From positions 868,001 through 932,000 of the forward strand of contig JAUJYN010000021.1 in NCBI GenBank assembly GCA_030737835.1: a DNA stretch of 64,000 bases. The letters run 5' to 3'. The position numbers were made by a program, and so were the translations under genes. Numbering within the stretch: the stretch's first letter is position 1; every line of letters begins with the position of its first letter. The notes under the pieces were generated by a model that searched no databases, was not told where the DNA came from, and saw only the letters and a list, made by a program, of their open reading frames with translations. The DNA comes from Acorus gramineus. Its lineage: Eukaryota > Streptophyta > Magnoliopsida > Acorales > Acoraceae. Shown here one piece after another: positions 1-64,000 of the stretch.

Positions 1-375
1 TTTTCTCCTCTAATGGACCCTCTTCTCCTCTGTTTTCAGCCCCTCTTTGGCTGAGTGGAGACCTTGGTGGTGGTGGTCTTGGAGGTGGTGTTTCGGTGCG
101 CGAAGAGCACCCGATCTCCTTCGCTTCCCTTCCCTTCCTCTCCTTTGGGTGAGCTTCCTTTCCTTCCATTCTTGTTTAGATGCATGTTTAGGAGGTGTTT
201 TTGGGTGTGCATGGCTGTTGGGGAGTTGGAGGGGGCTGATGGGGGCGGTTGGAGGTGTTAGGGTTGGCTCGGGTGCGTGCGGGCTCAGCGGCGGGCGCAG
301 GCAGGCAGGCGCGATGCGCGTAGGGCAAGCGGGGAATGCGTGCGGGTACTGCGCTGGGGCGTAGTGCGCGCGGAA
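1..375 (+). mobile_element. L1: truncated LTR fragment (Ty3/Gypsy), + orientation
   Basis: This is the leader part of a long LTR, closely matching 19640-20010 of LTR H. It enters the window already inside the LTR. It contains the conserved acceptor-like AG (38-39), the exon-like block with the CGGTGCGCGAAGAGCACC motif, the donor-like GT (149-150), and the start of the G/C-rich tract. It stops abruptly near 375, where the sequence flips into a minus-oriented LTR without any LTR terminus. Confidence 0.85.
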
Positions 376-493
376 GGCCTGTCTAACACTGGGGCAGTCT
401 CTATACGGATCCAACGAAGGGAACAGAAACAGCCTATCCACACGTATACGATCCACTTGGATCTGCGGTATTCCCTTAACTGAAAAAAAGAAA

Positions 494-593
494 CCTTGGG
501 AGGGCACCATGAGATCCCGATATAGGATATCCCGACAACCAAACAAGGAACACGGAGTACCCTAGCCCGGGTCTCAACGCTGACTTCGCAAGG
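494..593 (-). repeat. 100-base module with imperfect inverted ends (L2 copy)
   Basis: Begins CCTTGGGAGG and ends CTTCGCAAGG on the + strand, so the ends are an imperfect inverted repeat. Exactly the same length is seen in seven other LTR or internal copies examined. Like the H copy, this one has flanks that match the internal region of K rather than the usual LTR site. Confidence 0.7.
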
Positions 594-1169
594 CCCCTTA
601 ATCCAGAGAAGGGAGACTCTACTAATGTCATGAATTCTTCAAAATTCCTCCAGGGCGCATAACTAAGATGCGGGGAACATATATAATAACCACCAGGTTA
701 TAATACTTACTAAGGCATGCAAAAATACCATAAGTTCGCATTTAATTTAATAAATTAAACTAATAGGACACATGCATAGGTCGAGGCTTTCCTAGCATGA
801 AACATGGTGTTAGGATGCATGGCTCTTACACATATCCTAAGGGTGCAAGTCCCTAACATACAAGGTCTAGGGTGGCATGCATACTACATACTAATCATGC
901 TTGCATAGATTACATATTATACAAGTTAATATTAAACTATGGTGCCCCAGGGGAGGACGGTATACGCCCAAGTGCATATAACGCCTCCCTATTGGGTTGG
1001 ATTGCCCCACTCACCAAATACACGGGTCGTCGCGTGACCGTCCGTCAAGATCTGCAAGACAGGTATTTAACACGGTGAGTAAAATACACAAATACATAAA
1101 AAAAATACACTAAAAATACCCAACACTCGGACAAGCGTACATACGGCCCTTACGCACGCGAGTCCGAGC

Positions 1170-1835
1170 ACCCCGACTCACCCGAACCTCCGGGCAGCCG
1201 TACGCACGGCCACCCGCCCGGGCGCACAGCCGCGCCCAAGCCTGCACACCCAGACGCACTGCCAAGCCCCCTGCCCGCACGCCCGGACACGCTGCGCGTT
1301 CGAGCGCATGCTTGCACGCGTCCGCACGCACCGCGCGTCCAGCCCCGGGTGCACCGCGCGCGCACTGCGCCCCAGCGCAGCACATCGCATGCACACCCGC
1401 ACGCCCTGCGCCCCCAACCAGTACCCCGCGTGCACCCCGCGCGCACCACCCGCTCGCCTCACAGCGCGCACAGAACGCACTGCGCCTCTGCGCAGCGCTC
1501 CGCGCGCACGCCCCCGCACAACGCCCAACGCGCAGCACCCGCACATGGCCACGCGCGCACAGCACGCACTGCGCCTCTGCGTAGCACTCCACGCGCACGG
1601 CCCCGCACGGTGCCCACCGCGCAGCACCCGCACACCACCCGCTCAACCCGCGTACTGCGCCCCCTACGCAGCACCAGCGCGCACGTCCACGCGCACGCCC
1701 GCGCGTACGCGCGCGTTCCCTGCCAGCTCACCCGACAGCGCGCCTGCCCTGCACCTGCTAGCCTGCCCTGCCTACCTGCCTGCCGCCTGCGCCTGCCTGC
1801 CTGCGCGCGCCACTGTGCCCGCATGCACCTGAGCC
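1170..1835 (-). repeat. CpG-dense low-complexity tract of LTR L2
   Basis: Built from short GCGC, GCAC and CCCAGCG motifs without a fixed unit. It lies between the presumed leader donor and acceptor of the LTR. Arg/Ala/Pro/Cys-rich open frames occur on both strands here purely because stop codons are rare in such sequence; none is called as a gene. Confidence 0.75.
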
Positions 1836-2729
1836 AACCCTAACATCTCCAACCGCCACCAACAGCCCCCCAACAACCCCCAAATCACCAAGCTCCCCTA
1901 GCACACCCAAAAACACATCCTAACATGCATCTAAACAAGAAAAGGAAGGAAAGAAACTCACCCAAGGAGAGGAAGGAAAGGGGAGGAAGAACGGGTGCTC
2001 TTCGCGCACCGATTTGCCACCACCAAGACCGCCACCACCTAGATCTCCACTCAGCCAAAGAGGGGCTGAAAACAGAGGAGAAGAGGGTCCATAAGAGGAG
2101 GAAAAACAAAGGGAAATGAAGATCCAAGACCATGGATGGATAGATCGGGTCCTCACCTATCTTTTCTCCTTCTATGGCTTCTCAATCCAACACCTCTAGC
2201 TAGGTCAAATAGTGGATTTAAAGAGAGGGGAGAGAGAGATTTTAAGTGGAGAAGATGATGAATAGTGGGGGCTCTAATGTTGTCGTGGGATTTATTTATG
2301 CTCACACACACACCACACACTCACACCACTCACTTAACTTAGCACTAATTAGGTTTAGGTTAGGTTTAGGGGCACTTTGACTTGGGTCAACCCAACCACA
2401 CTAGAAAACAAAAGAGTTGACCAAGTCATGGGCCCACATTTGACCAAGTCAAGTCTCCCAATGACTTTTCGCTCGGTCAAAACCCGGATACGCTTCGGAA
2501 CTGTGAAATTCTGAAACGTTACCAGAATTCGATGAAATTTTCGTGAGCGGCTTGAAATGGCACCAGGACACATAATATGCAGTTAGATTTTCAATCGGAG
2601 TCCTCAAACTCAGGATGATAGCTAAAAGTCCAAAATTTTAGCGGTTCCGATCGAAAAACGAAAAAGCTAAAAAACTGCCAGAATGCTCCAATGGTTACCA
2701 AAAGGCTAAAAAGTGACACATATATAACA

Positions 2730-2848
2730 CGCATGGCCCCCCGCACGCGCACGCACGCGCCCGCACGCGCACACGCGCACTGGTGCCCTTGGCGCATTGC
2801 CGTGCGCCTGCCGGCACGCCCAGACGCGCTGTCGCGCGCGCGCGCACG
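2730..2848 (-). mobile_element. Remnant of an LTR CpG tract
   Basis: About 120 bases of G/C-rich sequence beginning CGCATGGCCCCC, like the CpG tract of LTR A near 8027. It is the sequence into which L2 is inserted. It ends in a GCGC run directly fused to the integrase tail of element B, with no LTR terminus at the join. Confidence 0.6.
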
Positions 2849-3002
2849 CTAAGACCGTTTCTTTGATTACAGTGTGTCGGTAGCGCCAGTCTGGTGCATG
2901 GACCACTTGGAAGCAAAAGGTCTATGCGTGATACTTGCTACATTCGGTCTTCCCTTTGGGTTTCCTTAAATTTCGAGGACTAAATTTCCTAAGGGGGGAG
3001 AA
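2849..3002 (+). pseudogene. Integrase C-terminal end and polypurine tract of element B
   Basis: The + strand reads a broken KTVSLITVC stretch, the end of a chromovirus integrase tail, with an in-frame stop shortly after it. The non-coding 3' part and the polypurine tract AAGGGGGGAGAA (2991-3002) follow, abutting the 3' LTR. The same end, in reverse, occurs at 62568-62740 in element I, so B and I are sister elements. Everything upstream in B is missing from the window or deleted at 2848. Confidence 0.75.
2991..3002 (+). other. Polypurine tract of element B
   Basis: AAGGGGGGAGAA directly precedes the LTR start TGTTATGCC. It is the plus-strand primer site used in reverse transcription and fixes 3003 as the LTR boundary. 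Confidence 0.8.
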
Positions 3003-3590
3003 TGTTATGCCTGTGTCATTCGGAGCCTTATTTTTCGATCGGAGTCGCTAAAAATTTTGGCTTTTAGCTACCTACAGGAGTTGGAGTACTCTGATTGAAA
3101 ATCTGTCTGCATAATTGTTCTCCTGGTATTGGCATTGGCCTACCTGTAAATTCGCGTCGCATTCTGACATCTTTGTAGAAGTTATGCATTCCAATTGGTA
3201 TTCGGATTTAATTTTGTTAAAATCCAAGATGAAGAGGTTTAAATATGATTTTATCATGAGGTTCTCAGTTTTGAGTTAGCTTTCATACAAAAGTGGAATT
3301 AGATCAACTGGATTCATGTAGTAAAAGTTATGGTTATTTTTCCAAGTATACCCCGGGGATGAGAAAATTCTGGCAGCAGCCCTGTTCAATGTTTAGCTCT
3401 CATTTCGGAATAGCTGAAGGGATTATTTGATCTTAGCATAAACATGAAAGTTGTAGATAATCGTCTTGGCTTTCCAGTGGACTTTGAATTGTGCAATTCG
3501 GAGCTATATTGAGGAAGTTATAGCTGTTCTAGTGAAGCATGTACAGAATTTCGGGTCATGGACGATTTTGTCCTTTGAACCCCACTTTGG

Positions 3591-3598
3591 CTATATAA
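3591..3598 (+). promoter_or_regulatory. TATA box of LTR B
   Basis: CTATATAA, 588 bases into the LTR and followed by pyrimidine-rich leader sequence. It is the only well-formed TATA element in this U3. Confidence 0.6.
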
Positions 3599-4189
3599 TG
3601 TTCTCCCCCCAAATGTCTCCTCTCTCACTCTCTTTGGTCCAGCCCTCTTGAGGTGTTTGGTAGAGTTTTAGAAGGAGAAGATGAGGAAGAAGTGCTTGGA
3701 AGAGCAAAGAAGAGAAGGTGTGTGCCATTGTTGTTCTCTCTTCCCTCTCCTCCTCCTATTGCTCCCCCCCTAATGTTATCCATGGATCCCCCCTCCCCTC
3801 TGGTTCAGCAAGAAGAAGAGGAATGAAGGCTGAAGTGGTGGTAGTGGTGGTGGTGGTCGAGGTGGTCATGGGTGTGCTTGCGAGCTCCCACACCTCCCCC
3901 TTCCCTTTCCCCTTCTCTTGGTAAGCTTTCCCATCTTCTTTTTCTGGTTTTTCAGCTCTTTGGGTGTGTTGCGAGGTGGCGCATGCTAAGTGTTTGTGTT
4001 TTGGTTTGCGTGTGCTTGGTTGCTTGGGTGTAGGAGTGTCGGCGTGCCCGAGTATCTGCTACCCTATGTGTGTTGCCCGTGCCCAGTATGATCTGTCTGC
4101 TGCCCTGCCAGCACCAGCACTCCTGCCCAGCAGCTGTGCCCAGCGTGCCTAGCATGCCCTGCCTGCTGTACTGCCAGCACCTGCGTCTG

Positions 4190-4440
4190 TGCCAGGCGTG
4201 CCCTGCGCCTGTGCCCAGCGCGCCCAGCGACTGTGCCCAGTGCGTCCTGCGACGTTCCCTGCGACTGTGCCCAGCGCGCCCAGCGACTGTGCCCAGCGCG
4301 CCCAGCGACTGTGCCCAGTGCGTCCTGCGACGTTCCCTGCGACGTTCCCTGCGACTGTGCCCAGCGCGCCCACCAATTGTGCCCAGTGTGTCCTGCGACG
4401 TGCCCTGCGTCTGTGCCCATCACGCCCAGCGGCTGTGCCC
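4190..4440 (+). repeat. G/C-rich minisatellite in LTR B
   Basis: Short tandem blocks of CTGTGCCCAGCGCGCCCAGC alternating with CCTGCGACGTTCC units. It occupies the place of the CpG tract found in the other LTRs. The overlapping Cys/Pro-rich frames on both strands are by-products of the repeat. Confidence 0.7.
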
Positions 4441-5810
4441 AGCCTGTCCTACCTGTGCAACCCGAGTGCTGCCACGCATGTGCGTACCTCCCCCTGCATG
4501 CGTGCTACCCCGCGTGTGCGTACCTCCCCCTGCATGCGTGCTGCCCCGCTTGCCCTGCTCGAGTGCTGCCTCGTGATGCGCGACGACCCAGGTTGCGGTG
4601 AGTAGTTTGATCCAATCCCCTCCCCTCGAGATGCGCTCGACGCGCATAGTCATGCATCGCGCATTGATGGGCCATCTTAGCTATACTACTTGTGTAGATA
4701 AGTAGAATGGCCATGCTTAAGCTATAATATGTTAGATATCTTGCATGCTAGGCTTATATACATTTATTGTATCCATGCATGAATGATTGTGTTGCATGCG
4801 CCCCTCTAGTATGGGCATGTATTTTTGTAAAGTGTATGGATGTATAGAATATGGCATGCCTTAGGTGGTATTGTAATACTACTCCCACCATATTAATTGG
4901 AATGTCCAGCATGATTAAGTCTTGGTTAATAACGGGGACCTGTCTAATATTCCCTTGCGATAAGACTCGAGGGCGTGGTGTAGTTGTTGCGCCCATGCTA
5001 ATGGGGCAAAGCTATGACCAACATCATGAGATGATGATCTCTCTCGCCCTCTCCCTCTGCACGAACTAAGTAAGTAGATGCGATTTCCTACTCGACTCAA
5101 GTTCGTTTGGAATATTGGCATGCACCTGTTAGTGCGCAAGATCGCGCTTGACCCTTTCTTTTAAGTTGGTGATATCCAACGCATGCTTAAGTTATGTCAT
5201 GTGTGCTTATATGATTAATGGCCACATATGCATGTTTAAGTGGGCCATACCATGTATGTATGTTGTATGATTTGTTATTTATGATGTAAATCCTTGTTAG
5301 GGGTCACCCTTATGGTCAATTATTAGATGATTGTGCAACTGGTTCATGCACATAGCTAGATATAATTCTCCGGGATATATTTATATGTGCATGTTAAAAA
5401 AACTGATAGGCCTATCTGAAATAGGCGTGGGTATGACCCGTCGTCGGGTTGTACCATATTAGTTAGAGCGCTAGCGATGTAATAGCCCCCGTGCATCCGA
5501 GCGATGCACTCGTTTGGAATTCAGGAGAATTCATTATCTTATCGGTTTTGTTAAGCCGGTAGTTGTTGCATTAAGCTAGGCATACCCGTGCTAGGCGTGT
5601 ATATGAACTGCCTATTGGGTTATGTGCCTTGGGATTATTTCTAGGTGAGAGCAGAGGCAACCCCCCCCTTTGTGTCTGGGCAACGCAACGGAGTGGGAGT
5701 ACAATAGTGTTTGATATCATCGATATGTGATTATTGAGAGTAGTTGTTTTTCCATTGGGTTCGCTTTGCGAATATGGAGTGTTTCCTCCCAATGTCGTCC
5801 GTGTTGAAGC

Positions 5811-6110
5811 GGCCCAGGTTGTAGCTGTCCTGACAGAGGGGCCCCACCTGTAGGTACTATCGATGCATGCGGCAAGATGTACTGATCGTGGGGGTATACC
5901 AGGTAGAGGCTACCCGGGAGTGGGCTAACAAATGATATTGCGAGCGTGGAATCATTCTCCCCTTCGTTTGATCCGATGTAGGAACTTTCGGGCATTGGAA
6001 AAGCTGTCATGACAGAGGGCTCCCATCCGTATGTACCACCGAGGCGTTCGGAAGCATACTGATCGTGGGAGTATACCAGGTAGTGACTACAAGGGGAAAG
6101 GGCTACCGGT
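5811..6110 (+). repeat. Tandem duplication of about 190 bases in LTR B
   Basis: Two diverged copies of a block holding GCTGTCCTGACAGAGG and GTATACCAGGTAG. The same paired block occurs in LTR I (51476-51745, reverse), so the duplication predates the separation of B and I. Confidence 0.65.
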
Positions 6111-6711
6111 GGACCAAGGGTGCAGAGGAGAATAATCTCTCCAAAAGTCCTATGTCACCTGTAAAGGGTGAGGGTGTCACGCCCCGGGCGTCCCCGAGAC
6201 GCGGCAAGTGTATATAAAATATCAGAATCTACACAGGAGGTCAATAATATATCATACACAAGCTACTAGAATGACATACAGACAACAAAAGCAGGGCTGA
6301 CATGATATATACACCAAATGCGGATAACTAAAGACTGAATCTGTAATCAAAACACACTACAGACTCCATACATAATCACATGTCCTGTGAGAGCCAATAT
6401 ACATACAAAGACGTCCAAATACAACACAAACGCGTGCCCAAGCACGGAAAATAATACATACTGGTACAAGGGATGCTGATAGTCTCTGCAACTCGCGGGA
6501 CGTGGCGCTACTCCGCTACTGATGAAGTCCCTCGGGGAGCTCCTCCTCTGGATCCGACTCAGATGACACTGAAGAAAATATTATGCGAGGGGTGAGCCAC
6601 ACGCTCAGTGAACGGCACAACCCATGCATCACAGACAATATTGACCACAACCAGATATCCTTATAATCCACAATTCATATTACTTAATCCACAAATGATA
6701 GCACAACTCAA

Positions 6712-7063
6712 AGCCGTGGGTTGCTCAATCGCCAACCCACTACACCCTCACCCTCACCCTTCAATGGGCGACAAAGGATATTGGGACTGGCTACACATAA
6801 CCAGCGGGTCGCTTCCGCCAACCCGCCACACCCTCACCCTCACCTTCAATGGGTGACATAGGATATTGGGACTAACTGCACCAAAAACCAACGGGTCGCT
6901 TCCGCCAACCCGCTACACCCTCACCCTCACCCTTCAATGGGTGACATAGGATTTTGGGACTTACAAGCATCCAATCACAACTCCAGTGGGTCGTTCATCG
7001 CCAACCCACTACACCCTCACCCTCACCCTTCAATGGGTGACATAGGATTTTGGGACTGACTAG
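6712..7063 (-). repeat. Four-copy tandem repeat of about 88 bases in LTR A
   Basis: Each unit carries GTGGGTCGC-type sequence, CCAACCCAC, then CACCCTCACCCTCACCC and GGTGACATAGGATATTGGGA. On the - strand the three or four GGG runs can form a G-quadruplex. Copy number varies between LTRs: four in A, about three in C, two or three in E and G, one in K and H. Confidence 0.8.
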
Positions 7064-7401
7064 GCTGTTGGTCACCCTTGGTCCACCGATAGTCTCTCCT
7101 CCACTCCGTAGGCCGCCTGGTCTACTCCCACATTCAGCACAGTCCGTCCTAAATCAGGAGGTGCCTACTGATGGGAGCCCTCTGTCAGGAAGGCCTGTCT
7201 AACGCTGGGGTAGTCTCTACCGGATCCAACGAAGGGAACAGAACAGCCTACCCATCGCATATGATCCACTTGGATCCGCAGACGGCACATTATAACAACA
7301 CTAATGTTCTGAATTCCTCAGAACCCACCAGGGCGCATAACTACGATGCGGGGAACATGCATAAGGTTATAACAAGGGTGGAATATCATTGGGGGAAAGA
7401 A

Positions 7402-7501
7402 ACTCGGGAGGGCAGCGTGAGTTCCCGTTATAGGACACCCCGACAACCAAACAAGGAACACGGTGTACCCTAACCCGGGTCTCACCGCTGTCCTCGCAAG
7501 G
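7402..7501 (-). repeat. 100-base module, LTR A copy
   Basis: Runs from ACTCGGGAGG to CCTCGCAAGG and matches the other copies over its whole length. The partner LTR holds the equivalent copy near 13730-13830. It lies in the third presumed leader intron. Confidence 0.7.
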
Positions 7502-7929
7502 CCCCTCCCCTATAATATTCACTATAACATGCATTTAACAAATACTAGCATTTAATTTAATAAATAAACTAGTAGGGCACATGCATCGGTCGGGCTTCCT
7601 AGCATGGAAACAGGGGACATGCTGCATGGCTCATACACATCCTAAGGGTGCAAGTCCCTAACATGCAAAGTCTAGGGTAACATGCATTCTACAATTAAAT
7701 CATGCTCGCATGATATACACATTACAATATGTCAATATTTATCCATGGTGCCCCAGGAGAGGTCGGTATACGCCCAAGTGCGTATAACACCTCTCTACTG
7801 GGTTGGATTGTCCCACTCACCAGAGATCGGGGTCGTCGCGCGACCGTCCGTCTAGATCTGCAAGACAGACATTCAATATGGTGAGAAACCACACAATTTA
7901 TACATAGAAATGCCTAGAAATACCCAAAA

Positions 7930-9080
7930 CTCGGATAAGCATGCATACGGGCTCGCACACATGTGAGCACGCGCGTACGCACGCGAGTCCGAGTGCCCCG
8001 ACACCTACCCGAACCCTCGGGCAGCCATTCGCATGGCCCCCTGCATGCGCACGCACGAATGCGCACGAATGCGCACGCACGCACACACCCCGGCACCATC
8101 GGCGCACTGCCGCGCGCTTGCTCGCGAGCCCAGACGCGCACCCGCACGCATGCGCACGCTCGCGCGCGCCCACGTGTACCGCACGTCCAGCCCGCGCCCC
8201 TCACGCAGCACCCCGCGCACTGCCCCAGCACGCCCCAGCATGCCCTAGCACGCGCACGCACGCGCATGCACGCGCGCGCGCACTGGTTCCCTGCCCAGCG
8301 CCCAGGCGCACTGCCCAGTGGCCGCGCGCGCGCACGCCCGCGCACCCCCGCGCGCGACCGCGCGCAGTCCCGCGCACACCCCGCTCGCGCCAGCACCCGC
8401 GCGCACCCGCGCACCCACTCCGCGCGCACCCGCGCACGCACCCGCGCACGACTGCGCGCCCGACTGCGCCTGCCAGCGCCCGGCGCCCTGCACCCGGCAC
8501 CCGCGACCCAGCGCCCAGTGCTCAGCGCCCAGCGCCCGGGACCCTCACCCAGCGTCCACGCGCACGCCCGCCAACACGCGCCCAGCGCGCCTGGCAGCAC
8601 GCGCCCAGCGCGCCTGCCAGCCTGCCCGCGCTGCTGCCCGCGTTGCCTGCCTGCGTGCGTCGCCGAGTGGCCCGAGCACCGCTCGCCTGCACGCCCGGGG
8701 CACTGCCCGCCTGATGCCCGAGCGCCCCTGCACCCCCCGAGCGCACGCCCGCGCGCGCGCCCGCGCGCACCCGCTCGCGCGCCCAACAAACTGGTGCCCT
8801 GCTCCCAGCCTACCCAGCTAGCCCTGCCAGCCTAGCACCCGACTAGCCCTGCACGCCCAGCGCCAGCCCGAGCGCACGCCCGCGCGCACGCCCGCGCGCA
8901 CGCATGCGCGCGCCCTGCCAGCAGCCCTGCCTGCTGCGCCTGCTGCTGCTGCCCTGCCATCCTGCCCGAGCCCGAGCTCCTCTACCACCCACCTCCGACC
9001 ACCACCACAGCCTCCGACCGCCTCCCACAGCCCTCCGACGGCCACCCACCGCCGCCAACCGCCTCCCAACCACAAAACCA
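7930..9080 (-). repeat. CpG-dense tract of the left LTR of A
   Basis: Over 1 kb of GCGC/GCAC/CCCAGCG sequence. Long Ala/Arg/Pro-rich open frames are found on both strands (up to about 290 codons) and are rejected as coding. Confidence 0.8.
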
Positions 9081-9442
9081 CCCCCCTAGCATACATCTAT
9101 GCAAGAAAAAGAGGGAAAGGGGGCTTACCAAGGGGAGGAGGGAAAGTCCGGTGCTCTCCGCGCACCGAAACCTCTCCCAAAGGTTTCCAACGCCCCGATC
9201 TACCTCCACCACCGAGATGGCTCAAATCAGGGACGAAGAGAGGCGGACGGACGGGCAAAACTCGCCGGAATTGGGATTTGAAAACACCGGAGTGTAGATC
9301 GGGACCCGATCTACACTTCCTATGTTTTAGGTTTTAAGTTTTGAGGGCTCTAGGGGGCTCAAACGGAAGAAAAACGGAGGAGAGGAGAGAGGGGGCTCAA
9401 GGTAGGGGACGATGAACAGTAACTCGGAATTTACATCCCACC

Positions 9443-9451
9443 TTTATATAG
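9443..9451 (-). promoter_or_regulatory. TATA box of the left LTR of A
   Basis: On the - strand this reads CTATATAAA, 264 bases from the LTR start. The conserved ACTGTTCATC motif, a likely start region, follows about 30 bases downstream. Confidence 0.65.
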
Positions 9452-9715
9452 CGTGCGACTTAAAAACCCGGATACGCCCCGGAACTGCGGAATTTTTGCA
9501 AACGATGCCAGAATTCAACGAAATTTTCGTGAGAGGTCTAAAATGGCACCAGGACACCAAATATGCAGTTAGATTTTCAATCGGAGTCCTCTAGCTCAGG
9601 ACGATAGCTAACAGTCCAAAAATTAGCGGTACCGATCGAAAAACCGAAAAAAACGAAAAACTGCCAGAACGCTCTAACGGTTACCAGCAGGCTAAAAAGT
9701 GACACATATATAACA

Positions 9716-9727
9716 TTCTTCCCCCTT
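9716..9727 (-). other. Polypurine tract of element A
   Basis: Reads AAGGGGGAAGAA on the sense strand, directly before the 3' LTR. Confidence 0.85.
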
Positions 9728-9730
9728 AGG

Positions 9731-10290
9731 AAATTTTGTCCTCAAAATATGCAAAAACATCTAGGAGGGGAAAAGATGCGTCACACCTGGCATCCATGAG
9801 CTTCCATATGTCCTTGACACCGGAACGGTGCTGCCATCGCACCTCGACCAACTGGATGGTCTTGGTGCAGAGCCTCCTCACGCGGCGGTCCATGATCTCA
9901 ATCGACTGCTCCACGAATGACTGTCCGGCTCAGAGACGAGCGGCTCGAACGGGATGACGTGAGCAGGATCGTGGACACCTTTATCCAACTGCGAACCCAC
10001 CACTCCAAGACGGAGAGGTAAGAATTGGCGCTGAGGTGAGCCTCCGAGTAAACTCCAGGAAGCTCTCCTCGCAAGACGGGGACCACTCGAACCGGACATC
10101 CTTCCAAGTAAGGCGGTTAAGAGGAACAGCTATCTTCGAGAGACCCTCGTCAAGCTTCCTGCAATAACCCGCCAAACTCGGGAAGCTCCGAATCCTAGCA
10201 GGGTTCGACGGTCGACGCCAATAAGACGCGACGAGCGTCTTGCTCGGGTCCACAGATATGCCTTTACCAGAAATTACTCAGCCCAAAAGG
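9731..10290 (-). pseudogene. Reverse transcriptase/RNase H end fused to integrase tail (element A)
   Basis: On the - strand from about 10290: the thumb of reverse transcriptase (IRSFPSLAGYC, then a KIAVPLNRLTWKD stretch), the start of RNase H (RRLTSAPILTSPS), then abruptly the integrase tail (VHDPAHVIPFEP) and the chromodomain-like QLVEVRWQHRSG. Frameshifts separate these blocks. The reverse transcriptase active site, most of RNase H and the integrase core are missing. The fusion point resembles that of C and G, but this copy has lost about 20 more bases around it. Confidence 0.8.
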
Positions 10291-10369
10291 CCTTAACCTC
10301 CAACCAAAACTCACACCTGATCCATCACCAGCTGATGCTTCCAGGGTATCCCTTGACTGGGAAAAGAAA

Positions 10370-10469
10370 CCTCGGGAAAGCAGTATGAAATCCCGACATA
10401 GGATACCCCGACAACCAAACAAGGAACACGAAGTACCCTAGCTCGGGTTTCAACGCTGACCTCACAAGG
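10370..10469 (-). repeat. 100-base module, internal copy of element A
   Basis: The same 100-base unit found in the LTRs, here between the LTR-derived block and the polymerase remnant. Equivalent internal copies are at 24113-24212 (C), 39714-39813 (G) and 57939-58038 (K). Confidence 0.75.
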
Positions 10470-10480
10470 CCCCTTAATCC

Positions 10481-11020
10481 AGAAAGGAACACTAGAAGAA
10501 GACATCAGCCCTAAAGAATACCACCAACCGCATTTGATCATCTACACCTAGATAATCACCCATCGATAACCTTCAACCTCCATCTCAAGACCGGACCCAA
10601 CATCCGTGGGAACGGTCGAACAACAATTGGGTCACGAGGCGACGCGTCTTCGTCTCATCCACACCCTCACTCCCATCAGGAGACATATTGGGACTTTGGG
10701 AGAGACTTAGACTGCTCTCTACCCCTGGTCCACCGGTAGCCTCTCCCCGCTCCGTAGCTCGCCTGGTCCTCTGACCGGGAGCCTGTCTAACGCCGGGGCT
10801 GTACTACGCGGATCCGACGAAGGGGAGAGCGATTCCACGCTCGCGGCACCATTCATTAATCCTCTTCCGGGTTAGCCCCTACCTGGCATACTCCCACGAT
10901 CAGTACCCCTCCGACTGCATCGGCGGTACCTACGGATGAGAGCCTCCTGCCAGGACGGCTACAACCCGGCCTCTTTAACTCGAACAACCACACTCATTAC
11001 CCGCTCATCAAGATAATACA
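10481..11020 (-). repeat. LTR-derived block inside element A
   Basis: About 540 bases matching the B/I-type LTR in the same sense, including the GGATCATCTACA and GGTCCACCGGTAGCC segments and the paired GATCAGTAC blocks. Compare 48585-48665 and 51343-51780. It sits between gag and the 100-base module. Equivalent blocks occur in C (24214-24880) and G (39860-40465), but K lacks it. Confidence 0.75.
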
Positions 11021-11027
11021 CACATGC

Positions 11028-12379
11028 TTAACAGCAACCAACACACATATATATTGATAGGCAGCTAGGGAACAAAACATTACCTCGAACCATGACGCCC
11101 GAAACCTGCGCCTCCTCAGCCGAAAGCGCTGCAACCCTGCCTTGAACAAACTGCGGCAAAGGAGCAAGAGCACGCCCCGCCGGCTGCCGCTGCTGAGGTA
11201 GCACTCGGGGTCGGCCAGCATCAGGGCAATTGGATCTGATATGCCCGATGCGCTTACAATGGAAACAGCGCCGCCTCTCCGGCCGCCAGGACTGGATGGG
11301 CACTGCCGCAATGGGTACTGGATCCCACTCTGGCACCACATCCACTGGAGGAGAGACAGCCGCTGACTGATTGAAACGGGGCCTCTTCCTCTTGCGCTGC
11401 CCCTGGTCCCGACTCCCGGAAGGACCCTGATTTGCAGAATGGGTCGAAACCCCCGCGATGATCCCGAGGTCTCGCTCGACTGTCTTCGCCCGAGACACCA
11501 AGTCCGAGAACCTCGAGAAAGCATGGGAGGAGACATGCACCCGAATGGCGCTGCAGAGACCAAGCTCGAAACGGCGGCACCGCGCCTCTTCGTCCATCAC
11601 CAAAGCTGGAGCGAATCGGGATAACCTCGTGAAGCGCGTGGAGTAATCGGCGACAGACATAGAGCCTTGCGTCAACCGCTCAAACTCCTGCACCACGATC
11701 TGCTGCGCCGAGAACGGGAAGTACTCCTCCAGGAAATACCTCTGGAATCCTGCCCAAGAAAGCTGCTCCACTCCTCTGGAATGTCCACCACTCGGGTAGC
11801 CCACCAGTCGGCAGCGCTACCCTTCAGCATGAAGGTGGCCAGAGAGACTCGCTGGCGATCGGTGCAAAGCATGGTCGAGAAGATCACCTCCACCTCCATC
11901 AACCATCGCTCTGGGGCAAGGGGATCCGCCAACTGGCCATAGAACTCGGGAGGATGGAGCTTCAAAAAGGCTGCGAGGCTACTCTGCTGCACCCGCGCTG
12001 CAGCCTCTAGTCCCACCTCCCTCGCCAGGGGATCCTGAACCCTCGCCGCTGGAATCACCACGGGGACTGGGGGTACTTCGGGTACCACAGACGAATCTGC
12101 TGCCAAGGGGACCTGTGGAACTGCATCACGGGCCGCCCTCAGCTCCCGGATCTCCCGCGCCTGCTCTACCAACGCTCTGGTCTGCGCCTCCAGTGCCTTG
12201 ATCCGAGTCTCCACCGAATCCGCTATCCGAGCGAACGCACGTTCCCGTGCGGGAGGCTCCTGCGCCGATCCTGGCCTCACAGCCGTGGACTCTCCAGTAG
12301 CATCCTCGCCTCTAGCAGGTCCGGAAACCTCCAAAGGTCGAGAGGGACCATGTCCGCGCCGTCCTCCACGAGGAGACAT
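11028..12379 (-). pseudogene. gag: gag of element A, frameshifted
   Basis: Capsid/nucleocapsid polyprotein of a Ty3/Gypsy element. The start at 12379 (MSPRGGRRGHGPSRP) is the one conserved with C, G and K; a further in-frame Met upstream is not conserved. A coiled-coil region (ALEAQTRALVEQAREI) leads into the retrotransposon gag domain. Relative to the intact gag of G one base is missing near 11770-11785, so the frame breaks after WATRVVDIP. The second frame continues from LSWAGFQRYF to a CX2CX4HX4C zinc knuckle (CFHCKRIGHIRSNC) and stops soon after RGNVLFP, where protease should begin. Confidence 0.88.
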
Positions 12380-12480
12380 ATCAGCAATCCTAAGAAAACC
12401 AGACACTAGGATCAGAATACTCATATCAAAATCCTAGGACTCATCTCTACGAAAGAAGACCATTGGCTCTGACAGGACCA

Positions 12481-12493
12481 GGCTCTGATACCA
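12481..12493 (-). other. Primer binding site of element A
   Basis: Sense TGGTATCAGAGCC, complementary to the 3' end of plant initiator tRNA-Met. It starts a few bases inside the 5' LTR boundary at 12500. Confidence 0.9.
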
Positions 12494-14259
12494 CCTTTTT
12501 GTCACGCCCCGGGCGTCCCCGAGACGCGGCAAGTGTATATAAAATATCAGAATCTACACAGGAGGTCAATAATATCATACACAAGCTACTAGAATGACAT
12601 ACAGACAACAAAAGCAGGGCTGACATGATATATACACCAAATGCGGATAACTAAAGACTGAATCTGTAATCAAAACACACTACAGACTCCATACATAATC
12701 ACATGTCCTGTGAGAGCCAATATACATACAAAGACATCCAAATACAACACAAACGCGTGCCCAAGCACGGAAAATAATACATACTGGTACAAGGGATGCT
12801 GATAGTCTCTGCAACTCGCGGGACGTGGCGCTACTCCGCTACTGATGAAGTCCCTCGGGGAGCTCCTCCTCTGGATCCGACTCAGATGACACTGAAGAGA
12901 AAATATTATGCGAGGGGTGAGCCACACGCTCAGTGAACGGCACAACCCATGCATCACAGACAATATTGACCACAACCAGATAATCCTTATAATCCACAAT
13001 TCATATTACTTAATCCACAAATGATAGCACAACTCAAAGCCGTGGGTTGCTCAATCGCCAACCCACTACACCCTCACCCTCACCCTTCAATGGGCGACAA
13101 AGGATATTGGGACTGGCTACACATAACCAGCGGGTCGCTTCCGCCAACCCGCCACACCCTCACCCTCACCCTTCAATGGGTGACATAGGATATTGGGACT
13201 AACTGCACCAAAAACCAACGGGTCGCTTCCGCCAACCCGCTACACCCTCACCCTCACCCTTCAATGGGTGACATAGGATTTTGGGACTTACAAGCATCCA
13301 ATCACAACTCCAGTGGGTCGTTCATCGCCAACCCACTACACCCTCACCCTCACCCTTCAATGGGTGACATAGGATTTTGGGACTGACTAGGCTGTTGGTC
13401 ACCCTTGGTCCACCGATAGTCTCTCCTCCACTCCGTAGGCCGCCTGGTCTACTCCCACATTCAGCACAGTCCGTCCTAAATCAGGAGGTGCCTACTGATG
13501 GGAGCCCTCTGTCAGGAAGGCCTGTCTAACGCTGGGGTAGTCTCTACCAGATCCAACGAAGGGAACAGAACAGCCTACCCATCGCATATGATCCACTTGG
13601 ATCCGCAGACGGCACATTATAACAACACTAATGTTCTGAATTCCTCAGAACCCACCAGGGCGCATAACTACGATGCGGGGAACATGCATAAGGTTATAAC
13701 AAGGGTGGAATATCATTGGGGAAAGAAACTCGGGAGGGCAGCGTGAGTTCCCGTTATAGGACACCCCCGACAACCAAACAAGGAACACGGTGTACCCTAA
13801 CCCGGGTCTCACCGCTGTCCTCGCAAGGCCCCTCCCCTATAATATTCACTATAACATGCATTTAACAAATACTAGCATTTAATTTAATAAATAAACTAGT
13901 AGGGCACATGCATCGGTCGGGCTTCCTAACATGGAAACAGGGGACATGCTGCATGGCTCATACACATCCTAAGGGTGCAAGTCCCTAACATGCAAAGTCT
14001 AGGGTAACATGCATTCTACAATTAAATCATGCTCGCATGATATACACATTACAATATGTCAATATTTATCCATGGTGCCCCAGGAGAGGTCGGTATACGC
14101 CCAAGTGCGTATAACACCTCTCTACTGGGTTGGATTGTCCCACTCACCAGAGATCGGGGTCGTCGCGCGACCGTCCGTCTAGATCTGCAAGACAGACATT
14201 CAATATGGTGAGAAACCACACAATTTATACATAGAAGTGCTTAGAAATACCCAAAACTA

Positions 14260-15420
14260 GGATAAGCATGCATACGGGCTCGCACGCATGCGAGCACGCG
14301 CGTACGCACGCGAGTCCGAGTGCCCCGACACCTACCCGAACCCTCGGGCAGCCATTCGCATGGCCCCCTGCATGCGCACGCACGAATGCGCACGAATGCG
14401 CACGCACGCACACACCCCGGCACCATCGGCGCACTGCCGCGCGCTTGCCCGCGAGCCCAGACGCGCACCCGCACGCATGCGCACGCTCGCGCGCGCCCAC
14501 GTGCACCGCGCGTCCAGCCCGCGCCCCTCGCGCAGCACCCCGCGCACTGCCCCAGCATGCCCCAGCACGCGCACACACGTGCATGCACGCGCGCGCGCGC
14601 ACTGGTTCCCTGCCCAGCGCCCAGGCGCACCCAGGCGCACTGGCCGCGCGTGCGCACGCCCGCGCGCCCCCGCGCGCGACCGCGCACTCCCGCGCCCACC
14701 CCCGCTCGCGCCAGCACCCGCGCGCACCCGCGCACCCACTCCGCGCGCACCCGCGCACCCGCGCGCACGCACCCGCGCACGACTGCGCCTGCCAGCGCCC
14801 AGCGCCCAGCACCCGGCACCCGCGACCCAGCGCCCAGCGCCCGGGACCCTCACCCAGTGTCCACGCGCACGCCCGCGCAACACGGGCCCAGCGCGCCTGG
14901 CAGCACGCGCCCAGCGCGCCTGCCAGCCTGCCCGCGCTGCTGCCCGCGTTGCCTGCCTGCGCGCGTCGCCGAGTGGCCCGAGCACCGCTCGCCTGCACGC
15001 CCGGGGCACTGCCCGCCTGATGCCTGAGCGCCCCTGCACCCCCCGAGCGCACGCCCGCGCGCGCGCCCGCGCGCACACGCTCGCGCGCCCAGCAAACTGG
15101 TGCCCTTCTCCCAGCCTACCCAGCTAGCCCTGCCAGCCTAGCACCCGACAAGCCCTGCACGCCCAGCACCAGGCACGCCCAGCGCCAGCCCGAGCGCACG
15201 CCCGCACGCACGCCCGCGCGTACGCATGCGCGCGCCCTTCCTGCGGCCCTGCCTGCTGCGCCTGCGGCTGCTGCGCCTGCTGCTGCTGCCCTGCCATCCT
15301 GCCCGAGCCCGAGCTCCTCTACCACCCACCTCCGACCACCACCACAGCCTCCGACCGCCTCCCACAGCCCTCCGACGGCCACCCACCGCCGCCAACCGCC
15401 TCCCAACCACAAAACCACCC
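14260..15420 (-). repeat. CpG-dense tract of the right LTR of A
   Basis: Counterpart of 7930-9080. The Ala/Arg/Pro-rich frames on both strands shift relative to the partner LTR, which argues against protein-level selection. Confidence 0.8.
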
Positions 15421-15777
15421 CCTAGCATACATCTATGCAAGAAAAAGAGGGAAAGGGGGCTTACCAAGGGGAGGAGGGAAAGTCCGGTTGCTCTCCGCGC
15501 ACCGAAACCTCTCCCAAAAGGTTTCCAACTCCCCGATCTACCTCCACCACCGAGATGGCTCAAATCAGGGACGAAGAGAGGGCGGACGTACGGGCAAAAC
15601 TCGCCGGAATTGGGATTTGAAAACACCGGAGTGTAGATCGGGACCCGATCTACACTTCCTATGTTTTAGGTTTTAAGTTTTGAGGGGTCTAAGGGCCTCA
15701 AACGGAAGAAAAACGGAGGAGAGGAGAGAGGGGGCTCAAGGTAGGGGATGATGAACGGTAACTCGGAATTTACATCC

Positions 15778-15790
15778 CACATATATATAG
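15778..15790 (-). promoter_or_regulatory. TATA box of the right LTR of A
   Basis: Sense CTATATATATGT, at the position equivalent to 9443-9451 in the other LTR. Confidence 0.6.
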
Positions 15791-16896
15791 CGTGCGACTT
15801 AAAAACCCGGATACGCCCCGGAACTGTGAAATTTTTGGAAACGATGCCGGAATTCAACGAAATTTTCGTGAGAGGTCTAAAATGGCACCAGGACACCAAA
15901 TATGCAGTTAGATTTTCAATCGGAGTCCTCTAGCTCAGGACGATAGCTAACAGTCCAAAAATTAGCGGTACCGATCGAAAAACAGAAAAAAACGAAAAAC
16001 TGCCAGAACGCTCTAACGGTTACCAGCAGGCTAAAAAGTGACACATATATAACAGAGGGTGAGGATGAGGTGAAGACACGTCACCGCGTGACCCATTCGT
16101 GGTTCGTCCGTTCCCATAGTTGTCGGGCCTGTTTGCGTATCGATGTTCAAAGACATCGTTGGGCAGTTATCTCAGGGATTGATGATCCAGTAGTGTTGTG
16201 TAGACTAGTAATTCCGGATCTATTCGACCAACGGTATGGTCTCTCCCCAAAAGTCCCAAGAGTCATCCTCCGGGAGTGAGGGCGAGGGTGAGGTTGGTCG
16301 CCCAGCTGCGTGACCTTGTTATCCATTGGGTTTCTACCCATGTTTTCCTTGAGAGGAAATTGTTTGTCTTGAACTGTTCTATGGTGATTGGTTTCCAGCC
16401 ACTTACTGAGCTTGTAGCTCACCCCTCGCATACTGTTTCTTTTCAAGGGCAGTGTTGGGCATGGAGCTGGAGCTTCCCTGTGGCGTGGTCTTGTGGGCGT
16501 GGAGCGTTCTTCCAGCGGGTGGCGAGTGCGAGGCTGTCAGCAGTTCTAGAGTCATTTTATGTATTGTAATCGTGTATGTGGCACAGGTTGTATTTTATTT
16601 GGACTAGACTTGGCTCTCACAAGACAGTGATTGTGTATTTGAGTCTGTAATAATGTTTTTGGGTTTATAGACATTGTTATATATTATGCTTCCGCTTTTC
16701 AGTCAGTTATCATTATCTTTGCTTTGCTACCTTGTGTGTTGTTGTTGGAGTCTTTATTGACCTCAGGTATTGATAGCTGATATTTCATTATTACCACGTC
16801 TCGGGGACGGCCGCCCTGGGGCGTGACAGTAGTGAATAAATTGTAGCTTCAGTTTGTAAGTTTACTAAATTATAATGATTCTACATTCATTTCAGT

Positions 16897-18417
16897 ATGG
16901 CCCGAAAGCCTCGCATTCCACTGACCACCTCGCTTCGAAGACGTTAATCAGAAAGACTTGCCAAACATGCATCGTCTGGTTCAGTAGTTCCACATGTGGA
17001 ACAACCAGTTGTAGATGATCCTGAGGTAGAGGGAGAGGAGGCGGAAGAAGGCGAATTGACACTCAAAATTTTAGATTCAGACATAGACCCAAACAGTCTA
17101 AATGGTCCTTTCCCGAGTGGACCTAAAACAGGCGCAGTTCTTGTTGATTACAGGCATCATATCGCGTATCGTGTTTGGAACAGAAAGGTACATCTGAATT
17201 CATATCATTATTTTGTTTATGCTAATGTGTTTTGTGTATGATATCATTTAAAAGGTACGACTATTCGATTATGTGTAGGGCGATCGAACATTACGATGTT
17301 GTCAACCTACCAAAACCATGGAGGGATGGAATGTCCATGATGAATCAACCATCTTTAAGAACATGGTGAAGCAAAGTGGCCTGTGGCCGCTGGTTGAATA
17401 TAGTTTCCACGCACCAAAAAGACATTTAATTAGTTCAATGGTAGAAAGGTGGCATCCAGAGACGAACACCTTTAACCTACCATTCGAAGAGATGACCATC
17501 ACCCTCGATGACGTGACACAAATAATTGGAATCCTAGTGATGGGCAGAGCAGTGTACGGGTCAACATCCATGGACATTGAGGACGCCTCAAAATTAGTTT
17601 TTAAAAGCCTGAATCTACCGATGAATTAGATTCATGAGGAGTTGTGTCTGCATAACAGCAGTGGTTTGAGATTGAATTGGTTGAGGGATAAGTTGGTCTT
17701 AAAGTCAACTAGTTTGCCGGAGGAACGCATTCACTTCGTGGTTAGGGGTTTCTTATTGTTTGTGCTAGGGTGTACTCTATTCTGTGATAAGACCGGCACT
17801 AGCGTTTTAGTATCATATTTAAAATAATTGAGCAATATAGAGGACATTGCATCAGTTGGTTGGGGGGCTGCTACACTCGCTCATCTATATTGACAATTAG
17901 GGATTGCATCCCGTGCAAAGTGCAGGCAGATTTCTGGATTTCTTACACTTTTGGAAGTAAGTTCATTTACTCCTCCATGTTTAGTTGATCCTTTCGCTTA
18001 AATATCTAAACTATACTCTCACGACTGGTTTGTAGGTATGGGTGTACGAGCACTTTGCCTTTCTCAATCCCGCACCGAATCCAAAGTATACGGAAGATGC
18101 CTCTCGTTCTAATCGATGGACCAACTGTCGTAATGCACCGGGGTTACCGAATAATTCAGTTGATATCATTCGGGAGATTCTAGATATGACCACGGCCGAG
18201 CAAGTAATATTTTACTTCTTTTCTATTTGTTATATACTTAAATTGTAAAATGCAGTCACATTTTTTTATTTCATTCAGGTAGAGTTTGATCCATATCGAT
18301 TAGTCCAGGAACGTAGACCGCTCCCGGACTACACCTTCTTTAAGAGGTGTCTTTGTGTCAATGTGATATTTGAACCGTATCTACCAGACCGGGTACTTCG
18401 ACAGCTTGGCCATTTTC
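16897..18417 (+). pseudogene. Plant mobile domain (PMD) gene fragment, four exons, four in-frame stops
   Basis: Matches the plant mobile domain found in MAIL1/MAIN-like proteins and in plant transposon-borne genes. Exons: 16897-17187, 17279-17956, 18036-18203 and 18279-18417, with GT..AG introns all in phase 0. Recognisable stretches are GAVLVDYRHHIAYRVW in exon 1, RCCQPTK, MTITLDDV and LLFVLGCTLF in exon 2, WVYEHFAFLNP in exon 3 and FEPYLPDRVLRQLGHF in exon 4. The frame stays open across exons except for stops at 16945 (TAA, codon 17), 17627 (TAG), 17825 (TAA) and 17891 (TGA). LTR I cuts off the 3' end. An acceptor-like TTCAG directly precedes the ATG, so a 5' leader intron was probably present. 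The stops make a normal protein unlikely. Confidence 0.85.
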
Positions 18418-19914
18418 TGTCATGCCCCAGGGCGGCCGTCCCCGAGACGTGACAATAATAAAATATCAGCTATCAATACCTGAGGTCAATAAAGACTCCA
18501 ACAACAACACACAAGGTGGCAAAGAAAGGATAATGATAACTGACTGAAAAGCGGAAGCATAATATATAAACAATGTCTGTAAACCAAAAACATTATTACA
18601 TACTCGAATACACAATCACCGTCCTGTGAGAGCCAAGTCTAGACCAATGAAAATAGAACCTGTGCCACATGCACGATTTACAATACATACAATGACTCTA
18701 GGACTGCTGACAGCCTCGCACTCGCCACCCACAGGAAGAACGCTCCACGCCCATAAGACCACGCCACAGGAAAGCTCCAACTCCACTCCCAACACTGCCC
18801 CTGAAAAGAAACAGTATGCGAGGGGTGAGCTACAAGCTCAGTGAGTGGCTGGAAACCAATCACCATACAACAGTTCAATACTAAGGCAATTTCCTTTCAA
18901 GGAAAACATGGGTAGAAATCCAATGGATAACAAGGTCACGCGGCGGCGCGACCAACCTCACCCTCACCCTCACTTCCGGAGGAAGACTCTTGGGACTTTT
19001 GGGGAGAGACCTGTTATATATGTGTCACTTTTTAGCCTTCTAGTAACCATTGGAACATTCTGGCAGTTTTTCAGCTTTTTCGTTTTTCGATCGGAACCGC
19101 TAAAATTTTGGACTTTTAGCTATCATCTTGAGTTTGAGGACTCCGATTGAAAATCTAATTGCATATTATGTGTCCTGGTGCCATTTCATGCCACTCACAA
19201 AAATTTCATCGAATTCCGGTAACGTTTCAGAATTTCACAGTTCCGAATCGTATCCGGGTTTTGACCGAGCAAAAAGTCATTGGGAGACTTGACTTGGTCA
19301 ATGTGGGCCCATGACTTGGTCAAATGATTTTGGCTTTTAGTGTGGTTGGGTTGACTAGGGTCAAAGTGCACTTAGATCACCTAAACCTAGCCTAAACCTA
19401 ATTAGGGCTAAGTTAAGTGGGTGTGAGTGTGTGTGGTGTGTGTGTGGGGTGCTTTAAGTGGGCGCCCAAGCATAGTGTCTCCCCCCACTATTCATCATCT
19501 TCTCCACTCAATCTCTCTCTCTCCCCTCTCTTTATTTCTTTGTTTTGACCTAGCTAGGGTGGTTGAATCAAGAAACCCTAGAAAGAGAAAAGAAAGGTGA
19601 GGACCCGATCTATCCATCCATGGTCTTGGATCTTCATTTCCCTTTGTTTTTCCTCCTCTAATGGACCCTCTTCTCCTCTGTTTTCAGCCCCTCTTTGGCT
19701 GAGTGGAGACCTTGGTGGTGGTGGTCTTGGAGGTGGTGTTTCGGTGCGCGAAGAGCACCCGATCTCCTTCCCTTCCCTTCCTCTCCTTTGGGTGAGCTTC
19801 CTTTCCTTCCATTCTTGTTTAGATGCATGTTAGGAGGTGTTTTTGGGTGTGCATGGGTGTTGGGGAGTTGGAGGGGGCTGTTGGGGGCGGGTGGAGGTGT
19901 TACGGTTGGCTCGG

Positions 19915-20306
19915 GTGCATGCGGGCTCAGCGGCGCGCGCAGGCAGGCAGGCGCAGTGCGCGCAGGGCGAGCGGGGAGTGCGTGCGGGTACTGCGCTGGG
20001 GCGCAGTGCGTGCGGATGCGCGTGCGGGGCGCTGCGCTGGGGCGCAGTGCGCGCGGGTACATCCGGGGCTGGACGCGCGGTGCGCACGGGCGCGCGCGTG
20101 CGTGCGCCCGAGCGTGCGGTGTCTCTGGGTGCGCGGGTTGGGCTCGGCAGCGTGTCTGGGCGTTCGAGCACGGGGCTCGGCAGTGCGTCTGGGCGCACGG
20201 GTCGGGGCGCGGCTGTGCGCCCTCGTGCGGGTGGCCGTGCGCATGGCGGCCCGGCGGTGCGGGAGTGAGTCGTGGGGGACTCGGGCTCGCGTGCGTACGG
20301 GCCGTA
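19915..20306 (+). repeat. CpG-dense tract of solo LTR H
   Basis: Shorter than in A and interrupted at its 3' edge by element C. Cys/Ala/Arg-rich open frames cross it on both strands and are not genes. Confidence 0.7.
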
Positions 20307-23300
20307 TGTCACGCCCCAGGGCGGCCATCCCCGGGACGCGGAAAGTGTATATATGATATCAGCAGTCAATACAGGAAGTCAATAATATACCCTAAACAAC
20401 ATCAACAATTTCGACACAGACAACAAAGGGGCTGACATGATATATACACAAATAGTGGAAGCTAAAAGACTGAATCTGTAACTCAAAGACATAGTACAGA
20501 CTCGATACACAATCAAATGTCCTGTGAGAGCCAATATATACAAAGACATCCAAATATAATACAAACGCGTGCCCAAACACGAAATATAATACATACAATC
20601 AAAAGGGATGCTGATAGCCTCTAAAACTCGCGGGACGTGGCGCTACTCCGTTACTGATGAAGTCCCTCGGGGAGCTCCTCCTTCAGCTCTGACTCAGATA
20701 ACACTGAAGAATAATAATTATGCGAGGGGTGAGCCACACGCTCAGTGAATAGCAGAACCCATGCATCACAATTTATATTGACCACCAGAAATTATTAACC
20801 ACAATTTTATTCAAGCTTCAAAGTGGTAGGAATTAAACAATCCAGTGGGTCACTATATCGCCGACCCACTACACCCTCACCCTCACCCCTCAATATGGTG
20901 ACATAGGATATTGGGACTTACCAGGCTGATAATCATCCTTACACAAATCCAGTGGGTCGCTATCGCCAACCCACTACACCCTCACCCTCACCCTCAAACT
21001 GGTGACATGGTCTTTTGGGACTTACTAAGCTGATAATCATCACTACACAAATCCAGTGGGTCGCTACAACGCCGACCCACCACACCCTCACCCTCACCCC
21101 TCAATATGGTGACATAGGATATTGGGACTGACTAGGCTGTTGGTCACCCTTGGTCCACCGATAGTCTCTCCTCCACTCCGTAGCCGCTTGGCCACTCCCA
21201 CATTCAGCACAGTCCGTCCCAAATCAGGAGGTGCCTACTGATGGGAGCCCTCTCACGGGACGGCCTTTCTAACGCTGGGGCAGTCTCTACACGGATCCAA
21301 CGAAGGGAACAGAATAGCCTATCCATACACATATGATCCACTCGGATCACAACACATCTCAACAACTCTAATGTCATGAATTCTTCAGAATTCCTCAAGG
21401 GCGCATAACCAAGATGCGGGGAACATATATAATAATAATTAACGAGGGTTATAATATTATTGAGAAAAGAATCCTTGGGAGAGCAGCATGAGGTCCCGAT
21501 ATAGGACATCCCGACAACCAAACAAGGAACACGGAGCACCCTAGCCCGGGTCTCAATGTTGACCTCGCAAGGCCCCTCCCTATAATATTATCTAAGACAT
21601 GCTAATAATCATATGCTAGCATTTAATTCAATAAATTAAACTAGTAGGACATATGCATAGCTTGAGGCTTCCTAGCATGAGAACAGGGTGACAGGATGCA
21701 TGGCTCTTACACATATCCTAAGAGTGCAAGTCCCTAACATACGCGGTCCAGGGTAGCATGCATACTACATATTCATCATGCTTGCATGGATTATATATTA
21801 CACAAGTTAATATAGACTATGGTGTCCCAGGGGAGGACGGTATACGCCGAAGTGCATATAGCGCCTCCCTACTGGGTTGGGTTGTCCCACTCACCGATAG
21901 TCGGGTCGTCACGCGATCATCCATCAAGATCTGCAAAATAGGGTAATCAATTCGGTGAGTAAAATACACAAATACACCAAAAATACTCTAAAAATATACA
22001 CAACACTCGGGCAAACGTACATACGGCCCGTACGCACGCGAGTCCGAGCACCCCGACTCACTCCTGAACCCCCGGGCAGCCGTACGCACGGCCACCCACC
22101 CCGGGCGCACAGCCGAGCCCCGGCCCGCCCACCCAGACGCACTGCCAAGCCCAGCCCGCACGCCCGGACACCCTGCCGAGCCCCCTGGTGCATCGCGCGC
22201 TCCCTGCGCCCAAGCGCAGCAACCCGCGTGCACACCCGCACTCCCAGCGCCCCACTGCGCGCGCACAGCACGCCCTGCGCCTCTGCGTAGTGCTCCGCGC
22301 GCACGCCCCCGCACGGCCTCCTGCGCACAGCACTAGCACGCGGCTGAGCTCGCGCAGCACGCCCTGCGCCTCTGCGCAGCGCTCCGCGTGCACGCCCTCG
22401 CACGGCGCCCAGCACGCAGCTCCCGCACGCTCCAGCTCCACCCACGCACACGCCCGCGCTGCCTTGCCAGCATGCCCGATAGCGCCCAGCCCTGCGCTTG
22501 CCTGCGCTGCCCTGCCTGCCTGCCTGCCAACCCGGGACAGCCCCACCACCACTCCGACGGCCACCAATGGCCTCCAACCGCCACCAACCGCCACCAACGG
22601 CCACCCACCGCCACCCATACTCAAAAACACCCTCCTAACAATCATCTAAACAAGAAAGGAAGGAAAGGAAACCTTACCCAAGGAAGGAAAGGAAGGAAGG
22701 GAAGATCGGTTGCTCTTCGCGCACCGAAACACCTCCTCCAAGGCCACCACCACCAAGATCTCCTTCAGCCCTCGAAATGGCTGAAATCAGAGGAGAAAAG
22801 AGGGCATGAGAAGGGGTCACACACGTGGGAACTCGAATCCGAGACCACCGGAAGGTAGATCGGGAGCTCACCTATCCTTTCTCTTCCTTAGGTTTTTTAT
22901 TTCAACCACCTTAGCTAGGTCAAAAATGAGGTTTAAAGAGAGGGAAGAGAGAGAATTCTTGGTGGAGAAGATGATGAATAGTGGGGGGAAAGATATTTTT
23001 AGCTCACTTATAAGTCAACTCCCCCTTAGATTAGGCTAAGCTAGGTTAATTAGGGTTTAAGTTAGCATTAGGGAGGCTTAAGTGTGGTTTGACCCTAGTC
23101 AACCCAACCACACTAAAATCCAAACACATTTGACCAAGTCATGGGGCCCACTTTGACCAAGTCAAGTCTCCCAATGACTTTTCGCTCAGTCAAAACCCGG
23201 ATACGCTTCGGAACTGTGAAATTCGATGAAACTTTCGTGAGTGGCTTGGAATGTGATCATGACACATAATATGCAATTAGATTTTCAATCGGAGTCCTGC

Positions 23301-23422
23301 AAACTCAGGACGATAGCTAACAGTCCAAAATTTTAGCGGTTCCGATCAAAAAATGAAAAAACAAAAAACTGCCAGAATGTCCCAATGGTGACCAGAAGGT
23401 TAAAAGTGACACATATATAACA
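20307..23422 (-). repeat. 3' LTR of element C
   Basis: Contains three 88-base repeat units (about 20844-21140), the module (21473-21572) flanked by ATAATATTAT-type direct repeats, a CpG tract (22050-22620), the exon-like block (about 22700-22860), the ATGATGAATAGT start motif (22971-22982, reverse) and a TATA-like ACTTATAAGT (23007-23016). Confidence 0.9.
21473..21572 (-). repeat. 100-base module, left LTR of C
   Basis: Ends CCTTGGGAGA and CCTCGCAAGG. Flanked on both sides by an ATAATATT-type direct repeat. Copies at 26708-26807 (D), 30177-30276 (E), 35259-35358 (F) and 45080-45179 (right LTR of C) have the same length and position. Confidence 0.75.
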
Positions 23423-23435
23423 TTCTTCCCCCCTT
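23423..23435 (-). other. Polypurine tract of element C
   Basis: Sense AAGGGGGGAAGAA, abutting the 3' LTR. Confidence 0.85.
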
Positions 23436-23439
23436 AGGA

Positions 23440-24100
23440 AATTTTGTCCCCAAAATAAATACAAAAACATCTAGGAAGGGAAGAGATGCGGATACGCGTC
23501 ACGCAAGGCATTCCCGAGCCCCCAAATGGCCTCGGCACCGGAACGGTGCTGCCATCGCACCTTGACCAATTGGACGGTCTTGGTGCAGAGCCCTTTCTCA
23601 CGGCGGTCCATGATCTCAATTGGCTACTCCACGAATGACAAGCCCAGCTCGAAGACGAGCGGCTTGAACGGGATGACGTGAGCAGGATCGTGGACACAGC
23701 TCACACCCAACCGCGATGCCTCGGAGCAAACTGCGAACCCACCCCTCCCAGATGGAAGGGTAAGAACTGGCACTGAGATGAGCCTTCGCTTAAACTCCAG
23801 GAAGCTCTCCTCGCAAGATGGGGACCATTCGAACCGGACATCCTTCCAAGCGAGGCGGTTAGGAGGTACAGCTATCTTCGAGAAACCCTCGACAAACCTC
23901 CCACAATGACCCACCAAGCCCAGAAAGCTCCGAATCTCAGTGGGGTTTGACGGTCGACGCCAAATTGACACAACAAGCGTCTTGACCGGGTCCACAGACA
24001 TGCCCTTGCCAGAAAATCACGTGGCCCTGAAAACCATACTCTCCAACCAAAACTCGCACTTAATCCACCATCAGCTGATGCTTCCAGGGTATTCCTTGAC
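23440..24100 (-). pseudogene. Reverse transcriptase/RNase H end fused to integrase tail (element C)
   Basis: The longest open piece (24001-23624) reads [45 protein letters not shown] and TLPSGRGGFAVCSEASRLG (reverse transcriptase thumb into RNase H). It then passes directly into VHDPAHVIPFKPLVFE of the integrase tail before a stop at 23624. The tail continues to the chromodomain-like QLVKVRWQHRSG. The joint is the same as in G, so the deletion is inherited, not independent. Confidence 0.85.
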
Positions 24101-24112
24101 TGGGAAAAGAAA

Positions 24113-24212
24113 CCTCGGGAGAGCAGCATGAGGTCCCGATATAGGATACCCCGACAACCAAACAAGGAACACGAAGTACCCTAGCCCGGGTCTCAACGCT
24201 GACCTCACACGG
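24113..24212 (-). repeat. 100-base module, internal copy of C
   Basis: Between the polymerase remnant and the LTR-derived block, as in A and G. The outer end has drifted to CCTCACACGG. Confidence 0.75.
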
Positions 24213-24213
24213 C

Positions 24214-24880
24214 CCCTTAAACTAGAAAAGGAACACTAGAAGAAGACATCACCCTTAAAGAATACTACCAACCCCACTGGATCATCTACATCTAGATAAT
24301 CACCCATCGATAACCTTCAACATCCATCTCAAGACCGGACCCAACATCTTTGGGAACGGTCGAACAACAATTGGGTCACAAGGCGATGCGTCTTCCCCTC
24401 ATCCACACCCTCACTCCCGAAAGGAGACATATTGGGACTTTGGGAGAGACTTAGACTGCTCTACACCCCTGGTCCACCGGTAGCCTCTCCTCCACACTGT
24501 AGGCCGCCTGGTCCGCTCCCACAATTCAGCACAGTCCGAACCCAAATCAGGAGGTGCCTACTGATGGGAGCCCTCTGTCAGGAAGGCCTGTCTAACGCTG
24601 AGGAGTCCCTACACGGATCCAACGAAGGGGAGAACGATTCCACGCTCGTGACATCATTCATTAATCCTCTCCCGGGTAGCCTCTACCTGGCATACTCCCA
24701 CGATCAGTACCCCTCCGACTGCATCGATGGTACCTACGGATGGGAGCCTTCTGCCAGGACGGCTACAACCCGGCCTCCTTAACTTGAACAACCACTCTCG
24801 ATACCCGCTTAACGAGATACCACACACATGCATAACAGCAACCAACACGCACATATATATAGGGAGTTGGGAAAACAAAA
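24214..24880 (-). repeat. LTR-derived block inside element C
   Basis: Matches the B/I-type LTR in sense orientation and the equivalent blocks of A and G. It separates gag from the polymerase remnant. Confidence 0.75.
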
Positions 24881-27289
24881 CATTACCTCGGACCATGATA
24901 CCCGGAACCTGCGCCTCCTCGGGCGAAAGTGCTGCAACTCTGCCCTGAACAAACTACGGCTGAGGAGCAGGGGCACGCCTCACAGGCTGCACTGGCTGCC
25001 TCCACTGGTCAACACGGCCACCCTGTGGCTGCTGCTGCTGCTGCTGACGCTGAGGCTGTACACGGGGTCGGCCAGCATCTGGGCAATTATACGAGATATG
25101 CCCGATGCGCTGACAGTGGTAACAGCGCCGCGTCTCCGGTCGCCTGGCCTGGACTGGCACCGCCGCAATGGGTGCTGAACCTCGCACTGGCACCACATCT
25201 GCTGGAGGAGAGGCAGTCGCTAACTGATCAAAGCGGGGCCTCTTCTTCTTGCGCTGGCCCTGGTCCTTGCTCCTGGGAGGACTCTGATCTGCAGAAGGGG
25301 GCGGAACCCTCACGAGGATCCTGAGGTCTCGATCGACTGTCTTCGCCCGAGACACCAAGTCCGAGAACCTCGTGAAAGCCTGGGAGGTGACATGCACCCG
25401 AATGGCGCTGCTAAGACCAAGCTCGAAACGATGGCACCGCGTCTCCTCGTCCATCACCAAGGCTGGGGCGAACCTGGAAAGCCTCGTGAAGCGCAACGAG
25501 TAGTCAGCGACAGACATAGAGCCCTGCGTCAGCTGCTCGAACTCTCGCATCACGATCTGGCTCATCGAAAATGGGAAGTACTTGTCACGCCCCGGGCGTC
25601 CCCGGGACGCGGCAAGTGTATATAAAATATCAGAAACTACACAGGAGGTCAATAATATATCATACACAAGCAACTAGAATGACGCAAAGACAACAAAGGG
25701 TTGACATGATATATACACCAAATGCGGAAGCAAAATACTGAATCTATAATCAAAACACACTACAGACTCCATACATAATCACATGTCCTGTGAGAGCCAA
25801 TATACATACAAAGACATCCAAATACAACACAAACGCGTGCCCAAGCACGGAAAATAATACATACTGGCACAAGGGATGCTGATAGTCTCTGAAACTCGCA
25901 GGACGTGGCGCTACTCCGCTACTGATGAAATCCCTCGGGGAGCTCCTCCTCCAGATCCGACTCAGATGACACTGAAGAAAAATATTATGCGAGGGGTGAG
26001 CCACACGCTCAGTGAACGGCACAACCCATGCATCACAGACAATATTGACCCCAACCAGATAATCTTTGAAATCCACAATCACATTACTCATGCCACAAAT
26101 GATAGCAAAACTCAAAACCCGTGGGACGCTCAATCGCCAACCCACTACACCCTCACCCTCACCCTACCATGGGTGACAAAGGATATTGGGACTGGCTACA
26201 CAAAACCAGCGGGTCGCTTCCGCCAACCCGCCACACCCTCACCCTCACCCCTCAAGGGGTGACCAAGGATATTGGGACTTACAATCCAGTGGGTCGCCAC
26301 ATCGCCGGCCCACCATACCCTCACCCTCACCCTCAACAGGTGACCTAGGCTTTTGGGACTGACTAGGCTGTTGGTCACCCTTGGTCCACCGATAGTCTCT
26401 CCTCACTCCGTAGGTTGTTCGGCCACTCCCACGTTCAGCACAGTCCTTCTACCAAATCAGGAGGCGCCTACTACTGGGAGCCCCTGCACGGGACAACCTG
26501 TCTAACGCTGAGGTAGTCTCTACACGGATCCAACGAAGGGAACAGAACAGCCTATCCATCGCATATGATCCACTCGGATCCGCAGACAGCACATCCTAAC
26601 AACTCTAATGTCCTGAATTCCTCAGAACACCACCAGGGCACATAACTAAGATGCGGGGAACATGCATAACAGTTATAACAAGGGTGGAATATCATTGGGG
26701 GAAAGAAACTCGGGAGGGCAGCGTGAGTCCCCGTTATAGGGCACCCCGACAACCAAACAAGGAACACGGTGTACCCTAACCCGGGTCTCACCGCTGTCCT
26801 CGCAAGGCCCCTCCCCTATAATATTCACTATAACATGCAATTTAACATTTACTAGCATTTAATTTAATAAATAAACTAGTAGGGCACATGCATCGGTCGG
26901 GCTTCCTAGCATGGAAACAGGGGACATGGTGCACGGCTCATACACATATCCTAAGGGTGCAAGTCCCTAACATGCAAAGTCTAGGGTAACATGCATTCTA
27001 CAATTAAATCATGCTCGCATGATATACACATTACAACATGTCAATATTCATCCATGGTGCCCCAGGAGAGGTCGGTATACGCCCAGGTGTGTATAACACC
27101 TCTCTACTGGGTTGGATTGTCCCACTCACCGAAATCCGGGTCGTCGCGCGATCGTCCGTCAAGATTTGCAAGACAGGCATTTATACGGTGAGTAAAATCC
27201 ACAATTACCCCAAAATACCCAAAAATCCATTAAACATACTCTAAAAATACCCCATACTCGGGCAAACGTACATACGGCACGTACGCACG

Positions 27290-28270
27290 CTAGCCCGAGC
27301 ACTCCGGCTCACTCCCGCACCACCGGCAACCACCCGCACCGCCACCCGACCCCTCGGGTGCGCCGCCGCTCCTCAGCCCGCCACCCAGGCACCGCCGGGC
27401 CCCTGCCCGCCGCCCTGGACCAGCAGCCGAGCCACCCGGTGCACCGCGCCCACTGCGCCCCCACCGCAGCAGCCCGCGCGCACCCCGCGCGCACTCTGTG
27501 CGCACCACCAGCTCCCACACCGCGCGCACGCCCCACAGCGGTGCCCAGCGCCCAGCGCCCCAGCGCCTAGCACCCTCGGCCAGCACCTGGTACCCGCGAC
27601 CCAGCGCCCAGCGCTCTGCGCCCAGCACCCGGGACCCTCACCCAGCGCCCACGCGCACGCCCGCGCAACACGCGCCCAGCACGCCTGCCAGCCTGCCCAC
27701 GCTGCTGCCCGCGTTGCCTGCCTGCGCGGGTCAATGAGTGGCCCGAGCACCGCTGGCCTGGATGCCCAGGGCACTGCCCGCCTGATGCCCGAGCGCCCCT
27801 GCCCTGCTCGCCTGCGCGCCCTGCCTGCTCGCCCGGCCTGCCAGCGCGCACAGCCCAGCTAGCCTACCCGCACGCATCTCCCTGCAACCCCCGAGCGCAC
27901 GCCCGCGCGCGCACCCCGCGCACGCGCTCGCGCGCCCGGCAAACTAGTGCACTTGCTCCCAGCCTACCCGAGCTAGCCCTGCCAGCCTGCCCAGCGCGCA
28001 CGCCCAGCCCTGCTGGCCCCCAGCGCCAGCCGAGCGCCCGCACGCCCAACCCTGCTGGCCCCCAGCACCGCACGCGTACACGCCCGCGTGCACGCTCGCG
28101 CGCCCGCGCCATCCACTGCGCTTGCACCACCCTGCGCTGCTGCCTTGCCCGAGACAGCAGCCCGCCAGCCCGAGCTGCACTACCACCCACCTCCGACCAC
28201 CACCACAGCCTCCGACCGCCTCCCACAGCCCTCCGACGGCCACCCACCGCCGCCGACCGCCACCCAACCC
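27290..28270 (-). repeat. CpG-dense tract of solo LTR D
   Basis: As in the A LTRs, but with more GCCCAGC and GCCTGCC runs. Open frames on both strands are low-complexity artefacts. Confidence 0.75.
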
Positions 28271-28634
28271 CATTTCCACCCTCCTAGCATACATCTAAGC
28301 AACACAGAGAGGAAAAAGAGGTTTACCAAGGGGAGGAAAGGAAATCCGGTTGCTCTCCGCGCACCGGAACCTCTCCCAAAAGGTTTCCAATGCTCGGATC
28401 TACCCCCACCACCAAAATGGGCCAAAACAGAGGAGAAGAGAGGGCGGACGGAGGGGCAAATCTCGCCGGAATGGGGATTTGAAACCACCGGGGACCCGAT
28501 CTACACTTCCTAGGTTTTGGGTTTTAAGCTTTGAGGGGTCTAAGGGCCTCAAAAGCAAGAAAAATGGGTAAGGGGAGAGAGAGAGAGCTCAAGGAAGGAG
28601 ATGATGAATAGTGCCAAGATATTTTTAGATCACA

Positions 28635-28644
28635 CTATATATAT
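28635..28644 (-). promoter_or_regulatory. TATA box of solo LTR D
   Basis: Sense ATATATATAG, at the same distance from the LTR start as in A and F. Confidence 0.55.
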
Positions 28645-30769
28645 CAAGTGACTTAAAAACCCGGATACGCCCCGGAACTGTGAAATTTCGGAAACGTTAC
28701 CGGAATTCGATGAAATTTTCGTGAGAGGCCTAAAACGGCACCAGGACACCAAATATGTAGTTAGATTTCCAATCGGAGTCCTCTAGCTCAGGACGATAGC
28801 TAACAGTCCAAAAATTAGCGGTACCGATCGAAAACCGAAAAAAAATGAAAAACTGCCAGAACGCTCCAACGGTTACCAGCAGGCTAAAAGTGACACATAT
28901 ATAACAGTACTCCTCCAGGAAATACCTCAGGAACCCCGCCCATAAAAGTCGCTCCACTCCCTCGGGGATGTCCACCGATCGGGTAGCCCACCAGTCGGCA
29001 GAGCTACCCTTCAGCATAAAGGTGGCCAGGGAGACTCGCTGGCGATCGGTGCAAAGCATGGTCGAGAAGATCGTATCCACCTCCATCAACCAACGCTCAG
29101 GGGCAAGGGGATCCGCCGTCTGGCCATGGAACTCGGGAGGGTGGTGTCACGCCCCGGGCGTCCCCGGGACGCGGCAAGTGCATATATGATATCAGCAGTC
29201 TAAACAGGAGGCCAATAATAAATCATAAACAACATCAACAATTTCAACATAGACAACAAAGGGGCTGACATGATATATACACAAATAGCGGAACCTAAAA
29301 GACTGAATCTATAACTCAAAGACATATTACAGACACGATACACAATCAACTGTCCTGTGAGAGCCAATATATACAAAGACATCCAAATATAATACAAACA
29401 TGTGCCCAAGCACAGAATACAATACATACAAATCAAAAAGGGATGCTAATAGCCTCTAACACTCGCGGGACGTGGCGCTGCTCCGCTACTGATGAAGTCC
29501 CTCGGGGAGCTCCTCCTCTAGATCCGACTCAGATAGCACTGGAGAAAAATATTATGCGAGGGGTGAGCCACACGCTCAGTGAATAGCACAATCCATGCAT
29601 CAGAGTTTATATTAACCACCAGAAGTTATTAACCACAGTTTTTATTCAAGCCTCAAAGTAGCAGGAACTGCACAATCCAGTGGGTCGCTACATCGCCGAC
29701 CCACCACACCCTCACCCCTCAATAGGTGACATAGGATATTGGGACTAAACAATCCAGTGGGTCGCTACATCGCCGACCCACCACACCCTCACCCTCACCC
29801 CTCAATATGGTGACATAGGATATTGGGACTGACTAGGCTGTTGGTCACCCTTGGTCCACCGATAGTCTCTCCCCACTCCGTAGGCCGTTGGCCACTCCCA
29901 CATTCAGCACAGTCCTTCCCAAATCAGGAGGTGCCTACTGATGGGAGCCCTCCACGGGACAGCCTTTCTAACACCGGGGCAGTCTCTACACGGATCCAAC
30001 GAAGGGAACAGAACAGCCTATCCATACGCATATGATCCACTCGGATCCGCCGACAACACATCACAACAACTCTAATGTCATGAATTCTTCAGAATTCCTC
30101 CAGGGCGCATAACCAAGATGCGGGGAACATATATAATAATAATTAACGAGGGTTATAATATTATGGGGAAAATAAACCTTGGGAGGGCAGCATGAGGTCC
30201 CGATATAGGACATCTCGACAACCAAACAAGGAACACGGAGTACCCTAGCCTGGGTCTCAATGTTGACCTAGCAAGGCCCCTCCCTATAATGTTATCTAAG
30301 ACATGCTAATAATCATATGATAGCATTTAATTTAATAAATTAAACTAGTAGGACACATGCATAGGTCGAGGCTTCCTAGCATGCGAACAGGGTGACAGGA
30401 TGCATGGCTCTTACACATATCCTAAAGGGTGCAAGTCCCTAACATACAAAGTCTAGGGTAGCATGCATACTACATTTTAATCATGCTTGCATGGATTTCA
30501 CAAGTTAATATAGCCTATGGTGCCCCAGGGGAGGACGGTATACGCCCAAGTGCATATAGCGCCTCTCTACTGGGTTGGGTTGTACCACTCACCGATAGTC
30601 GGGTAGTCGCGCGACCGTCCGTCGAGATCTGCAAAATAGGGAAATCAATTCGGTGAGTAAAATACACAAATATACCAAAAAAATACTCTAAAAATACACA
30701 ACACTCTGGCAAACATACATACAGTCCGTACGCACGCGAGCCCGAGCACCCCGACTCACTCCCGAACCC

Positions 30770-31380
30770 CCGGGCAGTCGTACGCACGGCCACCAGCCCT
30801 GGGCGCACAGCTGAGCCCCTGGCCCGCCTGCCCAGACACAATGCCGAGCCCAGCCCGCACGCCCGGACACTCTGCCGAACCCCCCGGGTGCACCGCGCGC
30901 TCACTGTGCCCCAGCGCAGCAACCCGCGCGCACCCCGCGCGCACCACCCGCTCGCACCACCCGCTCGTCCAGCCCCGGGTGCACCCGTTCGCACTGCGCC
31001 CCAGCGCAGCGCCCCGCACTCGCACCCGCCCGCACTGCGCCCCAGCGCAGTGCCCCGCACACACTCCCCGCTCGGCGCTTTGCGTGAAGCACCCGCACGC
31101 GGCCCCCCGCGCACGGCACGCACCGCGCCTCGCGCAGCGCCCCGCGCGCACGCCCCCGCACGGCGCCCAGTGCGCAGCACCCGAACACTGCTGTTCCACC
31201 TGCGCACACGTGCGCGTGCCCTGCCACCTGCCCGACAGCGCCCAGCCCTGCGCCTGCCTGCGCTGCCTTGCCTGCCTGCCAGTCTACCCGGACAGCCCTA
31301 CCACTACCCTGACGGCCACCCACGGCCACCAACCGCCGCCCACAGCCACCAACGGCCACCAACAGCCATCCACACCCAAA
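30770..31380 (-). repeat. CpG-dense tract of solo LTR E
   Basis: Low-complexity GCGC/CCCAGCG sequence in the second presumed leader intron. Frames across it on both strands are not called. Confidence 0.75.
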
Positions 31381-31762
31381 ACACTTCCTAAACATACATC
31401 TAAAAAGAAAGGAAGGAAAGGAAACCTTACCCAAGGAAGGAAAGGAAGGAAGGGAAGATCGGTTGCTCTTCGCGCACCGAAACACCTCCTCCAAGGCCAC
31501 CACCACCAAGATCTCCTTCAGCCCTCGAAATGGCTGAAATCAGAGGAGAAAAGAGGGCGTGAGAAGGGGTCACACACGTGGGAACTCGAATCCGAGACCA
31601 CCGGAAGGTAGATCGGGAGCTCACCTAACCTTTCTCTTCTTAGGGTTTTTGGTTTTGACCACTTGAACTAGGTCACATGGAGGTTTTAAAGAGAGGGAGA
31701 GAGAGAGAAATGCTCGGAGAAGAAGATGAATAGTGGGGGAGTTTGTCTTGGTCGTGGGATTT

Positions 31763-31770
31763 CTTTATAC
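31763..31770 (-). promoter_or_regulatory. TATA-like box of solo LTR E
   Basis: Sense GTATAAAG, 439 bases from the LTR start, upstream of the conserved ACTATTCATC motif. Confidence 0.5.
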
Positions 31771-33340
31771 TCACACCCACACCACACACACTCACACCCC
31801 CTAAGTAGATTAGCCCTAATTAGGTTTAGGCTAGGTTTAGGTGATCTAAGTACACTTTGACCCTAGTCAACCCAACCAAACTAAAATCCAAAACCTTTTG
31901 ACCAAGTCAAAGGTCAACTTTGACCAAGTCAAGTCTCCCAATGACTTTTCGCTCGGTCAAAACCCGGATACGCTTTGGAACTGTGAAATTCTGAAACGTT
32001 ACCGGAATTCGATGAAATTTTTGTGAGTGGCTTGAAATGGTACCAGGACACATAATATGCAGTTAGATTTTCAATCGGAGCCCTCAAACTCAGGGTGATA
32101 GCTAAAAGCCTAAAATTTTAGCGGTTCCAATCGAAAAATGAAAATAGCTGAAAAACTGCCATAATGTCCCAATGGTGACCAGAAGGTTAAAAGTGACACA
32201 TATCTAACATGTCACGCCCCAGGGCCGGCCGACCCCGGGACGCGGCAAGTGTATATATGATATCAGTAACAGGAGTTCAATAATATACTCACACAACAGC
32301 TAAAATGACAACGACAACAAAAGCAGGGTTGACATGATATATACACCAAAAGCGGAAGCTAAAGACTGAATCTGTAATCCAAAACATATTACAGACTCGA
32401 TACATAATCAACTGTCCTGTGAGAGCCAATATATACAAAGACATCCAAATAGAATACAAACGCGTGCCCAACCACGGAATATAATACATACAAGCAAAAG
32501 GGATGCTGATAGCCTCTGATACTCGCGGGACGTAGCGCTACTCCGCTACTGATGAAGTCCCTCGGGGAGCTCTTCCTCCAGATCCGACTCAGATGACACT
32601 GGAGAAAATATTATGTGAGGGGTGAGCCAAACGCTCAATGAACAGCACAACCCATGCATCACAATATATATTAACCACCAGATCTTATTAATCCACAATC
32701 TCATTATTAAAAGCCACAAAATGGCAACAGCTATACATGCCAGGGGGTAGCTATCGCCAACCCACTACACCCTCACCCTCACCCCTCAATATGGTGACAT
32801 AGGATATTGGGACTGACTAGCCTGATAAACATCCATACACCCTCACCCTCACCCCTCAATAGGTGACATAGGATATTGGGACAAACAATCCAGTGGGTCG
32901 CTACATCGTCAACCCACTACATCCTCACCCACACCTCTCAATAGGTGACATAGGATATTGGGACTGACTAGGCTGATGGTCGCCCTTGGTCCACCGATAG
33001 TCTCTCCCCACTCCGTAGGCTGTTTGGCCACTCCCACATTCAGCACAGTCCGAGTCCAAGATCAGGAGGTGCCTACTGTTATATTTGTGTCACTTTAACC
33101 TGCTGGTAACCGTTGGAGCGTCCTGGCAGTTTTTAAAATTTTTAGGGTTTTCGATCGGAACCGCTAATTTTTGGATTGTTAGCTATCGTCCTGAGCTAGA
33201 GGACTCCGATTGAAAATCTAACTGCATATTTGGTGTCCTGGTGCCATTTTAGACCTCTCACGAAAATTTCATCGAATTCCGGCATCGTTTACAAAAAATT
33301 TCGCAGTTCCGGGGCGTATCCGGGTTTTTAAGTCGCGCAA

Positions 33341-33348
33341 TATAAATA
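33341..33348 (+). promoter_or_regulatory. TATA box of solo LTR F
   Basis: TATAAATA, 264 bases into the LTR. The conserved ACTGTTCATCATC motif begins about 31 bases downstream (33372), the expected spacing for a start site. Confidence 0.65.
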
Positions 33349-33839
33349 AGTGGGATCTAAAATCCCGAGTTACTGTTCATCATCCCCGACCTTGAGCATT
33401 TTCTCTCTCCCCTCTCTCTTTTTCTCACTTTCAAGCCCCCTAGAGCCCTCAAAGCTTAAAACCTAAAGCACGGGAAGTGTAGATCGGGTCCCGATCTACA
33501 CTCCGGTGTTTTCAAATCCCAATTCCGGCGAGTTTTGCCCGTCCGTCCGCCCTCTCTTCGTCCCTGATTTGAGCCATCTCGGCGGTGGAGGTAGATCGGG
33601 GCGTAGGAGAGCCTTTGAGAAAGGTTTCGGCGCGCGGAGAGCCACCGTACTTTCCCTCCTCCCCTTGGTAAGCCCCCTTTCCCTCTTTTTCTTGCATAGA
33701 TGTATGCTAGGGGGGTGGTTTTGTGGTTGGGAGGCGGTTGGCGGCGGTGGGTGGCCGTCGGAGGGCTGTGGGAGGCGGTCGGAGTCTGTGGTGGTGGTCG
33801 GAGGTGGGTGGTAGAGGAGCTCGGGCTCGGGCAGGATGG

Positions 33840-34800
33840 AAGGGCAGCAGCCCCAGGCGCAGCAGGCAGGGCCGCTGGCAGGGCGCGCGTGCGTGCGCGC
33901 GGGCGTGTGCGCGGGCGTGCGCTCGGGCTGGCGCTGGGCGTGCCTGGTGCTGGGCGTGCAGGGCTAGTCGGGTGCTAGGCTGGCAGGGCTAGCTGGGTAG
34001 GCTGGGAGCAGGGCACCAGTTTGCAGGGCGCGCGAGCGCGGGCGCGCGCGCGGGCGTGCGCTCGGGGGGTGCAGGGGCGCTCGGGCATCAGGCGGGCAGT
34101 GCCCCGGGCGTACAGGCGAGCGGTGCTCGGGCCACTCGGCGACGCGCGCAGGCAGGCAACGCGGGCAGCAGCGCTGGCAGGCTGGCAGGCGCGCTGGGCG
34201 CGTGCTGCCAGGCGCGCTGGGCGCGTGTTGCGCGGGCGTGCGCGTGGACGCTGGGTGAGGGTCCCGGGCGCTGGGCGCTGAGCGCTGGGCGCTGGGTCGC
34301 GGGTGCCGGGTGCTGGGCGCTGGGCGCTGGCAGGCGCAGTCGTGCGCGGGTGCGTGCGCGCGGGTGGGTGCGCGGGTGCGCGCGGGTGCTGGCGCGAGCG
34401 GGGGTGTGCGCGGGAGTACGCGCGGGCGCGCGCGGGGGCGCGTGGGCGTGCGCGCGCGCGGCCAGTGCGCCTGGGCAGTGCGCCTGGGCGCTGGGCAGGG
34501 AACCAGTGCGCGCGCGCGCGTGCATGCGTGTGCGTGCGCGTGCTGGGGCGTGCTGGGGCAGTGCGCAGGGTGCTGCGCGAGGGGCGCGGGCTGGACGCAC
34601 GGTGCACGTGGGCGCGCGCGAGTGTGCGCATGCGTGCGGGTGCGCGTCTGGGCTCGTGGGCAAGCGCGCGGCAGTGCGCCGATGGTGCCGGGGTGTGTGC
34701 GTGCGTGCGCATGCAGGGGGCCATGCGAATGGCTGCCCGAGGGTTCGGGTAGGTGTCGGGGCACTCGGACTCGCGTGCGTACGCGCGTGCTCGCATGCGT
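33840..34800 (+). repeat. CpG-dense tract of solo LTR F
   Basis: Reverse complement counterpart of the tract at 7930-9080. It lies wholly inside the second presumed intron. Confidence 0.8.
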
Positions 34801-35258
34801 GCGAGCCCGTATGCATGCTTATCCGAGTTTTGGGTATTTCTAGGCATTTCTATGTATAAATTGTGTGGTTTCTCACCATATTGAATGTCTGTCTTGCAGA
34901 TCTAGACGGACGGTCGCGCGACGACCCCGATCTCCGGTGAGTGGGACAATCCAACCCAGTAGAGAGGTGTTATACGCACTTGGGCGTATACCGACCTCTC
35001 CTGGGGCACCATGGATAAATATTGACATATTGTAATGTGTATATCATGCGAGCATGATTAAATTGTAGAATGCATGTTACCCTAGACTTTGCATGTTAGG
35101 GACTTGCACCCTTAGGATATGTGTATGAGCCATGCAGCATGTCCCTTGGTTCCATGTTAGGAAGCCCGGCCGATGCATGTGCCCTACTAGTTTATTTATT
35201 TAATTAAATGCTAGTATTTTGTTAAATGCATGTTATAGTGAATATTATAGGGGAGGGG

Positions 35259-35358
35259 CCTTGCGAGGACAGCGGTGAGACCCGGGTTAGGGTACACCGT
35301 GTTCCTTGTTTGGTTGTCGGGGTGTCCTATAACGGGAACTCACGCTGCCCTCCCGAGT
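35259..35358 (+). repeat. 100-base module, LTR F copy
   Basis: CCTTGCGAGG to CCTCCCGAGT, here in LTR sense orientation. Confidence 0.75.
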
Positions 35359-35699
35359 TTCTTTCCCCCAATGATATTCCACCTTGTTATAACCTTATGC
35401 ATGTTCCCCGCATCGTAGTTATGCGCCCTGGTGGGTTCTGAGGAATTCAGAACATTAGTGTTCTATAATGTGCCGTCTGCGGATCCAAGTGGATCATATG
35501 CGATGGGTAGGTTGTTCTGTTCCCTTCGTTGGATCCGGTAGAGACTACCCCAGCGTTAGACAGGCCTTCCTGACAGAGGGCTCCCATCAGTAGGCACCTC
35601 CTGATTTAGGACGGACTGTGCTGAATGTGGGAGTAGACCAGGCGGCCTACGGAGTGGAGGAGAGACTATCGGTGGACCAAGGGTGACCAACAGCCTAGT

Positions 35700-36050
35700 C
35701 AGTCCCAAAATCCTATGTCACCCATTGAAGGGTGAGGGTGAGGGTGTAGTGGGTTGGCGATGAACGACCCACTGGAGTTGTGATTGGATGCTTGTAAGTC
35801 CCAAAATCCTATGTCACCCATTGAAGGGTGAGGGTGAGGGTGTAGCGGGTTGGCGGAAGCGACCCGTTGGTTTTTGGTGCAGTTAGTCCCAATATCCTAT
35901 GTCACCCATTGAAGGGTGAGGGTGAGGGTGTGGCGGGTTTGCGGAAGTGACCCGCTGGTTATGTGTAGCCAGTCCCAATATCCTTTGTCGCCCATTGAAG
36001 GGTGAGGGTGAGGGTGTAGTGGGTTGGCGATTGAGCAACCCACGGCTTTG
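35700..36050 (+). repeat. Four-copy 88-base tandem repeat in LTR F
   Basis: Each unit has GGGTGAGGGTGAGGGTG, a G-quadruplex-type run on the + strand, followed by a GTGGGTTGGCG block. Confidence 0.8.
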
Positions 36051-37369
36051 AGTTGTGATATGAATTGTGGATTATAAGGATATCTGGTTGTGGTCAATAT
36101 TGTCTGTGATGCATGGGTTGTGCCGTTCACTGAGCGTGTGGCTCACCCCTCGCATAATATTTTCTTCAGTGTCATCTGAGTCGGATCCAGAGGAGGAGCT
36201 CCCCGAGGGACTTCATCAGTAGCGGAGTAGCGCCACGTCCCGCGAGTTGCAGAGACTATCAGCATCCCTTGTACCAGTATGTAATATTTTCCGTGCTTGG
36301 GCACGCGTTTGGTTGTATTTGGATGTCTTTGTATGTATATTGGCTCTCACAGGACATGTGATTATGTATGGAGTCTGTAGTGTGTTTTGATTACAGATTC
36401 AGTCTTAGTTATCCGCATTTGGTGTATATATCCTGTCAGCCTTGCTTTTGTTGTCTGTATGTCATTCTAGTAGCTTGTGTATGATATATTATTGGCCTCC
36501 TGTGTAGATTCTGATATTTTATATACACTTGCCGCATCTCGGGGACGCCCGGGGCGTGACACCTACTGATGGGAACCCCTGCACGGGACAGTCTCTCTAC
36601 GCCGGGGTAGTCTCTAAAGGATCCAACGAAGGGAACAGATCAGCCTATCCATCGCATATGATCCACTCGGATCCGCTGACAAACACATCTCAACAACTCT
36701 AATGTCATGAATTCCTCAGAATTCCTCCAGGGCGCATAACCAGGATGCGGGGAACAGATATTATAAAATAAGAGGTTGGAATATTACCGGGGGAAAGAAC
36801 CTTGGGTGGGCAGCGTGAGATCCCGATATAGGACATCCCAACAACCAAACAAGGAACACGGAGTACCCTAGTCCGGGTCTCACCGCTGTCCTCGCGAGGC
36901 CCCTCCCCTATAATATTCACTAAGACATGCCAACAATCACATGCTCACATTTGATATATACAAATTAAACTAAGTGGGAACATGCATAAGTCAAGGTTTT
37001 CCTAGTAGGGAAACATGATAATAGGATGCATGGTTCTTATACGGGTCCTAAGGGTACAAGTCCCTAGCATACAAAGTCTAGGGTGGCATGCATACTACAT
37101 ATTATCATGCTTACATGGTTTTCATATTACACAAGTTAACATTACTAATGGTGCCCCAGGGGAGGACGGTACACGCCCAAGGGCATGTAAGGCCTCCCTA
37201 CTGGGTTGGATTGTCCCACTCACCGGTAATCGGGTGGTCACGCGACCGTCCGTCAAGATCTGCAAAATAGGGTAATCAATTCGGTGAGTAAAATCCACAA
37301 ATAAATCCAAAAATACCTAAAAATACACAACACTTGGACAAGCGTACATACGGCCTGTACGCACGCGAG

Positions 37370-38220
37370 CCCGAGCACCCCAACTCATTCCCGAAGCCCC
37401 CGGGCAGCCGCACGCACGGCCACCCGCCCCGGGCGCACAGCTGCGCGTCAGTCCGCACGCCCAGTCGCACGGCCTAGCCCAGCCCGCACGCCCGGACGCA
37501 CTGCCGCACGCACGCGAACACTCGCGCGCGCCCGCGCGCAATGCGCGTCCAGCCCAGCGCACCCCAGCACGCACAGCGCGCACGCCCTAGAACACGCACG
37601 CACTGGTCCCCAGCTCTGCGCCCAGTCGCATGCCCAGGCGCCCTGCCCCGCACCCAGGCGCAGTGCCCAGGTGCCCTGCCCGCTCGCGCGCACGCTCTCG
37701 CGCACACCAGTGCACACCCCCGCTCGCGCCGGCACCCGCGCGCACCTGCGCGACCACCCGCGCGCACCCGCTCACGACTGCGCGCCCGACAGCGCCCGCC
37801 AGCGCCCAGCAACCGCGGCTAGCGCCCAGCGCCCAGCTCCACTCGAGCGCACGCCCGCGCGCATGCCCGCGCACACCCCCGCTCGTGCCAGCACCCGCTT
37901 GCACCTGCGCGACCACCCGTGCGCACCCGCGCACGCGCACGCACCCGCGTGCGACTGCGCGCCCGACTGCGCCTGCCAGCGCCCACCGCCCAGCGCCCAG
38001 CTCCACCCGAGCGCACGCCCGTGCGCACGTCCACCCGCGCGCGCACGCGCGCCCTGCCATCTGCTCCGCCTGTTGCACTGCCTGCTACGCTGCCTGCCTG
38101 CCAGCCTACCCGGGACAGCCTGCCATTCCGCCCGAGCGACTCTACCACCCCGCTCCGGCCACCAATGGCCTCCAACAGCCACCAACCACCACCCACAGCC
38201 ACCAGCACCAAAAACACCAC
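37370..38220 (-). repeat. CpG-dense tract of the left LTR of G
   Basis: Two partly repeated halves with CCCAGCTCCAC. Frames on both strands are rejected as coding. Confidence 0.75.
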
Positions 38221-38590
38221 CTAAACAAGATCTAAACAAGAAAAAAGAAGGAAAGAAGGCTTACCCTTGGAGAGGAAAGGAAGGGAAGGGAACCGGGAGC
38301 TCTTCGGGCACCGAAATACCTCCACAAGGACCACCACCACCTAGATCTCCTCCTAGCCAAAGAAGGGCTGAAATCTGAGAAGAAAAGAGGGTGTGAGGAG
38401 GGGCTAAACACACCGGAATTCGAATTCGAAACCATCGGTGGATAGATCGGGAGCTCACCTTACCTTTCTCTTCTTTGGGTTTTGAGTTCCGAGCACTCCA
38501 ACTAGCTCTAACGGAAGAAAAGAGAGAGGGGAGAGAGAAAATCATTTTGGGGAAGAAGATGAATAGTGGGGGGAGATATTTTATCTCACT

Positions 38591-38599
38591 TATATATAA
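38591..38599 (-). promoter_or_regulatory. TATA box of the left LTR of G
   Basis: Sense TTATATATA, about 426 bases from the LTR start. The right LTR has the same box at 42924-42934. Confidence 0.55.
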
Positions 38600-39025
38600 T
38601 CCTCTCACTTAGATTAGCCTAACTAGGTTTAATTAGGGCTAAGAAAGGATTAGTGAGGGTTTAAGTGAGTTTTGACTTGGGTCAACTCAACCACAAATAA
38701 AAACAAAAGGGGTTGACCAAGTCTATGGGCCCACTTTGACCAAGTCCACTCTCCCAATGACTTCTCGCTCGGTCAAAACCCGGATACGCTCCGGAACTAC
38801 AAAATTCTGAAACGTTACCGAAATTCGATGAAATTTTCGTGAGCGGCTTGGAATGGCACCAGGACACATAATATGCAGTTACATTTTCAATCGGAGCCCT
38901 CAATCTCAAGGTGATAGCTAAAAGCCTAAAATTTTAGCGGTTCCGATCGAAAAACGAAAAAACCCGAAAAACTGCCAGAATGTCCCAACGGTTACCAGAA
39001 GGTTAAAAGTGACACATATATAACA

Positions 39026-39038
39026 TTCTTCCCCCCTT
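39026..39038 (-). other. Polypurine tract of element G
   Basis: Sense AAGGGGGGAAGAA, next to the 3' LTR. Confidence 0.85.
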
Positions 39039-39039
39039 A

Positions 39040-39700
39040 GGAAATTTTGTCCTCAAAATAATACAAAAACATCTAGGAAGGGAAGAGATGCGGATACGCG
39101 TCACGCAAGGCATCCTCGAGCTCTCAAGGGGCCTCGGCACCAGAACGGTGCTGCCATCGCACCTTGACCAACTGGACGGTCTTGGTGCGGAGCCCTTTCT
39201 CACGGCGGTCCATGATCTCAATCGGCTGCTCCACGAATGACAAGCCCGGCTCGAAGACGAGCGGCTCGAACGGGATGACGTGAGCAGGATCATGGACGCA
39301 ACACACACCCAACCGCGATGCCTTAGAGCAACCTGCGAACCCACCCCTCCCAGACGGAAGGGTAAGAACTGGCGCTGAGGTGAGCCTTCGCTTAAACTCC
39401 AGGAAGCTCTCCTCGCAAGACGGGGACCATTCGAACCGGACATCCTTCCAAGCGAGGCGGTTAGGAGGGACAGCTATCTTTGAGAAACCCCTCGACAATC
39501 CTCCCGCAATAACCCGCCAAGCCCAGGAAGCTCCGAATCTCTGTGGGGTTCGACGGTCGACGCCAATTTGACACGGCGAGCGACTTGACCGGGTCCACAG
39601 ATATGCCCTTGCCGGAAATCACGTGGCCCAAAAACCCATCCGCTCCAACCAAATCTCGCACTAGTCCACCACCCGCTGATGCTTCCAGGGTATTCCTTGA
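39040..39700 (-). pseudogene. Reverse transcriptase/RNase H end fused to integrase tail (element G)
   Basis: From about 39700 on the - strand: [19 protein letters not shown] and [18 protein letters not shown] (reverse transcriptase thumb). After a frameshift near 39480 come KDVRFEWSPSCEESF and TLPSGRGGFAGCSKASRLG (RNase H start), directly joined to VHDPAHVIPFEPLVFEPG and the QLVKVRWQHRSG integrase tail in one frame (39498-39124). The joint lies in a GTCC shared by both parental sites as seen in K. No catalytic residues of polymerase or integrase remain. Confidence 0.85.
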
Positions 39701-39713
39701 CTGGGAAAAGAAA

Positions 39714-39813
39714 CCTCGGGAGGGCACCTTGAGGTCCCGATATAGGATACCCCGACAACCAAACAAGGAACACGAAGTACCCTAGCCCGGGTCTCAACGC
39801 TGACCTCACACGG
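39714..39813 (-). repeat. 100-base module, internal copy of G
   Basis: CCTCGGGAGG to CCTCACACGG. It lies between the polymerase remnant and the LTR-derived block. Confidence 0.75.
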
Positions 39814-39859
39814 CCCCTTAAACCAGAAAAGGAACACTTAGAAGAAGACATCACCCTTA

Positions 39860-40465
39860 AAGAACACCACCAACCGCACTGGATCATCTACATCTAGATA
39901 ATCGCCCATCGATGTCCTTCAACATCCATCACAAGACCGGATCCAACCTCTAGGGGAAACGGTCAAACAACGAATGGGTCACGAGGCGACGCGTCTTCGT
40001 CTAATCCACATTCTCACTCCTGAAAGGAGACATTTTGGGACTTTGGGAGAGACTTAGACTGCTCTTCACCCCTGGTCCACCGGTAGCCTCTCCTCCACAC
40101 CGTAGGCCGCTTGGTCCGCTCCCACAATTCAGCACAGTCCGAACCCAAATCAGGAGGTGCCTACTGATGGGAGCCCTCTGTCATGAAGGCCTCTCTAACG
40201 CTGAGGAGTCCCTACGCGGATCCAACGAAGGGGAGAACGATTCCATGCCCGCAACATCATTCATTAATCTTCTTCTGGGTAGCCTCTACCTGGCATACTC
40301 CCACGATCAGTACCCCTCCGACTGCATCGGCGGCACCTACGGATGGGAGCCCTCTGCCAGGACGGCTACAACCTTGCCTCCTCAACTCGAACAACCCCTC
40401 TCAATACTCGCTCCTCGAGATACCACACACATACATAACAGCAACCAACACACATATATTTATAG
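39860..40465 (-). repeat. LTR-derived block inside element G
   Basis: About 600 bases of B/I-type LTR sequence in sense orientation, inserted between the end of gag and the module. In K the corresponding sequence passes directly from gag to the module flank (57853-57938), giving the empty site. Confidence 0.75.
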
Positions 40466-40469
40466 GGAG

Positions 40470-41795
40470 CTAGGGAAACAAAACATTACCTCGAACCATG
40501 ACACCCGGAACCTGTGCCTCCTCGGCCGAAAGAGCTGCAACTCTGCCCTGAACAAATTGCGGCTGAGGAGCAGGGGCACGCCTCACCGGCTGCACTGGCT
40601 GCTGGCACTGAGGCTGCACGCGGGGTCGGCCAGCATCTGGGCAATTATACGAGATATGCCCGATGCGCTGACAATGGTAGCAGCGCCGCGTCTCTGGCCG
40701 CCAGGACTGGATTGGCACTGCCGCAATGGGTGATGGATCCCACTCTGGCACCACATCAGCTGGAGGAGAGGCAGCCGCTAACTGATCAAAGCGGGGCCTC
40801 CTCCTCTTGCGCTGTCCCTGGTCCTGGCTCCTTGGAGGACTCTGATCTGCAGAAGGGGGCGGAACTCTCACGAGGATCCCGAGGTCTCGCTCGACTGTCT
40901 TCGCCCGAGACACCAAGTCTGAGAACCTCGAGAAAGTCTGGGAGGAGACATGCACCCGAATGGCGCTGCAGAGACCAAGCTCGAAACGGCGGCACCTCGT
41001 CTCTTCGTCCATCACCAAGGCTGGAGCGAATCTGGATAGCCTCGTGAAGCGCGTGGAGTAATCGGCGACAGACATAGAGCCCTGCGTCAACCGCTCAAAC
41101 TCCTGCATCACGATCTGCCGCGCCGAGAACGGGAAGTACTCCTCCAGGAAATACCTCCAGAATCCTGCCCAAGAAAGATGCTCCAATCCCTCGGAGATGT
41201 CCACCACTCGGGTAGCCCACCAGTCGGCAGCACTACCCTTCAGCATGAAGGTGGCAAGGGAGACTCGCTGGCGATCCGTGCAATGCATAGTCGAGAAGAT
41301 CATATCCACCTCCATCAACCATCGCTCTGGAGCAAGAGGATCCGCCAACTGGCCGTAGAACTCGAGAGGGTGGAGCTTCAGAAAGGCTGCGAGGCCACTC
41401 TGCTGCACCCGCGCTGCAGCCTCTAGCTCCACATCCCTCTCCAGGGGACCCTGGACTCTCACCGCTGGAATCTCCACGGGAATTGGGGGTACTTCGGGTA
41501 CCACAGGCGGACCCGCCACCAAGGGGACCTGTGGAATTGCATCACGGGCCGCCCTCAGCTCCTGGATCTCCCGCGCCTGCTCTACCAATAATCTGGTCTG
41601 GGCCTCCAGTGCCTTGGTCTGAGTCTCCACTAAATCCGCTATCCGAGCGAACGCACGTTTCCATGCGGGAGGCTCCTGCGCCGATCCTGGCCTCACAGCC
41701 GTGGACTCTCCAGTAGCATCCTCGCCTCTAGCAGGTCCGGAAACCTCCAAAGGTCGAGAGGGACCATGTCCGCGCCGTCCTCCACGAGGAGGCAT
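40470..41795 (-). CDS. gag: Gag polyprotein of element G, 441 residues, open
   Basis: Structural protein of a Ty3/Gypsy element, forming the cytoplasmic virus-like particle and packaging element RNA. The start at 41795 (MPPRGGRRGHGPSRP) is chosen because it aligns with gag in C and K; an in-frame Met 15 codons upstream is not in frame in those copies. Order: basic N-terminus, coiled-coil near residues 65-85 (ALEAQTRLLVEQAREI), retrotransposon gag domain from about 140 to 290 (WLMEVDMIFSTM, GSAADWWATRVV, MSVADYSTRFTRLSRF, a DEETRCRRFELGL stretch), then basic linker and zinc knuckle CYHCQRIGHISYNC (CX2CX4HX4C). It ends at RGNVLFP, just where protease should start, so the DSGA active site is absent. 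It is the only uninterrupted long coding frame in the window that I accept. Whether it is expressed is unknown. Confidence 0.85.
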   Translation of the reverse strand: MPPRGGRRGHGPSRPLEVSGPARGEDATGESTAVRPGSAQEPPAWKRAFARIADLVETQTKALEAQTRLLVEQAREIQELRAARDAIPQVPLVAGPPVVPEVPPIPVEIPAVRVQGPLERDVELEAAARVQQSGLAAFLKLHPLEFYGQLADPLAPERWLMEVDMIFSTMHCTDRQRVSLATFMLKGSAADWWATRVVDISEGLEHLSWAGFWRYFLEEYFPFSARQIVMQEFERLTQGSMSVADYSTRFTRLSRFAPALVMDEETRCRRFELGLCSAIRVHVSSQTFSRFSDLVSRAKTVERDLGILVRVPPPSADQSPPRSQDQGQRKRRRPRFDQLAAASPPADVVPEWDPSPIAAVPIQSWRPETRRCYHCQRIGHISYNCPDAGRPRVQPQCQQPVQPVRRAPAPQPQFVQGRVAALSAEEAQVPGVMVRGNVLFP

Positions 41796-41897
41796 ATCAG
41801 CAACCCTAAGAAAACCAGACACTAGGATCAGAATACTCATATAAAAATCCTAGGACTCATCTCTACGAAAAGAAGACCATTGGCTCTGACAGGACCA

Positions 41898-41910
41898 GGC
41901 TCTGATACTA
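41898..41910 (-). other. Primer binding site of element G
   Basis: Sense TAGTATCAGAGCC, one mismatch from the TGGTATCAGAGCC seen in A, C and K. Confidence 0.8.
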
Positions 41911-41916
41911 ACTTTT

Positions 41917-43359
41917 TGTCACGCCCTAGGGCCGGCCGACCCCGGGACACGGCAAGTGTATATATGATAGAGTGGCTCGGACGCACTACCGCATGCACGC
42001 ACACGCTCGCGCGCGCCCCCTAGCACCGCGCGTCCAGCCCAGCGCGCCCCAGCACGCGCACGCACTGGTCCCCAGCTCCGCGCCCAGGCGCATGCCCAAG
42101 CGCCCAGCCCCGCACCCAAGCGCAGTTCCCAGGTGACCTGCCCGCCCGCGCGCACCTTCGCGCGCACGCCCGCGTGCACCTGCGCGCACTCCCGCGCACA
42201 CCCCCGCTCGCGCCAGCACCCGCGTGAACCTACGCAACCACCCGCGCACACCCGCGCACCCGCGCGCACGCACCCGCGCGCAACTGCGCGCCCGACTGCA
42301 CCCGCCAGCGCCCACCGCCCAGCGCCCAGCTCCACCCGAGCGCACGCCCGCGCGCACGCCAGCGCGCACGCGCGTGCACGCCCTGCCATCTGCTCCACCT
42401 GCTGCACTGCCTGCTGCGCTGCCTGCCTGCCAGCTTACCCGGGACAGCCTACCAGCTCTCCCGAGCCACTCTACCACCCCTCTCCGGCCACCAATGGCCT
42501 CCAACAGCCACCAACCACCACCCACAGCCACCAGCACCCAAAACACCACCTAAACAAGCATCTAAACAAGAAAAAAGAAGGGAAAGAAGGCTTACCCTTG
42601 GAGAGGAAAGGAAGGGAATGGGAACCGGGAGCTCTTCGGGCACCGAAATACCTCCACAAGGACCACCACCACCTAGATCTCCTCCTAGCCAAAGAAGGGC
42701 TGAAATCTGAGGAGAAAAGAGGGTGTGAGGAGGGGCTAAACACACCGGAATTCGAATCCGAAACCACCGGTGGATAGATCGGGAGCTCACCTTACCTTTC
42801 TCTTCTTTGGGTTTTAAGTTCCAAGCACTCCAACTAGCTCTAATGGAGGAAAAAGAGAGAGGGGAGAGAGAAAATCATTTTGGGGAAGAAGATGAATAGT
42901 GGGGGGAGATATTTTTATCTCACTTATATATAATCCACTCACTTAGATTAGCCTAACTAGGTTTAATTAGGGCTAAGAAAGGATTAGTGAGGGTTTAAGT
43001 GAGTTTTGACTTGGGTCAACTCAACCACAAATAAAAACAAAAGGGGTTGACAAAGTCCATGGGCCCACTTTGACCAAGTCCACTCTCCCAATGACTTCTC
43101 GCTCGGTCAAAACCTGGATACGCCCCGGAACTGCAAAATTCTGAAACGTTACCGGAATTCGACGAAATTTTCGTGAGCGGCTTGGAATGGCACCAGGGCA
43201 CATAATATGCAGTTACATTTTCAATCGGAGCCCTCAATCTCAGGGTGATAGCTAAAAGCCTGAAATTTTAGCGGTTCCGATCGAAAAACAAAAAAACCCG
43301 AAAAACTGCTAGAATGTCCCAACGGTTACCAGAAGCTTAAAAGTGACACATATATAACA
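41917..43359 (-). repeat. 5' LTR of element G with an internal deletion
   Basis: Only 1,443 bases. The first 50 bases match 32210 onwards, then at about 41969 the sequence jumps into the CpG tract at a point equivalent to about 37494, with roughly eight unmatched bases at the join. About 1.7 kb is lost, including the module, the 88-base repeats and the 36-base exon-like block. The TATA box is kept (42924-42934). Confidence 0.88.
41970..42540 (-). repeat. CpG-dense tract of the right LTR of G
   Basis: Truncated at its left edge by the LTR deletion. Confidence 0.7.
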
Positions 43360-43893
43360 TAACAGGTGGAGCTTTAGAAAGGCAGCGAGGCCACTCTGCT
43401 GCACTCGCGCTGCAGCCTCTAGCTCCACCTCCCTCTCCTGGGAATCCTGAACTCTCACCGCCGGATCCACCACAAGGATTGGGGGTATGTCGGGTACCAC
43501 AGGCGGGTCTGCCACCAAGGGGACCTGTGGAACTGCATCACGGGCTGCCCTCAGCTCCTGAATCTCTCGCGCCTGCTATACCAACACTCTGGTCTGGGCC
43601 TCCAGTGCCCTTGTCTGAGTCTCCACCAAATCCGCTATCCGAGCGAACGCACGTTCCCATGCGGGAGGCTCCTGCGCCGATCCTGGCCTCACAGCCGTGG
43701 ACTCTCCAGTAGCATCCTCGCCTCTAGCAGGTCTGGAAACCTCCAAAGGTCGAGAGGGACCACGTCCGCGCCGTCCTCTGCGAGGAGGCATATCAGCAAC
43801 CTAAGAAAACCAGACACTAGGATCAAAATACTCATATAGAAATCCTAGGACTCATCTCTACGAAAAAGAAGACCATTGGCTCTGACAAGACCA

Positions 43894-43906
43894 GGCTCTG
43901 ATACCA
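43894..43906 (-). other. Primer binding site of element C
   Basis: Sense TGGTATCAGAGCC, a few bases inside the 5' LTR boundary at 43912. Confidence 0.9.
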
Positions 43907-45079
43907 ACTTTTGTCACGCCCCAAGGCGGCCGTCCCCGGGACGCGGCAAGTGTATATATGATATCAGCAGTCAATAAAGGAAGTCAATAATATACCCTAA
44001 ACAACATCAACAATTTCAACACAGACAACAAAGGGGCTGACATGATATATACACAAATACCGAAAGCTAAAAGACTGAATCTGTAACTCAAAGACATAGT
44101 ACAGACTCGATACACAATCAAATGTCCTGTGAGAGCCAATATATACAAAGACATCCAAATATAATACAAATGCGTGCCCAAGCACGGAATATAATATATA
44201 CAATCAAAAGGGATGATGATAGCCTCTAAAACTCGCTGGATGTGGCGCTGCTCCGCTACTGATGAAGTCCCTCGGGGAGCTCCTCCTCCAGATCCGACTC
44301 AGATAACACTGGAGAACAATAATTATGCGAGGGGTGAGCCACACGCTCAGTGAACAGCACAACCCATGCATCACAATTTATATTAACCACCAAAATTTAT
44401 TAACCACAATTTTATTCAAGCCTCAAAGTGGCAGGAACTAAACAATCCAGTGGGTCGCTATATCGCCGACCCACTACACCCTCACCCTCACCCCTCAATA
44501 TGGTGACATAGGATATTGGGACTTACCAGGCTGATAATCATCCTTACACAAATCCAGTGGGTTGCTACATCGCCGACCCACCACACCCTCACCCTCACCC
44601 TCAAACTGGTGACAAGGTCTTTTGGGACTTACCAGGCTGATAATCATCCTTACACAAATCCAGTGGGTCGCTACATCGCCGACCCGCCACACCCTCACCC
44701 CTCAATATGGTGACATAGGATCTTGGGACTGACTAGGCTGTTGGTCACCCTTGGTCCACCGATAGTCTCTCCTCCACTCCGTAGGCCGTTTGGCCACTCC
44801 CACATTCAGCACAGTCTGTCCCAAATTAGGAGGTGCCTACTGATGGGAGCCCTCTCACGGGACGGCCTTTCTAACACTGGGGCAGTCTCTACACGGATGC
44901 AACGAAGGGAACAGAACAGCCTATCCATACGCATATGATCCACTCAGATCCACCGACAACACATCTCAACAACTCTAATGTCATGAATTCTTCAGAATTC
45001 CTCCAGGGCACATAACCAAGATGCGGGGAAGCATATATTATAATAATAACGAGGGTTATAATATTATTGGGAAAAGAAA

Positions 45080-45179
45080 CCTTGGGAGGGCAGCATGAGG
45101 TCCCGATATAGGACATCCCGACAACCAAACAAGGAACACGGAGCACCCTAGCCCGGGTCTCAATGTTGACCTCGCAAGG
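45080..45179 (-). repeat. 100-base module, right LTR of C, with flanking direct repeats
   Basis: CCTTGGGAGG to CCTCGCAAGG. ATAATATTAT stands on each side (45058-45067 and 45189-45198), enclosing 121 bases. LTR K has a single ATATTAT at this place and no module. Confidence 0.7.
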
Positions 45180-45619
45180 CCCCTCCCTATAATATTATCT
45201 AAGGCATGCTAATAATCATATGCTAGCATTTAATTTAATAAATTAAACTAGTAGGACGCATGCATAGGCCGAGGCTTCCTAGCATGAGAACAGGGTGACA
45301 GGATGCATGGCTCTTACACATATCCTAAGGGTGCAAGTCCCTAACATACACGGTCTAGGATTGCATGCATACTACATATTCATCATGCTTGCATGGATTA
45401 TATATTACACAAGTTAATATAGGCTATGGTGCCCCAGGGGAGGACGGTACACGCCCAAGTGCATATAACACCTCCCTACTGGGTTGGATTGTCCCACTCA
45501 CCGATAGTCGGGTCGTCGCGCGACCGTCCGTCAAGATCTGCAAAATAGGGTAATCAATTCGGTGAGTAAAATACACAAATACACCAAAAATACTCTAAAA
45601 ATACACAACACTCGGGCAA

Positions 45620-46230
45620 ACGTACATACGGCCCGTACGCACGATGCCCGAGCATCCCGACTCACTCCCGAACCCCTGGGCAGCCGTACATACTGCCACC
45701 CGCCCCGGGCGCCCAGCCGAGCCACGGCCCGCGCGCCCAGACGCACTGCCGAGCCCAGCCCGCACGCCCGGACACCCTGCCGAGCCCCCTGGTGCATCGC
45801 GCGCTCACTGCGCCCTAGCGCAGCAACCCGCACGCACACCCGCACGCCTAGCGCCCCACCGCACGCGCACAGCACGCCCTGCGCCTCTACACAGCGCTCC
45901 GCGCGCACGCCTCCGCACGGCCTCCTGCGCGCAGCACCAGCACACGGCTCCGCACGCGCAGCACGCCCTACGCCTCTGCGCAGCGCTCCGCGCGCACGCC
46001 TTCGCACGGCGCCCAGCACGCAGCACCCGCACACTCCAACTCCACCTGCACGCACGCCCGTGCTGCCCTGCCAGCATGCCCGACAGCGCCCTGCCCTGCG
46101 CCTGCCTGCACTACCCTGCCTGCCTGCCAGCCAACCCGGGACAGCCCCACCACCACTCCGACGGCCACCAATGGCCTCCAACGGTCACCAACTGCCACCA
46201 ACGGCCACCCACCGCCACCCATACTCAAAA
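45620..46230 (-). repeat. CpG-dense tract of the right LTR of C
   Basis: Counterpart of 22050-22620. Frames on both strands are artefacts of composition. Confidence 0.75.
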
Positions 46231-47592
46231 AGACCCCCCTAACAATCATCTAAACAAGAAAGGAAGGAAAGGAAACCTTACCCAAGGAAGGAAAGGAAGG
46301 AAGGGAAGATCGGTTGCTCTTCGCGCACCGAAACACCTCCTCCAAGGCCACCACCACCAAGATCTCCCTCAGCCCTAAAAACAGCTGAAATCAGAGGAGA
46401 AAAGAGGCATGAGAAGGGGTCACGCATGTGGGAACTCAAATCCGAGACCACCGAAAGGTAGATCGGGAGCTCACCTATCCTTTCTCTTCTTAAGGTTTTT
46501 GATTTCAACACCTCTAGCTAGGTCAAAAATGAGGTTTAGAGAGTGGAGGAGAGAGAGATTTGGTGGAGAAGATGATGAATAGTGGGGGGGAGATATTTTT
46601 AGCTCACTTATAAGTCAACCCCCACTTAGATTAGGCTAATCTAGGTTAATTAGGGTTTAAGCTAGGATTAGGGAGGCTTAAGTGTGGTTTGACCCTAGTC
46701 AACCCAACCACACTAAAATCCAAACACTTTTGACCAAGTCATGGGGCCCACTTTGACCAAGTCAAGTCTCCCAATGACTTTTCGCTCGGTCAAAACCCGG
46801 ATACGCTTCGGAACTGTGAAATTCTGAAACGTTATCGGAATTCGATGAAACTTTCGTGAGTGGCTTAGAATGGCACCAGGACACATAATATGCAATTAGA
46901 TTTTCAATCGGAGTCCTCAAACACAGGACGATAGCTAACAGTCCAAAATTTTAGCGGTTCCGATCGAAAAACGAAAAAAACCAAAAAACTGCCAGAATGC
47001 CCCAATGGTTACCAAAAGGTTAAAAGTGACACATATATAACACCGTATGTACGTTTGTCCGAGTGTTGGGTATTTTTAGCGTATTTTTGTATGTATTGTG
47101 TATTTTACTCACCGAGTTGATTACCCTGTCTTGCAGATCTTGACGGATGGTCACGCGACGACCCGGGTATTGGTGAGTGGGACAATCCAACCCAATAGGG
47201 AGACGCTATATGCACTTGGGAGTATACCGTCCTCCCTTGGGGCACCATAGTTTAATATTAACTTGTATAATATGTAATCTATGCAGCATGATTAGTATGT
47301 AGTATGCATGCCACCCTAGACCTTGTATGTTAGGGACTTGCACCCTTAGGATATGTGTAAGAGCCATGCATCCTGACACCATGCTTCATGCTAGGAAAGC
47401 CTCGACCTATGCATGTGTCCTATTAGTTTAATTTATTAAATTAAATGCGAACTTATGGTATTTTTGCATGCCTTAGTAAGTATTATAACCTGGTGATTAT
47501 TATATATGTTCCTCGCATCTTAGTTATGCGCCCTGGAGGAATTCTGAAGAATTCATGACATTAGTAGAGTCTCCCTTCTCTGGATTAAGGGG

Positions 47593-47692
47593 CCTTGCGA
47601 AGTCAGCGTTGAGACCCGGGCTAGGGTACTCCGTGTTCCTTGTTTGGTTGTCAGGATATCCTATATCGGGACCTCATGGTGCCCTCCCAAGG
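47593..47692 (+). repeat. 100-base module, LTR H copy with internal-type flanks
   Basis: CCTTGCGAAG to CCTCCCAAGG. Left flank CCTTCTCTGGATTAAGG and right flank CCAGTTAAGGAA match the internal region of K (57920-58070), not the usual LTR site. L2 (494-593) shares this arrangement. Confidence 0.75.
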
Positions 47693-48670
47693 TTTCTTTT
47701 TCCAGTTAAGGAATACCGCGGATCCAAGTGGATCGTATACGTGTGGATAGGCTGTTTCTGTTCCCTTCGTTGGATCCGTATAGAGACTGCCCCAGCGTTA
47801 GACAGGCCTTCTTGACAGAGGGCTCCCATCAGTAGGCACCTCCTGATTTGGGTTCGGACTGTGCTGAATTGTGGGAGTAGACCAGGCGGCCTACGGAGTG
47901 GAGGAGAGACCATCGGTGGACCAAGGGTGATTAACAGCCTAGTCAGTCCCAATAGCCCATGTCACCTATTGGACGGTGAGGGTGAGGATGTGGTGGGTCG
48001 GCGATGTAGCGACCCACTGGATTGTGTAATTCCTGCCACTTTGAGGCTCTGAATAATTATTTGAGGTTAATATGAATTGTGATGCGTGAGTTGTGCTATT
48101 CACTGAGCGTGTGACTCACCCCTTGCATATATTTTTCTCCAGTGTTATCTGAGTTGGATCGGCAGGAGGAGCTCCCCGAGGGACTTCAGCAGTAGCGGAG
48201 TAGCGCCACATTCCGCGAGTGTTAGAGGCTATCAGCATCCCTTTTTTATTGTATGTATTGTATTCTGTGCTTGGGCACACGTTTGTATTATATTTGGATG
48301 TCGTTGTATATATTGGCTCTCACAGGACAGTTGATTACGCATCGAGTCTGTAATGTGTCTTTGAATTACAGACTCAGCCTTTTAGCTTCCGCTATTTGTG
48401 TATATATCATGTCAGCCCTGCTTTTGTCTGTGTTGTTATTGTTGATGTTGTTTAGGGTATATTATTGACCTCCTGTTTAGACTGCTGCTATCATATATAC
48501 ACTTGCCGCGTCCCGGGGACGGCCGCCCTGGGGCGTGACAATACCGTTGGTCGAGGAGACCTGGGATTACTGGTCTACGCAACACTACTGGATCATCTAC
48601 ATCGAGATAACTGCCCAACGATGTCTTTGAACATCAATACGAGACCGGACCAACAACTATGGGAACGGAC

Positions 48671-51342
48671 TGTCACGCCCCAGGGCGGCCGTCCCCGGAA
48701 CGCGGCAAGTGTATATATGATATTCGCAGTCTATACAGGAGATCAATAAAATACTCTAAACAACATCGAAATGACAACACAGACAATAAGGTGGCTGACA
48801 TAATATATATACAAATAGCGGAAGCTCAAACGACTGAGTCTGTAATTCAAAGACATATTACAGACCCGATACATATTCAACTGTCCTGTGAGAGCCAATA
48901 TATATACAATGACATCCAAATACAAGTATGTGCCCAAGCACGGATAACAATACATACAATCAAAGGGATGCTGATGGTCTCTCACTCGCAGAACGTGACG
49001 CTGCTTCGCTACTGCTGTAGTGCCTTGGGGAGCTCCTCCTTCAGATCCGACTCAGACAAAACTGGAGAAAAATATATGCGAGGGGTGAACCACACGCTCA
49101 GTGAATAGCACAACCCATGCATCACAATTCATATTATCCACAAATAACTTATAGTCCCTAACACGGGAGCAACTACACATTCTAGTGGGTCGTTTCATCG
49201 CCAACCCACCTCCCCCCCTCACCCTCACCCTTTCCAGGGGGTGACATGGGCCTCTTGGGGCATACTAGACCGCTCTCCACCCCTGGTCCACCCGGTAACC
49301 TCTCCCACCCTCGGGCCTCCGCCTGGTATACTCCCGCTATCAGTACTGTCCGACGCATCGGAGGTACCTATGGACGGGAGCCCTCTGTCAGGTATAGCCA
49401 ACGCCGGGGAGTTCCTACATCGGATCCAACCAAAAGGAGAAGACAACCTACTCACACGGATACGATCCTCTTGGATCCGTCGACACCGATTGTAACTCTA
49501 CTAATGTCATGAATTCTCAAGAATTCCTCCAGGGCGCATAACTAAGATGCGGGGAGACACATATTATAACAACAAGGTTATAATATTCTCTAAGGCATGC
49601 TTGTAACTATATGCTCTCATTTTGATTTAATTAGATTAAACTAGATGGGAACATGCATAGTTCGGGGCATGGTTTCTAGGCATGCATAGGCCTCTCTATA
49701 CATGATATATGGGTGCATTTCCCTAGCATACAAAGTCTAAGGTGGCATGGATACATCATAATAATCATGCATGCATAGGTTTTACATTATTACAAGATAA
49801 TACACAATTACGGTGCCCCAGGGGAGGGCAATGCACGCCTACGTGCATCGAACGCCTCCCTACTGGGTTGGATTGTCCCACTCACCAAAACCCGGGTCAT
49901 CCCGTGATCGTCCATCAAGATCTGCAAGACAGGGGCATTCAATATGGTGAGTAAACTACACAATTATATAATAAATTTACTAGAATTACCAAATACTCGG
50001 ACAAGCATGCATACGGGCCCGCACGCACGCGAGCACGCGCGTGCGCACGCGAGTCCGAGTACCCCGACACCCTCCCGAACCCACGGGCAGCCATACGCAC
50101 GGCCACCCGCACGCGCAAGCACCAATGCGCACGTCCACACGCGCCCCTGCGCCTCGGGCGCACTGCCGTGCTCTTGCCCGCGCACCCAGACGCGCTGCTG
50201 CGCCCCTGCCCGCGCGCCAGACACACTTCCGCGTGCGCGTCCAGCCCTGCATGTACCCGCGCGTACTGCGCCCCTGCGCACCACTCCGCGCCCACGCCCG
50301 CGCGTCTGCGCGTACGCGTGCGCGCCAGCCAGCGCGCCCGTCTGTGCGCGCCAGCGCCTGCCTGCCTGCGCGTGTCAGCGCCTGCCTGCGTGCGCAGACC
50401 CGCGCGCACACGGGCGGATGACCCCGCACGCGCGCTCGAGCCCTTCCCACCCGCTCCTCAGCTCTCCCACACCCCCTTAGCACTCATGCATACGTGCATA
50501 ACCATTTACACACCCAAATCAAGCATTTAAACAAGGATAGGGAGGAGAAAAGCTTACCCAAAGAGAGGAAAGGAAAAGGAGGGAACTCGGGTGCCCTTTG
50601 CGCACCGAATCGCCACCACCAAGACCACCACCACCAAGCCCACTCTCAGCCCTAAACTGGCTGAAAACAGGGGAGAAGAAAAGCCATGAGAGGGAGGTAG
50701 AGAAAAGGGGAAATCCAAAACAAAACCCATGGGAAGGTAGATCAAGCCCTTACCAATCTTTTTCCCTTCTAGGGTTTTCTTGTTCTTTTCCTTCTACTAG
50801 CTCTAATGGAGGAAACAAGGGAAGGGGAGATATGGATTTTTGTGTGTGAGTGAGAGAGAGAGATGAGAAGGAGAGGAAGAAGAAGTGCACGCCCACTTAA
50901 AGGGCCACACACACACTCACACACTCACACACTCACACTTAGGGCAAAATAGGGTTTTGGGTGAGCTTTGACTTGGGTACACCTAACCACACTAACAAAC
51001 AAAAGGATTTGACCAAGTCAATGGTCAAACTTGACTTGGTCAAAGTCATCTTTGACTTGGTCAAGTCTCCCAATGACTTTTCGCTTGGTCAAAACCCGGA
51101 TACGATTCAGAACTGTGAAATTCTGAAACATTACCGGAATTTGATGAAATTTTTGTGAGTGGCTTGAAATGGCACCGGACACATAATGTGCAGTTAGATT
51201 TTCAATCGGAGTTCTCAAGCTCAGGATGATAGCCAAAAGTCCAAAATTATAGCGGTTCCGATCGAAAAAAAAGCAAAAGTCAAAAAACTGCCAGAAATAC
51301 TCCAAAGGTGCCCAGAAGGCTAAAAGTGACACATATATAACA
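48671..51342 (-). mobile_element. J: solo LTR, target duplication CGGAC
   Basis: 2,672 bases, TGTCACGCCCC to TATATAACA, with CGGAC at 48666-48670 and 51343-51347. K-type: only one 88-base unit (49180-49260) and no 100-base module. CpG tract at 50010-50480, exon-like block near 50590-50660. It is inserted in LTR I. Confidence 0.93.
50010..50480 (-). repeat. CpG-dense tract of solo LTR J
   Basis: Shorter, with GCGCCTGCCTGCGTG runs. No coding call. Confidence 0.7.
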
Positions 51343-51475
51343 CGGACGAACAACGAATGGCTCACGAGGCGATGTGTCTTCACCTCATCCTCACCCTCAC
51401 TCCCGGAGGAGGACTCTTGGGACTTTTGGAAGAGACTTAGACTGCTTTACACCCTTGGTCCACTGGTAGCCCTTT

Positions 51476-51745
51476 CCCCGGGTAGTCACTACCTGGTATA
51501 CTCCCACGATCAGTACGCTTCCAAACGCCTCGGTGGTACCTACGGATGGGAGCCCTCTGTCAGGACAGCTTTTCCAACGCCGGGAAGTTCCTACATCAGA
51601 TCCAACGCAAAAGAGAACGATTCCACGCTCACAATATTATTCATTAGCCCTCTCCCGGGTAGCCTCTACCTGGTACACTCCCACGATCAGTACGCTCCCA
51701 AACGCATCAGTGGTACCTACGGATGGGAGCCCTCTGTCAGGACAG
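51476..51745 (-). repeat. Tandem duplication of about 170 bases in LTR I
   Basis: Two copies of the ACTCCCACGATCAGTACGC / GGTACCTACGGATGGGAG block. It is the counterpart of 5811-6110 in LTR B. Confidence 0.7.
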
Positions 51746-54161
51746 CTACAACCCAGGCCTCTTCAACACGGACGACATTGGGAGTAAACATTCCATGCTC
51801 GCAAAGCTAACCCAATGGAGAACAACTACCCTCAATAATCACTGATCGAGATATCGAATACTATTGTACTCCCACACCGTTGCGTCGCTCAGACACAAAG
51901 GGGGGTTGCCTCTGCTCTCACGTAGAAATAATCCCAAGGCACATAACCCAACAGGCGGTTCATATACACGCCTAGCACGGGTAGGCCTAGCTTAATGCCC
52001 CACTATCGGCTTAACAAACCGATAAGATAATGAATTCTCCTGAATTCCAAACAAGTGCATCGCTCGGATGCACGGGGCGATTACATCGCTAGCGCTCTAA
52101 CTAATAAGGTACAACCCGACAGTGGGTCATACCCACACCTATTTCAGATAGGCCTAATCAGTTTTAACATGAGCATAATTAATATATCCAGGTGAATTTT
52201 GTATCTAGCTATGTGCATGAACCATATGCACAATCATCTAATAATTATAGCGACACTCCCTAACATGGATTTACATCATAATAAATCATACAACATGCAT
52301 ACATGGTCATTAATCACATAAACACACAAGGCCTAACTTAAACATGCGTTGGATATCACCAACTTAAAAGAAATGGTCAAGCGCGATCTCGCGCACTAAC
52401 AGGTGCATGCCAATATTCCAAACGAACCTGAGTCGAGTAGGAATTCGCATCTACTTACTCAGTTCATTCAGAGGGAGAAAGCGGGAGAGATCATCATCTC
52501 ATGGAGCTGGTCATAGCTTTTCCCCATTAGCATGGGCGCAACAACTACACCACGCCCTCGAGTCTTATCGCAAGGGAATATTAGGCAGGTGCCCGTTATT
52601 AACCCAGACTTATTCATGCTGGATATTCCAATTAATATGGTGAGAGTATTATTACAATACTACCTAAGGCATGCCATATTCTATACATCCATACACATTA
52701 CCAAAAATACATGCCCATACTAGAGGGGCTCATGCAACACAATCATTCATACATGAATACAATACATGTATATAAGCCTAGCATGCAAGATATCTACATA
52801 TTATAGCTTAACCATGGCCATACTACTTATCTACACAAGTAGTATAGCTAGGGGGCCCCATCGATGCGCGATGCGCGTCTACGCGCGTCGAGCGCATCCC
52901 GAGAGGGGGGGGGATTGGATCGAACCACTCACCGATACCCGGATCGCCGCGCGTCCGGTCTACGAGATCTGCAAAACACAACCAATGATCCATAATTAAA
53001 TTATGGAACCTCCTATCACACATATAAGCTTACTTCATGAAGACCCTAACCCCTGATACTTCCATATTATCACCCAAGACACATGCAACCAACTCCTTGA
53101 CACTCAACCAAGCAAAACTGCTAAACCTGCTGCAACCAGCCCTACTAATTGGTCTTCACAGCACCCAATACACTTCTAAAAATTATGAAATAAATCATGC
53201 ACATTCTATGATATGCTGGGATCATAATCCATGCAGACATTAGAACCTAATTTTGCCTCTACAAGCCCGAAACAAATCATTTCCTGAAGCAGGTCAATTC
53301 CTACGCGAATCTGGACAGGTCATGCAAAACTGGTTCTAACTTACACCACAGATATCATAATGACCCCACATTTCATATATAACATCTAGACACATATATG
53401 ATCAAATCATAAGAAGATATAATCCTAAAAATATGCCTCTAAATACTAGATTCACTGAGATCTTTAAAAGACAGTGAGCTGCCTTACCGAAACAGGGGGA
53501 GGGAAATGGGGAGATGCGGGGTTATCGACACACCCACGACCACCTCAACCACCACCACCACTACCACTGTTATATATGTGTCACTTTTATCCTTCTGGTC
53601 ACCATTGGAGCTTCTGGCAGTTTTTCAACATTTTCTTTTTTTCGATCGGAACCGCTAAAATTTCAGGCTTTTAGCTATCATCCTGAGTTTGAGGACTCCA
53701 ATTGAAAATCTAACTGCATATTATGTGTCCTGGTGCCATTCCAAGCCACTCTCGAAAATTTCATCAAATTCCGATAACGTTTCAGAATTTCATAGTTCCG
53801 AATCGTATCCGGGTTTTGACCAAGCGAAAAGTCATTGGGAGACTTGACTTGCTCAAAGTTGACCCTTGACTTGGTCAAATGGTTTTGGTTTTTAGTGTGG
53901 TTGGGTTGACTAGGGTCAAATCTCACCTAAACCTAACCTAAACCTAGCTTAACCTAATTTAATTCTAATTGGTGAGTGTGTGAGAGTGTGTGTGGTGTGT
54001 GTGTTAAGTAAAGTCCCACGCCTAGGTATAGTGCCCCCCCCCCCCACTATTCATCTTTTCTCTCAAGCTCTCTCAAAAGCTCTCACTCCCCTCTCTTTAT
54101 TTCCTCTTTATAACCTACTTAGAGTGTTCAAAAGAAGAAACCCTAGAAGGAGAAAAGATAG

Positions 54162-55995
54162 GTGAGGACCCGATCTATCCTTCCATGGTTTCATTTTCGA
54201 GTTCCCTCATGTGTGACCCCCTCTCATAGCCTCTTTTCTCCCCTGTTTTCAGCCCTTCCTTGGCTGAGAAGAAGGCTTGGTGGTGGTGTTGGAGGTGATA
54301 AATCGGTGCGCGAAGAGCACCCGATCTTCCCTCCCTTCCTTTCTTCCCTTGGGTGAGCCTTCTTTCCTTCCTTTTCTTGTTTAGATGCATGTTTAGGAGG
54401 TGTTTTTGGATGTGCTAGGTGAGCATGAGGGTTTGGGGTGGGGGAGGGCTGAGGGAGCTGGTAGAGCCGGCTCGGGCAGTGCGGGCTCATCGGCACGTGC
54501 GCACGAGCCTGCGCGCGCAGGCCAGTAGGGAGGGCAGGCGCGCTGTCGGGCGAGCTGGCAGGGGACGCGGGCGTGCGCGCGGGTGTTGCGCAGGGGGCGT
54601 AGTACGCGGGCTGAGCGGGCGGTGTGCGGGTACTGCGCAGGGGGGCCAGTGCGCGCAGGGCGAGCAGGCGTGCGAGCGGGGAGTACATGCGGGGTACTGC
54701 GCTGAGGCATAGTGCGTGCGGGTGTGCGTGCAAGGCGCTGCGCTGGGGCGCAGTGCGCGCGGCTGCATCCGGGGTGCGTGCATGCGCCCTAGCGTGCGGC
54801 GTGTCTGGGCACGCGGGCTGGGGCTCGGCGGCGTGTCTGGGTGTGCGGGCAGGGGCTCGGCAGCACGTCTGGGCGCGCGGTAGTGCACCCAAGGCTCGGG
54901 CGTGCGTGCGCACCGATGCGTGCGCGTGCGGGTGGCCGTGCGCAGGGCTGCCCGGGGGGGGTGCGGAAGTGAGTCGGGGCACTCAGGCTCGCGTGCGTGC
55001 AGGCCGTATCCACGCTTGTCCGAGTGTTGGGTATTTTTAGCGTATTTTTGTACGTATTTTGTATGTATTGTTTATTTTACTCACCGTGTTGAATACCCTA
55101 TCTTGCAGATCTTGACGGACGGTCATGCGACGACCCGGGTATTGGTGAGTGGGACAACCCAACCCAGTTGGGAGGCGTTCGATGCACGTAGGCGTGCATT
55201 GCCCTCCCCTGGGGCACCATAGTTGCATATTAGCTAGTATAAATTGTAAACTATGCCTTGCATGAATATTTTGTTGTATCCATGCCACCTTAGCTATGCA
55301 TGCATGATAAATATGATATATCCCTGCCACCTTAGATTTTTATGCTAGGGATACGCACCCTTACATCATATAGAGGCCTATGCATGCCTAGACACCTTGC
55401 CCCGACCTGTGCATGTTCCCACCTAGTTTAATTCAGTTAAATTAAATGTGAGCATGCCTTAGAGAATATTATCACTTGTTGTTATAATATGTGTCCTCCC
55501 GCATCTTAGTTATGCGCCCTGGAGGAATTCATGTGAATTCATGACATTGTAGAGTTGAGATCGGTGTCGGCGGATCCAAGTGGATCGTATCCGTGTGGGT
55601 AGGTTGTTCTCTTCCCTTCGCTGGATCCGTGTAGGAACTTCTCAGCGTTAGACAGGCCGTCCTGATAGAGGGCTCCCATCAGTAGGCACCTCCTGATTTG
55701 GTTTTGGACTATGCTGAATGTGGGAGTAGACCAGGCGAGCTACGGTGTGGAGGAGAGGCTATCGGTGGACCAAGGGCGATTAACAGCCTAGTCAGTCCCA
55801 AAAGACCATGTCACCAGTTTGAGGGTGAGGGTGAGGGTGAGGGTGTAGTGGGTTGGCGATGAGCGACCCACTGGTTTGTGTAGTTGTTGCCACTTAGAGG
55901 CTATGAATGATTTGAGGTTAATATGAATTGTGATGCATGGGTTGTGCTATTCACTGAGCGTGTGGCTCACCCCTCGCATATATATTTTTCTCCAG
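54162..55995 (+). other. Candidate spliced leader of K, 5' LTR
   Basis: Introns would be 54162-54252 (91 bases), 54353-55108 (756) and 55145-55995 (851). In the 3' LTR the same three are 91, 787 and 847 bases, and the 36-base exon is kept exactly in length. Sites read ATAG/GTGAGG, TTTTCAG, TTGG/GTGAGC, CTTGCAG, ATTG/GTGAGT and TTCTCCAG. Inferred from consensus and conservation only. Confidence 0.55.
54460..55015 (+). repeat. CpG-dense tract of the 5' LTR of K
   Basis: Lies inside the second presumed intron. Open frames on both strands are not genes. Confidence 0.75.
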
Positions 55996-56334
55996 TGTTA
56001 TCTGAGTCGGATCAGCAGGAGGAGCTCCCCGAGGCACGTCAGCAGTAGCGGAGCAGCGTCACGTTCCCGTGAGTGTTAGAGGCTATCAGCATCCCTTTTG
56101 ACTGTATGTATTATATTTCCGTACTTGGCACCCGTTGTAATATATTTTTGAATTACCGACTCAGTCTTTTAGCTTCCGCTATTTGTGTATATATATCATG
56201 TCAGCCTTGCTTTTGTCTATGTTGTCATTTTTGGTGTTGTTTAGAGTATATTATTGACCTCCTGTATAGACTGCTGATATCATATATACACTTGCCGCGT
56301 CCCGGGGACGGCCGCCCTGGGGCGTGACAAAAGT

Positions 56335-56347
56335 TGGTATCAGAGCC
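56335..56347 (+). other. Primer binding site of element K
   Basis: TGGTATCAGAGCC, five bases after the 5' LTR end; initiator tRNA-Met type. Confidence 0.92.
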
Positions 56348-56449
56348 TGGTCCTGTCAGAGCCAATGGTCTTCTTTTTCGTAGAGATGAGTCCTAGGATT
56401 TCTATATGAGTATTCTGATCCTAGTGTCTAGTTTTCTTAGGTTGCTGAT

Positions 56450-57853
56450 ATGCCTCGTCGCAGAGGAATGCGTGGACGTGGTCCCTCTCGACCTTTGGAG
56501 GTTCCCGGACCTACCAGAGGTGAGGATGCTACTGGAGAGTCCTCGGCTGTGAGGCCAGGATTGGCGCAGGAGCCTCCTGCATGGGAGCGTGCTTACGCTC
56601 GGATAGCGGATTTGGTGGAGACTCAGACGAGAGCATTAGAGGCCCAGACGAGGGCGTTAGCTGAGCAGGCTAGAGAGATTCAGGAGCTAAGGGCGGCCCG
56701 TGATGCAGTTCCACAGGTCCCCTTGATGACAGATCCGCCTGTGGTACCAGATGTACCTCCTGCTCCCGTGGTGATTCCAGCGGTAGGAGTTCAGGATCCC
56801 CTGGTGAGGGAGGTGGAGCTAGAGGTTGCAGCGCGAGTGCACCAGAGTGGTCTCACTGCCTTTCTAAAGCTGCACCCTCCTGAGTTCCATGGACAGACGG
56901 CGGATCCCCTTGCCCCTAAGCGTTGGTTGATGGAGGTGGACAAGATCTTCTCGACCATGCATTGAACCGACCGCCAGCGAGTCTCCCTGGCTACCTTCAT
57001 GCTGAAGGGTAGCGCCGCCGACTGGTGGGCTACCCGATCGGTGGACATCCCGGAGGGAGTGGACCGGCTTTTATGGGCGGGATTCCAGAGGTATTTCCTG
57101 GAGGAGTACTTCCCATTCTCGACGCGCCAGATCGTGATGCAGGAGTTTGAGCAGCTGACGCAGTGCTCCATGTCTATCGCTGACTACTCTACGCGCTTCA
57201 CGAGGCTTTATAGGTTCGCCCCCGCCTTGGTGATGGACGAGGAGACGCGGTGCCGTCGATTCGAGATGGGTCTCATCAGCACCATTCGGGTGCATGTCTC
57301 TTCGCAGGCTTTCACGAGGTACTTGGACTTGGTGTCTTGGGTGAAGACAGTCGAGCGAGACCTCGGGGCCTCCATGGGGGTTCCAACCCCTTCTGTAGAC
57401 CAGAGACCTCCCAGGAGCCAGGACTAGGGACAGCACAAGAAGAAGAGGCCCCGCTTTGATCAGTTAGCGGCTGCCTCTCCTCCAGCAGATGTGGTGCCAG
57501 CGCGAGGTCCAGCACCCATTGCGGCAGTGCCAGTCCAGGCCAGGCGACCAGAGACGCGGCGCTGTTACCACTGTCAGCGCATTGGGCATATTTTGTATAA
57601 CTGCCCAGATGCTGGCCGACCCAGCGTGCTGCCTCCGCAGCAGCAGCCATACCAGCAGCAGCAGCCACAGGGTGGCCGTGTTGACTAGTGGAGGCAGCCT
57701 GCGCAGCCTGCGAGGCGTGCCTCTGCTCCTCAGCCGCAGTTTGTTCAGGGCAGAGTTGCAGCACTTTCGGCCGAGGAGGAGCAGGCTTCGGGTATCGTGG
57801 TCCGAGGTATTGTTTTGATTTCCCAGCTCCCTATATATATGTGTGTTATTTGA
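56450..57853 (+). pseudogene. gag: gag of element K, three in-frame stops
   Basis: Starts MPRRRGMRGRGPSRPLEV and keeps one frame throughout: coiled-coil (ALEAQTRALAEQAREI), gag domain (RWLMEVDKIFSTMH, GSAADWWATRSVDIPEG, SIADYSTRFTRLYRF), zinc knuckle CYHCQRIGHILYNC, a Gln-rich stretch, and an end at RGIVLISQLPIY, the first residues of the missing protease. Stops are at 56963-56965 (TGA), 57425-57427 (TAG) and 57686-57688 (TAG). With no frameshift, the decay is by point mutation after an otherwise complete gag. Confidence 0.9.
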
Positions 57854-57938
57854 TTTCGGAGCATGAGTTTCCACTAGAGTTAGTAGTGTTCATTAAGGGT
57901 GATGTCTTCTTCTGGTCTACCTTCTCTGGATTAAGGGG

Positions 57939-58038
57939 CCTTGTGAGGTCAGCGTTGAGACCCGGGCTAGGGTACTCCGTGTTCCTTGTTTGGTTGTCGG
58001 GATATCCTATATCGGGACCTCATGGTGCCCTCCCAAGG
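57939..58038 (+). repeat. 100-base module, internal copy of K
   Basis: CCTTGTGAGG to CCTCCCAAGG, between gag and the polymerase remnant. Neither LTR of K carries the module, so in this element it is internal only. Confidence 0.75.
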
Positions 58039-58105
58039 TTTTTTTTCCCAGTCAAGGAAAACCTTGGAAACATCAAATTGATGGTGGATTAAGTGCGAGT
58101 TTTGG

Positions 58106-58880
58106 TTGGAGCGTATGGCCTTTTTGGGCCATGTGATTTCCAGCGAGGGCATATCTGTGGACCCGGACAAGACGCTCACCATGTCGAATTGGCGTCGACC
58201 ATTGAACCCCCACAGAGATTCGGAGCTTCCTGGGCTTGGCGGGTTATTACAGGAGGTTTGTCGAGGGTTTCTCGAAGATAGATGTACCTCTTACCCGCCT
58301 CACTCGAAAGGATGTCCGGTTCGAGTGGTCCCAGTCTTGCGAGGAGAGTTTCCTGGAGTTGAAGCGAAGGCTCACCTCAGCGCCAGTTCTTACCCTTCCG
58401 TCTGGGAGGGGTGGGTTCGTAGTATACTCCGATGCATCGCGGTAGGGGGTGGGTTGCGTCCTGATGCAGCACGGTAAGGTAGTGGCTTACGCGTCGCGTC
58501 AGTTGAAGCCCCATGAGTAGAATTACTCCACCCACGACCTAGAGTTGTCAGCGATCATCTTTGCTCTGAAAGATGTGGAGGCATTACCTCTATGGCGAGG
58601 AGTTCGAGCTCTTTACTGATCATAAGAGCTTGATTTATTTGCAGTCCCAGCGGGAGCTCAACATCCGTCAGAGACGTTGGGTCGAGTTCCTGAAGGACTG
58701 TGATTGTGACATCGCTTACCATCCTGGTAAGGTGAATGTCGTGGCAAATGCTCTTAGTAGGCAGCCCTTGGGCATGGCCGCCCACATGGCTGTACGTCGT
58801 TGGAGGCTTCTGGAGGAGGCCGCTTGCTGGCTCAGGCCAATGGCGTCCTCCATGTCTCGCAGCTGAGGCGTTGGGTCCAC
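58106..58880 (+). pseudogene. Reverse transcriptase thumb and RNase H of element K
   Basis: Reads MAFLGHVISSEGISVDPDK, then after a frameshift MAGYYRRFVEGFSKIDVPL, KDVRFEWSQSCEESF and TLPSGRGGFVVYSDASR (RNase H start). The frame continues through a stop to a QHGKVVAYASRQLKPHE stretch, then after another frameshift to [16 protein letters not shown] and [16 protein letters not shown], the end of RNase H. Several stops and frameshifts make it inactive. The reverse transcriptase YxDD region is absent. Confidence 0.88.
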
Positions 58881-59099
58881 GATCCTGCTCACGTCATCCC
58901 GTTCGAGCCGCTCGTCTTCAAGCCGGACTTGTCATTCGTCGAGCAGCTGATCGAGATCCTGGACCGCCGCGAGAAGGGGCTCCGCACCAAGACTGTCCAG
59001 CTGGTCAAGGTGCGATGGCAGCACCGTTCCGGTGCCGAGGCCACTTGGGAGCTCAAGGACGCCATGCGTGACGCGTATCCGCATCTTTTCCCTTCCTAG
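58800..59099 (+). pseudogene. Integrase C-terminal tail of element K (chromodomain-like)
   Basis: Follows RNase H directly; the zinc-binding and catalytic core domains of integrase are deleted. It reads [20 protein letters not shown], then IEILDRREKGLRTKTVQL, VKVRWQHRSGAEATWELKD and a YPHLF end before TAG. The KVRW..ATWE pattern is that of the tail of Tekay/Del-type chromoviruses, where it may guide insertion to particular chromatin. Open over 99 codons but without a catalytic domain. Confidence 0.88.
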
Positions 59100-59134
59100 A
59101 TGTTCTTGTATTTATTTTGAGGACAAAATTTCCT

Positions 59135-59147
59135 AAGGGGGGAAGAA
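59135..59147 (+). other. Polypurine tract of element K
   Basis: AAGGGGGGAAGAA, abutting the 3' LTR start at 59148. Confidence 0.92.
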
Positions 59148-62022
59148 TGTTATATATGTGTCACTTTTATCCTTCTGGTCACCATTGGAGCATTCTGGCA
59201 GTTTTTCAACTTTTTCTTTTTTTCGATCGGAACCGCTAAAATTTCAGACTTTTAGCTATCATCCTGAGTTTGAGGACTCCGATTGAAAATCTAACTGCAT
59301 ATTATGTGTCCTGGTGCCATTTCAAGCCACTCTTGAAAATTTCATCGAATTCCGGTAACGTTTCAGAATTTCACAGTTCTGAATCGTATCCGGGTTTTGA
59401 CCAAGCGAAAAGTCATTGGGAGACTTGACTTGGTCAAAGTTGACCCTTGACTTGGTCAAATGGTTTTGGTTTTTAGTGTGGTTGGGTTGACTAGGGTCAA
59501 ATCTCACCTAAACCTAACCTAAACCTAGCTTAACCTAATTTAATTCTAAGTGGTGAGTGTGTGAGTGTGTGTGTGGTGTGTGTGTGTGTTTAAGTGAAGT
59601 CCACGCCTAGGTATAGTGCCCTCCCCCCCCAACTATTCATCATATTCTCCATTTCAAGCTCTCTCTCTCTCTCACTCCCCTCTCTTTATTTCCCCTTTAT
59701 GACCAAGCTATAGTGTTCCAAAGAAGAAGCCATTGAAGGAGAAAAGATAGGTGAGGACCCGATCTATCCTTCCATGGTTTCATTTTTGAGTTCCCTCATG
59801 TGTGACCCCCTCTCATAGCCTCTTTTCTCCCCTGTATTCAGCCCCTCCTTGGCTGAGAAGAAGGCTTGGTGGTGGTGGTCTTGGAGGTGGCAAATCGGTG
59901 CGCGAAGAGCACCCGATCTTCCCTCCCTTCCTTTCCTCCCTTGGGTGAGCCTTCTTTCCTTCCTTTTCTTGTTTAGATGCATGTTTAGGAGGTGTTTTTG
60001 GATGTGCTAGGTGAGCATGAGGGTTTGGGGTGGGGGAGGGCTGAGGGAGGTGGTAGAGTATGCTCGGGCAGTGGGGGCTCATCAACGAGTGCGCGCGAGC
60101 TTGCGCCGGCAGGCAGGCAGGCAGGGCAGACTGGCAGGCACACTGTCGGGCGAGCTGGTAGGGGACGTGGGCATGCGCGTGGGCGTGCACGCGGGTGCTG
60201 TGTAGGGGGCGCAGTATGCGGGGCGAGCGGGCGGTGTGCGGGTGCTGCTAGGGGGCACAGTGCGCGCAGGGCGAGCAGGCGTGCGAGCGGGGAGTGCGTG
60301 CGGGGTACTGCGCTGGGGCACAGTGCGTGCGGGTGTGCGCGGAGGGCGCTGCACTGGGGCGCATTGCGCACGGGTGCATTCGGGGCTGGACGCGCGATGC
60401 GCGCGGGCGCGCGCGTGCGTGCGCCCGAGCGTGCGGCGTGTCTGGGCGCGCGGGCTGGGCTCGGCGGCCTGTCTGGGCGTGCGGGCAGGGGCTCGGCAGC
60501 ACGTCTGGGCTTGCGGGCTGGCGAGCGGCAGTGCGCCCCGGGCTCGGGCGTACGTGCATGCGTGCACACCCATGCGTGTGCGTGCGGGTGGCCGTGCGCA
60601 GGGCTGCCCGGGGGGGGTGCGGGAGTGAGTCCGGGGCACTCGGGCTCGCGTGCGTGCGGGCTGTGTGTACGCTTGTCCGAGTGTTGGGTATTGTGTATTT
60701 TACTCACCGTTTTGAATACCCTGTCTTGCAGATCTTGACGGACGGTCACGCGACGACCCGGGTATTGGTGAGTGGGACAACCCAACCCAGTTGGGAGGCG
60801 TTCGATGCACGTAGGCGTGCATTGCCCTCCCCTGGGGCACCATAATTGCATATTAGCTAGTATAAATTGTAAACTATGCCTTGCATGAATATTTTGTTGT
60901 ATCCATGCCACCTTAGCTATGCATGCATGATAAATATGATATATCCATGCCACCTTAGATTTGTATGCTAGGGATATGCACCCTTACATCATATTAGAGG
61001 CCTATGCATGCCTAGACACCTTACCCCGACCTGTGCATGTTCCCACCTAGTTTAATTCAGTTAAATTAAATGTGAGCATGCCTTAGAGAATATTATCACT
61101 TGTTGCTATAATATGTGTCTCCCCGCATCTTAGTTATGCGCCCCGGAGGAATTCATGTGAATTCATGACATTGTAGAGTTGAGATCGGTGTCGGCGGATC
61201 CAAGGGGATCGTAACCGTGTGGGTAGGCTGTTTCTCTTCCCTTCGTTGGATCCGTGTAGGAACTTCTCAGCGTTAGACAGGCCGTCCTGACAGAGGGCTC
61301 CCATCAGTAGGCACCTCCTGATTTGGTTTCGGACTGTGCTGAATGTGGGAGTAGACCAGGCGAGCTACGGTGTGGAGGAGAGGCTATCGGTGGACCAAGG
61401 GTGATCAACAGCCTAGTCAGTCCCAAAAGACCATGTCACCAGTTTGAGGGTGAGGGTGAGGGTGTAGTGGGTTGGCGATGAGCGACCCACTGGTTTGTGT
61501 AGTTGTTGCCACTTAGAGGCTATGAATGATTTGAGGTTAATATGAATTGTGATGCATGGGTTGTGCTATTCACTGAGCGTGTGGCTCACCCCTCGCATAT
61601 ATATTTTTCTCCAGTGTTATCTGAGTCGGATCAGCCGGAGGAGCTCCCCGAGGCACGTCAGCAGTAGCGGAGCAGCGTCACGTTCCCGCGAGTGTTAGAG
61701 GCTATCAGCATCCCTTTCTTTATTGTATGTATTATATTTCCGTGCTTGGGCACCCGTTTGTATTATATTTGGATGTCATTGTATATATTGGCTCTCATAA
61801 GACAGTTGATTATGTATCGAGTCTGTAATATGTTTTTGAATTACAGACTCAGTCTTTTAGCTTCCGCTATTTGTGTATATGTATCATGTCAGCCTTGCTT
61901 TTGTCTGTGTTGTCATTTTTGGTGTTGTTTAGAGTATGTTATTTACCTGCTGTATAGACTGCTGATATCGTATATTTATACACTTGCGCGCGTCCCGGGG
62001 ACGGCCGCCCTGGGGCGTGACA
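59148..62022 (+). repeat. 3' LTR of element K
   Basis: 2,875 bases. Parallel to the 5' LTR with donor 59751, acceptor 59841, donor 59945, CpG tract 60060-60670, acceptor 60731, exon-like 60732-60767, donor 60768 and acceptor 61614. It keeps the ~80 bases lost from the 5' copy (around 61755-61835). Confidence 0.93.
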
Positions 62023-62567
62023 ACCACCATCTCTTCAGCCTCTCCACCAGCCCTTCTTGGCAGAAACCAGGGGTGCAAGGGCATGAGAAGGGGATTGAGA
62101 GAAGAGAAACAACAACAACAACAACACATGCTCACCTTTTCTCACCCTTTCTCACTCTTTCATGAGCTTCTTCTTCATTCTTTCCTCCATTAACAACACA
62201 CACACAACCAAAAAAATAGAGAGGGAGAGGGAGTGAGAGGTTTCCACAGAAGGGGGGTTTTAAATGGAGATAAAGTGAGTTGGTGGGGGGGGGGGGACAA
62301 GACCAAATCGTCCCTCACCAGAAGGGGGGTTTTTATGAAATCTAACTAAAAAATGAGCATCTCATGATAAAATCATATTTAAACCTCTTCATCTTGGATT
62401 TTAACAAAATTAAATCCAAATACCAAATCGGAAATACATAACTTCCAGGAGAAAAATTATGTAGCCAAATTTTCAATCAGAGCGCTCCAACTCCTGCAGG
62501 TGGCTAAAAGCCAAAATTTTAGCTACTCCGATCGAAAAATAAGGCTCCAAATGACACAGGCATAACA

Positions 62568-62580
62568 TTCTTCCCCCCTT
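62568..62580 (-). other. Polypurine tract of element I
   Basis: Sense AAGGGGGGAAGAA, abutting LTR I at 62567 and showing that this is a 3' LTR. Confidence 0.8.
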
Positions 62581-62679
62581 AGGAAATTTAGTCCTCGAAA
62601 TTTAAGGAAACCCAAAGGGAAGACCGAATATAGCAAGTATCACGCATAGACCTTTTGCTCCCAAGTGGTCTATGCACCA

Positions 62680-63770
62680 GACTGGCGCTACCGACACACT
62701 GTAATCAAAGGAACGGTCTTAGCGTGGAGCCTCTTCTCATGTTTGTCCTTGACCTCGATCCACTGCTCCATGAACGACAAATCCAGCTCGAGAATGAGAC
62801 AGTCGAATTGAATGACTGAGCAGGATCATGGACATAACGCCTCAGCCACGAGACAAGGACGACGTCGTGGGCATGAGCCAGCTGTGGGGGAAAGGCTACA
62901 TGACAAGCCACCTCCCCAATCCACTCAATGACGAAAAACAGTCCCATTGAAGAGCCAACTCAGCTTGCCCCGAACGTCGAAACAAAGGGTGCCATTAAAC
63001 CAGGACACCTCCACGAAAACATGGTCGCCAAACCCAAAGGTAAGCTCCTGGCGACGATGACCTACGTAGCCCTTCTGTCGGTTCTGGGAGGTGCAGATGC
63101 ACACATGAACCAACCTGGCCACTGCAAGATCAAACAACTAACTTATGGCCCCTCCAACTGGCGCTCCTCAACCGTCCCAACACAAGGGAGGTATAAAACT
63201 GCGCCTGTAGAGTGCCTTTCATAGATCCATCTGGATGCTCGAATGGCAGTCATCTTGCAGGCATACCCCAACAAATGGGTGGTGCCTCACCCAACTGCCC
63301 TCATCATCGAGCACGCAGGCACATAGCATGTCCTCCAAGGTCTGAATCGTCCTCTTTGTCTGGCTGTCCATCGGCGATGAAACGCTATACTTAAATGGAG
63401 GCTCGCGCCAAAGCCTGCCAAGGCTGTGCCACAACCTCAAAGTAACCCTCGCGTCTCAACCGAAAATAGCGTCGACCGGAGTGCCATGAAGACGAACAAT
63501 CGCGAAGGTGAAAACCCATGACAAGGCGTCCAAAGACTCAATCAGTCGGATTAGGGGAGGAAATGCGGACCTAGTCAGTCGGTCAATGATCACCTTGACA
63601 GCGTCGTGACCCGAACATGACATTAGCGAGTTCGCAACAATTCCTGCTAACCCACTCCCACGTGCACTGAGGAATCTCCATCGACTGACGCTTTCCAACG
63701 CGATGGTGATTCTCGAACTTTGCATGAGGGCATGCCAACCTGGGGAAACAAGGTCACCCATATTGCCTTT
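62680..63770 (-). pseudogene. Integrase of element I, decayed
   Basis: On the - strand from about 63770: a run resembling NHHRVGKRQSMEIPQ, then GHDAVKVIIDRLTRSAF, RLIESLDALSWVFTFAIV and RLHGTPVDAIFG (catalytic core), MDSQTKRTIQTLEDMLCACV and DDEGSWVRHHPFV (core end), RRQELTFGFGDHVFVEVS, then VIEWIGEVACHVAFPPQL, HDVVLVSWLRRYVHDPAQ and the tail. Frameshifts break it into at least five pieces. This is the only place in the window where an integrase core can be recognised, so I belonged to a once autonomous relative. Confidence 0.85.
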
Positions 63771-64000
63771 TCATCGCACTACTAGCAATCTCAATGAAGG
63801 CTACTCCAAAGTAGTCCACGGAAGCCCAATAAAACTTTTGAGATTCATGAAGGCATCCGGCGAATTCATCAACCCTGACAGCAGTACTTAAAACTCGTAG
63901 TGCCCGAAACGGTAACGAAAGGCCATCTACAGGATGTCCAACTTCCGGATCTCCAACTTGTGCTACCCTTGTGCGAAGATCGATCTAACAGCAGACACCC
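63771..64000 (-). pseudogene. Reverse transcriptase core fragment of element I
   Basis: From the right edge on the - strand: KIDLRT, then in other frames HKLEIRKLDIL, MAFRYRFGHYEF and SGLMNSPDAFMNL, matching the KIDLRSGYHQ and AFRTRYGHYEF region of Ty3/Gypsy reverse transcriptase. Stops and frameshifts are dense. It lies close against the integrase piece, so the intervening polymerase end and RNase H appear deleted. The rest continues off the window. Confidence 0.65.

Follow-up and report, generated by a model that had tools for sequence, protein, structure and literature searches.

A candidate four-intron leader in the long LTRs of a Tekay/Del-like Ty3/gypsy family of Acorus gramineus

The balance that LTR elements strike between translating and reverse transcribing their RNA has been called a major question (PMC3735527), and it has been called difficult to ascertain what significance attaches to the very long LTRs and leaders carried by some plant Ty3/gypsy elements (PMC1142308). 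Both questions bear on an LTR family in Acorus gramineus, in which transcription from the 5' LTR would start a few hundred bases into the repeat and would produce an intron-bearing leader of 2.4-3.3 kb. The question considered here is whether such a leader could be spliced to give a messenger for gag.

The window analysed, a stretch of 64,000 nt of Acorus gramineus DNA, contains 15 LTR copies, which belong to a Tekay/Del-like Ty3/gypsy family. A gag with a CCHC knuckle lies at 40473-41840 on the reverse strand (Retrotrans_gag 9.1e-16, Ty3_capsid 3.2e-09, zf-CCHC 2.5e-04), and a weak Chromo match at 58893-59096 (E 1.7e-4, 21.9 bits, under the 25.1 cut-off); no chromodomain match was found in the stretch 58736-59068, in another frame. 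The internal regions are only 2.8-2.9 kb, and the two stretches tried gave no Pfam match to RT or RNase H. The Ty3-type gag with its zinc knuckle is shared with the Tekay/Del chromoviruses, a clade in which long LTRs are typical, and the 3' end may be chromodomain-like. Several of the LTR copies are listed below under letters of our own, which differ from those of the initial annotation of this DNA.

53568..56330, + strand: 5' LTR of element K, the reference copy (from LTR matches, ends and primer-binding site)
59148..62023, + strand: 3' LTR of element K (from LTR matches and ends)
6175..9715, - strand: LTR copy B, without intron 1 signals
12499..16054, - strand: LTR copy C, a 5' LTR with leader, without intron 1 signals
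20307..23422, - strand: LTR copy E
25582..28906, - strand: LTR copy F, without intron 1 signals and with CAA at 3' splice site 2
29145..32209, - strand: LTR copy G
33077..36561, + strand: LTR copy I, without intron 1 signals
43911..47042, - strand: LTR copy L, a 5' LTR with leader
48671..51342, - strand: LTR copy N

The initial annotation had described splice-like sites that recur in the same order from copy to copy, and had placed three junctions in K at 54161/54253, 54352/55109 and 55144/55996. These coordinates are exact, and the predicted anatomy of the LTR is as follows.

54061..54161, + strand: predicted exon 1, donor AG/GTGAGG (start chosen by us for counting)
54162..54252, + strand: predicted intron 1, with branch-like CTCAT and acceptor TTTTCAG
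54253..54352, + strand: predicted exon 2, 100 nt
54353..55108, + strand: predicted intron 2, with T-rich ends, CpG-rich middle, branch-like CTCAC and acceptor CTTGCAG
55109..55144, + strand: predicted exon 3, 36 nt (37 in A, I, B and C)
55145..55995, + strand: predicted intron 3, with branch-like CTCAC and acceptor TCTCCAG
55996..56103, + strand: predicted exon 4, its end set by us at the GTATGT site
60732..60767, + strand: exon 3 equivalent in the 3' LTR of K
61615..61724, + strand: exon 4 equivalent in the 3' LTR of K

The recurrence in order was seen in the 15 window copies wherever they are covered, the exceptions being intron 1 in copies F, I, B and C and the acceptor of intron 2 in copy F. 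A wider set of 53 copies was formed by adding 38 fetched copies, picked by likeness to the first 1001 bases of K. Within it, the donor of intron 1 reads GTRAG in 40 of 51 copies and keeps its GT in 47 of 51 (the list of misses gives the clade F/I/B/C as the four without it), for the same intron the branch site with its acceptor is present in 44 of 51, and the remaining sites are present in 51/51 (donor 2), 41/46 (acceptor 2), 43/46 (donor 3) and 39/43 (acceptor 3). Branch-like CTNAY sites, which the initial annotation did not mention, lie upstream of the acceptors, so that GT-AG sites and a branch-like site, the pattern expected of a spliced LTR retrotransposon, are kept in order across copies. 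Recurrence of this kind proves nothing alone, because it is predicted by common descent, and it was rejected as proof of splicing.

It had also been argued that the exon-like blocks are conserved while the sequence between them differs freely. This is not what the substitution rates show, since the exons are not consistently less substituted than the adjoining intron. Thirteen window copies were compared, K3 and B being omitted because K5 and C are their pair partners. Per aligned site, substitutions amount to 0.392 in exon 1, 0.302 in intron 1, 0.309 in exon 2, 0.175 in exon 3 and 0.110 in the first 100 nt of exon 4; for intron 3 the values are 0.120 over the first 75 nt and 0.091 over the last 75 nt. 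It is length that varies: gap fractions are 0.006-0.057 in the exons, against 0.377 in the middle of intron 2 and 0.271 in that of intron 3, and just 0.028 in intron 1. Because blocks and flanks have similar substitution rates, exon conservation was rejected as proof of splicing.

Weight matrices were rejected on similar grounds, because antisense sites are comparable and each copy contains many decoys. In the antisense control, conserved splice-like scores are no lower for donors and only slightly lower for acceptors: mean conserved scores are 7.71 (donor) and 8.44, 8.22 and 8.20 (acceptors) on the antisense strand, and 5.44 (best donor) and 9.24 and 8.72 (acceptors) on the sense strand, and the two best antisense donors are the branch-like CTCAC sites of the sense strand in reverse complement. 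Within single copies, the predicted donors rank 3rd-13th among decoys, with the intron 2 donor of K and the intron 4 donor of L (see below) outside the top 14.

The T content is 0.20-0.29 in the exons, 0.387 in intron 1, 0.299 in intron 3 and 0.400 in the LTR part of the proposed intron 4, while intron 2 has 0.486 at both ends and 0.161 in its middle, where GC reaches 0.751. For BARE1 the criterion was that introns are richer in U than the flanking exons. The same pattern is seen here in intron 1, at both ends of intron 2, in intron 3 as a whole and in the stretch of intron 4 that lies in the LTR. It is not seen in the middle of intron 2 or at the start of intron 3, where the first 60 nt have T 0.228; these two segments are unlike plant introns.

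A different kind of evidence is the distribution of ATG. In the 53-copy set, observed and expected counts are 12 and 18.1 in exon 1 and 3 and 37.4 in exon 2 (51 copies each), 9 and 29.7 in exon 3 (45 copies), where all nine inferred gains are at CpG sites, and 0 and 43.2 in exon 4 (42 copies); for introns 1, 2 and 3 they are 83 and 46.5, 437 and 422.5, and 1067 and 1026 (41 copies for intron 3). The ATG-free block of exon 4 is flanked by ATGs at 55933 (41 copies), 55937 (40) and 56106 (40), and it stops exactly at the GTATGT donor. In the blocks as originally annotated, counted over 13 window copies with exon 4 taken to 56095, none of the 64 triplets is as depleted by ratio as ATG, with 8 against 27.4 expected, while CAT in the same blocks reaches 42 against 25.3 and ATG in the introns 382 against 394.6; judged by z-score, ATG (-3.8) is less depleted in the exons than GCC (-5.3) and GGG (-4.1). 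When four blocks of the exon lengths were set at random in 54061-56330 20,000 times, counts as low as those of the exons arose in 3 placements for ATG, compared with 3,569 for CAT, 2,346 for ATA, 1,679 for GTA, 1,066 for CTG and 110 for TGC, and circular shifts did so for ATG in 9 of 2,269 cases; the copies are related, and neither placements nor counts are independent. ATG is also scarce in U3 (36 against 69.7 expected) and mildly so in the portion of intron 4 that lies in the LTR (262 against 366.7). A parsimony test of ATG gain, in which ATG ranked 7th of 64 triplets (18 of 129 hits in exons, 221 of 707 in introns) and 2nd outside CpG (8 of 114 and 159 of 599), gave a result that is not specific to ATG. 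The strand-specific scarcity of ATG in the exon-like blocks supports leader splicing.

Removal of three introns alone would leave two or three upstream ATGs between the primer-binding site and gag, together with those of the LTR tail, so the model as first proposed needs a fourth intron. One absent from the initial annotation is probable; it would run from GTATGT at 56104 in K to an acceptor just before gag.

56104..56440, + strand: proposed intron 4, with donor GTATGT, the LTR end, the primer-binding site, branch-like CTGAT and acceptor TTTTCTTAG
56334..56347, + strand: primer-binding site TTGGTATCAGAGCC, recognized by sequence, within the proposed intron 4
56450..56965, + strand: gag start MPRRRGMRGRGPSRPL and first open stretch of K

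(The Acorus gag P0002 begins with MPPRRGRRGRGPSRPL.) The GTATGT donor is present in 38 of 42 copies, and the acceptor TTTTCTTAG sits 9-10 nt ahead of the gag ATG in every one of the 12 leaders that were located through the primer-binding site, namely 4/4 window leaders and 8/8 fetched loci with the string intact; a 13th leader, L022, was found by the acceptor motif itself. Each of the 13 has two or three ATGs upstream of the acceptor, and in nine an out-of-frame upstream reading frame runs past the gag ATG, while in C and O the last upstream ATG is in frame with gag. From exon 1 to the acceptor, K, L and C contain 44, 49 and 62 ATGs, of which splicing of all the introns would leave 1, 0 and 0. 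By weight matrix, the acceptor itself does not reach the top 14 in any of K, L and C; a rival acceptor 57 bases upstream (ending at 56383 in K) ranks 4th, 6th and 14th in these copies, and its use would leave two upstream ATGs.

Two further features bear on the anatomy. All three signals of intron 1 (donor, branch site, acceptor) have been lost in F, I, B and C and in three further copies (the latter judged by eye), and none of these seven copies has an ATG at the former intron; in the clade F/I/B/C, intron 1 would have turned into part of a longer exon. Intron 3 contains a hairpin just downstream of its donor, which is a candidate mark of unspliced RNA.

55163..55213, + strand: conserved hairpin in intron 3

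Helix 1 of the hairpin is paired in 97.6% of cells, with compensatory changes. Pairing between the branch-like CTCACC and the donor GGTGAG around exon 3 occurs in 96.8% of cells, compared with 96.0% in shuffles, 108 of 500 of which reach the observed value. The window has no Rfam match at gathering thresholds.

Spliced copies were sought directly. Five spliced-junction patterns had no match in the window and 46 fetched loci (L047-L052 being left out), and a sixth, for the exon 1-2 junction, was too loose for use, with 31 matches in the same set. In viral contigs the exon 2-3 and exon 3-4 junction patterns had no match, and neither had the unspliced exon 3 pattern, which means that the collection shows no relative and is uninformative on splicing. 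Two short LTRs, L011 and L036, are without exon 3, and the ends of these deletions do not coincide with splice sites.

The reading that we consider rather likely is that a four-intron leader is spliced to give the gag mRNA while the unspliced RNA serves as the genome. Removal of the three LTR introns and of a fourth, which would lead from LTR exon 4 to a point 9-10 bases short of gag, would reduce the leader to about 340 nt, in which the gag start codon would be the first AUG. The fully spliced RNA would be without the primer-binding site and could then only be translated, while RNA that escapes splicing would keep both this site and the intron 3 hairpin and would be the template for reverse transcription, which is why the introns would persist. 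That two RNA classes follow from splicing, as the initial annotation reasoned, stands as logic. A stricter version, which might equally prove wrong and is advanced tentatively, holds that Gag is made only from mRNA with all four introns removed, the last with the primer-binding site, that splicing is the switch between messenger and genome, that unspliced RNA, with its 44-62 upstream ATGs and an overlapping upstream reading frame, would yield little Gag, and that the hairpin marks the genome; on this version, very long LTRs would be accounted for as carriers of introns.

Other explanations of the same anatomy must be weighed against this one. Only introns 1-3 might be spliced, perhaps variably, with intron 4 unused and exons 1-4 forming a short LTR RNA polyadenylated in the T-rich LTR tail, or with gag translated without scanning. 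The T-rich region after GTATGT, which exon 4 also precedes in the 3' LTR, could indeed be a polyadenylation region, and the low acceptor score and the in-frame ATG of C and O fit this account; it leaves unexplained why exons 1-4 should avoid ATG if two or three follow before gag, and the fixed distance of the acceptor from gag and the end of the ATG-free block exactly at the donor also count against it, so that we regard it as unlikely. Somewhat less likely again is the absence of any splicing, with RNA structure or LTR functions at the DNA level preserving the blocks, and the GT/AG motifs shared through descent and chance. The similar substitution rates, the comparable antisense scores, the conserved hairpin, the GC-rich middle of intron 2 and the ATG-poor U3 are all compatible with it; the leader splicing of the initial annotation, deprived of its conservation argument, is supported against it by the scarcity in just these blocks of ATG and not of its reverse complement, by the T-rich intron edges and by the joint loss of all intron 1 signals in one clade.

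Two remaining explanations are very improbable, and to the same degree. The blocks might be the coding exons of a small LTR-encoded protein that ends at the TAG of exon 4, as joining exons 2-4 of copy L leaves one frame open (by eye). This was rejected: the length of exon 3, 36 or 37 nt, means that the reading frame is not kept, exons 2 and 4 have no ATG in any window copy, and the 63-aa peptide has no homologue; moreover, third-position changes in exon 3 are mostly at CpG sites (by eye). Alternatively, the spliced strand might be the antisense one, whose conserved donor and acceptor scores are comparable with those of the best sense sites, but the top two antisense donors mirror the branch-like CTCAC, and ATG on the antisense strand, which reads CAT in the sense direction, shows no scarcity in the blocks.

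A close precedent is Diaspora, a soybean Ty3/gypsy element with predicted LTR donors 1.4-2.2 kb upstream of gag-pol and two predicted acceptors flanking the start codon, without which its leader would be very long; it belongs to another lineage, related to Calypso and Athila, and its sites are predictions in one family, for which the available part of the paper gives no comparative test, four-intron chain or upstream-ATG evidence (PMC1142308). Within the available parts of the literature searched, introns upstream of gag are discussed in PMC1142308 only, and leader introns are unmentioned for the Tekay/Del clade in the available part of PMC6317226. The barley Ty1/copia element BARE1 likewise has a spliced RNA that favours Gag and separate RNA pools for translation and packaging, but its 104-nt intron lies just beyond the gag domain, outside the leader, and its packaged RNA is marked by promoter and end processing (PMC3735527). 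Ogre (PMC6317226, PMC12786077) and EVADE (PMC12786077) are also plant LTR elements in which a spliced intron parts the RNA roles; neither is a leader system in the available parts of these papers, and in EVADE splicing yields a short gag mRNA. In foamy viruses, U1 binding suppresses use of the 5' LTR poly(A) site, which is a likeness only, as these animal retroviruses have a single major donor and a specific spliced pol transcript (PMC3694450). In sunflower, the Tekay clade was absent from the expressed set (PMC7730604), and transcript levels of the Acorus leaders may likewise be low.

The anatomy offers a direct answer both on the balance between translation and reverse transcription and on long LTRs, and the answer is testable by ordinary plant RNA-seq. 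If it is true, intron-bearing LTRs would matter for the annotation of LTR-derived transcripts and for the donation of promoters and exons to genes by solo LTRs.

Scarcity of ATG in the putative exons is the test that discriminates in favour of splicing of the LTR leader, rather than conservation or motif scores. Under the model evaluated, gag would be translated from fully spliced RNA, and unspliced RNA, which carries the primer-binding site, would be the genome. The features of the reference copy, K, are as follows, with introns 1 to 3 lying between successive exons:

53568-56330, + strand, 5' LTR of K
54061-54161, + strand, predicted exon 1
54253-54352, + strand, predicted exon 2
55109-55144, + strand, predicted exon 3
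55996-56103, + strand, predicted exon 4
56104-56440, + strand, proposed intron 4

The window holds nested LTR copies of a single family. Fifteen of them, 10 of full length, were taken; a few short pieces were left out of the alignments, as was the 5' LTR of element O, which has an internal deletion. Another 38 LTR regions of the same genome, drawn from the 42 hits that K's first 1001 bases gave, brought the total to 53. The junctions that the initial annotation had placed at 54161/54253, 54352/55109 and 55144/55996 are exact, and the sites recur in order, as it had stated, wherever copies cover them. In the 53-copy set the intron 1 donor reads GTRAG in 40 of 51 copies, the other 11 comprising seven in which GGT is still read and four (F, I, B and C) in which it is lost; the branch site and acceptor of intron 1 are present in 44/51, the donor and acceptor of intron 2 in 51/51 and 41/46, those of intron 3 in 43/46 and 39/43, and the GTATGT donor in 38/42. 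Acceptors are preceded by CTNAY branch-like sites. Two fetched loci, L011 and L036, lack several sites through deletions whose ends are not at splice sites. Roughly 30 bases inside intron 2 stands a conserved, T-rich, acceptor-like TTGTTTAG (54376-54384), with an ATG next to it, at 54385, in 50 of 53 rows.

The initial annotation had also described the exon-like blocks as conserved, but substitution rates do not tell exons from introns: in the window copies exon 2 has 0.309 and intron 1 0.302, exon 4 has 0.110 and the end of intron 3 0.091, and on a tree the rates are 0.050, 0.031, 0.022 and 0.025 for exons 1-4 and 0.033, 0.042, 0.022 and 0.019 for introns 1-4. Equal divergence of the two kinds of segment, which the initial annotation had named as refuting splicing, is largely what is found for substitutions. 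It is only by length change that introns 2 and 3 stand apart, and then in their middles. Conserved motifs score comparably on the antisense and sense strands. Conservation and motif scores alone therefore give no reason to believe in splicing. Intronic though it is, a stretch of some 45 bases towards the 3' end of intron 3 (55930-55973, GTGATGCATGGGTTGTGC...CACTGAGCGTGTGGCTCACCCC) ranks with the best-conserved parts of the LTR and holds two near-invariant ATGs.

If the blocks make up the leader that is scanned, they are expected to be without ATG, an expectation that does not extend to introns that are removed. In the blocks of 13 window copies, no other of the 64 triplets falls as far below its first-order Markov expectation, by ratio, as ATG does (8 against 27.4 expected, in related copies whose counts are not independent in this or any other ATG test); CAT is not depleted there (42 against 25.3), and ATG in introns is at expectation (382 against 394.6). 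Observed and expected counts in 53 copies are 12 and 18.1 in exon 1, 3 and 37.4 in exon 2, 9 and 29.7 in exon 3, and 0 and 43.2 in exon 4; for introns 1-3 they are 83 and 46.5, 437 and 422.5, and 1067 and 1026. If a position counts only where three or more copies carry ATG, the longest ATG-free interval of 54061-56330 is 55937-56106, which holds exon 4, and the second longest is 54226-54385, which holds exon 2. Random placement of four blocks of the same lengths gives as few ATGs in 3 of 20,000 trials, the corresponding numbers for other triplets being 3,569 (CAT), 2,346 (ATA), 1,679 (GTA), 1,066 (CTG) and 110 (TGC). Only two exon borders were set here, where exon 1 starts and where exon 4 ends, the others being those of the initial annotation; the depletion already showed when exon 4 was still cut at 56095 and its end had yet to be examined. 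A parsimony count of ATG gains (18/129 in exons, 221/707 in introns) agrees in direction and is not specific, ATG ranking 7 of 64, and outside CpG it ranks 2 (8/114 and 159/599); all nine gains in exon 3 are at CpG sites and so fit decay after insertion. The result is tempered by a shortage of ATG in U3 as well (36 observed, 69.7 expected).

Upstream ATGs in the LTR tail and between the primer-binding site and gag would cancel the gain from ATG-free exons. The end of the ATG-free block coincides with a GTATGT donor-like site at K 56104, which ranks second among the conserved sense-strand donors. The proposed acceptor, TTTTCTTAG, lies 9-10 nt 5' of the gag ATG in all four window leaders (K, L, C, O) and all eight fetched loci whose primer-binding-site string is intact; L022, whose primer-binding site is mutated, was located by the acceptor motif itself and is counted as the 13th leader. 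Each of the 13 has two or three upstream ATGs before this acceptor, the last opening an out-of-frame ORF that runs past the gag ATG in nine, in frame in C and O, and mutated in L042 and L046. One annotated Acorus gag begins MPPRRGRRGRG, in agreement with a start at the ATG that follows the acceptor. With introns removed, K keeps 1 of its 44 ATGs before gag, L none of 49 and C none of 62. This acceptor is outside the 14 best-scoring in K, L and C, where a competing site 57 bases further 5' (K 56383) comes 4th, 6th and 14th, so that the proposed fourth intron is the less certain part of the model.

T content is 20-29% in exons, 39% in intron 1, 49% at both ends of intron 2, 30% in intron 3 and 40% in the LTR part of intron 4, and two intronic stretches are exceptions: mid-intron 2, with 16% T and 75% GC, and the opening 60 nt of intron 3, with 23% T. 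Clade F/I/B/C and three more copies have lost all three intron 1 signals together: donor, branch site and acceptor. None of these seven has an ATG in the region, with only 2.1 expected for three of them (P 0.10), which is consistent with splicing rather than proof of it. At the lost donor is a perfect 12-bp inverted repeat, GTGTAGATCGGG-T-CCCGATCTACAC (copy I 33477-33501, also C and B); F and two of the three further copies have only a shortened form of it or none.

The gag of element O (40473-41840, minus strand) matches Retrotrans_gag, Ty3_capsid and zinc-knuckle profiles; all seven proteins found with it among 7,989 candidates scored are annotated in Acorus gramineus. A chromodomain-like end scores slightly under the Pfam cut-off, and the family is likely Tekay/Del. 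By eye, the 5' LTR of O (41924-43359) is missing a stretch that starts within intron 2, takes in exons 3 and 4 and reaches the LTR tail. Internal regions are just 2.8-2.9 kb in K (56331-59147), C/B (9716-12498) and O/J (39026-41923); their gag parts align and the remainder only piecewise, with differing gaps. Judged by size, these elements should be without much of pol; one of the three has an open 456-aa gag frame (40473-41840). They are possibly a non-autonomous gag-bearing lineage. The K LTR pair (53568-56330, 59148-62023) differs at 14/99 sites of exon 1, 13/100 of the stretch before it, 0/75 at each end of intron 3 and 10/393 of U3, a patchiness that suggests template switching or conversion, not plain ageing.

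A hairpin beginning 18 bases 3' of the intron 3 donor would exist only in RNA unspliced at that intron. Its cells are 95.8% paired across 12 distinct window sequences, and none of 500 shuffles matches the pairing or covariation score, while pairs changed on both sides are reached by 30/500 and pair-type number by 414/500; in 32 distinct sequences pairing is 90.5% (4/500; helix 1 97.6%, helix 2 only 77.2%), with 1/500 for covariation and 252/500 for both-side changes. Against shuffles, the folding energies of the three copies tried give z of -3.07, -1.52 and -3.39, low in two of them. By analogy with retroviral signals 3' of the splice donor, the hairpin may have a packaging role. Pairing is also possible between the branch-like ACTCACC on the 5' side of exon 3 and the GGTGAGT donor on its 3' side (55079-55150), and would loop out exon 3; it is kept in nearly all copies, with covariation not above shuffles.

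Splicing in other plant LTR elements is described within gag-pol for BARE1 (PMC3735527) and for Ogre and EVADE (PMC12786077). A 2005 paper on Diaspora predicts LTR donors together with acceptors at the start codon and remarks that an intron upstream of gag was known in no LTR element (PMC1142308). In foamy viruses the donor lies in the R region of the LTR, where U1 silences the 5' poly(A) site (PMC3694450). Compared with these systems as the cited passages describe them, the Acorus leader, known here from DNA, tests as a member of none, and would work as a mixture of the BARE1/Ogre/EVADE, Diaspora and foamy virus arrangements.
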